From positions 1-38,405 of IMG/VR virus record IMGVR_UViG_3300017666_000012: a stretch of DNA of 38,405 bases. One strand, given 5' to 3'. Under the pieces are notes generated by a model. That model worked only from the letters and a program-made list of their open reading frames with translations, was not told where the DNA came from and did no database searches. Of this stretch, positions 1 through 38,405 are shown one piece after another (position 1 is the first letter of the stretch; every line of letters starts with the position of its first letter). The position numbers were made by a program, and so were the translations under genes. The DNA comes from a virus.

Positions 1-636
1 ATGAGCATCGGCTGCAAAGACTGCCGCGATGCCGGTGACTTGTCGCACGCGAGCAAGCGCTACCGCCGTGCGCTCACCTGGGTTGTCGTGCTGAACCTCG
101 GAATGGGCGGCGTGCAACTGACGGGCGGGCTGTTCGGGATGTCACAGTCGCTCAAGGCGGACGCGCTTGATTTTCTCGGCGATGGCTTCATCACATGGCT
201 CGGGCTGCTGTCCGTCTCGCACACGCCGCGGTGGCGAGCGCGGACGGCGATGGCCCAGGGGATGTTCCTCGCTCTGCTGGCGTTAGGAGTGCTTGCCGCG
301 GCTGTCTATCGCGCGTTTGAGCAGCGGCTCCCAGAGGCAGGTGTCATGACTGTGCTCGGCCTGGTCGGCTTTGCCGTCAACCTTGCCGCGGCCTTGATCC
401 TCGTTCCGCACCGGAACGGCGATGCCAATGTGCGTGCCGTGTGGCTGTTCAGCCGCAACGACGCCATCGGCAATCTGGCGGTTGTGGCTGCATCGGGCCT
501 CGTGTACTGGACCCAAAGTCCCTGGCCCGATCTTGTCTCAGCAGCCGCGATCGCGGGCCTATTCCTCGCATCGGCTGTTGAGATTCTGCGAACGGCCCGT
601 CGGGACCTGCGAGTTCTGCGCGACACTGCAGGCTGA
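1..636 (+). CDS. CDF-like cation transporter, short form
   Basis: Probable inner-membrane metal cation efflux protein of the cation diffusion facilitator type (proton-driven antiport of divalent metal is the family role). The 211-residue protein shows about six hydrophobic segments from residue 25 onward. Segment 2 holds acidic residues D54, D57 and D61 after SQSLKAD, and segment 5 holds N153/D154, where the family places its metal ligands. The N-terminus carries a GCKDC cysteine pair. It lacks the usual cytoplasmic C-terminal domain (families are often about 300 residues). The ATG is the first base of the window, so an earlier start cannot be excluded. It converges on the copper ATPase at the other end of the window, suggesting that both are host genes separated by the prophage. 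Confidence 0.85.
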   Translation: MSIGCKDCRDAGDLSHASKRYRRALTWVVVLNLGMGGVQLTGGLFGMSQSLKADALDFLGDGFITWLGLLSVSHTPRWRARTAMAQGMFLALLALGVLAAAVYRAFEQRLPEAGVMTVLGLVGFAVNLAAALILVPHRNGDANVRAVWLFSRNDAIGNLAVVAASGLVYWTQSPWPDLVSAAAIAGLFLASAVEILRTARRDLRVLRDTAG

Positions 637-647
637 GCTGGGTCCCC

Positions 648-681
648 CGCGCGACAAACCCGGCTGGTTAGCAGAGGGGTA
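648..681 (+). promoter_or_regulatory. Bipartite repeated element, copy 1
   Basis: CGCGCGACAA (648-657), 13 unrelated bases, then GCAGAGGGGTA (671-681). The same two blocks with the same 13-base spacing occur at 7174-7207 and 20042-20075. This copy lies between the CDF gene and the integration operon. It is followed by a hairpin with stem GGCGAGG/CCTCGCC (684-706, 9-nt loop). The 3' block includes a Shine-Dalgarno-like AGAGGGG. The block-centre distance of about 23 bp resembles -35/-10 spacing, so a promoter is possible, but this is inference. Confidence 0.6.
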
Positions 682-984
682 GTGGCGAGGGCATCGCGTC
701 CTCGCCTCATGCCACAGCCTCGCACCAAGAACATCCCGAAGATCGACGGCGAGCGTGCATCCTGCCTCCCTGCTCGTGCAGTCGAACTGTTGGCGGCGGC
801 CACGGCCCGACTGATCGATGCGAACGCCCCGGCCCTGGGGCCAAGCATCGAGCATGCGGGCATTGACGCGGCTGGACTTGACCTTTCGGATCATGTTGCC
901 ATCAGTGTGCCTACGGGTGAACGCGACCGTCCCGAACCGGAGAACGCGCCGCGATGTGACCCGAAGGAGCCTGAAGGACGATGA
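682..984 (+). CDS. Small hypothetical protein, first gene of integration operon
   Basis: Function not recognised. The frame starting at GTG 682 gives 100 residues, and an internal ATG at 709 would give 91. The GTG sits only two bases after the AGAGGGG block, which is too close for a normal ribosome binding site, so the ATG may be the true start. The N-terminal half contains an Ala/Leu-rich helix around AVELLAAATARLI, and the last third is polar and charged (GERDRPEPENAPR). The stop overlaps the ATG of the DUF2924 gene (ATGA at 981-984), which is the best evidence that it is translated. It could instead be a leader ORF serving translational coupling. Confidence 0.45.
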   Translation: MARASRPRLMPQPRTKNIPKIDGERASCLPARAVELLAAATARLIDANAPALGPSIEHAGIDAAGLDLSDHVAISVPTGERDRPEPENAPRCDPKEPEGR

Positions 985-1502
985 GCACCGCCGCGACCAG
1001 AACCATCCAGCAACAGATCGACGAACTCTGCGGCATGCCCGTATCGCGCCTCCGCGAGCGCTACGCCGAGGCCTTTGGAGAACCGACGGCGTCCGGGAAC
1101 CGCCAGTGGCTCTTCCGCCGCGTGGCCTGGCGAATCCAGTCGCTCGCGGAGGGGGACCTCTCCGAGCGGGCGCGGCGTCGGGCCGCCGAGTTGGCGCGGG
1201 ACGTCGACGTCCGGGTCCGGCCGCCCAACGACGGGGAGCCCGCCCAGACCTCACGCACCGGCACCCGCTTGGTGACGATCACGGGGCGCATCGCCTCCGC
1301 GGGCAACGACCGCCTGCCCGCCCCCGGCACCGTGCTGCGCCGTATCTTCAAAGGCGCTGAGCACGAAGTCACGGTGCTCCCCAACGGCTTTGAGTACGAC
1401 GGGAAGGCCTACCGCTCGCTGTCGGCGGTGGCAACGGCGATCACCGGTTCGCACTGGAACGGCTTCTTGTTCTTCGGGCTGACCAAGAAGGGGGTCGCAT
1501 GA
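981..1502 (+). CDS. DUF2924 family protein
   Basis: A 173-residue protein matching the DUF2924 family, known mainly as the gene directly upstream of large serine recombinases. Its biochemical role is not established; a role as recombination accessory or directionality factor is inference from that linkage. Visible features are the N-terminal helical stretch IQQQIDELCGMPVSRLRER, a basic middle (RRRAAELARDV), and a C-terminal half with RIFKGAEHEVTVLPNGFEY followed by GKAYRSLSAVATAITG, the strand-and-helix signature typical of the family. The start overlaps the previous stop, and the stop (1500-1502) overlaps the recombinase start at 1499. Confidence 0.85.
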   Translation: MSTAATRTIQQQIDELCGMPVSRLRERYAEAFGEPTASGNRQWLFRRVAWRIQSLAEGDLSERARRRAAELARDVDVRVRPPNDGEPAQTSRTGTRLVTITGRIASAGNDRLPAPGTVLRRIFKGAEHEVTVLPNGFEYDGKAYRSLSAVATAITGSHWNGFLFFGLTKKGVA

Positions 1503-3085
1503 CCACCGCCACGCCACAACGCACGCGCCGATCCGCCGCGAACGGCACCGCTGGTGAGCACGGGGCGTCCACGCCGGGTCCGCGCTCGATCCGCTGCGCC
1601 ATCTACACCCGCAAGAGCACCGAAGAGGGGCTGAACCAAGAGTTCAACAGCCTCGACGCCCAACGCGAGAGCGCGATCGCGTACATCGCCAGCCAGAAGA
1701 ACGAGGGGTGGCAGTGTCTGCCCGAGAAATACGACGACGGCGGGTTCACCGGCGGGAACATCGAGCGCCCGGCGCTCAAGCGCCTGATGGCCGATATCGA
1801 GACCGGCAAGGTCAACTGCGTCGTGGTCTACAAGGTGGACCGCCTCAGCCGTTCGCTGATGGACTTCGCGCGGCTCATGGAGCTCTTCGACCGCAAGGGT
1901 GTCTCGTTTGTGAGCGTGACGCAGCAGTTCAACACGACCCACTCGATGGGTCGGTTAACGCTCAACATCCTCCTCTCGTTCGCACAGTTTGAGCGAGAGA
2001 TCATCTCCGAGCGGACGCGGGACAAGATCGCGGCGGCGCGCCGAAAGGGGAAGTACGCCCTCGGCAAGCCGATCCTCGGGTACGACTACGTGCCCTACCC
2101 GCCGCCCTTCACGGGTCGGCGGTTGGTGGTCAACAAGGCTGAGGCGGAGCGGATTCGGCGGATCTTCGAGTTGTACCTCGAAGCACGGAGCATCATGCAC
2201 GTCGCCGACGAGTGCAACGCACGCGGGTGGTCAACCAAGACCTGGACGACGACCGCCGGGCGGGTCGTCGGCAACCGGGCGTTCGACAAGCCCATCATCT
2301 CCCGACTTCTCCGCAATCCCCTTTACGTTGGCAAGGTGCCCCACAACGGAGCGGTCTACGACGGCGAACACGAAGCCATCGTCGACGACGATCTCTTCCG
2401 TCGCGTGCAGAACCAACTGAAGCTGGCAGCGGAGCGCGGCGGGGCGAGCGTCAAGAACTCGACCGGCTCGCTGCTCGGTGGGTTGGTACGGTGCAAGGGG
2501 TGCGGGTGTGCCATGTGCCCGAGCAGTGCGTCGAAGAAGAAGCCCGATGGCTCGCGCGTCCGCTACCGCTACTACGTCTGCTCAAACGCGGTGAAGCGCG
2601 GTCGGAAGCACTGCGCTGCGCCGTCGCTGCCCGGGCCTGCTCTTGAGACGTTCGTGATCGAGCAGGTCAAGGCCGTCCTCGTCAATGACCTGTCGATGCG
2701 TGCCGTCGTCGCCCGGGCGCTGGATCTGTTGCGCGAGGCGGCGGACCTCCGCGTCGCGGAACGCACACGGTTGCAAACCGTGCTTGAACGACTGTCAGGC
2801 GAGGAGCAGTCGCCAGCGACGCTCCGGGAGATCGAGCGTGTTCGTCGAACGCTGGCGGCCTTGGCCCGGCAGATTGACCTCGACGCCGACCGCCTGATCG
2901 ACGAGGACGAGGTGGTCGGGGCCGTCGAAGCGTTCGACGGCGTGTGGGGCGCGATGACCCTCGCCGAGCAGGCGGAATTCCTCCACGTCGTGATCACCAC
3001 CGTCGAGTACGACGGCGAGTCGCAGAACGTGTCAATCACCTTTCACCCCGGAGCGGAAGCCTCGGAGAAACCAGCCCTGCCATGA
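1499..3085 (+). CDS. Large serine recombinase (phage integrase)
   Basis: Site-specific DNA recombinase that would integrate and excise the element by a covalent 5'-phosphoserine intermediate (family knowledge). The 528-residue protein has an N-terminal resolvase domain from about residue 32, with candidate catalytic Ser40 in IYTRKS, followed by SLDAQRESA and the VVYKVDRLSRS segment. A recombinase domain follows (LGKPILGYDY to RLLRNPLYVG). A zinc ribbon is visible from RCKGCGCAMCPSS to YYVCSNAVKRGRKHCA, and a C-terminal helical, coiled-coil-prone part ends the protein. A good Shine-Dalgarno (AAGGGGG) precedes the ATG. It sits in the four-gene overlapping operon, and length and domain order look intact. 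Confidence 0.95.
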   Translation: MTTATPQRTRRSAANGTAGEHGASTPGPRSIRCAIYTRKSTEEGLNQEFNSLDAQRESAIAYIASQKNEGWQCLPEKYDDGGFTGGNIERPALKRLMADIETGKVNCVVVYKVDRLSRSLMDFARLMELFDRKGVSFVSVTQQFNTTHSMGRLTLNILLSFAQFEREIISERTRDKIAAARRKGKYALGKPILGYDYVPYPPPFTGRRLVVNKAEAERIRRIFELYLEARSIMHVADECNARGWSTKTWTTTAGRVVGNRAFDKPIISRLLRNPLYVGKVPHNGAVYDGEHEAIVDDDLFRRVQNQLKLAAERGGASVKNSTGSLLGGLVRCKGCGCAMCPSSASKKKPDGSRVRYRYYVCSNAVKRGRKHCAAPSLPGPALETFVIEQVKAVLVNDLSMRAVVARALDLLREAADLRVAERTRLQTVLERLSGEEQSPATLREIERVRRTLAALARQIDLDADRLIDEDEVVGAVEAFDGVWGAMTLAEQAEFLHVVITTVEYDGESQNVSITFHPGAEASEKPALP

Positions 3086-3519
3086 ACACTCCCACCGAAT
3101 CTCGTGAACGCCAAGCCGCGCACCAGTCGATCACCACGACGGCACGATTCGTCGTTGGCGGGCGCGGCCGGGCGGCGTCCGAGCAGGCGGGATTGCCACC
3201 TATGGCGTTGCCCGGGCGCGTTCCCCGCGTCGCCAGGCTGATGGCATTGGCGATCCGTTTCGACGCCCTTGTTCGGGAGGGCACCGTCTCGACGCAGGCC
3301 GATCTCGCCACGGTGGGCCACGTCACCCGCGCCCGCGTCACCCAGATCATGAACCTGCTCCACCTGGCCCCGGACCTTCAGGAGGCGATTCTCGATCTAC
3401 CGCCTGTTCGTGCGGGCCGCGATCCGATCACCGAACACGACCTTCGCCCCATCGCGGCGGAGGTCGACTGGAAGGTCCAGCGGCATCTCTGGAGAGAGCA
3501 TTATCAGACCAGGACGTAG
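3082..3519 (+). CDS. Helix-turn-helix protein downstream of recombinase
   Basis: A 145-residue protein whose ATG overlaps the recombinase stop (ATGA, 3082-3085). Residues about 65-100 form a likely DNA-binding helix-turn-helix (VSTQADLATVGHVTRARVTQIMNLLHL), resembling the ParB/KorB-type HTH found downstream of many serine recombinases. The tail LRPIAAEVDWKVQRHLW is conserved-looking and helical. A role in regulating or assisting recombination is inferred from operon position; no catalytic motif is visible. It ends the integration operon and is followed by about 126 bp without an evident gene. Confidence 0.75.
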   Translation: MNTPTESRERQAAHQSITTTARFVVGGRGRAASEQAGLPPMALPGRVPRVARLMALAIRFDALVREGTVSTQADLATVGHVTRARVTQIMNLLHLAPDLQEAILDLPPVRAGRDPITEHDLRPIAAEVDWKVQRHLWREHYQTRT

Positions 3520-3645
3520 GTGCCGGCCATGTGTATGGGCGGGCCCTCGTGAAGACATGACGCTCGGCGGCCGATACCAATAACAGCGACCTGCCAGTGA
3601 AGGCGGAGCAGCGTGCTCTGATCTCGTGGTCGTGAGGCCACCGAG

Positions 3646-4425
3646 ATGGGACATACCCGATTAGGCAATCTGCCGCGGACGCGGAAATGGCAGGAGGTGG
3701 TCGGCCTCATCGCTATCGGTGCAGGTGCAGATCAGATCGCCAACGCTGTGATTCGAGCAGCCGAGCAGGGCCTCATGCAGGCCGCGCACCACAAAGGACT
3801 GGTTGAGGCCTTCTGGTCGCTCACCCAGTTGACGGCAGCCGCGCGTGAGAAGGACTTCGCTGCGGCTCTCCGGGATCGCGGCTTCAACGTTCCGAACAAC
3901 CCCAGCCTTCCCGCGATCCTGGCGGCGGTATCTGACGTGGTCGATCGGAGCATGCCGAACAACAAGGGTCGGACGGACCTCGGCGAGATGGCGCACAGTG
4001 CGGCCACTGAAACCATCAACCGCATCGTGACCGAGCGCACGTCATCGCTCTTTGGCTCGACGTCTGACGACGTACAGCGGGTGTTCCGCGAACTGGGCAC
4101 AGTGAAGAACTTCGGTGACCTCGGTCGCCGCTTCTACGGCCAACTAATGGGCAAGGTGCTGCAGTTTTACGTCAGCCGAGAGAGCGCTAACCATGTGGGC
4201 GAAGGCCAGCGCTTCGCCAATCTCGCATCCAAGGCCAGCTTCGATGACGCACTGAGCACCCACTGTCGCCAGGCATCGGTCATCGTCGAGCGGTTCGCAG
4301 GGGAGTGGGTGTCGAAGAAGACGTGGCAGAACGGAGAAGTGGGCATCTCGCGCTCGGAGGCAGAAGGCTTCGCGCACGTGGCGATGAAGAAGATCGTGGC
4401 GGAGCTCAAGGAGGGTGCCAAGTGA
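3646..4425 (+). CDS. Helical protein of unknown function, partner of QueC-like enzyme
   Basis: I do not recognise a named family. The 259-residue protein is mainly alpha-helical, opens with MGHTRLGNLPRTRKWQEVV, and contains the motif-like segments GRTDLGEMAHSAA (about residues 105-117), RRFYGQLMGKVLQFYVSRE and EGFAHVAMKKIVAEL near the end. No signal peptide or membrane segment is seen. The stop overlaps the GTG of the QueC-like gene (GTGA, 4422-4425), with the Shine-Dalgarno for that gene inside this one, so the two are almost certainly made together. The ATG has only a weak ribosome binding site. Position between integrase and replication genes is typical of prophage cargo; a defence role is inference. 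Confidence 0.7.
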   Translation: MGHTRLGNLPRTRKWQEVVGLIAIGAGADQIANAVIRAAEQGLMQAAHHKGLVEAFWSLTQLTAAAREKDFAAALRDRGFNVPNNPSLPAILAAVSDVVDRSMPNNKGRTDLGEMAHSAATETINRIVTERTSSLFGSTSDDVQRVFRELGTVKNFGDLGRRFYGQLMGKVLQFYVSRESANHVGEGQRFANLASKASFDDALSTHCRQASVIVERFAGEWVSKKTWQNGEVGISRSEAEGFAHVAMKKIVAELKEGAK

Positions 4426-6449
4426 ACGCACCCGACATGCTGTTTCTGTGCAACGAAGCGGCCGCGGGCCGCTCGGGCTCAACCAAGGGCGTGGCGAAAC
4501 TTCGCACCGTTGGGTCGGGCAAGAATGTGCGGCTCGAACTGGACGACGTCGGACGGCAGCTCAATCAGAACATCCCCGCCGCATTGATTGACCTGGTTGA
4601 GATCGCTGCGCTTGTGTACGTCGCCGATCAGATGGAGCACCGAGGCGCGAACGATGTAGAGTCGATGGGTGCGAACTGGCGACGGCGAATGCGCTTTGAA
4701 ATCCCCGTCCGGGTGCCGACGCTTTGGAAGTCCGCTGCAGTGTCAGACGCACTCATTGAACTGCTCAGTTTCCTGTCAGAGGACGAGTACGAGTTCACGT
4801 TCACCCAGTACAAATCGCCGCCAACCCTTGATAGCTACCTGAGTTTCGCCGGGTCAGCGACCGACAAGGCCCCGGACTCGGTGATCCTGTTCTCTGGAGG
4901 ATTGGACTCGCTCGGCGGCGTGGTCAAAGAGGTCGCTCAAGACGGGCGATCGGCATTGCTGCTGACCCATGAGTCAACGACCAAGCTGCGAACGCGCCAC
5001 CGCGCCCTTCGCAGCATGATCGACTCCGCTGCCAAGGGGCCGCCGCCTCAGCACATCACCGTGCGTGTGAACAAGAAAGATCAGGTCGAGCGTGAGTACA
5101 CGCAGCGGGCGCGTTCGTTCCTGTACGCATCGCTGGCCGTCGCCGTCTCACGGATGGCCGGGCTCGACGCCATCCGGTTCTACGAGAACGGTATTGTCAG
5201 CCTGAACCTGCCGTTGTCGCCCCAAGTCGTGGGGTCTCGTGCAACACGGACGACACATCCACGCGTGCTGGCGTGCATGCGACGGCTCTTCTCGCTCGTG
5301 ACGGAAACGACGTTCGGCGTCGACAACGGGTTCATCTGGAAGACCAAGTCCGATGTGGTCCGTGACATCGTGGCGAGCGGGAACGGGTCGATGATTCCGC
5401 TTTCCACCAGTTGCACGCACACCTGGGTGTTCAGCAACGCCAAGCCCCACTGCGGCACGTGCTCGCAGTGCATCGATCGGCGGTTCGCGGTGCTCGCGGG
5501 CGGTGCCGGGGCATTCGAGCGAGCGGACACATACTCGCACGATCTGTTGGTGGATGCGCGTGATGCGGGCGAATCGCGCGTGATGATGGCCTCCTATGTG
5601 GAGATCGCCCAGCAGGTGTCGGAGATGTCCGAAACCGACTTCTTCAGCAGGTTCGGCGAGGCAGCCCGTGTGCTCATGCACGTGGGGCTCCCCGCAGATG
5701 AAGCGGCCCGAAAGGTCCACCAGCTCTATCAGCAGCACGGCAAGCAGGTGATGTCTGTTGTTGACTCCGCGATGGAGACGCACAAGTCGGAGATCCGAAA
5801 ACGCACTCTCCCGGAGAGTTGTCTGCTTCGCTTGGTTCATGATCCCAATCCTGTCGTCGGTGGGTCCGGCGTCGTCGGGGTTGCGCCCCAGCCTGAGCCG
5901 CCGCCGCCGGCGTATCGGCTCGTGCAGATGGGTCAGGGGTGGACACTCCGCTTCGACGGCGTCGAGAAGCACTTTGAGTTGAGTGTTGGGATGGTGTACC
6001 TCCGCGAGATGATTGCGTTCCCAGCCAAGCGGTTCACCGTGGCCGAGCTCTACGTGCTTGCACGTCCGCACATGAAGGACATCCCGTCGGCACGCTCCGA
6101 AGCGGCGTTCGACCAAACAGCGGCGCGCGCGTACTGGAAACGGTTGTCGGAGATCGACGAAGCGATCGCGGCCGGGGAGAAGGACCAAGACGCCACGGCG
6201 GTGAGCGTGGCAAAGAACGAGAAGCAAAGGCTCCTCGCTGAACTGAAGGCGGCCAACTTCAAGGGCAGGCCCAAGACCGAGAGCAAAGACCACAAGCGCC
6301 TGCGCGACCGTGTCCGCAACGCGGTCGACCGCGCGATCGAGACCATCACGAAGTACCACACTGCGGCCGGCGCACATTTTGAGGCCGCCGTAACCCGTGG
6401 ATCGGTCATGGGTTACAACCCGCCCGAGACTCCGCCGTGGGAGTTTTGA
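4422..6449 (+). CDS. QueC-like PP-loop protein with C-terminal regulator-like domain
   Basis: Related to 7-cyano-7-deazaguanine synthase (QueC), ATP-dependent enzymes that build the preQ0 nitrile. The protein has 675 residues against about 230 for housekeeping QueC. The PP-loop SGGLDS is at residues 158-163. The zinc site is complete: C331 in CTHTW and C344, C347, C350 in HCGTCSQC. The first 150 residues are a helical extension. Residues about 498-675 match a C-terminal domain I know from large bacterial regulators and ATPases (LRFDGVEKHFELSVGMVYL, the long helix AYWKRLSEIDEAI, ending TPPWEF). The GTG start at 4422 has GGAGGG upstream and overlaps the previous stop. QueC-like proteins occur in Qat and some CBASS defence systems, but this exact layout is not one I can name. 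Confidence 0.8.
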   Translation: MNAPDMLFLCNEAAAGRSGSTKGVAKLRTVGSGKNVRLELDDVGRQLNQNIPAALIDLVEIAALVYVADQMEHRGANDVESMGANWRRRMRFEIPVRVPTLWKSAAVSDALIELLSFLSEDEYEFTFTQYKSPPTLDSYLSFAGSATDKAPDSVILFSGGLDSLGGVVKEVAQDGRSALLLTHESTTKLRTRHRALRSMIDSAAKGPPPQHITVRVNKKDQVEREYTQRARSFLYASLAVAVSRMAGLDAIRFYENGIVSLNLPLSPQVVGSRATRTTHPRVLACMRRLFSLVTETTFGVDNGFIWKTKSDVVRDIVASGNGSMIPLSTSCTHTWVFSNAKPHCGTCSQCIDRRFAVLAGGAGAFERADTYSHDLLVDARDAGESRVMMASYVEIAQQVSEMSETDFFSRFGEAARVLMHVGLPADEAARKVHQLYQQHGKQVMSVVDSAMETHKSEIRKRTLPESCLLRLVHDPNPVVGGSGVVGVAPQPEPPPPAYRLVQMGQGWTLRFDGVEKHFELSVGMVYLREMIAFPAKRFTVAELYVLARPHMKDIPSARSEAAFDQTAARAYWKRLSEIDEAIAAGEKDQDATAVSVAKNEKQRLLAELKAANFKGRPKTESKDHKRLRDRVRNAVDRAIETITKYHTAAGAHFEAAVTRGSVMGYNPPETPPWEF

Positions 6450-6452
6450 GCC

Positions 6453-6484
6453 CGCTACGCCGGATGTAGCGGCGAGCTACGCCG
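6453..6484 (+). terminator. Overlapping hairpins after QueC-like gene
   Basis: Four bases after the QueC-like stop, CGCTAC (6453-6458) pairs with GTAGCG (6466-6471). A second stem CGGCG/CGCCG (6470-6474, 6480-6484) follows and overlaps it. There is no U-rich tract, so this is at best a weak or Rho-assisted terminator, or part of the leader of the next gene. Confidence 0.3.
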
Positions 6485-6513
6485 CGAGTCGCCCCGGGGA
6501 TGCCGGAGCGGCT

Positions 6514-6602
6514 GCCCGGCAGGACGTCCTCCTCGTTCACTGATCCACATCTCGCTCCGAGCTGCTGCCGGGCCCCTGCGGGCGATGTCTGAAACGAGGA
6601 GG
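6514..6602 (+). promoter_or_regulatory. Structured leader of sigma-like gene (pseudoknot or switch)
   Basis: Two perfect pairings interleave. GCCCGGCAG (6514-6522) is complementary to CTGCCGGGC (6565-6573), and CCTCCTCGTT (6528-6537) is complementary to AACGAGGAGG (6593-6602). The order is A-B-A'-B', the topology of an H-type pseudoknot or of two competing hairpins. B' contains the GAGGAGG ribosome binding site of the gene that starts at 6607. The 27-nt segment between B and A' holds its own small stem CTCG/CGAG. Control of translation of the sigma-like gene is inferred from occlusion of its Shine-Dalgarno. Confidence 0.55.
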
Positions 6603-6606
6603 CTTC

Positions 6607-7173
6607 ATGCCTTCGATCGCAGCAGACGTGGCGCTGTCTTGCGCCGAGCGTAGCGGGCTTTCCGCTTTCCCTTCCCTCACCGTCCAGCAGATCCGGTTCC
6701 GCACCGATCGGCTGGGCCGGCTGTTCGCCCTCTCAACGGAGGAGATCGCTGATCTCCGCCAGGAGATTGCAGCCGAGATCACCCGTGCGATGCGACGCTT
6801 CAACCCCGCGATCGCATCACAGACGACGTACTGCAAGGGTGTCATGAACCTGTGGTACGGCAACAAGTGCAAGCAGCTCCGCCGCGAAGCGAAGTGGCGT
6901 GCACGCCTGGAGCCGCTCCCGCTGTTTGGTTCCGAGAGCGCGGAGTATGTCGAGCGCCGCCGGAGCGCCGCCTCCGAGGTCGATCTCCGTCTGGACATCG
7001 AGTCTGCGATCGCCCGCCTCCCCGGCGAGCTCCTCCCGGTCGCGCGTGACCTGTTGTGCGGCAAGTCGATCCCTGAGATCGCGGCGGCCCGCGGAGTTCA
7101 CCGCGGGACAGTGAATCGGATCGTGTTGCAGCTGCGGGTCTACCTGGCAGATCTGGACCCGCATTCCAACTAG
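6607..7173 (+). CDS. Sigma-70/ECF-like transcription regulator of the phage
   Basis: A 188-residue protein that looks like a small sigma-family factor. Residues about 30-85 form a helical sigma-2-like part (FALSTEEIADLRQEIAAEI through TYCKGVMNLWYGNKCKQL). Residues about 135-183 form a clear sigma-4-like helix-turn-helix (IPEIAAARGVHRGTVNRIV). The region-3 domain is absent, as in ECF and phage late regulators. The ATG has a strong GAGGAGG ribosome binding site, buried in the predicted leader structure. The stop is followed immediately by copy 2 of the repeated bipartite element. It plausibly directs RNA polymerase to phage promoters; whether the repeated element is its target is a hypothesis. 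Confidence 0.65.
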   Translation: MPSIAADVALSCAERSGLSAFPSLTVQQIRFRTDRLGRLFALSTEEIADLRQEIAAEITRAMRRFNPAIASQTTYCKGVMNLWYGNKCKQLRREAKWRARLEPLPLFGSESAEYVERRRSAASEVDLRLDIESAIARLPGELLPVARDLLCGKSIPEIAAARGVHRGTVNRIVLQLRVYLADLDPHSN

Positions 7174-7228
7174 CGCGCGACAAGCGGCGGCCGTGGGCAG
7201 AGGGGTACTGGCGTGCCCCTCGCCCACG
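7174..7228 (+). promoter_or_regulatory. Bipartite repeated element, copy 2, with RBS hairpin
   Basis: CGCGCGACAA begins one base after the sigma-like stop codon; after 13 bases GCAGAGGGGTA follows (7197-7207). Here the second block lies in a strong hairpin: CGTGGGC, bulged A, GAGGGG (7192-7205) pairs with CCCCTC GCCCACG (7216-7228), leaving a 10-nt loop that ends with GTG 7213-7215. An alternative stem TGGCGTG/CACGCCA overlaps it. The GAGGGG ribosome binding site would therefore be masked. Confidence 0.6.
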
Positions 7229-7344
7229 CCACGCCGCTCCAGCCCGATCGAGCGCTCCCGCTCGTCCGGCTTGGCCAGGGTGCTTTCACCCGCGACGTCT
7301 GGCCCGAGGACCTCGATCCCGCATTCCGCAGCCACGGAGAACCC

Positions 7345-8160
7345 ATGCCCGCTCCCGCAACAGCCACCCTCATGAATCAGATCAGCAAGGGCCGCAAGGC
7401 CCGTCCCCGCCGCGTGATGCTGTACGGCACTCACGGCATCGGCAAGAGCACCTTCGGCGCGATGGCCGAGAAGCCCATCTTTGTTCCCACCGAAGACGGC
7501 CTGGCCGACATCGACTGCGAGTCGTTCCCGCTGGCCCGCAGCCTCGGCGAGGTAATGGCGGCCCTCGAGTCCCTGTACTCGGGCGACCACGACTACCGCA
7601 CCGTCGTCATCGACAGCCTCGACTGGCTCGAGCGCCTGATCTGGGGCGAGGTCTGCGCCGACGAGAGCGTCGAGAACATCGAGAAGATCGGTTACGCGAA
7701 GGGCTTTGCCTTCGCAGTCGACAAGTGGCGTGCGGTACTCGGCGCGCTCGATGCGCTCCGCAGCGATCGCGGCATGACGGTCGTGCTCATCGCCCACGCC
7801 AAGATCGAGAAGTTCGAGAACCCCGAGACCGTGCCGTACGACCGCTACTCGCCGCGCCTGCACAAGCTCGCGTCGGCGCTCGTTCAGGAGTGGGCCGACG
7901 AGGTGCTCTTCGCCACGTACAAGGTCCACACCATCAAGGTTGACGAGGGGTTCAACAAGGCCAAGCACAACGGCGTGAGCACGGGCGAGCGGATCATCCG
8001 CACAGTCGAGCGCCCGGCGCATGTCGCCAAGAACCGCTTGGGTCTGCCTGAAGAGATCCCGCTGGACTACCGCGTCTTCGCGGCGCTCGTTCGCGGCGAG
8101 GACCCCTCCGCCGCCGTCGCCACACCTGCCCCCACCACCGACAACACCGCTGCGGCCTGA
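7345..8160 (+). CDS. AAA_24-type phage nucleotide-binding protein
   Basis: Cytoplasmic P-loop ATPase of the AAA_24 phage nucleotide-binding family, commonly found with recombination and single-strand-binding genes in phages. The Walker A sequence is GTHGIGKST, close to the N-terminus, and the Walker B strand is TVVIDSLDWLE. A later VVLIAHAKIEKFE strand fits the sensor region. I chose ATG 7345 (271 residues) because it has GGAG five bases upstream and gives the short N-terminus usual for the family. The frame stays open to GTG 7213 (315 residues), which has its own AGAGGGG site in the repeated element, so a long form or leader peptide is possible. It heads the replication and recombination module. 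Confidence 0.8.
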   Translation: MPAPATATLMNQISKGRKARPRRVMLYGTHGIGKSTFGAMAEKPIFVPTEDGLADIDCESFPLARSLGEVMAALESLYSGDHDYRTVVIDSLDWLERLIWGEVCADESVENIEKIGYAKGFAFAVDKWRAVLGALDALRSDRGMTVVLIAHAKIEKFENPETVPYDRYSPRLHKLASALVQEWADEVLFATYKVHTIKVDEGFNKAKHNGVSTGERIIRTVERPAHVAKNRLGLPEEIPLDYRVFAALVRGEDPSAAVATPAPTTDNTAAA

Positions 8161-8219
8161 GCGCCGTTGCCGTTGTCCATCCCTCATCCGTCCATCACCA
8201 ATCGCAAAGGAACTGACTC

Positions 8220-8690
8220 ATGGCCACGCTGAACAACTTTGATGCCAACCAGGTTGACCCGTCCGTCGCGCTCGATCCGCTCCCCGCGGGCAAGTACCTC
8301 GCCGTCGTCTCCGAGTCGGAGCTCAAGCCGACCAAGACCGGCGGCGGTAAGTACCTTCAGCTGACCTTCCAGATCATCGACGGCGAGTTCAAGGGCCGCC
8401 TGGTCTGGGCCCGCCTCAACCTCGAGAACAAGAGCGAGATGACGGTAAAGATCGCTCGCGGCGAGCTCTCGGCCATCTGCCGCGCCATCGGCGTCATGCA
8501 GCCCAAGGACTCGGTCGAGCTCCACAACGTGCCGCTGGAGATCAACGTCGGGCTGAAGAAGCGCGACGACAACGGTGAGTTCACCAACGTCATCAAGGGC
8601 TACGCGAAGAAGGGCGGCGGCGGTTCGCCGGTGAGCGCCCGCTCTCCCGTCGGCGCTGGCCCCGGGAGCACGCCGCCCTGGAAACGCTAA
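8220..8690 (+). CDS. DUF669 family protein, probable ssDNA-binding replication protein
   Basis: A 156-residue DUF669 protein. Members accompany AAA_24 ATPases and RusA resolvases in phage recombination modules and are thought to bind single-stranded DNA. The visible core is LPAGKYLAVVSESELKPTK, GKYLQLTFQIIDGEFKGR and VWARLNLENK, a beta-rich OB-like pattern. It ends in a Gly/Ser/Pro linker and STPPWKR, reminiscent of the tails of SSB-like proteins. The ATG is preceded by AAAGGAA. The RusA frame begins before this gene ends if the CTG start proposed there is right. Confidence 0.8.
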   Translation: MATLNNFDANQVDPSVALDPLPAGKYLAVVSESELKPTKTGGGKYLQLTFQIIDGEFKGRLVWARLNLENKSEMTVKIARGELSAICRAIGVMQPKDSVELHNVPLEINVGLKKRDDNGEFTNVIKGYAKKGGGGSPVSARSPVGAGPGSTPPWKR

Positions 8691-9094
8691 CTCCATCCGG
8701 TCGCGTCCTGGAGCTCCCGTACCCGCCCAGTGTGAACCACATCTGGCGACGAATGGGCGCAAGGACCGTGCTGAGCCGCGAGGGGCGGCGCTACCGCGCA
8801 AGCGTGTGCGCCGCCCTCGCGGTGATGCGTGTGGTGCGGATGAACGGTCGGCTGGAGGTGCGTGTCACCGTCTGCCCGCCCGACAACCGCCGCCGCGATC
8901 TGGACAACGTGCAGAAGGCGCTGCTCGATGCGCTCGCCAAGGGCGGGGCGTACCGCGACGACTCGCAGATTGATCGGTTGATTGTCGAGCGTGGCCCGGT
9001 GACGCCGGGCGGCAAAGTGCTGGTGGAGATTCATGGCATCACTCACACGAACAACTCGCCCTCGCGATTCCCGGATGGCCCGGCGCGCGCCTGA
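8678..9094 (+). CDS. rusA: RusA-family Holliday junction resolvase
   Basis: Endonuclease that cuts branched DNA in phage recombination (family knowledge). Diagnostic parts are LELPYPPSVNHIW, the central VTVCPPDNRRRDLDNVQKALLDAL with its acidic DLDN motif, and DDSQIDRLIVERG with the second acidic pair. The first ATG/GTG in frame (GTG 8732) falls inside the conserved N-terminal strand and would remove LELPYPPS. The frame is open upstream to 8579 without ATG or GTG, so a CTG start is likely. CTG 8678 has GGGAG about nine bases upstream and gives 138 residues; CTG 8708 is the alternative. Fusion to DUF669 by frameshifting is a less likely reading. Confidence 0.75.
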   Translation: METLTPSGRVLELPYPPSVNHIWRRMGARTVLSREGRRYRASVCAALAVMRVVRMNGRLEVRVTVCPPDNRRRDLDNVQKALLDALAKGGAYRDDSQIDRLIVERGPVTPGGKVLVEIHGITHTNNSPSRFPDGPARA

Positions 9095-9314
9095 TGGGAC
9101 TCGGCACGGCGATGCCATCCCCGGCAGCCGGTTCTTCCGGTCGTTCTGTGGTTGCTGCGGTGAGCCCATGCGGATGGACGCAGATCGGCTGAACGGCGAG
9201 GTGCTGTGCGGCGACTGCGACCCGCCCCACATCGGTGTGGGTGGTCCGGCTTCTGCTCTCAACAGCATCGAGAACGACCCGGATGCCTGGCGGCCATCTT
9301 CCCTATCTGACTAA
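9033..9314 (+). CDS. Small zinc-finger-like protein
   Basis: A 93-residue protein overlapping the end of the RusA gene in another frame. It has paired cysteines in SFCGCCGEPMRM and VLCGDCDPPH, a four-cysteine zinc knuckle. GGAG lies four bases before ATG 9033. An ATG at 9075 would give a 79-residue form that keeps the finger, and the first 40 residues look poorly constrained. Small zinc proteins of this kind are common in phage replication operons; the partner is unknown. Confidence 0.55.
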   Translation: MASLTRTTRPRDSRMARRAPDGTRHGDAIPGSRFFRSFCGCCGEPMRMDADRLNGEVLCGDCDPPHIGVGGPASALNSIENDPDAWRPSSLSD

Positions 9315-9332
9315 CCAATCGGAGCCTGCCTC

Positions 9333-11024
9333 TTGCAGTTGAGGTCCTACCAGTCCGACGCCATCGCCGCCGTGTACGAGCATCTGCGCTCTCGTGACGA
9401 CAATCCGTGCGTTGTCATTCCGACCGGCGGTGGCAAGACGCCGGTGATCGCGACCATGTGCCGCGACGCGGCCACGCACTGGAACGGGCGCGTCATCATC
9501 CTGGCCCACGTCAAGGAACTGCTCGAGCAGGCGGCCGACAAGCTCCGCACCATCGCGCCCGACGTGCCAATGGGCATCTACTCGGCGGGTCTGAAGCGCA
9601 AGGACCTGGGCTACGCCGTCACGGTCGCGGGTATCCAGAGCATCTGGAAGAAGGCGTGTGACCTCGGACCCGTCGATCTGATCATCGTCGACGAGGCGCA
9701 CATGGTGCCCGCCGAGGACGATGGGATGTATCGGCAGTTCATCGCCGATGCCAAGGTGGTGAACCCGCACGTCCGCATCATCGGGCTCACCGCCACGCCG
9801 TACCGCATGAAGTCCGGCTCGATCTGCGCCCCCGAGAACATCCTCAACCACGTCTGCTACGAGGTCGGCGTCCGCGAACTCATCGTGCAGGGCTTCCTGT
9901 CGCCGCTCAAAACCAAGGCGGGCTTGCAGAAGATCAGCACCGACGACCTGCACGTTCGCGCGGGCGAGTTCGTCGCCAGCGAGGTCGAGGACTTGATGGA
10001 CAAGGAGGGGCTGGTCGAAGGGGCGTGCGCTGAGATCGTTGAGCACACCAAGGACCGCTGCGCCACGCTGATCTTCTCGTCTGGCATCCGCCACGGGCAG
10101 CACCTCGTGGATGTGCTCAAGGCCAAGCACGGCATCGAGTGCGGCTTCGTCTCGGGCGAAACACCCGACGGCGTCCGCAGCGCGATCCTGAATCGCTTCC
10201 GCGCGGGCGGCCTGAAGTACCTCTGCAACGTGAACGTGCTGACGACCGGGTTCGACGCGCCGCACATCGACTGCGTGGCACTGGTGCGGCCGACCATGTC
10301 GCCGGGGCTGTACTACCAGATGGTGGGCAGGGGTTTCCGGCTTCACCCGGGCAAGGCCGACTGCCTCGTGCTCGATTTCGGCGGAAACGTGCTGCGGCAT
10401 GGACCGGTCGATGCCATCCGCATCTCCACCGATGATCGCGGCGAAGGCGAAGCACCCGCCAAGGAGTGCCCGAACTGCCAGGCCCTCATCGCGGCGGGAT
10501 ACCAGACCTGCCCGCAGTGCGGCCACCAGTTCCCCGAGCCGAACCGCCAACAGCACGAGGCGAAAGCCAGCACAGAGGGCATCCTCTCGGGGCAGACCAC
10601 GCGCGAGGAGCATCACGTCAGCGAGACGACGTATCACGTCCACTACAAGCGCAGCGATCCTTCAGCGCCGCTGACCATGCGAGTCGAGTACCGGGTCGGC
10701 TTCAACCGCTACTTCCGCGAGTGGGTCTGCTTCGACCACACCGGCTACGCGCGCACGAAGGCGGAGGCGTGGTGGCGGGCACGCTCCGTTGAGCCGGTGC
10801 CGGGCGGCACGGAGGATGCGGTCGAGATGGCCAAGGCGGGGGCGCTCGCGCCGACGCTCTCCATCACCGTCGAGAAGAAGGCCGGCGATCAGTTCGAGCG
10901 TGTCGGATCGCACCGCCTTGGAAACAAGCCGCCACGGCTTGAGAGTGACGAGGGATTGCCAGAGCAACCGCCTGAGCCCGCGGGCATGACGTACGGCATC
11001 CCCGACGAGGAGATCCCGTTCTGA
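9333..11024 (+). CDS. SF2 DEAD/DEAH helicase with C-terminal zinc ribbon
   Basis: ATP-dependent DNA translocase or helicase related to the Res subunit/RecG-like superfamily 2 phage helicases. Motif Q/I is RSYQSDAI with Walker A IPTGGGKT (residues 29-36); motif II is IVDEAH; motif III is GLTATP. The second RecA-like domain contains TLIFSSGIRHGQHL, LTTGFDAPHIDCV and MVGRGFRLHPGK. A zinc ribbon follows (CPNCQALIAAGYQTCPQCG), and then about 150 residues of less typical sequence ending DEEIPF. The start is TTG 9333 with GGAG eight bases upstream and the family-typical LRSYQ right after it. It likely unwinds DNA for phage replication or recombination. Confidence 0.9.
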   Translation: MQLRSYQSDAIAAVYEHLRSRDDNPCVVIPTGGGKTPVIATMCRDAATHWNGRVIILAHVKELLEQAADKLRTIAPDVPMGIYSAGLKRKDLGYAVTVAGIQSIWKKACDLGPVDLIIVDEAHMVPAEDDGMYRQFIADAKVVNPHVRIIGLTATPYRMKSGSICAPENILNHVCYEVGVRELIVQGFLSPLKTKAGLQKISTDDLHVRAGEFVASEVEDLMDKEGLVEGACAEIVEHTKDRCATLIFSSGIRHGQHLVDVLKAKHGIECGFVSGETPDGVRSAILNRFRAGGLKYLCNVNVLTTGFDAPHIDCVALVRPTMSPGLYYQMVGRGFRLHPGKADCLVLDFGGNVLRHGPVDAIRISTDDRGEGEAPAKECPNCQALIAAGYQTCPQCGHQFPEPNRQQHEAKASTEGILSGQTTREEHHVSETTYHVHYKRSDPSAPLTMRVEYRVGFNRYFREWVCFDHTGYARTKAEAWWRARSVEPVPGGTEDAVEMAKAGALAPTLSITVEKKAGDQFERVGSHRLGNKPPRLESDEGLPEQPPEPAGMTYGIPDEEIPF

Positions 11025-13321
11025 CTCCCGCCACCTCTCAACAACTGAGCGACGCGGCTCGGGCGTACTTGACCGCTGGGCTGTGCGTGCTGCCAGCGTC
11101 GCGTCGCGGCGACGACAAGCGCGTGGCGTTGCCGCGATGGGCCCACTTCCAGAAGCGTCTCCCCACCGCCGGAGAACTGGATAGCTGGCTCAATGCCAAG
11201 CCAGACTCGATCTGCGTAGTCGCCGGCGCAATCTCGGGCAACCTTGAGATGATTGACTTCGACTGCGCCGGGGAGGCCTTCGAGGCCTGGCGGTCGATGG
11301 TTGAGGAGATCGAGCCCGGCATTGTCGATCGTCTGTTCGTGGAAACCACGCCTTCGGGCGGTCGCCATGTGGTGTATCGATGCGAGGCGCCGGTCTGCGG
11401 CAACACCAAACTCGCGCACCGCCGCATCGAGGTCGATGGCCCGGGCGAGACTGTTGTCGCGGGCAAGTCGATCGCGGCCCGCAAGGACCGCGACGGCCGC
11501 TGGTCGGTGTCCGTGACGCTCATCGAGACTCGTGGCGAAGGTGGAATGTTCCTGTGCGAGCCATCGCCGGGCTACCAATCCGTCGCCGGGCGGCTCGACG
11601 CCCTCGCCGTCCTCACTGCCGAGGAGCGGGAAGTACTGCTCGGCTGCGCCTGGCGGCTCAACGAGGGCACGCCCGCCGTGGTCGGCAACGCGCCACCGTT
11701 GCCCGGCCCGCAGATCCGCCCGGGCGATGACTTCAACGCTCGCGGGGACGTGCGAGCGGTGCTCGCGAGCCGCGGTTGGGTGCTGGTCAAGTCTGGCGAG
11801 AACGAGCACTGGCGGAGGCCCGGCAAAGCGGCCGGCACGAGCGCCACGCTCAAGGACGGCGTCTTCTATGTGTTCTCCAGCAACGCAGACCCGTTCGAAT
11901 CCGGGCGTGCATACGCCCCGTTCGCGGTCTATGCGATGCTCGAACACGCGGGCGATTTCAACGCGGCCGCCGGGGCGCTCCGCGCCGACGGGTACGGCAC
12001 GGACGTGCCTGATACCGGGGAGGTCGACCTTTCCGCGTTCGGCAGCGAATCTCACGACGCCGAGCCGATCGAGCGTCTGGAACGCCCCGACGACCCCGGT
12101 CCGTTCCCCGACGTCCTGCTCGACGTTCCGGGCCTGATGGGCGACGTCATCGCGCACAACCTCGCGTACGCGCCGCGGCCACAACCGCAACTGGCCCTCG
12201 CGGGAGCCATCTGCCTGCAGGCCGTGCTCGCGGGGCGAAAGGTGTGCGACGAGCGCGGGAACCGCACCAACGTCTACTGCGTGGGGCTCGCCAAGAGCGG
12301 CGCGGGCAAGGATCACGCGCGGAAGCTCAATCGCGACATCCTCTTCGCTGCAGGAGCGGAGGACTTGGAGGGCAACGAGGACCTCGCCAGCGATGCAGGC
12401 CTCTTCGCAGCGGTCGAAGCCGAGCCCGCGAGTCTGTTCCAGTTGGATGAGTTCGGGCGTTTCCTGCGGACCATCGGTGACGCGAAGAAGGCCCCGCACC
12501 TCTTCAACGTCCTCACCGCCTTCATGAAGTTCTACAGCTCCGCCGACACGTTCGTGCGCGGCAAGGCGTATGCCGATCCCAAGCGCAACAAGGCCGTCGA
12601 TCAACCGTGCGTCGTGCTCTACGGCACGACTGTGCCCGACAGCTTCTGGGAGTCACTCACCTCCGAGAGTCTCAGCGATGGATTCATCGGGCGGCTCCTG
12701 GTCTTCGAGAGCCCGCAACGTCCCAAGCGGCAGCGCCGGGCACGCGTCGCTCCGCCCAAGTCGGTCGTTGACCGCGTCCGGTGGTGGGCCGAGTTCTCGC
12801 CCGGGGGCAATCTCGGCCGGGAGCACCCCGAACCCCTGCTTGTTCCTTCAACGCCGGAGGCAGCAGCGCGGTTCGACGCGCTGGCCGATCACGCCGACGC
12901 GGAAATGGAGACTAAGGGCGAGGGGATCGCGGCGGTGTGGTCGCGGGCCGAAGAAAAGGCATGCCGCTTGGCGCTGATCTACGCCTGCTCAGCGTGCCCG
13001 GAGAAGCCGGTCGTTGATGAGCGGGCCGCGGCTTGGGCGTGTGAACTGTCCAGCTACGTCACACGGCGGCTGCTCTTCGAGGCCCACGTGCGCATCGCCG
13101 ACGGGCAGTTCGACGCCAGGCAGAAGCGCGTGCTCCGGATCATCGACGAGCACGGAGGCAGCCAGGGGATCAGCCACACCCAGTTGCTGTGGAAGACGCG
13201 CTGGCTGAGCGTGCGTGAACGGCAGGAGGTCATCGAGAACCTGATTGCCACCGGGCAGATCAATGAAGTTCGGGTTGCAACGAAGGGAAGGAGCGGAATT
13301 CGCTATGTTTCCAAGGCCTGA
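11021..13321 (+). CDS. Prim-pol/DUF3987 phage replication protein
   Basis: Two-domain replication protein. Residues about 1-190 form a bifunctional primase/polymerase fold (AEP), with catalytic-type acidic pair DFD at about 79-81 and SGGRHVVY at about 112-119. The C-terminal half, from GLMGDVIAHNLAYAPRPQPQ, matches the DUF3987 helicase-like domain, with P-loop AKSGAGKD and SLFQLDEFGRFL. The first conventional start (TTG 11069) would cut the N-terminal helix. CTG 11021 overlaps the helicase stop as CTGA, with GAGGAG eight bases upstream, giving 766 residues starting LTPATSQQLSDAARAYL. It is probably the replication initiator and primase of the phage. Confidence 0.85.
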   Translation: MTPATSQQLSDAARAYLTAGLCVLPASRRGDDKRVALPRWAHFQKRLPTAGELDSWLNAKPDSICVVAGAISGNLEMIDFDCAGEAFEAWRSMVEEIEPGIVDRLFVETTPSGGRHVVYRCEAPVCGNTKLAHRRIEVDGPGETVVAGKSIAARKDRDGRWSVSVTLIETRGEGGMFLCEPSPGYQSVAGRLDALAVLTAEEREVLLGCAWRLNEGTPAVVGNAPPLPGPQIRPGDDFNARGDVRAVLASRGWVLVKSGENEHWRRPGKAAGTSATLKDGVFYVFSSNADPFESGRAYAPFAVYAMLEHAGDFNAAAGALRADGYGTDVPDTGEVDLSAFGSESHDAEPIERLERPDDPGPFPDVLLDVPGLMGDVIAHNLAYAPRPQPQLALAGAICLQAVLAGRKVCDERGNRTNVYCVGLAKSGAGKDHARKLNRDILFAAGAEDLEGNEDLASDAGLFAAVEAEPASLFQLDEFGRFLRTIGDAKKAPHLFNVLTAFMKFYSSADTFVRGKAYADPKRNKAVDQPCVVLYGTTVPDSFWESLTSESLSDGFIGRLLVFESPQRPKRQRRARVAPPKSVVDRVRWWAEFSPGGNLGREHPEPLLVPSTPEAAARFDALADHADAEMETKGEGIAAVWSRAEEKACRLALIYACSACPEKPVVDERAAAWACELSSYVTRRLLFEAHVRIADGQFDARQKRVLRIIDEHGGSQGISHTQLLWKTRWLSVRERQEVIENLIATGQINEVRVATKGRSGIRYVSKA

Positions 13322-13341
13322 GCGTACACCGACAACTTCGC

Positions 13342-13411
13342 TGCTTGTTTGTGGGTCCGTTCTGTCTGTCTACACGCGTGGGGGGAGACGGAGGAGGTAT
13401 GCAAACAAGCA
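13342..13411. repeat. 10-bp inverted repeat
   Basis: TGCTTGTTTG (13342-13351) and CAAACAAGCA (13402-13411) are perfect complements separated by 50 bases. The spacer carries a strong Shine-Dalgarno (GGAGGAGG, ending two bases before an ATG at 13399). In RNA the right arm would pair the first codons of the small ORF. Confidence 0.5.
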
Positions 13412-13503
13412 ATCATCTTTCTCTTCTACCCAATTCCCATGTTTTCCGCGTGCAAAACGCCATCTCTCCGCCCGCCACGCTCCGGCCATCCGGACTTCAT
13501 TGA
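13399..13503 (+). CDS. Possible 34-residue mini-protein
   Basis: ATG 13399 opens a 34-codon frame (MQTSNHLSLL and onward) with the best Shine-Dalgarno match in the window, GGAGGAGG. The peptide is Ser/Pro/Leu-rich with no recognised domain and no membrane segment. Its first codons lie in the right arm of the inverted repeat. It may be a leader peptide or chance; the ribosome binding site is the only positive evidence. Confidence 0.25.
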   Translation: MQTSNHLSLLPNSHVFRVQNAISPPATLRPSGLH

Positions 13504-13806
13504 AGCGCAGCGTGGCATTCCCGGGTGGGAGCCTTACAGCCGGAAGCCTTACGCGAGGGGAGGCGGATGGCGTTAGGTACTCCCGGGCCGGAATCCAGAT
13601 CCGACGCCCGCGGGAACAGCCGCGCTTGGCGACAGAGTTTGTTTCGCCCGTCCGAGCGCGGGGCGGGCGTCTGGCGGGGTTGGTAAGCCTCGCCGCCAAT
13701 GACGCGACGTGGGCCAACGTGGGGGGACCCGTGGCCAACGGGCGGGCCCCGTAGCGGGCGGAACTTGGGGCGCTGAACGCCCTAACGGACGGGCCCGACT
13801 GCCCGA

Positions 13807-13838
13807 GCGATCCAGCCATCCAGCGATCCACCGATCCC
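13807..13838. repeat. Four 8-bp tandem repeats
   Basis: GCGATCCA, GCCATCCA, GCGATCCA and CCGATCCC follow one another without gaps. Units differ at one to two bases. They lie 79 bp before the methyltransferase start and downstream of the primase gene, the kind of position where phage replication iterons occur. Confidence 0.5.
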
Positions 13839-13916
13839 CGGACCCACCGCATGTGCGGCGGGCCACCACGACGCTTTGCGCTGGCGTTCCCCGCCGCGCT
13901 TCCGACGGAGATCGCT

Positions 13917-15287
13917 ATGAACATCGAGACGCTGCCCATCGACGCGGTCCACGAATACGACCGCAACCCCCGCACCATCAACGACGCCGCCATCGATGCG
14001 GTGGCCAAGAGCATCCAGGCCTTCGGATTCAAGGTGCCGATTCTGGTCGACGCCGACGGCGTGATCATCGCCGGGCACACGCGGCTCCGCGCGGCGCGGA
14101 AGCTCGGGCTGAAGGAGGTGCCGACCATCCGCGCCACCGATCTGACGCCCGAGCAGGTCAAGGCGCTGCGCATCGCCGACAACAAGGTCGCCACGCTGAC
14201 GTCGTGGGACATGGAGCTCCTGCCGCTGGAGCTGGCCGACCTCAAGTGCGTGGACTTCGACCTCGCGCTGCTCGGCTTCAGCGCCGAGGATCTCAGCGCC
14301 ATCATGGCTCCCGCGGGCAGCGAGGGTTTGACCGATCCCGATGACGTGCCGGGCGCACCGGACGCAGCGACGACGGTGCCCGGCGACATCTGGGTGCTCG
14401 GCAACCACCGCCTGATGTGCGGCGACTCGTCCAAGCCCGAGGATCTGGACCGTCTGCTCGATGGCCAGCCGATCCATCTCGTGAACACGGACCCGCCGTA
14501 CAACGTGAAGGTCGAGCCCCGCTCAAACAACGCGATCGTCGCCGGCCTGAGTTCGTTCGCGCTGCCCGGCAAGGCAGACCAGCACGACCAGCAGAGCGCG
14601 GACCTCAACCGCTACCCCGAGAAGAGCCGAGCGACGCACAAGAAACTCCGCGCCAAGGACCGGCCGCTCGCCAACGACTTCGTGTCCGATGACGAGTTCG
14701 ACCGCCTTCTCGCGGCGTGGTTCGGGAACATCACCCGCGTGCTGATCCCCGGCGGCACGTTCTACATCTGGGGCGGCTACGCCAACTGCGGCAACTACCC
14801 GCCCGTGCTCAAGCGCTGCGAGCTCTACTTCGCCCAGGCGATCATCTGGATCAAGGAGCACCCGGTCCTGACTCGCAAAGACTTCATGGGCAATCACGAG
14901 TGGTGCTTCTACGGCTGGAAGGAAGGTGCTGGGCACCGTTTCTTCGGCCCGGCAAATGTGCCGGATACGTGGAGCATCAAGAAGGTCAACCCGCAGAGCA
15001 TGGTCCACCTCACCGAGAAGCCTGTCGAACTCGCGCGGAGGGCCATCGAGTTCTCATCGCGTCCCGGCGAACACGTGCTCGACCTCTTCGGCGGCAGCGG
15101 CTCCACGCTCATCGGCGCGGAGATGACCGGGCGGCACGCGTTCCTCATGGAACTCGACACGCTCTACTGCGATGTCATCGTGCAGCGCTGGGAGAAGTTC
15201 ACGGGCCGCAAGGCCGAGCGGCTCCCGGCGAAGGGTGTGGCCGAAGAGAAAGCCGCGACGAGCGTCGCGGCTGGGAGCAAGGCGTGA
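13917..15287 (+). CDS. DNA methyltransferase with N-terminal ParB-like domain
   Basis: A 456-residue SAM-dependent DNA N4-cytosine or N6-adenine methyltransferase, beta-class motif order. Residues about 1-100 form a ParB-nuclease-like domain (IETLPIDAVHEYDRNPRTI, IIAGHTRLRAARKLG). The catalytic motif DPPY is at residues 192-195 and the SAM-binding motif DLFGGSGST starts at residue 389. The family is common in phages, where it modifies phage DNA against host restriction or tunes packaging and replication. ATG 13917 has CGGAG six bases upstream; the frame is open further upstream but without homology. No cognate restriction enzyme is present nearby. It ends 8 bp before the convergent minus-strand cluster. 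Confidence 0.9.
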   Translation: MNIETLPIDAVHEYDRNPRTINDAAIDAVAKSIQAFGFKVPILVDADGVIIAGHTRLRAARKLGLKEVPTIRATDLTPEQVKALRIADNKVATLTSWDMELLPLELADLKCVDFDLALLGFSAEDLSAIMAPAGSEGLTDPDDVPGAPDAATTVPGDIWVLGNHRLMCGDSSKPEDLDRLLDGQPIHLVNTDPPYNVKVEPRSNNAIVAGLSSFALPGKADQHDQQSADLNRYPEKSRATHKKLRAKDRPLANDFVSDDEFDRLLAAWFGNITRVLIPGGTFYIWGGYANCGNYPPVLKRCELYFAQAIIWIKEHPVLTRKDFMGNHEWCFYGWKEGAGHRFFGPANVPDTWSIKKVNPQSMVHLTEKPVELARRAIEFSSRPGEHVLDLFGGSGSTLIGAEMTGRHAFLMELDTLYCDVIVQRWEKFTGRKAERLPAKGVAEEKAATSVAAGSKA

Positions 15288-15295
15288 TGAACGCC

Positions 15296-15565
15296 TCACT
15301 CGTCGTCGAGCGTGGGCAGAGCTCCGTCGGTCGCTTCATCCCATTCAAGGGCGTAGCGCTCGGCGATGTCTTCGAGGTCGTTCTCGGTCAGGTAGTCGGC
15401 CGTCTTGCGCTCTTGGCAGGCAGCGACAGCCCGAGCCAAGTCCGTCCACTCCTCGATCGTGAGCATCCGGTCCTGCCTCGCGCCGAGCAGGTAGAGCGCA
15501 GCCTGGAGCACGGCCTCGAGTTGGGTTTGGGTCGGCGCGGGCTGAGGGGCCGGGGTGGCGCTCAT
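15296..15565 (-). CDS. Small acidic hypothetical protein
   Basis: An 89-residue protein, last gene of the minus-strand cluster. It begins with a Pro/Ala/Thr stretch, then a helix LEAVLQAALYLLGARQDRM, and ends strongly acidic (WDEATDGALPTLDDE). No known motif. AAGGGAG lies eight bases before the ATG. It is three bases from the HARE-HTH gene, so it is co-transcribed with it. Function unknown. Confidence 0.6.
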   Translation of the reverse strand: MSATPAPQPAPTQTQLEAVLQAALYLLGARQDRMLTIEEWTDLARAVAACQERKTADYLTENDLEDIAERYALEWDEATDGALPTLDDE

Positions 15566-15568
15566 GGC

Positions 15569-16096
15569 TCAGGCTCCCTTCCCCGCGACGAAGACTCCGC
15601 GTTCGTGCTTCTTGAAGCGGGCGGCGGTGCCCTTAGCGGCGATCTCGCGGATGATGGCGGCGTAGAGCGTGGCCTCGGGCGTCTTACCGCCGGGGCTCGT
15701 CCACAGGCCCTTCGCCTCCATCGCGGCGATCATCTCCTTGGCCCGCATCGGCACCTCGCTCGCGGCGAGCACCTGCGCCGCCGCGTCGAGGGCGCTGACG
15801 CGCTTGGGCTTGGGTTCCTTCGCGGGCTTCAGAGCCTTTGGCGTCTTGGGGGTCTTCTCGCCCTTGGCCTTCTTGCCCTTGGTAGCCGCGCCAAGGTTCG
15901 CGTTGTTGGCGACCTCCTTCTCGCTGGGCACCTCGTGGTCCTGCTTCCCGCCCGCCAGCCGACCGCTGATCTCGGCGAGGGCCGTCTTGCGGAGCCGGTC
16001 TGTCTTGGCGGCTCCCTCCGCGCGGGCAGCGCTCTTGGACATCTTCGGGGTGCGGGGGGTGCGGGGCTTGGCGGGCTTCTTCGTCTTCGTGCTCAT
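15569..16096 (-). CDS. HARE-HTH domain protein with histone H1-like basic tail
   Basis: About 175 residues. The N-terminal 110 are Lys/Pro/Ala-rich with [10 protein letters not shown]-like repeats, resembling histone H1-like bacterial tails. Residues about 110-175 form a HARE-HTH winged helix ([50 protein letters not shown]). HARE-HTH domains link to DNA modification and chromatin contexts in bacteria and eukaryotes. I prefer the second ATG (16096), because GGAG is adjacent to the first (16102) but six bases from the second. It may bind phage or host DNA; the nearby methyltransferase makes sensing of modified DNA possible but unproven. Confidence 0.8.
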
Positions 16097-16101
16097 GGTC
16101 A

Positions 16102-16118
16102 TCTCCGAAATGGGGGTT
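16102..16118 (-). repeat. Shared leader motif, copy a
   Basis: On the minus strand AACCCCCAnnnCGGAGA, just upstream of the HARE-HTH gene. The same 14 fixed positions occur at 16481-16497 upstream of the next gene, and a looser version occurs at 16769-16784. The CGGAGA end is the ribosome binding site; the AACCCCCA block is unexplained. Confidence 0.55.
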
Positions 16119-16189
16119 GGAACACCCGTCGCACATTGCGGCGGGGAAGCGTGGCCGTCGCGGTTTCCCGCGACGCCGCGTGGTGCGGG

Positions 16190-16474
16190 TCAGCAGCCCG
16201 CGACTCGCTCGATCTCATTCATCACGTCGTGGATCATCGAGTTGGTGGCGGCGGGCCGTCCGTGGCGGTCGGTCCCGTATACGCGCGTGGCGACGATGCA
16301 GGCCTTGGCGTACCTCGCCTCGCGACTCTCGTCGCGGCGGAACTCGGCGATGACCTTGTCGAAGCGGCCTTGCGCTCGGCTCATGCGGACCACGCTCGCG
16401 GTCGCGCCGTCGGCCGTGGCTCGCACCGTGATGTCTTCCTCGCTGCCCTCGATGACGATGTGCTTGATCTTCAT
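16190..16474 (-). CDS. Small hypothetical protein
   Basis: A 94-residue protein opening with a beta-like strand MKIKHIVIEGSEEDITVRAT, then SVVRMSRAQGRFDKVIAEF and a C-terminal helix (MIHDVMNEIERV). No family recognised. GGAGA lies six bases before the ATG inside the shared leader motif. A member of the minus-strand operon; a small alpha/beta DNA-mimic or regulator is possible, but no sequence feature decides it. Confidence 0.6.
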   Translation of the reverse strand: MKIKHIVIEGSEEDITVRATADGATASVVRMSRAQGRFDKVIAEFRRDESREARYAKACIVATRVYGTDRHGRPAATNSMIHDVMNEIERVAGC

Positions 16475-16480
16475 GGCGTG

Positions 16481-16497
16481 TCTCCGTGGTGGGGGTT
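16481..16497 (-). repeat. Shared leader motif, copy b
   Basis: Minus-strand AACCCCCAnnnCGGAGA upstream of the gene ending at 16190. It matches copy a at every fixed position and differs only in the three middle bases. It overlaps the end of the preceding gene by two bases. Confidence 0.55.
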
Positions 16498-16759
16498 ACT
16501 CGGCGTCGTTCAGAAATGCCTCGACGTGCTCGGGATCCATGTTGCTGAGGAATCCGACCAGGTCGATCAGGTCGCTGCGGACCTTCCCGAGGCTTCCCGC
16601 GAAGCCCCAGTTGCGTGGGTCGGCCTTCGCCCCCTCGGCGTGCTTGTCGAGTTCCATCTGCATCACGTCCATCAGGCGGGCGATGTCGTTGCGCCTCGCT
16701 GCGTAGGCCTCGGCGGCGGTGGGTTCGGGCTTCGTGGTCTTGGTTGTGCGCTTGCTCAT
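16496..16759 (-). CDS. Small helical hypothetical protein
   Basis: An 87-residue protein with a Lys/Thr-rich start (MSKRTTKTTKPEPT) followed by two or three helices (AAEAYAARRNDIARLMDVMQM, VRSDLIDLVGFLSNM) and an acidic end. No family recognised. GAGAGG lies seven bases before the ATG within a degenerate copy of the shared leader. It lies downstream of the 16799-16821 hairpin, so its expression may depend on read-through or on its own promoter. Confidence 0.6.
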   Translation of the reverse strand: MSKRTTKTTKPEPTAAEAYAARRNDIARLMDVMQMELDKHAEGAKADPRNWGFAGSLGKVRSDLIDLVGFLSNMDPEHVEAFLNDAE

Positions 16760-16768
16760 ACTGGTACC

Positions 16769-16784
16769 TCTCGTCGTTGGGGTT
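16769..16784 (-). repeat. Shared leader motif, degenerate copy c
   Basis: Minus-strand AACCCCAACGACGAGA, one base shorter and less exact than copies a and b, at the corresponding place before the gene ending at 16496. It supports a common leader across the small-gene cluster. Confidence 0.4.
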
Positions 16785-16798
16785 GGTCGGTAAACGAA

Positions 16799-16821
16799 GA
16801 AGCCCGCATTTCGCGGGCTTC
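16799..16821 (-). terminator. Hairpin terminator in minus-strand cluster
   Basis: A perfect 9-bp stem GAAGCCCGC/GCGGGCTTC with a 5-nt loop overlaps the stop codon of the gene at 16820-17128. On the minus strand it is followed by TTCGTTTACC, a moderately U-rich tail, as in an intrinsic terminator or attenuator. On the plus strand no U tract follows. Confidence 0.6.
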
Positions 16822-17128
16822 AGGTCGTCGGCAGTTCAGGATTTCGCGGGCTTGTCGGGGCCTCTTCTCGTGCCGCCTCGCGGCACGCATCCGTTCGCCC
16901 TTGGCGGTAACCCGTGTGCAGGCCCTCGTGGTACCCGGCCTCAAAGGCGTGGCGGACCAGGTCGCGGATCGACCAGACCGGGATCTCGTGGAAGTCGAGG
17001 CCGTCGCTCTTGCGGGTATCCAGCGTTTCGAGCAAGAGCTCGACCTTGGCCCATTCCATCTCGGCGTCGAGCGCCTTCTGCTTGCTGATCCCGTCGAGGC
17101 TGGTCTTGGTGGTCTTCTTGGCGTTCAT
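16820..17128 (-). CDS. Small hypothetical protein, first gene of minus-strand cluster
   Basis: About 102 residues starting MNAKKTTKTSLDGISKQK. The frame stays open upstream to 17269 but the extension has no support, while ATG 17128 has GGAGA eight bases before it. It contains a helical centre (ALDAEMEWAKVELLLETLDT) and the segment SIRDLVRHAFEAGYHEGLHTGYRQGRTDA, with alternating Gly/His/Tyr. No family recognised. Its stop lies in a hairpin that may limit expression of the genes after it. Divergent from the terminase genes. Confidence 0.6.
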   Translation of the reverse strand: MNAKKTTKTSLDGISKQKALDAEMEWAKVELLLETLDTRKSDGLDFHEIPVWSIRDLVRHAFEAGYHEGLHTGYRQGRTDACREAAREEAPTSPRNPELPTT

Positions 17129-17237
17129 CGTCGTGGTCTCCGTCGCGTGCGGCCATCCCGCTCGCGTATGACACACATTCGTCGGCATCTGGCCAACAGG
17201 CAAGGCGTTGGGGCTGCATTTCTCGATGATTCTGCGA

Positions 17238-17269
17238 CATGTGGGCAACTCTTCCGCCCATGTGGGCAA
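17238..17269. promoter_or_regulatory. Candidate operator: phased direct repeats
   Basis: CATGTGGGCAA occurs at 17238-17248 and again at 17259-17269, start to start 21 bp, which is two helical turns. The second copy lies in the palindrome GCCCATGTGGGC (17256-17267). They lie in the divergent region between the minus-strand cluster and the terminase operon, 21 bp before the ATG at 17290, a natural place for a regulator binding site. Confidence 0.5.
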
Positions 17270-17289
17270 GTTCGCGCGGGAGGTCCGCG

Positions 17290-17538
17290 ATGACTCCCGA
17301 ACACGCGCCTAGTTCCCAGCCAGCGGGGGTCGGACAGGGAATGTCCCGGCTCAACCCGGCAGCGATGCCCGTGGCGGACGCCGCCCGCGTGCTCACCCGG
17401 CTTGGCGGCAAGCCCGTGACCGAAGCGATGCTCCGCGCCGACATCGATGCGGGCGCGCCGACCAACGCCGACGGCAGCGTCAACCTCGTGCACTACGCCG
17501 CGTGGCTCGTGAAGGAGATGTCCGCAGGTGGCGATTGA
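17290..17538 (+). CDS. Small protein upstream of TerL, candidate small terminase subunit
   Basis: An 82-residue protein with a DNA-binding-like helical core (MPVADAARVLTRLGGKPVTEAMLRADI) followed by a beta-like part ending VHYAAWLVKEM. ATG 17290 has GGGAGG six bases before it; the open frame starts earlier without a site. Position directly upstream of and overlapping TerL suggests a packaging recognition (TerS-like) role, which is inference. The N-terminus of TerL carries a similar module ending FRYVAWLA, so the two may be related by duplication. Confidence 0.6.
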   Translation: MTPEHAPSSQPAGVGQGMSRLNPAAMPVADAARVLTRLGGKPVTEAMLRADIDAGAPTNADGSVNLVHYAAWLVKEMSAGGD

Positions 17539-19813
17539 CCCGCGCAAACTCAAGCCCGGCGAACTCGCGCGGCTGCTCAACAGCACGCCGCTGGGCGAGG
17601 TGATCAGCGAGCGGCAGCTCCACCGGCATCGCACGCGCGCCGGGTTCCGCGTCGCGGCCGACGGCGATGCGGGCAAGGTTGATCTGTTCCGATACGTGGC
17701 GTGGCTGGCGACCACGCGGCACGAGGCGATCGCCGATGCTGCCAATGCGCCCGAAGGTCTGACGGGTTACGACGCGATGAAGGAGCGTGCCCGGCTCCGC
17801 AACGCGATGCTGTCGCTGTCGGGACGGGACATTGGTGATCTGCCGTCGGTTGCGGACCCGGCCAGGCGAGATCGAGCCGCGCGAGACTTCCGGTTCTTCT
17901 GCGAGGCGTATTTCCCGCAGACGTTTCACCTCAAGTGGTCGAACGACCATCTCAAGGTCATCGCCAAGATTGAGCAGGCGGTGCTCGATGGCGGACTGTT
18001 TGCGATGGCGATGCCGCGCGGCTCGGGCAAGACCTCGCTCTGCGAGATCGCGTGTCTGTGGGCGTTGGTGTACGGGCACCGGGAGTTCGTGGCGCTTGTC
18101 GGCTCCGACGAAGAGCACGCGGCCGGGATGCTCGATTCGATCAAGGCGGAGCTGGAGAACAGCGAGATCCTCGGCGGCGACTTCCCAGAGGTCTGCCACC
18201 CGATCCGCTCGCTCGAAGGCATTCACCAGCGGGCGTCCGGGCAGCTCTACCAGGGCAAGCAGACCCACATCGGCTGGACCGCCCGGGAGATCGTGCTGCC
18301 CACGATTCCGGGCTCCGCGGCATCGGGCGCGATCATTCGTGTCGCGGGGATCACTGGCCGCATCCGTGGCATGAAGCACAAGCGTGTCGACGGTGTGAGC
18401 GTCCGCCCGTCGCTCGTACTGATCGACGACCCGCAGACCGACGAGAGCGCCCGTTCGCCGTCCCAGTGCGCCAACCGAGAACGCATTCTCGCGGGCGCGA
18501 TCCTGGGCATGGCCGGGCCCGGACGGAAGATCGCCGGCCTGATGACGCTAACGGTGGTCCGACCTGACGATCTGGCCGACCGCATTCTCGACCGCGACAA
18601 GCACCCGCAGTGGCAGGGCGAGCGGACCAAGATGGCCTATTCGTTCCCCAGGAACGAGAAGCTCTGGGCCGAGTACGCCCGCGTGCGGGCCGAGGGGCTT
18701 CGCGCCGATCGGGGGATCATCGATGCCACGGCGTTCTACGGCAAGCACCGGACGGCGATGGATGAGGGAGCGGTCATCGCCTGGCCGGAGCGGTTCAACC
18801 ACGACGAGTTGTCGGCGGTGCAGCACGCCATGAACCTGCGGCTGCAGAACGAGGCCGCATTCTTCGCCGAGTACCAGAATGAGCCGCTGCCGGAGGTCGA
18901 GGTCGCCGACGACCTTTTGAGCGCCGACCAGATCGCAGCGAAGGTGAACGGGCACGCCCGCGGGCTTGTCCCACTCGGGTGCTCGCACCTGACGATGTTC
19001 GTGGACGTGCAGGGCAAGGCACTGTTCTACCTCGTGGCCGCCTGGGAGGACGACTTCACGGGGCACATCATCGACTATGGCACCGAGCCGGACCAGAAGC
19101 AGGCATACTTCACGCTTCGGGATGTGCGCCGGACGCTTGGGGCCGCTTCACCACGCGCCGGCGTTGAAGGCGCGATCTACGGTGGCCTGGAGCGGCTCAT
19201 CGAGGCGACGGTTGCTCGCGAGTGGCGGCGGGACGACGGCGCGATGGTGCGGGTCGACCGATGCTTGATCGATGCCAACTGGGGTTCATCAACGGATGTG
19301 GTCTATCAGTTCTGCCGCCAGAGTCCGCACGCCAGCGTGCTCACGCCCAGCCACGGACGCTATGTCGGCGCGAGCAGCCTCCCGTTCAGCGACTACAAGC
19401 GCAAGCGCGGCGAGCGGGTCGGCCTGAACTGGCGCGTGCCGATCGTGACGGGCAAACGGGCGGTGCGTCACGTCCTGTTCGACACGAACTACTGGAAGTC
19501 CTTTGTGCATGCGCGGCTGGCGGTGCCGATGGGCGATCCTGGAGGCCTCTCGTTGTTCGGCCAGAAGCCCGAGCCACACCGTCTGTTGTCGGAGCACCTC
19601 ACCAGCGAGTACCGCGTGCGGACGGAGGGCCGGGGCCGCACCGTGGACGAGTGGAAGCTTCGTGTCGAAGGCCTCGACAACCACTGGCTCGACGGTCTCG
19701 TCGGCGCTGCGGTCGCCGCGTCCATGCAGGGCGCGGTGCTGTTTGGTACCGACCACAAGGTCGCAGTGCGTCCCCGAATCAAGCTCTCGGCGCTGCGCGG
19801 GAGGACATCGTGA
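17528..19813 (+). CDS. terL: Terminase large subunit (packaging ATPase/nuclease)
   Basis: The 761-residue motor that translocates DNA into the prohead and cuts it. Residues 1-70 are an extra N-terminal module similar to the preceding small protein. The ATPase domain has Walker A PRGSGKTS (residues 163-170) and Walker B LVLIDD ending at D300/D301. The nuclease-like domain contains MFVDVQGKALFYLVAAW and, later, CLIDANWG, giving the acidic residues expected of the RNase H-fold nuclease. GTG 17528 overlaps the previous gene, with AAGGAG upstream. It is intact by length and motifs, and its stop overlaps the zinc-ribbon start (GTGA). Confidence 0.92.
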   Translation: MAIDPRKLKPGELARLLNSTPLGEVISERQLHRHRTRAGFRVAADGDAGKVDLFRYVAWLATTRHEAIADAANAPEGLTGYDAMKERARLRNAMLSLSGRDIGDLPSVADPARRDRAARDFRFFCEAYFPQTFHLKWSNDHLKVIAKIEQAVLDGGLFAMAMPRGSGKTSLCEIACLWALVYGHREFVALVGSDEEHAAGMLDSIKAELENSEILGGDFPEVCHPIRSLEGIHQRASGQLYQGKQTHIGWTAREIVLPTIPGSAASGAIIRVAGITGRIRGMKHKRVDGVSVRPSLVLIDDPQTDESARSPSQCANRERILAGAILGMAGPGRKIAGLMTLTVVRPDDLADRILDRDKHPQWQGERTKMAYSFPRNEKLWAEYARVRAEGLRADRGIIDATAFYGKHRTAMDEGAVIAWPERFNHDELSAVQHAMNLRLQNEAAFFAEYQNEPLPEVEVADDLLSADQIAAKVNGHARGLVPLGCSHLTMFVDVQGKALFYLVAAWEDDFTGHIIDYGTEPDQKQAYFTLRDVRRTLGAASPRAGVEGAIYGGLERLIEATVAREWRRDDGAMVRVDRCLIDANWGSSTDVVYQFCRQSPHASVLTPSHGRYVGASSLPFSDYKRKRGERVGLNWRVPIVTGKRAVRHVLFDTNYWKSFVHARLAVPMGDPGGLSLFGQKPEPHRLLSEHLTSEYRVRTEGRGRTVDEWKLRVEGLDNHWLDGLVGAAVAASMQGAVLFGTDHKVAVRPRIKLSALRGRTS

Positions 19814-19998
19814 CGCCATCTCCCAAACCCAAGCCCATTCCCACGCCGCGTCCAAAGGGCATCTGCTGCCCGACGTGCGGATGCTGCCACTTCGAGGTGC
19901 TCTACACCCGGGCTGCGCCGAGTGGAGCTGTTCGCCGTCGCCGCGCTTGTCGTCACTGCGGTCGTCGGATCACGACGATCGAGCGCCCGATCGCATGA
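19810..19998 (+). CDS. Small zinc-ribbon protein
   Basis: A 62-residue protein starting at GTG 19810, overlapping the TerL stop. After a Pro/Lys-rich start (TPSPKPKPIPTPRPK) come ICCPTCGCCHFEVLYTR and ACRHCGRRITTIE, the four-cysteine zinc ribbon of the NrdR/transcription-factor type. Small zinc ribbons next to TerL are common in related phages. It probably binds nucleic acid; its target is unknown. A weak ACCGG/CCGGT hairpin follows the stop. Confidence 0.7.
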   Translation: MTPSPKPKPIPTPRPKGICCPTCGCCHFEVLYTRAAPSGAVRRRRACRHCGRRITTIERPIA

Positions 19999-20041
19999 CC
20001 GGGTTCTACCGGTAGCCCATCTCCGCATCTTCGGTCATCCA

Positions 20042-20075
20042 CGCGCGACAAGAGTGCAGGCGCGGCAGAGGGGTA
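20042..20075 (+). promoter_or_regulatory. Bipartite repeated element, copy 3
   Basis: CGCGCGACAA (20042-20051), 13 bases, then GCAGAGGGGTA (20065-20075). It is followed, as in copy 2, by CT and a GTG codon five bases further on (20081). It separates the packaging genes from the head genes. The copy-2 hairpin is not preserved here; only GGGG/CCCC can pair across the loop. Confidence 0.6.
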
Positions 20076-20080
20076 CTCGT

Positions 20081-20287
20081 GTGCCCCAGACCCCTTCCAG
20101 CGATGACGAAGCCCTCCGCGAGGCTGCCAAACAGCCCGCCAAGGCCTCCGTCGACGGCCAGTCCGTCGAGCAGCACCCGCTGAGGGACCAGATCGAGGCT
20201 GATCGCTACCTCGCGTCCAAGGACGCCGCGAGGAAGCCCGGCCTCGGCATCAAGTTCGCCAAGATCGTCCCGCCCGGTTCTGTGTGA
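20081..20287 (+). CDS. Small hypothetical protein before portal gene
   Basis: 68 residues from GTG 20081 (VPQTPSSDDEALREAA...). AGAGGGG of the repeated element lies at ribosome-binding distance. The protein is polar and helical with no membrane segment; the segment HPLRDQIEADRYLASKDAA looks structured, and it ends GIKFAKIVPPGSV. It is a small protein between terminase and portal, a place often held by head-tail or packaging accessory genes. Family not recognised. Confidence 0.5.
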   Translation: MPQTPSSDDEALREAAKQPAKASVDGQSVEQHPLRDQIEADRYLASKDAARKPGLGIKFAKIVPPGSV

Positions 20288-20294
20288 CCTGCCC

Positions 20295-21857
20295 ATGCTG
20301 AAAGCCCTCGCCAACATCATGAGCCGGATCGCTCCCCATCGCGGGACGTCCACCGCCTCTCCCTCCCCGGCGGCGTCGCGTGCTCCGCACGGAGGCGGAT
20401 CGCGCGGCGGCCGTCGTTTGGTCGTTGCCAAGTTCGACTCAGCCAAGACCACACCGGAGAACCGCAAGCACTGGGCCAACGCCGACGGTCTGTCGCCCAA
20501 CGCTGCCATCAACCCGGAAGTCCGGCGCGTCCTCCGCAACCGCGCCCGATACGAGGTCGCCAACAACTCCTACGCCAAGGGCATCGTCCTCACGCTCGCC
20601 AATGACACCATCGGCACCGGTCCCCGGCTGCAGATGCTCACTGACGACGCCGACGCGAATGCTCGCATCGAGGATGCGTTCGAACAGTGGTCGCGGGCCG
20701 TTGACCTCCCCGGAAAGCTCCGCACCATGCGGCTGGCCCGGGCAGAGAGCGGCGAGGCGTTCGCGCTTCTGATCAACAACCCCGGCATCGCGTCGGCGGG
20801 CTCGCCGGTATCGCTTGATCTCAAGCTCATCGAGGCCGACCAGGTCTGCACGCCCTTGCTTCGCCGCGGGCGCAACGACGAGATCGACGGCATTGCGCTG
20901 GATCAGTGGGGCAACCCCTCCGCCTACCGCGTGCTCAAGCGGCACCCCGGTGACAGCGGCGTGTTCCGCACGCCGATCGACGACCTCACGGCCTACGACA
21001 CGTTCGCGGCCTCTTCGGTCGTGCACTACTTCCGTCCAGACCGGCCCGGCCAACTCCGCGGCATCCCTGACATCACGCCGGCGCTCCCGCTGTTCGCGCA
21101 GCTCCGCCGGTACACACTGGCGACCATCGCGGCCGCCGAGACCGCCGCCAACTTCGCCGCCGTCATCTACACCGACAGCCCCGCCAACGGCGAGGCCGAT
21201 CCGTTGGAGCCGATGGACGAGGTGGAACTCGAGCAGCGTCTCGCCACCGTGCTTCCGGGCGGCTGGAAGCTCGGCCAGGTGCATGCCGAGCAGCCAACAA
21301 CGACATTCGGCGAGTTCAAGCGCGAGATCCTCAACGAGATCGCCCGCTGCCTGAACATGCCGTTCAACGTCGCGGCCGGCAACTCCTCGGGTTACAACTA
21401 CGCCAGCGGTCGCCTTGACCACCAGGTGTACTACAAGAGCATCCGCGTCGAGCAGCACCACCTGCAGCTCGCCGTGCTCGATCGCATCCTGAAGGCGTGG
21501 TTGAACGAGGCGGTGCTTGTCGAAGGGCTGCTCCCGCAATCCCTGCGGACCATCGCCGCCACCTTGCCCGAGCATGCGTGGTTCTGGGATGGCGTCGAGC
21601 ACGTTGATCCCGCCAAAGAAGCGAACGCCCAGGCCACCCGACTGGCCAACCACACGACCACGCTCGCCGCGGAGTTCGCCCGGCAAGGCCGCGACTGGGA
21701 GCAGGAGCTCCGCCAGCGTGCCAAAGAACTCACGCTCATGAACGAACTCGGCCTCGCGCTCGCAACCGCACCGGCCGCCGCTCCGGCTGCGAACGCCCCC
21801 GCCGAAGACCCCGCAGACCAAGTTGATGAGGAGACCGCCAGTGCCAGTCACCGCTGA
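20295..21857 (+). CDS. Phage portal protein, lambda family
   Basis: A 520-residue portal, the dodecameric ring at the capsid vertex through which DNA enters. Lambda-type portal signatures include NRARYEVANNSYAKGIVLTL near residue 90, the GEAFALLINN segment, LIEADQV, HYFRPDRPGQLRGIPDI and LNEIARCLNMPFNVAAG. The C-terminus is Ala/Pro-rich. ATG 20295 has no clear Shine-Dalgarno, so it may depend on coupling to the small gene ending 7 bp earlier. The capsid gene starts inside its last codons. Confidence 0.92.
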   Translation: MLKALANIMSRIAPHRGTSTASPSPAASRAPHGGGSRGGRRLVVAKFDSAKTTPENRKHWANADGLSPNAAINPEVRRVLRNRARYEVANNSYAKGIVLTLANDTIGTGPRLQMLTDDADANARIEDAFEQWSRAVDLPGKLRTMRLARAESGEAFALLINNPGIASAGSPVSLDLKLIEADQVCTPLLRRGRNDEIDGIALDQWGNPSAYRVLKRHPGDSGVFRTPIDDLTAYDTFAASSVVHYFRPDRPGQLRGIPDITPALPLFAQLRRYTLATIAAAETAANFAAVIYTDSPANGEADPLEPMDEVELEQRLATVLPGGWKLGQVHAEQPTTTFGEFKREILNEIARCLNMPFNVAAGNSSGYNYASGRLDHQVYYKSIRVEQHHLQLAVLDRILKAWLNEAVLVEGLLPQSLRTIAATLPEHAWFWDGVEHVDPAKEANAQATRLANHTTTLAAEFARQGRDWEQELRQRAKELTLMNELGLALATAPAAAPAANAPAEDPADQVDEETASASHR

Positions 21858-23784
21858 CAAGACCAAGACCATCCCAGCCCTCACGCTCACTGCAACCGCC
21901 GACATCACCGTCGCCGCCGCTGCTGACGGGCAGAGCGCTCCGTTGCCACGCTTCAAGATGGTCGCGTACACCGGTGGCGCGATGCGCGTCGCGGGCTGGC
22001 GGCACCCCGTCGTGATCGATCTCGCAGGCCTGGCGGTCCCGTCGCAGGCACGCCCCATCCGCTTCGGACACGACCCGCTGTCGGGCGTCGGCCACACCGA
22101 TTCGATCCGCGTTGAGGCCGGGCAGCTCGTGGCGACAGGCGTGATCTCGCGTGACACGAGCGCCGCCAAGGAAGTCGTCGCGTCCTCGCGGAACGGCTTC
22201 CCGTGGCAAGCCTCCGTTGGCGCGAGCGTCGAGGAGTTCGAGTTCATCAAGGACAACCAGAAGGCGACGGTCAACGGCCAGGAACTCACCGGCCCGGTCA
22301 ACGTCGTCCGCAAGGCCACGCTCGGCGAGATCAGTTTCGTGGATCTCGGCGCAGACGGCCGCACCAGCGCGAGCATCGCCGCGCGTCAGAACAAGGAGCC
22401 CAGCGTCATGGCCGACGACCCCACGACTTCCATTCCCACCCCGTCCCCAATCATCGCCACCGAGCAGACGCCCGAGCAGGTGCGAGCTGCAGCCCTTGCC
22501 GAGACCGCCCGCATCGCCGCCGTTCGCAAGGTCTGCGGTGGCAAGCACAGCGAAATCGAAGCCCAGGCCATCCGCGACAACTGGGATGCCACGCGCACCG
22601 AGCTCGAGGTCCTCCGCGCCAGCCGCCCTAAGGCCCCGGCCATCCACGCGCCCGACACCAGTGTCACCAGCGAAGTGCTGGAGGCCGCGTGCTTCCAGAG
22701 CGCCAAGCTCGAAGGCATCGAGAAGGTCTGCTCCACGCAGGCCATCGAGATCGCCGCCAAGCGGTTCCAGGGCGGGCTGGGACTGCAGGAGCTGCTCTTC
22801 GAGGCCGCGATCGCCAACGGCTACACGGGCCGCACGTTTCGTGACAGCCGCCGCGTGCTCGAAGCCGCCTTCGGACGCGGCATCGAGGCGGGCATGACCA
22901 CCATCGACGTGGGCGGCATCCTCTCCAACGTCGCCAACAAGTTCCTGCTCGAGGGCTTCTTCAGCGTCGAGCGAGTGTGGCGGAGCATCTGCGCCGTCCG
23001 CAATGTCAGTGACTTCAAGACCGTCACGAGTTACCGTCTGGTAGGCAAGGACCAGTACGAGCAGGTCGCACCCGGCGGCGAGCTCAAGCAGGGCACGCTC
23101 GGCGAGGAAACCTACACCAACAAGGCCGACACCTACGGCTTGATGCTTTCGATCGATCGCCGCGACATCATCAACGATGACCTCGGCGCGATCACCACGG
23201 TGCCCCGCAAGCTCGGCCGGGGCTCGGGCCTGAAGATCAACGACGTCTTCTGGACGGCGTTCATGAACAACGCGGCGTTCTTCAGCGCCGGCAACAAGAA
23301 CTTCGTCTCGGGCGCGGACACCGCCCTCGGTATCGACGGCCTCACCAAGGGCGAGGTCGCCTTCATGGACCTTGTGGACTCCGACGGCAAGCCCACCGGC
23401 GTGATGCCCGCGGTCCTGCTGGTGCCGACGGCGCTGTCGGCGATGGGCACGCAGCTCTACAAGAGCGTTGAGCTCCGGGACACGACCGCGAACACCAAGT
23501 TCCCCGTCGCTAACCCGCACCAGGGCAAGTTCCGCATCGAGGTCAGCCGCTACCTCTCCAACGCCCTCTACACCGGCAACTCGGCCAAGGCGTGGTACCT
23601 CCTCGCGGACCCCAGCGACCTGCCGGTCATCGAGATGGCGTTCCTCAACGGCCAGGAAGCCCCGACCGTCGAGACCTCGGACGCGGACTTCAACATGCTC
23701 GGGATCCGGATGCGTGGGTACCACGACTTCGGCGTCAACCTGCAGGACCCGCGCGGCGGCGTGAAGAGCAAGGGCGAGGTGTAA
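21841..23784 (+). CDS. Prohead protease fused to major capsid protein
   Basis: About 647 residues combining maturation protease and capsid subunit. Residues about 35-190 look like a prohead protease, with His77 in RFGHDPL and Ser125 in WQASVGA as plausible catalytic residues. An acidic/Ala-rich linker follows (about 195-260), possibly the scaffold. From about residue 300 the sequence matches the Mu gpT/HK97-like capsid (GGILSNVANKFLLEGFF, YGLMLSIDRRDIINDDLGA, YHDFGVNLQDPRGG). I chose GTG 21841 with GGAG eight bases before it, over ATG 21826. A long minus-strand open frame opposite it is a composition shadow. Confidence 0.9.
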   Translation: MPVTADKTKTIPALTLTATADITVAAAADGQSAPLPRFKMVAYTGGAMRVAGWRHPVVIDLAGLAVPSQARPIRFGHDPLSGVGHTDSIRVEAGQLVATGVISRDTSAAKEVVASSRNGFPWQASVGASVEEFEFIKDNQKATVNGQELTGPVNVVRKATLGEISFVDLGADGRTSASIAARQNKEPSVMADDPTTSIPTPSPIIATEQTPEQVRAAALAETARIAAVRKVCGGKHSEIEAQAIRDNWDATRTELEVLRASRPKAPAIHAPDTSVTSEVLEAACFQSAKLEGIEKVCSTQAIEIAAKRFQGGLGLQELLFEAAIANGYTGRTFRDSRRVLEAAFGRGIEAGMTTIDVGGILSNVANKFLLEGFFSVERVWRSICAVRNVSDFKTVTSYRLVGKDQYEQVAPGGELKQGTLGEETYTNKADTYGLMLSIDRRDIINDDLGAITTVPRKLGRGSGLKINDVFWTAFMNNAAFFSAGNKNFVSGADTALGIDGLTKGEVAFMDLVDSDGKPTGVMPAVLLVPTALSAMGTQLYKSVELRDTTANTKFPVANPHQGKFRIEVSRYLSNALYTGNSAKAWYLLADPSDLPVIEMAFLNGQEAPTVETSDADFNMLGIRMRGYHDFGVNLQDPRGGVKSKGEV

Positions 23785-23787
23785 GCC

Positions 23788-24261
23788 ATGCCCGTGCAGG
23801 GAAGCACAGGCGCTGGGGGGCTCGGCGGCGAGCTCCCCGGCGAACTCGGAAGCGGCATCGATCAGCAATCGGGCATCGACACCGATGGCCCACCAACAGA
23901 TGGAGGTTCAGGAATGGCTTCAGGACCAGCAAAGTTCGTTCAGGAAGGCGGCTCGATCGACTACACCCCCGGCGCTGACGTGCTCGTCGGCGCGGTGGTG
24001 GTGCAGGCCGACCTCATCGGTGTCACGCAGGCACCGATCAAGGCGGGCCAGTTGGGATCGATCGCCGTCACCGGCGTCTTCGACTTCAACAAAGCGGTCG
24101 GCGCGGGCAGCGCCATCCCCGCGGGCACGCTCACGTACTGGGATGCGGCCGCCCAGAACGCCACCAAGAACGCGGCCGCCGGCGCGAACAAGCTGATCGG
24201 CAAGGCGGTGAAGGCCACCGTCGACGCCGACACCATCGTTCGCGTGCGGTTGCAGCAATAA
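23788..24261 (+). CDS. DUF2190 head decoration protein
   Basis: Probable capsid cement protein (DUF2190), which binds the outside of the head. The conserved part begins MASGPAKFVQEGGSIDYTP at ATG 23914, which has GGAGG six bases before it and would give 115 residues. ATG 23788 also has an acceptable GAGG site and adds a 42-residue Gly/Asp-rich extension (GAGGLGGELPGELGSG). Both starts may be used. The core shows alternating strands (VLVGAVVVQADLIGV, GSIAVTGVFDF) and DADTIVRVRL at the end. Its place directly after the capsid gene fits. Confidence 0.8.
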   Translation: MPVQGSTGAGGLGGELPGELGSGIDQQSGIDTDGPPTDGGSGMASGPAKFVQEGGSIDYTPGADVLVGAVVVQADLIGVTQAPIKAGQLGSIAVTGVFDFNKAVGAGSAIPAGTLTYWDAAAQNATKNAAAGANKLIGKAVKATVDADTIVRVRLQQ

Positions 24262-24270
24262 GGAGCACCT

Positions 24271-24648
24271 GTGGGCGACCTGCTCGATCGCGGCGCGGCA
24301 TTCCTCGATGCCCAGCGTCACCAGCACCTCTCCCGCCCGGTCCTTTACCGGCGTGGCACGGACGAGAAAGAAGTCCAGGCCACCATCGGCAAGACCGAGT
24401 TCGAGCAGGCCGACGACGCGGGACTCATTCACCGAGTGGAGTCGCGGGACTTCCTCGTGCGGACGGCGGAACTGGATCTGGGCGCTGGCCCGATCCTCCC
24501 GCGGGCGGGCGACCAGGTGCGAGAGACGGTCGGTTTGAGCGTGTTCGTGTACGAGGTCAATGCGCCCGGCGGCCAGCCGCCATTCCGGTACAGCGACCCG
24601 TACCGCAGGGTTCTTCGGATTCACACCAAGCACATCGCAACGGAGTAA
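24271..24648 (+). CDS. Phage structural protein, head-tail joining region
   Basis: 125 residues from GTG 24271 with AAGGAG upstream. It shows LDAQRHQHLSRPVLYRRG near the start and a beta-rich remainder (DFLVRTAELDLGAGPILPR, QVRETVGLSVFVYEV). Its position between decoration and tail genes suggests a head completion or stopper protein; I do not recognise a specific family with certainty. Confidence 0.6.
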   Translation: MGDLLDRGAAFLDAQRHQHLSRPVLYRRGTDEKEVQATIGKTEFEQADDAGLIHRVESRDFLVRTAELDLGAGPILPRAGDQVRETVGLSVFVYEVNAPGGQPPFRYSDPYRRVLRIHTKHIATE

Positions 24649-24650
24649 CG

Positions 24651-24944
24651 ATGGCAGAAGGCAACGGACAGAACGGCAGTGCTCGGTGGGCCGGCGTGGT
24701 CGTCACCGTCGTGCTCGCGGCGGGCGCGATGACCATCCAATGGGGCGTGGTGACTACCAAGCTCCAGCAGGTGGAGAAGCGGCTCGACGAGTTCATCGGC
24801 GAGGCCCGCAGCATCCGCGCTCAGTACGCCGAGATGGAACGCAAGATCTGGTTCCTCGAGGGCAAGCTCTCCGGGCTGACGTCCAACTCGCCGCGCCAGA
24901 GCGTGCCAACGACGGGCTCGCCTGTGATCGGAGGCGGCCCTTGA
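24651..24944 (+). CDS. Small membrane protein with coiled coil
   Basis: 97 residues. One membrane segment (WAGVVVTVVLAAGAMTIQW, about residues 13-31) is followed by a heptad-like helix (LQQVEKRLDEFIGEARSIRAQYAEMERKI in two halves) and a flexible tail. GGAG precedes the ATG by five bases. The layout resembles small phage membrane proteins such as holin-like or i-spanin-like proteins, but it sits among head-tail genes, so the role is open. Its stop overlaps the next start (TTGA). Confidence 0.6.
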   Translation: MAEGNGQNGSARWAGVVVTVVLAAGAMTIQWGVVTTKLQQVEKRLDEFIGEARSIRAQYAEMERKIWFLEGKLSGLTSNSPRQSVPTTGSPVIGGGP

Positions 24945-25372
24945 GCACCATTACCGCCATTGCCGACGCCGTCACGGCGCACGTGAGCGCCGGGTCGTTC
25001 GGGCAGCCGGTCACGGCCGTCCGCATGTACCAGCCCGCGTTCACGCTGGAAGACCTCAAAGACCTGCGGGTTTCGGTGGTTCCCCGCACGCTGCAGATGT
25101 CGCCGGTGACGCGGGACAGTCTGGCCATCGAGTACGTCGTGGATGTGGGCGTGCAGAAGAAGCTCCCAGCCGATGAGGCGGACGCGGCGATCGATGAACT
25201 GCTCGTACTGGTCGAGGCGATCGCGGATCACCTGCGGTTCAAGCGGCTGGAGGGCTTTCCCGACGCGGCGTGGGTCGGGATCAGCAACGAGCCGGTGGTG
25301 TCGAGCGAGGCGCTCGAGCAGCACCGGGTGTTCACGAGTGTCCTGAGTGTGACGTACCGCGAGCGGAGGTAG
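24941..25372 (+). CDS. Phage head-tail/tail completion protein candidate
   Basis: 143 residues from TTG 24941, overlapping the previous stop, with GGAGG six bases upstream. The sequence (STITAIADAVTAHVSAG, LRVSVVPRTLQMSPVTRD, EYVVDVGVQKKL, VFTSVLSVTYRERR) has the alternating helix/strand pattern seen in tail terminator or neck proteins. Family assignment is by position and pattern, not a firm motif. Confidence 0.6.
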   Translation: MSTITAIADAVTAHVSAGSFGQPVTAVRMYQPAFTLEDLKDLRVSVVPRTLQMSPVTRDSLAIEYVVDVGVQKKLPADEADAAIDELLVLVEAIADHLRFKRLEGFPDAAWVGISNEPVVSSEALEQHRVFTSVLSVTYRERR

Positions 25373-25375
25373 TGC

Positions 25376-25633
25376 GTGAGGAATGCCATCATCTTCAAAG
25401 TCGATCTGGACGGAGGCGACAAACCGCTGTCGGCGACGAAGCTCGTGGCGACGTTCACGCTCACGGCCTCGCACAAGAACACGCAGGACCTTTTGCTGTC
25501 GGATGGCAAAACGGACCCCATCGATGTTGCCCCGGGCACGCAGTACTACTTCGAGCGGGTGAACCTGGCGGATCTGTTGGTCAAGAGCAAAGGCGGCGAG
25601 ACGGTCTTCGTGGTCGGCCACAGCGCCGAGTGA
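25376..25633 (+). CDS. Small hypothetical phage protein
   Basis: 85 residues from GTG 25376 with GGAGG six bases before it. Predicted beta-rich: NAIIFKVDLDGG, KLVATFTLTAS and YYFERVNLADLLVK. No catalytic motif or membrane segment. It precedes the tail tube gene and is probably a structural or assembly component. Confidence 0.55.
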   Translation: MRNAIIFKVDLDGGDKPLSATKLVATFTLTASHKNTQDLLLSDGKTDPIDVAPGTQYYFERVNLADLLVKSKGGETVFVVGHSAE

Positions 25634-25645
25634 AAGGAGTCAGCG

Positions 25646-26074
25646 ATGGCAATCAAGCTCGGCATGGAAGCCGCCCTGAAGTACAAGACGGGCGGCCAGG
25701 CAGGCGCAGGCGCATGGACGGCACTCGGCAACACACGAGACGTGACCCTGAACCTCGAAGCGGGCGAGGCGGACGTGACCACGCGAGCCAACAGCGGCTG
25801 GCGGGCCACGGTCGCCACGCTCAAGGAAGCGAGCGTGGAGTTCGAGATGGTCTGGGACACCGGCGATGCCGGGTTCACCGCCATCAAGAACGCCTTCTTC
25901 AACAACGACCCCATCGGCCTGCAGATCCTCGACGCGGCCGCAGGTCAGGGCCTGCAAGCGGACTTCTCGATCACCAACTTCAGCCGCAGTGAAGCCCTGG
26001 AAGAGGCCATCACCGTGTCGGTGACCGCCAAGGTCACGTACTCGGCGACGGCGCCTTCATGGATCGGTTCATAA
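25646..26074 (+). CDS. Major tail tube protein
   Basis: 142 residues resembling TP901-1-type tail tube subunits: GMEAALKYKTGG, NTRDVTLNLEAGEADVTTR, VEFEMVWDTGDAGF and ITVSVTAKVTYS. It would polymerise as hexameric rings around the tape measure. AAAGGAG lies seven bases before the ATG. The following gap carries a three-unit 11-bp repeat. Confidence 0.8.
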   Translation: MAIKLGMEAALKYKTGGQAGAGAWTALGNTRDVTLNLEAGEADVTTRANSGWRATVATLKEASVEFEMVWDTGDAGFTAIKNAFFNNDPIGLQILDAAAGQGLQADFSITNFSRSEALEEAITVSVTAKVTYSATAPSWIGS

Positions 26075-26101
26075 ACCCGGCGGTGGAGTCGGTGCCACAG
26101 G

Positions 26102-26134
26102 TGTTCAACGGCTGTTCAACCGCTGTGCAACCGG
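26102..26134. repeat. Three 11-bp tandem repeats
   Basis: TGTTCAACGGC, TGTTCAACCGC and TGTGCAACCGG are directly adjacent. The period is about one helical turn. They lie in the 84-bp gap between tail tube and tail chaperone genes. CACAG and CTGTG flank part of the block and could form a stem. Regulator site, processing signal or pause site are all possible. Confidence 0.5.
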
Positions 26135-26158
26135 CACAGCGTCTCAATGGAGGCACGG

Positions 26159-26674
26159 ATGCGGCAGTTCAAGGACAACGCGGGTCGGATCTGGACGGTG
26201 GACATCAACGTCGCCACGCTCAAACGCGTGCGCGGGCTCACGGGCGTCGACCTCATGCAGGTCATCGAGGGGACGCTCATCGAGAAGTTCATCCGCGATC
26301 CCGTGCTCCTGTGCGACGTGGTGTACGCCGTGTGCAAACCCGAGGCGGACGCCGCCAAGGTCTCGGACGAGGAGTTCGGTAAGGCAATGGCGGGCGACGC
26401 GATCGAGGCCGCGACGGGGGCGGTGCTGGATGAACTCATCAGTTTCTGCCCGAGCCCGAGGGACCGGGCCAACCTCGGGCGGGTGCTCCAGGCCACCAAC
26501 CGCGTTCTGGACAAGGCCCGCGACCTGACGGAGAAGCGGATCGAGACGCTGACCAGCGAGAGCGAGCTGGACAGGCTCGTCAACCGGATGGTGCCCCCTC
26601 TCCCCGAGCCGCTGACGCCTGGAAGTTCATCTACCAGTGCGCCGGAGCCCTTGGCCTCGACCCCGGGCCCCTGA
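26159..26674 (+). CDS. Tail assembly chaperone, zero-frame product
   Basis: 171 residues from ATG 26159 (GGAGG five bases before it; ATG 26147 lacks a site). It begins MRQFKDNAGRIWTVDINV and contains LTGVDLMQVIEG and DELISFCPSPRDRANLGRVL. The last 20 residues (from PLTPGSSSTSAPEP) are low-complexity and overlap a conserved stretch in the -1 frame, as in lambda G/GT-type chaperones, where a fraction of ribosomes shift. The chaperones coat the tape measure during tail assembly. Confidence 0.7.
   Translation: MRQFKDNAGRIWTVDINVATLKRVRGLTGVDLMQVIEGTLIEKFIRDPVLLCDVVYAVCKPEADAAKVSDEEFGKAMAGDAIEAATGAVLDELISFCPSPRDRANLGRVLQATNRVLDKARDLTEKRIETLTSESELDRLVNRMVPPLPEPLTPGSSSTSAPEPLASTPGP
26591..26600 (+). 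promoter_or_regulatory. Candidate -1 ribosomal frameshift site
   Basis: In zero frame the codons GTG CCC CCT CTC contain a run of five C (26594-26598). A -1 slip here would join the upstream chaperone to the frame that encodes DAWKFIYQCAGALGLDPG and continues to 26916. The C-run is not the canonical X XXY YYZ heptamer, so the exact slip point is uncertain. Confidence 0.4.
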
Positions 26675-26694
26675 CGCTGCGGGAGCTGGTCGCC

Positions 26695-26916
26695 ATGCTC
26701 GACGGCCGCCAGCGCCACGACTGGTCGATCGCCGCCGCCGTCATGTCCGTGGTGGCCAACACCGCCCGCGACCCCAAGCGATCCCGCCTGCTGAAACCCG
26801 CCGACTTTGACCCATTCCACAAGCCCCAGCGACCCGTCAAGGTTGACGTGTCGGTCCTCAAAGACGTGTTCATCGACCGCCGCATGCCGGAGGTCGCCAA
26901 GGAGACTCGTGCATGA
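26695..26916 (+). CDS. Tail assembly chaperone, -1 frame domain
   Basis: The ATG 26695 frame gives 73 residues (MLDGRQRHDWSIAAAVMSV, SRLLKPADFDPFHKP), but convincing coding sequence in the same frame extends upstream to about 26599 (WKFIYQCAGALGLDPGPL, TLRELVA). That pattern of W-x-x-I-Y, LGLDPGP, TLREL and GRxRxxW is what I know from the T-type domain of phage tail chaperones. It is probably made as a frameshift fusion with the upstream product; independent initiation is possible. It ends in ATGA with the next gene. Confidence 0.65.
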   Translation: MLDGRQRHDWSIAAAVMSVVANTARDPKRSRLLKPADFDPFHKPQRPVKVDVSVLKDVFIDRRMPEVAKETRA

Positions 26917-27404
26917 AGAGCCTGACCACCCGCCATTACGTCTATCTCGGTGCCCTGATCCTGCTGGCGCTCGTGCTCGCGTCGTGCGCCGGCCTCGACC
27001 TTGGCGACATCGTTAAGGTCAAGACCCCCAACACCATCCAGCAGACCACCGGCTTGCCGTCGACGCTGAGCCTCAACGAAGCGGAGGTGGAGTACCAGAA
27101 CTGGTTCAACCTCACGCAGACGACTGGCGCGCAGTGGAAAGGCAATATCGAAAAGGCCGGTGAGATCCGCGGGCTGCTCGGCCAACTCACGCTCTCGGCC
27201 CTCGACACCGTTGGCCCGACCGTCGCGGGCCTGCCCGTGCTCGGGCCAGCACTGCCGGCGCTCACCGGCATCGTCGGGCTGTTCATCGGATCGGGCCGTC
27301 TCCGCAAGGAGAAGGAGGCGTCGTTCAATAAGGGTCTGGAGAAGGGCAGCGGTCTCGCTGGCACCGGCGGCGGGAATGGCGGTCCGACGGGGAGTGGTGC
27401 GTGA
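26913..27404 (+). CDS. Phage lipoprotein
   Basis: 163 residues with an N-terminal signal and lipobox: YVYLGALILLALVLASC, with cysteine at about residue 24. A hydrophobic second half (VAGLPVLGPALPALTGIVGLFIG) may add a membrane segment, followed by charged and Gly-rich residues. AAGGAG lies eight bases before the ATG. Lipoproteins in tail regions can be o-spanins, superinfection-exclusion or tail-associated proteins; the sequence does not decide. The stop overlaps the next GTG. Confidence 0.65.
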   Translation: MKSLTTRHYVYLGALILLALVLASCAGLDLGDIVKVKTPNTIQQTTGLPSTLSLNEAEVEYQNWFNLTQTTGAQWKGNIEKAGEIRGLLGQLTLSALDTVGPTVAGLPVLGPALPALTGIVGLFIGSGRLRKEKEASFNKGLEKGSGLAGTGGGNGGPTGSGA

Positions 27405-27838
27405 TCACCATGCGGATCAAAGACATGTTCTTCGACCGCCACGTCGTCATGGCGGCGGTCGACAACGCCAAGCGGAAGGTGCTCAGCAAGGCCGGCGCGT
27501 TCATCCGCACGGCGGCGAAGACGAGCATCCGCAAACGCAAGGGGTCGGCTCCTCCCGGGGCCCCGCCCCATTCGCACGAGGGCAGCCTGCGTCGGCTGAT
27601 CCTCTTTGGGTACGACAAGCCCAACGACTCGGTCGTCGTCGGGCCGGTGGGATTCAAGAAGAGCGAGGCACCGAATGTCCTGGAGTATGGCGGAGACACC
27701 GTCGTGTTCCGCAGACGCGGCGGCAAGCTCACATCGCAGAAGGTCAAGATCGCGCCACGGCCGTACATGGCCCCGGCGCTGGAGAAGGAGCGGCCCAAGC
27801 TGCCGCTCTTGTGGCGGAACTCGATCAAGAAAGGGTGA
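27401..27838 (+). CDS. HK97 gp10-like tail completion/minor tail protein
   Basis: 145 residues from GTG 27401 (GGGGAG six bases before it). The pattern is that of HK97 gp10-family proteins: helix KRKVLSKAGAFIRTAAKTSI, a Pro/His loop around PPGAPPHSHEG, strands SVVVGPVGF, and RPYMAPALEKERPKL near the end. The family acts at the head-tail interface or tail tip. Placed out of the usual order, just ahead of the tape measure. Confidence 0.7.
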   Translation: MITMRIKDMFFDRHVVMAAVDNAKRKVLSKAGAFIRTAAKTSIRKRKGSAPPGAPPHSHEGSLRRLILFGYDKPNDSVVVGPVGFKKSEAPNVLEYGGDTVVFRRRGGKLTSQKVKIAPRPYMAPALEKERPKLPLLWRNSIKKG

Positions 27839-27844
27839 TTGAAC

Positions 27845-29839
27845 GTGGCCGATACGCGGGGCATCCGAGCCGGGCGAGCGTTCATTGAGCTGGGCGTCAG
27901 CGACAAGCTGTCGGCTGGACTCAAGGCAGCCCAGAAGAAGCTCGAAGCCTTCGGCGCGGGGCTGCGGTCCATCGGCACGAAGATGGCGGGCATCGGTGTT
28001 GCAGCCATCACGGCGCTGCTCGGCACCGCGAAGGCCTTCTCCGACTCGGGCGATGCGCTCGACAAGATGAGCGCCCGCACGGGCGTGAGCGTCGAGGCCC
28101 TCAGCGAGCTCGGGTACGCAGCCGATCTCTCCGGCACGGACATGGAGACGCTGGAAAACGGCCTCCGCGTTATGCAGAAGACGCTCACGGAGGCGTCACA
28201 AGGGTCCAAAGGTGCGAACGAGGGGCTCGCGCGGCTGGGACTGACGGTGCAGGACCTCGCCAAGCTCTCGCCCGACGAACAGTTCAAGCTGCTGGCCGAC
28301 CGGATCTCCCAGATCCAAGACCCGTCGCTCCGGGCCGCGATGGCGATGGAGCTCTTCGGCAAGGCCGGGACCAAGCTCCTGCCGCTCATGGCCGACGGGG
28401 CCGCGGGCATCAACGAGATGCAGGAGCAGGCCCGCAAGCTCGGGCTGACGGTGAGCACGGAAACCACTCGCGACGCCGCCGAACTCAACGACGCACTTGG
28501 CACGCTCTGGAAGGTCCTTAAGCAGGGTGTGTTCACCATCGGCGGGGCGCTCGCACCCACCATCAAGGACCTGACCGAGCGGATCACCCGCATCGTCGTG
28601 AGCGCCACGGCGTGGGTGAAGGCGAACAAGGAAACGGTGGTCTGGGCGCTCAAGGTCGCGGCGGCGGTCGCTGTCGCGGGGATTGCCATCGTCGGCCTGG
28701 GCTACATCATCTCTGGCATCGGCGCGGCGCTCGGCATCGTGGCCGCCGTCATCGGCGGGATCGGCACGGCGTTCAGCCTGATCGGGGCCGCAATCGGCGC
28801 GATCCTCACGCCGGTCGGCCTGACCATCGCCGCGATCGTGGCGCTGGGCGGCACGCTGCTGGTCGTCACCGGCGCGGGCGGCGAGGCGCTGTCGTGGCTC
28901 GCGGAGAAGTTCACGGAGCTGCGTGACTGGGTCGGCAAGGTGGTTGGCGGCATCTCCGACGCGCTCGCTGCGGGCGACATCGCGCTCGCCGCCGAGATCC
29001 TGTGGCTGTCGCTGAAGGTCATCTGGCGGCAGGGTGTGGCGGCGCTGAACCAGGCGTGGCTGGGGGCCAAGGAGTTCTTCGTCTCCACGGCGTACTCCAT
29101 GTGGTACGGGGCGCTCGCCGCCGCCGAGATCGTCTTCCACGCCCTCGAGGTCGCGTGGATCGAGACCACCGCCTTCCTGTCAAAGACATGGACCAACTTC
29201 GCCACCGGCTTCCAGATGATCTGGGAGGAGGCGTCGAGCTGGGTCGCCAAGCGGATGCTGGAGATCCAGGGGCTGTTCGATGATGGGCTCGACGTTGAAG
29301 CCGCGAAGAAGGCGGTTGACCAGCAACTCGAGTCCCGCCTCGTCGAACTGGAGAACGCTGCCCAGCAATCGGTGACCGCACGCGACAAGGAACGCGAGGC
29401 CCAGCGCCGCGACGCCGCCGCGATGCACGAGGCGACGCTGGCGGGCATCGGACAGGACTTCGAGAACGCGCAGGAAGCCCTGCGCAAGGACACGGCGGCA
29501 GGACTCGCGGAGTCACAGGCCGCGCTCGATGCAGCCAAGCAGAAACTCGCCGCGGCGATCGAGGAGGCCCGCAAGAAGCGCGAGGCCGCCGACGCGGAGA
29601 AGGCTCCCGGTCGTCCGCAGCGTGATCTGCTCGCCGACTTCGAGGATCGCCTGTCGGGCCTGGGCGATCGGATCGCTAAGGGCATCAGCGTCACGGGCAC
29701 ATTCAGCGCCGCGGCCGTCTCGGGGCTCGGCACCGGCGGCACCGCCGCAGAGCGCACCGCTACCGCGACGGAGGCGACGGCCAAGAACACCAAGCGGCTG
29801 CTGGATGCCCGCGTTGACAACGGTCTGCGCTTTGCCTGA
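27845..29839 (+). CDS. Tape measure protein
   Basis: 664 residues. N-terminal part has GVSDKLSAGLKAAQKKLEAF and the tape-measure signature SGDALDKMSARTGVS. The middle is a long hydrophobic region (about residues 265-350), and the C-terminal third is coiled coil rich in Ala/Glu/Lys (about 485-585). By the general rule of about 1.5 angstrom of tail per residue, this suggests a tail of roughly 100 nm, so a siphovirus-like form. I chose GTG 27845 over TTG 27839 because of the GGGTGA site. Confidence 0.85.
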   Translation: MADTRGIRAGRAFIELGVSDKLSAGLKAAQKKLEAFGAGLRSIGTKMAGIGVAAITALLGTAKAFSDSGDALDKMSARTGVSVEALSELGYAADLSGTDMETLENGLRVMQKTLTEASQGSKGANEGLARLGLTVQDLAKLSPDEQFKLLADRISQIQDPSLRAAMAMELFGKAGTKLLPLMADGAAGINEMQEQARKLGLTVSTETTRDAAELNDALGTLWKVLKQGVFTIGGALAPTIKDLTERITRIVVSATAWVKANKETVVWALKVAAAVAVAGIAIVGLGYIISGIGAALGIVAAVIGGIGTAFSLIGAAIGAILTPVGLTIAAIVALGGTLLVVTGAGGEALSWLAEKFTELRDWVGKVVGGISDALAAGDIALAAEILWLSLKVIWRQGVAALNQAWLGAKEFFVSTAYSMWYGALAAAEIVFHALEVAWIETTAFLSKTWTNFATGFQMIWEEASSWVAKRMLEIQGLFDDGLDVEAAKKAVDQQLESRLVELENAAQQSVTARDKEREAQRRDAAAMHEATLAGIGQDFENAQEALRKDTAAGLAESQAALDAAKQKLAAAIEEARKKREAADAEKAPGRPQRDLLADFEDRLSGLGDRIAKGISVTGTFSAAAVSGLGTGGTAAERTATATEATAKNTKRLLDARVDNGLRFA

Positions 29840-29860
29840 TCCGAAAGGAGGTCTTCACTC

Positions 29861-30679
29861 GTGCCGGTTGAGGTCTTTGAGAAGTTCGAGAGCCGCCGCT
29901 CCACCAAGGCGAATCAGGTCTCGCAGTCGTCTGCGGAGCTCGGCTACATCGTGCGCGGCACGCCGGATGACCTCGTGGCCCGCAGCGCGGCGCAGACTGG
30001 CTCCCCGGCGACCTACGACGGGCTGGCCCGGCAGAACGTGCAGATCGAGCCGCTCGGGCCGCAACTGTGGGACGTGACCGTCCGCTATGGCTCCAGCGAC
30101 AGCGGCGGGACCCCCACGCCCAGCGAGGCTTCATTCAACTTCGAGACCGGTGGCGGGACGCAGCACATCACCCAGAGCAAGGACACGGTGCAGGCGCGGG
30201 CGGCGTCCGGATCAACTGCACCGGACTTTGGCGGGGCGATTGGTGTCACCGCCGACGGCGTCGATGGCGTGGACATCACCGTGCCCGTGTACCAGTTCTC
30301 CGAGACGCACTACTTCAGCGATGCGCAGGTGACCGGGGCGTACAAGGGGGCGATCTTCAGTTGCACCGGCAAGACCAACGCCGGCGGGTTCAAGGGCTTT
30401 GCACCCGGCGAGGTGCTGTTCCTCGGTGCAAGCGGCTCGAAGCGCGGGGACGGCCCCGACGACGACTGGGAGATCACCTTCCGGTTCGCCGCCAGCCCCA
30501 ATGAAACCGGACTTTCGGTCGGCTCCATCACGGGCATCAACAAGAAAGGGTGGGAGTACCTCTGGGTCCGCTACGCCGACGCGGAGGACACCGGGTCCGG
30601 CGCGATCATCAAGAAACCCATCGCCGCCTATGTCGAGCGGGTGTACGACGACGCCAACTTTGGAGCACTGGGGATCTGA
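29861..30679 (+). CDS. Tail-associated structural protein
   Basis: 272 residues from GTG 29861 with a strong AAAGGAGG site. Beta-rich, no membrane segment: VEVFEKFESRRS, GYIVRGTPDDLVARSAA, WDVTVRYGSSDSGG, THYFSDAQVTGAYKGA and EYLWVRYADAED. It follows the tape measure, so a distal tail or baseplate role is likely from order. I do not recognise a named family. Confidence 0.6.
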   Translation: MPVEVFEKFESRRSTKANQVSQSSAELGYIVRGTPDDLVARSAAQTGSPATYDGLARQNVQIEPLGPQLWDVTVRYGSSDSGGTPTPSEASFNFETGGGTQHITQSKDTVQARAASGSTAPDFGGAIGVTADGVDGVDITVPVYQFSETHYFSDAQVTGAYKGAIFSCTGKTNAGGFKGFAPGEVLFLGASGSKRGDGPDDDWEITFRFAASPNETGLSVGSITGINKKGWEYLWVRYADAEDTGSGAIIKKPIAAYVERVYDDANFGALGI

Positions 30680-30691
30680 GTCCGTTCAACC

Positions 30692-31726
30692 ATGCCTGAC
30701 GACCTTCGCAAAGTCCGATCCGGTGATCCACTCCGCCTCCCCGCGGGCGCGTACAACGCGTTCGTGGACGCGGCGGTTGATCTGCGCCGGCGTCAGGGGC
30801 GCGGCGAGGCCGTCGCCGGCCCGCTCATGGAATTGGCGCAACGCGGTATCGTGCTGGTGCGCAACGACTCCGGTGAGGAGATCGAGCCGTACCACGCGCT
30901 GGCGATCACCGGCGTACTCGTCGAGCCCGGCGAAGACGACCAGGAGCGGACGTTCCAGAGCCGAACGCCTCTGAGGGGCGACATCGCCACGGAGGAAACT
31001 TCCGGTCCAGCTTTCGTCGTCGCGCTTCAGCCCATCAAGCCCAACAAGCTCGGGCGCTGCGTGCTCACCGGCGTCACGGTGGCGCGGGTGTTCATCACCA
31101 ACGAGACCGACACCACCTGCGAGCTCGCGGCCGACGAGACTGTTCTGGCCAGCGCGCCCATGGGTGGCATCCCGATCCTCTGGAAGGAAGAGGGCACCGG
31201 CGAGAAGTGGGCGGTCCTTGAACTCGGCCGCCCGTCGCCCGGACGTGTGACCGCGATCCTCGGCGCTGCCCAGGCGATCCCGACCGAGCGCAACCGCTGG
31301 CGCTATCCGTGGGTTGAAGCCCAGATCGACGGCAACCCCGGCAGCGAGACCTATCTCCGGTATGTGGCCATCGAGGGTGGCCTGTCGTCCCAGCTCGCAA
31401 GCGGCGGTGAAGACCCCACCCGGCTGGCGCTCAACCGGTTCGAGGCCCACCACATGAATGACTCCGAGCCCGGCTCCGGGTTCGGCGGTCTGCTCGGGCT
31501 CGGCCCGGTGTGTGAGTTGCCGGGCGTACTCCCCAAGTGCCCGCCCGCACGGTCGCTCAAACCCAAGCTCGTGCCGATCCCCGAGGGCGTGTGCGTGCAG
31601 CTCACGTGCGAGCGCAACAGCAAGGGCAAGCCCGTGTGGGTCTTCGAGGCCATGAGCCTGATCGAGATCGCCGACCCCGCCGATGAGGACCGCAAGTTCA
31701 ACCTCTACATCGGAGGTGCCGAATGA
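30692..31726 (+). CDS. Hypothetical tail-module protein
   Basis: 344 residues, starting MPDDLRKVRSGDPLRLPAGAYNAF, a motif I associate with uncharacterised proteins in planctomycete-type phages. It contains beta-rich segments (GRCVLTGVTVARVFI, EKWAVLELGRPSPG) and a Cys-bearing part (GPVCELPGVLPKCPPARS). No signal peptide. Order suggests tail tip or fibre attachment. The stop overlaps the methyltransferase ATG (ATGA). Confidence 0.6.
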   Translation: MPDDLRKVRSGDPLRLPAGAYNAFVDAAVDLRRRQGRGEAVAGPLMELAQRGIVLVRNDSGEEIEPYHALAITGVLVEPGEDDQERTFQSRTPLRGDIATEETSGPAFVVALQPIKPNKLGRCVLTGVTVARVFITNETDTTCELAADETVLASAPMGGIPILWKEEGTGEKWAVLELGRPSPGRVTAILGAAQAIPTERNRWRYPWVEAQIDGNPGSETYLRYVAIEGGLSSQLASGGEDPTRLALNRFEAHHMNDSEPGSGFGGLLGLGPVCELPGVLPKCPPARSLKPKLVPIPEGVCVQLTCERNSKGKPVWVFEAMSLIEIADPADEDRKFNLYIGGAE

Positions 31727-32310
31727 CGACGACCCCGACGATTCTCGACACTCGCCGCGAGAAAGAACGAGCCAAGTACGTGGCGCTGGCCGACAAACCT
31801 GGCTCGACGTACGGCTCGACCAACCACGGCAAGCTTGCTGTTCCGATCATCCAGAAGCTCAAGCCAAGGTTTTTGGTGGACTTCGGATGCGGCCGCAACG
31901 ACCTCGTGCGTGATCTGCGCCGGCTGGGGATCGACGGCCTGGGTGTGGACTTTGCGTTTCCGGATGCGGACCTCGTGCGCCCGATGCACAAGACTGCGCT
32001 GCACGCGGGTGTGGCGGACGTCGTCACGAGCTTCGACGCACTCGAGCATCTGCTGCCCGAGGATGTGGACGCGGTCCTCGCAGAGATGCGCCGTGTGGCC
32101 AAGCCGCGCGGCCACTGCGTGTTCTCGATCTGCACCCGTCCCAGCAAGACCACCGTCGCCGGCGAAGGTCTGCACCCGACGGTGCGCCCGCTGGATTGGT
32201 GGCTCGACAGCATCGGTCGTGTCGCCACCGTGATCAACCCGCGGGCTGAGCGGCGGTTCATCGTCGGGCGGTTCAAGGGCGGAAGTGATGGGGGGTGCTG
32301 CGGTGCGTGA
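31723..32310 (+). CDS. Class I SAM-dependent methyltransferase
   Basis: 195 residues with a Rossmann methyltransferase core: motif I FLVDFGCGRND, acidic loop GLGVDFAFPDAD, DVVTSFDALEHLLPEDV (motif IV-like) and RVAKPRGHCVFSI. It lacks DNA-methylase motifs, so small molecules, glycans or proteins are likelier substrates. It opens the distal block with the DUF115-like and glycosyltransferase genes, suggesting sugar or protein modification of the adjacent surface protein. Confidence 0.75.
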   Translation: MTTTPTILDTRREKERAKYVALADKPGSTYGSTNHGKLAVPIIQKLKPRFLVDFGCGRNDLVRDLRRLGIDGLGVDFAFPDADLVRPMHKTALHAGVADVVTSFDALEHLLPEDVDAVLAEMRRVAKPRGHCVFSICTRPSKTTVAGEGLHPTVRPLDWWLDSIGRVATVINPRAERRFIVGRFKGGSDGGCCGA

Positions 32311-33199
32311 GAACCAGTCAGACATCGCGGCGCTCCAGGCCGGGCTGAAGGCGCGTAAGCCGGCGCGTGATGGCCTGCGCCTCTACACCGCCGACTTCGA
32401 CTCCGTGTCGCTTGGTGGGTTCTACCGCGGGCGTTCGGCGTTCCTGATCCTGTCGGGTCCGTCGCTCACGCAGCTCGATCTCTCGGCGCTCAACAAGCGC
32501 GGCATCGTCACCATGGCCGTGAACAACGCATGGGCGGTGCATCGTCCGACGCTTTGGACCTGCGTCGACGATCCCGGCCGCTTCATCGATACCGGCTGGA
32601 AGGACCCGGGCATTCTGAAGTTCGTGCCCACGTGCATGTGGGACAAGCGGCTCCGCATCCAAGGCCCCGACGGCGCGATGCGCAACAGCGCGTTTCGGGT
32701 CCGACAGATGCCCAGCGTCATGTTCTTCCGCCGTGCGGATCACTTCGACCATGAGCGGTTCCTGACTGGAGACAGCGTCCCGTGGGGCAACGACGCCAAG
32801 AACCCCGACTCTTTGGGCATCACCGGCAAGCGCTCGGTCATGCTCGTGGCACTCCGCCTTCTGCACTACCTCGGATTCTCAACGGTGTACCTGCTGGGGT
32901 GCGACTTCAAGATGGCCGAGGACCGCAAGTACGCCTTCGCCGAGAATCGGGCTGCCAACGCGATCCGGCACAACAACGTGCTGTATGACTCGCTGGCACG
33001 GCGCTTCGAGGCCCTCAAGCCGCACTTCGAGAAGCACCGCTTCCGCGTGGTGAACTGCTCGCCCGGCAGCGAGCTGCAGGTCTTCGAGCGCATGGAGTTC
33101 GCCGACGCCGTCGCGGCCGCGTCGGCAGAGTGCGGCAAGCCCGTGAACACGCAGGGGTGGTACGAGCCGAATGTGAAACCCCAGGAGGCCGCACGATGA
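32288..33199 (+). CDS. DUF115/MptE-like or sialyltransferase-like protein
   Basis: About 303 residues. The N-terminal core AFLILSGPSLTQLDLSAL followed by VTMAVNNAWAVH and WTCVDDPGRF matches the DUF115/GT42-like fold that binds nucleotide-sugar or related donors. The later VYLLGCDFKM is also typical. Start uncertain: ATG 32288 (23-nt overlap) or GTG 32303 (GGGGGG five to eight bases upstream). Members act in flagellin or surface glycosylation (Maf-type) or pterin metabolism; context favours glycosylation. Confidence 0.6.
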   Translation: MGGAAVRENQSDIAALQAGLKARKPARDGLRLYTADFDSVSLGGFYRGRSAFLILSGPSLTQLDLSALNKRGIVTMAVNNAWAVHRPTLWTCVDDPGRFIDTGWKDPGILKFVPTCMWDKRLRIQGPDGAMRNSAFRVRQMPSVMFFRRADHFDHERFLTGDSVPWGNDAKNPDSLGITGKRSVMLVALRLLHYLGFSTVYLLGCDFKMAEDRKYAFAENRAANAIRHNNVLYDSLARRFEALKPHFEKHRFRVVNCSPGSELQVFERMEFADAVAAASAECGKPVNTQGWYEPNVKPQEAAR

Positions 33200-34734
33200 G
33201 CGACGGCCCCACCCGCTACTACCTCTATATCCCGGTCTGGGCCACGGGCCGCGCTCCGCAGGGCGGCGGGTCGAGCAACTACTCGACGCCGTCGGGCTCT
33301 ACGCCGGAGAGCACGTACTCGACGCCCACCAGCACGCCGAGCATGCCCCCGAGCTACTCGACGACGGGTGACGTGATATACACGACCGGGTCGGGCGGCA
33401 CGCCGACGCTTACGTTCTACACCACCGATGCGTTCACCAGCAACACGCCGGGGACGACGCACACGCCGTCGAGCAGCGGGCCAATGTCATCGAGCGGATC
33501 GGGAAGCACGCCAACGAGCGACACGACTAGTTCCATGTCTTCGAGCGCTTCAGGCTCGAGCATGACGTCCAGCATGAGCAGTTCCGGCGGTGGCAGTTCC
33601 TCGGGCATGAGTTCGTCGGGCGCTTCGTCGGGCATGAGTTCCGGGGCGTCCAGCGGGATGTCGTCGGGGGCGAGTTCGGGCATGTCCTCGGGCGGGTCAT
33701 CGGGTGCGTCCTCCGGAGGATCGTCCGGAGGGGGCAGTTCAGGGGGCGGCTCGTCGGGCGGGGGCGGGTCCAGTGGCGGCGGAAGCGGCCCGGGCGGCTC
33801 GGGTCCCGGAGGCTCCGGTCCTGGCGGTTCTGGGCCGGGAGGGTCGGGCCCTGGGGGAAGCGGGCCGGGTGGGTCCGGACCCGGCGGCTCCGGGCCAGGT
33901 TCCAACTGCGTGCTGGCCGGGACGCCGGTGCGGCTGGCCTCGGGCCAGACCGTGCCGATCGAACGTCTGAAGCCGGGCGATCGCATCGCGGCGCTCGACG
34001 TGGCGGGCCTCGACCGCGATGTACCGTGGCGGGCGCAGTACCAGTGGCTGCGTCAGCGGGCCGAGGCGGTGCTCACGCCGGTCACCGGCTCCGTGGCCAG
34101 CGTCACGGTCGGCACGCACGACGGGTTCATCACCATCAACGGTCGCCTGCGGCTCACGCCCGAGCACCCAGTGCTCCTGCGCCGCGGCGATGAGGTCGGG
34201 TTCGTGTCGGCGGAGTTCGTACTTGTTGGCGACTACCTCGTGCGGCACGACCTCAGCGAGGAGCGCATCGAGAAACTTGCCCGCGCTGGCGATCGCGTGA
34301 CCACAGTCGCGGTGCATGTGCCCGGTCTGAATGTCTTCCTGGCCGACGGCGTGTGGGTCCACAACGACATGCCCGCGACGCAGGCAACGGGATCGGGATC
34401 GGCTTCTGGTTCGGGCTCCGGTTCTGGCTCGGGATCAGGCTCCTCCAGCGGCAGCGGGTCCGGCTCCGGCAGCGGCAAGTCGAGCGGCTCGTCCATGTCG
34501 AGCTCCGGAAGCTCGTCGGGGTCCGGCAGCTCGTCTGGCTCATCGAGCGGCAGCGGAAGTGAGAGCGGCTCCGGCCCGCCCGGTTCAGGCTCGGGGTCCG
34601 GCAGTGCTCAGCAGTCCGTGGCGCTCGGTGAGGGTGCGTCGTCGTTCATTGAGGGCGGCATGGAGGGCGTGCCGCCCGCGAAGTGGCAGCAGAGTGGATT
34701 GAGCAGTGGCATCGAAGAGGAGGTGAAGGCATGA
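33196..34734 (+). CDS. Ser/Gly/Thr-rich surface protein with internal Hint (intein-like) domain
   Basis: 512 residues. Residues 1-237 begin with a short structured start ([13 protein letters not shown]) and then become Ser/Thr/Pro-rich and finally GPGGS repeats. Residues 238-390 are a Hint domain: Cys238 in CVLAGTPV, the TxxH block with T321 and H324 in LTPEHPVLL, and the C-terminal H389-N390 in GVWVHND. The next residue is Asp391, not Cys/Ser/Thr, as in bacterial intein-like (BIL) domains. Residues 391-512 are mostly Ser/Gly repeats with a structured end. No homing endonuclease. Probably a fibre or surface protein that is processed by the Hint domain and glycosylated by the next two genes; this is inference. 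Confidence 0.8.
33541..33903 (+). repeat. Low-complexity Ser/Gly/Pro coding repeats, upstream of Hint
   Basis: Degenerate short repeats encoding [11 protein letters not shown]-like units and then about eight GPGGS units. Codons for the repeated Gly and Ser vary, so the repeat is stronger in protein than in DNA. Length variation between strains is likely. Confidence 0.7.
34381..34611 (+). repeat. Low-complexity Ser/Gly coding repeats, downstream of Hint
   Basis: Encodes SGSGSGSG and SSGSSSG runs immediately after the Hint domain. It mirrors the low-complexity region on the other side, so the Hint domain is an island between two disordered, hydroxyl-rich arms. Confidence 0.65.
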
Positions 34735-35354
34735 TCCCGAAGGTCATCTACACGGCCGATTTGTCCGAGTCTCCCGACCGTCAGCGGCTCACCGCGTGGA
34801 AGCACGCGTGGCAGACGCTGCATCCGGAATGGGACGTCGTCACGTTCACGCTGGAGACCAGGCCGCCGATCCTGAACCACGATCAGTGGCAGCAGACGCT
34901 CGAACTCGGCGAGCCTGCGGCGTCGGCGGCACGGCTCATCCTCCTGCGCTACGAACTGCTCGCCCGCGAAGGCGGCGTGTTCGTCGATCCCGATCGCCTG
35001 CCGCTGCGGCCGCTGGATGCACTCGTCGCCGGCGTGGGCGCGTTCTGTTCCACGATCGCCAGCCACGGCGCGAGCCGTCCGCACTTGCTCTCGCCATCGG
35101 TGCTCGGCGCAACGCGGAACCACCCGATGCTCTGGCATGCGATCCGTGACCTGCCGCACTCCGTGCTGGTCTATCGCGGTGTGTGGGACCAGAGCGGCCC
35201 GGGGTTCCTCACGCGCGTGGTCCGCGACCACGGACACTTCCGCGACGTTGTGCCGTTCCACTGGGCGCTCTTCGAGCAGGGCGAGGAAGCTGCCAAGGCT
35301 CACGGCGGCGCGTTCGGGTTCGTGACCGGCAAGACGGCGGAGGCTGTGGCTTGA
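34731..35354 (+). CDS. GT32-like glycosyltransferase, copy 1
   Basis: 207 residues from ATG 34731, overlapping the previous stop (ATGA). It has [16 protein letters not shown], then ARLILLRYELLAREGG and the metal-binding DxD as D86-P87-D88 in VFVDPDRLPLRPLD, the arrangement of the Gly_transf_sug (GT32-type) family. Likely transfers a hexose or similar sugar from a nucleotide donor. The Ser/Thr-rich protein just upstream is an obvious candidate acceptor, by inference. Similar to the next gene but clearly diverged. Confidence 0.75.
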   Translation: MIPKVIYTADLSESPDRQRLTAWKHAWQTLHPEWDVVTFTLETRPPILNHDQWQQTLELGEPAASAARLILLRYELLAREGGVFVDPDRLPLRPLDALVAGVGAFCSTIASHGASRPHLLSPSVLGATRNHPMLWHAIRDLPHSVLVYRGVWDQSGPGFLTRVVRDHGHFRDVVPFHWALFEQGEEAAKAHGGAFGFVTGKTAEAVA

Positions 35355-36019
35355 GCACCACCGCCACCCAAATCCCACGGGTCCTACACCAGATCTGGCT
35401 GGGCAGGGGCGAGATGCCCCTGCACCAGCGGCGCTGGCGTCGCCGCTTCGCCGAGATGAACCCGCACTGGGAAATGCGACTGTGGACGGACGACAACGTG
35501 CCGCCGATCCTCAACCGCAACGCATGGGCGGCATGCGGCAACGTCGGCGGCACGCCCGGCTGCGTGATGCGTTCGGACATCCTGCGACTGGAGATCCTGG
35601 CCCGCTTAGGCGGCGTCTACCTCGACACCGACGTGAAGCCCATCCGTCCGCTCGACGAGATGTGCCCGCCCGAAGTTCGCGCCTGGGCCGCGTGCGAGCA
35701 ACTCGACATCGTCTCCAACGCGGCGATGGGGTTCCCCGCCAACCACCCGGCGATGTGGCACGCTGTGGCGATGATCGAAGAGTCGTTCTTCGAGCGCCGG
35801 TATGTCGGCGATCAAGCCGGACCGGGGCTGCTCGCTCGCGTGGTCACCCACTACGACGACGTGGCACTCTATCCCCCGGCGTACTTCCACCCGACGGTCG
35901 GAGAGTCGAAGTCCAATCCCCATGCGAAGCAATTCCTCCTGGGCGCACACCTCTTTGCAGGAACGTGGGTGGAGGAGAATCGACCGAAGCACAGTGTCTT
36001 GTGGAACGCCAATGCGTAA
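35351..36019 (+). CDS. GT32-like glycosyltransferase, copy 2
   Basis: 222 residues from TTG 35351, overlapping the previous stop (TTGA). The typical start IPRVLHQIWLGRGEMP is present, with NPHWEMRLWTDDN, MRSDILRLEILARLGG and DxD at D92-T93-D94 in VYLDTDVKPIRPLD. The family acts on glycans or proteins using sugar nucleotides. Last gene of the prophage-like element; its stop is four bases from that of the convergent copper ATPase. Confidence 0.85.
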   Translation: MSTTATQIPRVLHQIWLGRGEMPLHQRRWRRRFAEMNPHWEMRLWTDDNVPPILNRNAWAACGNVGGTPGCVMRSDILRLEILARLGGVYLDTDVKPIRPLDEMCPPEVRAWAACEQLDIVSNAAMGFPANHPAMWHAVAMIEESFFERRYVGDQAGPGLLARVVTHYDDVALYPPAYFHPTVGESKSNPHAKQFLLGAHLFAGTWVEENRPKHSVLWNANA

Positions 36020-36023
36020 CCTC

Positions 36024-38405
36024 TCAACGAGAGTGGCGCAGCCGGAGACTATTCAGCACAACACTCACACTGCTGAACGCCATCGCGGCGCTAGCGATGA
36101 TTGGCGAGAGCAGCCAGCCCGTGAACGGGAACAGCACGCCGGCCGCGATGGGGATGCCGACCACGTTGTAGATGAACGCCCAGAACAGATTCTGCTTTAT
36201 AGTGCGCATCGTCGCGTGCGAAAGGGCGATGGCCTCGGGCACAGTTCGCAGGTCGCCCCGCATCAGCGTGATGTCCGCGGACTCCATCGCCACGTCGGTC
36301 CCCGTGCCGACCGCGAGGCCCACATCCGCCTGCGCGAGGGCGGGGGCGTCGTTGATGCCGTCGCCGACCATGCCCACGACGTGACCCTCGGCCTGGAGAG
36401 CCTTGACCTTGTCCGCCTTGTCCTTGGGCAGGACGTCGGCGAAGACCACATCGACGCCGACCTGCGAGGCGACCGCCTCGGCCGTCCGTTGGTTGTCGCC
36501 GGTCATCATGACCACGCGCAGCCCGAGAGCGTGCATCGTGGCGATGGCCTCCTTGGACTCGGGCCGAACCGTGTCGGCGACGGCCACGATCCCGGCTTCG
36601 CGGCCGTCCACGGCGACGAACATGGGCGTGCGCCCCATCGCCGCCAGAGCAGCGGCCTTCTCCGCCAGTGCGGACTTGATACTGCGCTGAGCCAGTAACG
36701 CAGCTTTGCCGACCAGCACCGCGTGCCCGTCAACCGTGGCCTCGACGCCGTGCCCGACCACGGCCTGGAAGCCGATCGGCTCGGTGAGGGGTAGCCCGCG
36801 TGCCGTGGCCTCACGCACGATCGCTGCGGCGAGCGGGTGCTCGCTGTGCTGCTCTGCTGATGCGGCCAGCCGCAGCAGTTCGCGTTCATCGAGCATCCCT
36901 CCGGGTGCCGGGATGACGTCCGTCACGGCGGGCTTGCCGTGCGTGATCGTGCCCGTCTTGTCGAGCACGATGGCAGTGAGCTTGTGGGCGGTCTCAAGGG
37001 CCTCGCCGCCCTTGATGAGGATGCCCTTCTCCGCGCCGCGCCCCGTTCCCACCATGATCGCCGTCGGTGTTGCCAGCCCCAGGGCGCACGGGCACGCGAT
37101 GATGAGCACGGAAACGGCTGTGACCAGTGCCATGCTGAGGCGCGAGTCCACCGGCGATGCAAACCACCAGACCACAAACGTCACGAGAGCGATCGCGATG
37201 ACAATCGGGACGAACACGCCGCTGATCTTGTCGGCCAGACGGGCGATCGGGGCCTTGCTGCCCTGAGCTTCCTGCACGAGCCGAACAATTTGCTGGAGGG
37301 CCGAGTCGGCCCCGACCTTGGTCGCAACTAATCGCAGAGCCCCGGTCGTGTTCATCGTCGCGCCAAAGACGTTGTCGCCAGCCGCCTTCTCGACCGGCAC
37401 GCTCTCGCCGGTGAGCATCGACTCGTCCACCGCGGACTGGCCGCTCTCAACGTTCCCGTCGACGGGGATCTTCTCGCCGGGGCGCACCAGCACTCTGTCA
37501 CCCACAACGACGGATTCGATTGGCACATCCTTCTCGGCACCATCGCGCATGACACGAGCGGTCCTGGCCTGCATGCCGATGAGACGCTTGATGGCAGCGC
37601 TCGTCCGGCCCGTCGCCCGGGCCTCGAAGTACTTGCCCAGCAGGATCAGGACGATGATGACCGCAGCGGCCTCGTAGTAGACCGGAACCATCTTCATTCC
37701 GTTCATCGCGGCCTCGCCGTGCGCCGCGTTCGCGCCGGTCCCACCTACCCCTGCGAAGAATCCCGGCCAGATCGTCGCCGCGAGCGAGTAGAGGTACGCA
37801 GCGCCGGTGCCCATTGCCACCAGCGTGTCCATGTTGGCGATCAAGTGCCGAGCACCCCTCCACGCCGAGCGGAAGAACTGCCAGCCGCACCAGAACATGA
37901 CCGGCGTGGTGAGCGCGAGCTGGAGCCAGTTGATCCACGAAACGTTGAACGCCTCGATCTTTCCGTGTGACATCGCAATAACCAGCACCGGCAGCGAGAG
38001 CGCGGCGCCGACGATCATCTTGGTCATCAAGAGCCGCCGCTCGGCGTCGCCGACGTTCATGTGCGCGGAGTGGTCTTCACCGCCACCCATAGCGTGCCCG
38101 GTGTGCGATCCGGCACCTTGCGCCGCGAGCATCGCCGCATGGTCGTGCCCCGCCCCCCCCATGTGCCCGTGTGCAGGATTCGTCACGCCGTTCTTTGCCG
38201 GCGCTGGTGCGGGCACGATCGCCTTGTACCCGATGTTGTCCACGGCCTTGGCGAGTTGCTCAGGCCCGGTCGTTGCCGGGTCGTACTTCACGGTCGCCAC
38301 CTTGGTGGCGAAGTTCACATTTGCCGACGTGACGCCGGGCTGCTTGGCCAGTCGCCGCTCGATCGTGTTCGCGCACGAGGCGCAGGTCATGCCTTCGATG
38401 GGCAT
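36024..38405 (-). CDS. copA: Copper-translocating P1B-type ATPase
   Basis: 793 residues read from the window edge; the ATG is the last base triplet, so the true start may lie outside. It exports Cu(I) across the inner membrane. The heavy-metal-associated domain has GMTCASC (residues 5-11), followed by a His/Met-rich stretch ([19 protein letters not shown]). The core shows the phosphatase loop TGES, the transmembrane CPC (residues 438-440), the phosphorylation motif DKTGT (D482), SEHPLA and [10 protein letters not shown]. The C-terminus [10 protein letters not shown] is complete. Probably host, not phage. Confidence 0.93.

Follow-up and report, generated by a model that had tools for sequence, protein, structure and literature searches.

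The prophage and its three element copies

The stretch of DNA analyzed here, called the window throughout, is a 38,405-base virus record in which a phage is flanked by host-type genes, a cation-efflux gene on the left (1-636) and, on the right, a minus-strand gene for a heavy-metal P-type ATPase (36024-38405). This prophage belongs to hosts of the Phycisphaerales (Planctomycetota). Its relatives in bacterial genomes were also prophages, and their hosts, many of them represented by metagenome-assembled genomes, were nearly all Planctomycetota and mostly Phycisphaerales.

All the phage genes run rightward (plus strand), in the order DUF2924, large serine recombinase, sigma-like, AAA_24/DUF669/RusA, helicase and primase, methylase, terminase, portal, and capsid. 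The integration region holds a small ORF of about 91 amino acids (709-984), for which the conserved ATG (ATGCCAC) at 709 rather than the GTG at 682 was taken as the start, followed by the genes for the DUF2924 protein (981-1502; Pfam PF11149, E value of 2e-44) and the large serine recombinase, or integrase (1499-3085; Pfam Resolvase, Recombinase, and Zn_ribbon_recom). The small ORFs between the integrase and the sigma-like gene (6607-7173) had no Pfam match, and hence no repressor is named here. The replication operon opens with the AAA_24 ATPase (7213-8160; PF13479, E value of 5e-51) and continues with the DUF669 protein (8220-8690; PF05037) and a RusA-type resolvase (8732-9094; PF05866). Farther on lie the large subunit of a GpA-type terminase (17528-19813; PF20454) and the head operon, which begins with a small conserved ORF (20081-20287), homologous in relatives from its GTG onward, and includes the lambda family portal protein (20295-21857; PF05136, E value of 3e-60) and the major capsid protein (21823-23784; PF25209, E value of 1e-44). 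The DNA methylase encoded at 13851-15287 carries a ParB N-terminal domain, and a gene near the right end (33130-34734) gave a weak Hint-domain match under the cut-off.

A bipartite element, CGCGCGACAA-N13-GCAGAGGGGTA, occurs three times on the plus strand of the window: at 648-681 (copy 1, or P_int, upstream of the integration operon), at 7174-7207 (copy 2, or P_rep, abutting the stop codon of the sigma-like gene), and at 20042-20075 (copy 3, or P_head, between the terminase gene and the head operon). The claim of an earlier note on this DNA that the copies are exact was confirmed: all three match at 21 of 21 fixed bases and have the same 13-bp spacer. No fourth match was found on either strand of the window with up to three mismatches allowed, and the pattern did not occur in 100 dinucleotide shuffles. 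Either block alone, with mismatches allowed, was found at chance level; the signal thus lies in the two blocks combined at a constant distance. It is likewise true that a GTG lies five bases past the second block in copies 2 and 3 (at 7213 and 20081, respectively); the triplet at the equivalent place behind copy 1 is GAG.

Copy 1 lies at the left edge of the prophage, with the sigma-like gene farther along the same strand. Homology between prophages begins at about 649, and P_int apparently coincides with attL, so that part of its upstream block may be supplied by the host. In five prophages (G004, G005, G032_25, G042_10, and H1_a), the similarity starts no more than about 2 bp from the -35 part of copy 1 (window positions 645-655), while the sequence to the left is unrelated. 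Five phages have the same 13 bp, ACCCGGCTGGTTA (658-670 in the window), as the spacer of copy 1, while the spacers at the replication and head positions are more variable; this spacer may double as half of a serine-integrase att site. Between P_int and the ATG, the window (682-708) and the corresponding copies of relatives contain an inverted repeat, GGCGAGG...CCTCGCC.

The sigma-like protein and the geometry of the elements

The sigma-like gene encodes a protein of 188 amino acids, which on its own matched only region 4 and helix-turn-helix models of Pfam, under the cut-off, and TIGR02937 (sigma70-ECF) with an E value of 2.6e-6, below the curated cut-off. Among the 32 family members, TIGR02937 matched 28 and Sigma70_r2 matched 27, and 27 also matched a PHROG of RNA polymerase sigma factors. 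A profile of the family, compared with the PDB, found the ECF sigma factor SigE, with both domains covered (E value of 5e-9). The AlphaFold (AF2) model of the window protein had a mean pLDDT of 85.5, and its top fold matches were sigma factors, with low whole-chain TM-scores (about 0.3), such as would be expected if the two domains move freely. Like group 4 (ECF-like) sigma factors, this is a small protein with regions 2 and 4 only. A tblastn comparison of the sigma with named phage records gave no match.

Relatives were gathered by AAA_24 similarity, a route that misses those without a similar AAA_24, and a sigma homologue was present in 126 of the 155 loci. Of the first loci examined, only some had the window-type element ahead of AAA_24. 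The picture cleared with the sequence just past the sigma stop codon, compared in 110 distinct regions: of the multimember clusters among the 23 sigma clusters defined at 45% identity, most have at that stop codon a common element specific to the cluster, and for some clusters no element was identified there. The pattern [CG]GnCAn-N(s)-TAnGTA was found in these 110 regions 21 times at s = 17 and zero or one time at every other s from 10 to 25, and not at all on their reverse strand at s = 17. Across clades, the elements thus appear to resolve as a -35 block, (C/G)GnCAn, a 17-bp spacer, and a -10 block such as TAnGTA. In the register that this geometry suggests for the window clade, CGACAA would be the -35 and AGGGGT the -10 equivalent, although another register for this G-rich -10 is possible. 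These parts lie at 652-657 and 675-680 in P_int, 7178-7183 and 7201-7206 in P_rep, and 20046-20051 and 20069-20074 in P_head, with transcript starts predicted at about 687, 7213, and 20081, respectively; for copies 2 and 3 the predicted start is the G of the GTG that opens the AAA_24 gene and the small head ORF. The G-rich AGGGGT is unlike the TAnGTA of the other clades, which counts against reading it as a promoter.

The same three places in relatives (the integration operon [INT], the position behind the sigma gene [REP], and the head operon [HEAD]) carry an element, the sequence of which follows the encoded sigma. Most phages tested by self-scan repeat their own sigma-linked element upstream of the integration operon, the head operon, or both, and a search of 43 phage sequences with 11 type patterns on both strands placed all matches but one at INT, REP, or HEAD. 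H1_a has GAGAGGTA in place of GAGGGGTA at all three sites; the sigma of G008, its close relative, is 55% identical to that of the window. A first self-scan of sigma cluster 0 gave no clear repeat, and its promoter was later recognized as overlapping the sigma stop codon. In part of this cluster (G032_3, G033, and G034), the promoter, GGGCAG-N17-TAGGGA, has its -35 within the 3' end of the sigma gene and takes in the stop codon as part of its -10.

Joint variation of sigma type and element type

The earlier note had proposed that the element represents a phage-specific promoter class read by the sigma-like protein and that relatives be searched for co-occurrence of the two. This proposal was supported by the way in which element and sigma vary together. 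All 13 distinct loci with a window-type sigma have the element directly behind the sigma gene, and in relatives with a divergent sigma the corresponding places hold another element. The position before the integration operon was kept in nine phages of the same sigma type, and that before the head operon in nine phages of the same element type. Among 67 typed loci, none of the 1892 pairs with sigmas less than 45% identical share an element type, and 296 of the 319 pairs at 45% or more do; below 35% identity the count is 0 of 1784, including 465 pairs with AAA_24 proteins at least 90% identical. Because the typing was done by hand on these very clades, the pairwise counts express consistency and are not an independent test.

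For the same reason, agreement at INT and HEAD weighs more than that at REP. The INT type equals the REP type in all 20 phages that have both (6.0 expected by permutation), and the HEAD type equals the REP type in 23 of the 28 phages with both typed (5.4 expected). Neither level of agreement was reached in any of 100,000 permutations, a figure that overstates the number of independent events, since close relatives are over-represented. G030 was left out of the 23 because the type pattern missed it; in its self-scan it shows its own element past the sigma gene, ahead of DUF2924, and between the terminase gene and the head ORF. A single pair illustrates the exchange: G013 is 97% identical to the window in terL, portal, and capsid, 96% in AAA_24, and 99% in DUF669, whereas its sigma belongs to a cluster only about 20% identical and its recombinase is 48% identical. 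Its REP and HEAD promoters are GGACAG-N17-TATGTA rather than the window type; its INT promoter is off the contig.

In a scan of 2.9 million viral contigs, the elements were found mainly in this phage family. GCGACA-N15-CAGAGGGGTA was found at 17 loci, 16 of them with proteins of the family, while the control with a spacer one base shorter (N14) was found at 5 loci, 1 with a family protein. Of the other types, a B-type 20-mer was in-family at 15 of 15 loci and a shorter C-type pattern at 29 of 41. As in known phage sigma regulons, there are few promoter-like sites, they follow one consensus, they stand at operon starts, and they are tied to a phage sigma. Sigma-dependent transcripts of such regulons start 6 to 9 bp from the element; for the window, the geometry predicts starts near 687, 7213, and 20081.

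In five phages the head element is that of another sigma type: H1_b (A/E0), H1_c (E1/C), G035_d (Bb/A), G008 (A/B), and G009 (A/E1). H1_b, which is without P_int, and H1_c share one 3.6-Mb chromosome record (H1_PLA1), so the exceptions are not simply errors of short contigs. From their sequences, the five look like mosaics, or module recombinants. Were the elements promoters for the phage sigma, these exceptions would need cross-recognition, a second sigma, or decay of the mosaics.

A phage sigma regulon as the proposed mechanism

With a probability of about 0.88, we read the three elements as promoters for host RNA polymerase carrying the phage ECF-like sigma encoded at 6607-7173. The sigma would redirect the host polymerase to sites with CGACAA as the -35, 17 bp, and AGGGGT(A) as the -10, and, once made, it would turn on three rightward operons, i.e., integration (with the sigma gene farther on), replication, and head/tail. 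Since the sigma operon has one such element ahead of it, positive feedback is likely. At copies 2 and 3, transcription would begin at or next to the GTG and leave almost no leader, while the transcript from copy 1 would have a leader of about 22 nucleotides. The sites and their positions, the family of the sigma, and the joint variation of site and sigma are seen in the sequences; direct recognition of the elements by the sigma, the transcript starts, the feedback, and a trigger that first makes the sigma are what we infer from comparing genomes.

Start codons bear on this reading and on its alternatives. In window-type (A-type) copies, a GTG stands at exactly +5 in 22 of 22 cases (REP, 13/13; HEAD, 9/9), and the near-leaderless transcripts suggested earlier are therefore plausible for copies 2 and 3. 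They are not so for copy 1: the nine phages examined at INT all have GAG and none GTG at that place, with a conserved ATG behind the short inverted repeat. Behind the -10 of the other types there is an SD-like site with an ATG, at 40 nucleotides in type C, 16 to 17 in type D, and 29 to 35 in type B. The element thus goes with transcription, and leaderless starts are possibly a feature of copies 2 and 3 of the window clade only. A general 5' hairpin behind the promoters was considered and rejected, since folding of the first 45 nucleotides gave a mean z of about 0 at REP and HEAD and of -0.4 at INT, where the folding window clipped the start of the A-type inverted repeat.

That the GTG is fixed at +5 in all 22 REP and HEAD copies and that GAGGGG resembles a Shine-Dalgarno sequence would also fit an extended ribosome-binding site standing before genes, possibly the target of a phage RNA or protein, comparable to the SAS and ESAS of cluster K mycobacteriophages, which are likewise oriented, phage-specific repeats lying near start codons, roughly half of which have an additional part upstream (PMC3203893). 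We consider this very improbable. The other clades have a separate SD-like site and an ATG 16 to 40 nucleotides downstream, which also disfavors the earlier idea of partly translational conservation as the main cause; the INT copies lack a start codon at the place in question; the SD core itself varies (GATGGG in L028 and L030, GAGAGG in H1_a); and the -35 block and the 17-bp rule would be left unexplained. The SAS and ESAS moreover differ in sequence, are present in many copies, have no reported link to a sigma gene, and are positioned by start codons and not by a 17-bp promoter geometry, and the 13-bp SAS consensus, GGGATAGGAGCCC, had no match in the window with up to two mismatches allowed.

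Some phage late activators have sigma-like helix-turn-helix domains. The window protein, with its own Pfam matches confined to region 4 and helix-turn-helix models, could in principle be of this kind, so that it or a linked phage regulator would activate the host sigma-70 polymerase in the manner of ArpU or RinA. The chance of this appears slim, given that the family has both region 2 and region 4 by the profile comparisons above and that the 17-bp spacer and TAnGTA as second block have the geometry of a promoter. Least probable of all, and in our view barely credible, is that a host sigma factor uses the elements as its promoters or that the host recognizes them in some other way; the near restriction of the hosts to Planctomycetota, and mostly to Phycisphaerales, makes a shared host factor conceivable, but different types occur within one host order and even on one chromosome (H1_PLA1), and the INT and REP types always track the phage sigma.

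Read as promoters of the phage sigma, the elements have known counterparts. The phages phiEco32 and 7-11 are lytic. Their sigma factors, gp36 and gp47, respectively, steer the host polymerase to a handful of middle and late phage promoters, as proposed here; the two proteins are distant homologues (15% identity) and their promoters are dissimilar, bipartite in 7-11 (GTAAtg-16-aCTA), yet similarly placed in the genomes (PMC8948821). That system is enterobacterial, comprises two known specificities, and has biochemical proof, whereas ours belongs to planctomycete prophages, comprises about 10 types, and is read from sequence comparison. Unlike in phiEco32 and 7-11, the sigma and its promoters here change together from one phage to another while replication and head genes remain 96 to 99% identical, and one promoter precedes the integrase at the edge of the prophage. 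A mobile element of Bacillus subtilis, the plasmid pBS32, likewise encodes an ECF-like sigma, SigN (ZpdN), that activates itself and a regulon on the plasmid that includes replication genes (PMC6751061), as we propose for the window; SigN is LexA controlled, biochemically proven, and plasmid borne, while the window has three putative promoters in a chromosomal prophage. Our literature search found no description of this planctomycete system, which does not prove that there is none. Phage sigma regulons are thus already known, and it is the modular arrangement with many specificities that is new.

Tentatively, and with the odds against it, we suggest that the 10 or so, or more, distinct sigma-promoter sets are exchanged as units so that coresident prophages avoid cross-activation, a role like that of the lambdoid repressor and antiterminator immunity types. 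If so, mosaic prophages with the head promoter of another sigma would depend on a coresident phage, and the question arises of whether sigma type defines prophage compatibility within one cell. For a phage group for which no described relative was found, the comparison makes the regulatory layout legible, and it supplies a natural collection of ECF-like sigmas, every one matched to its two or three promoters against a genetic background that hardly changes. Such a collection offers a direct route to the sigma residues that set specificity and, possibly, parts for orthogonal expression.

Two further arrangements were seen among the relatives. In G001, G002, and G042, a distant AAA_24 homologue (about 31 to 38% identity) stands behind the same promoter and GTG. 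L034, L036, and L052 (G021) have tandem sigma-like genes, each followed by its own promoter-like element, which could possibly form a two-step cascade.
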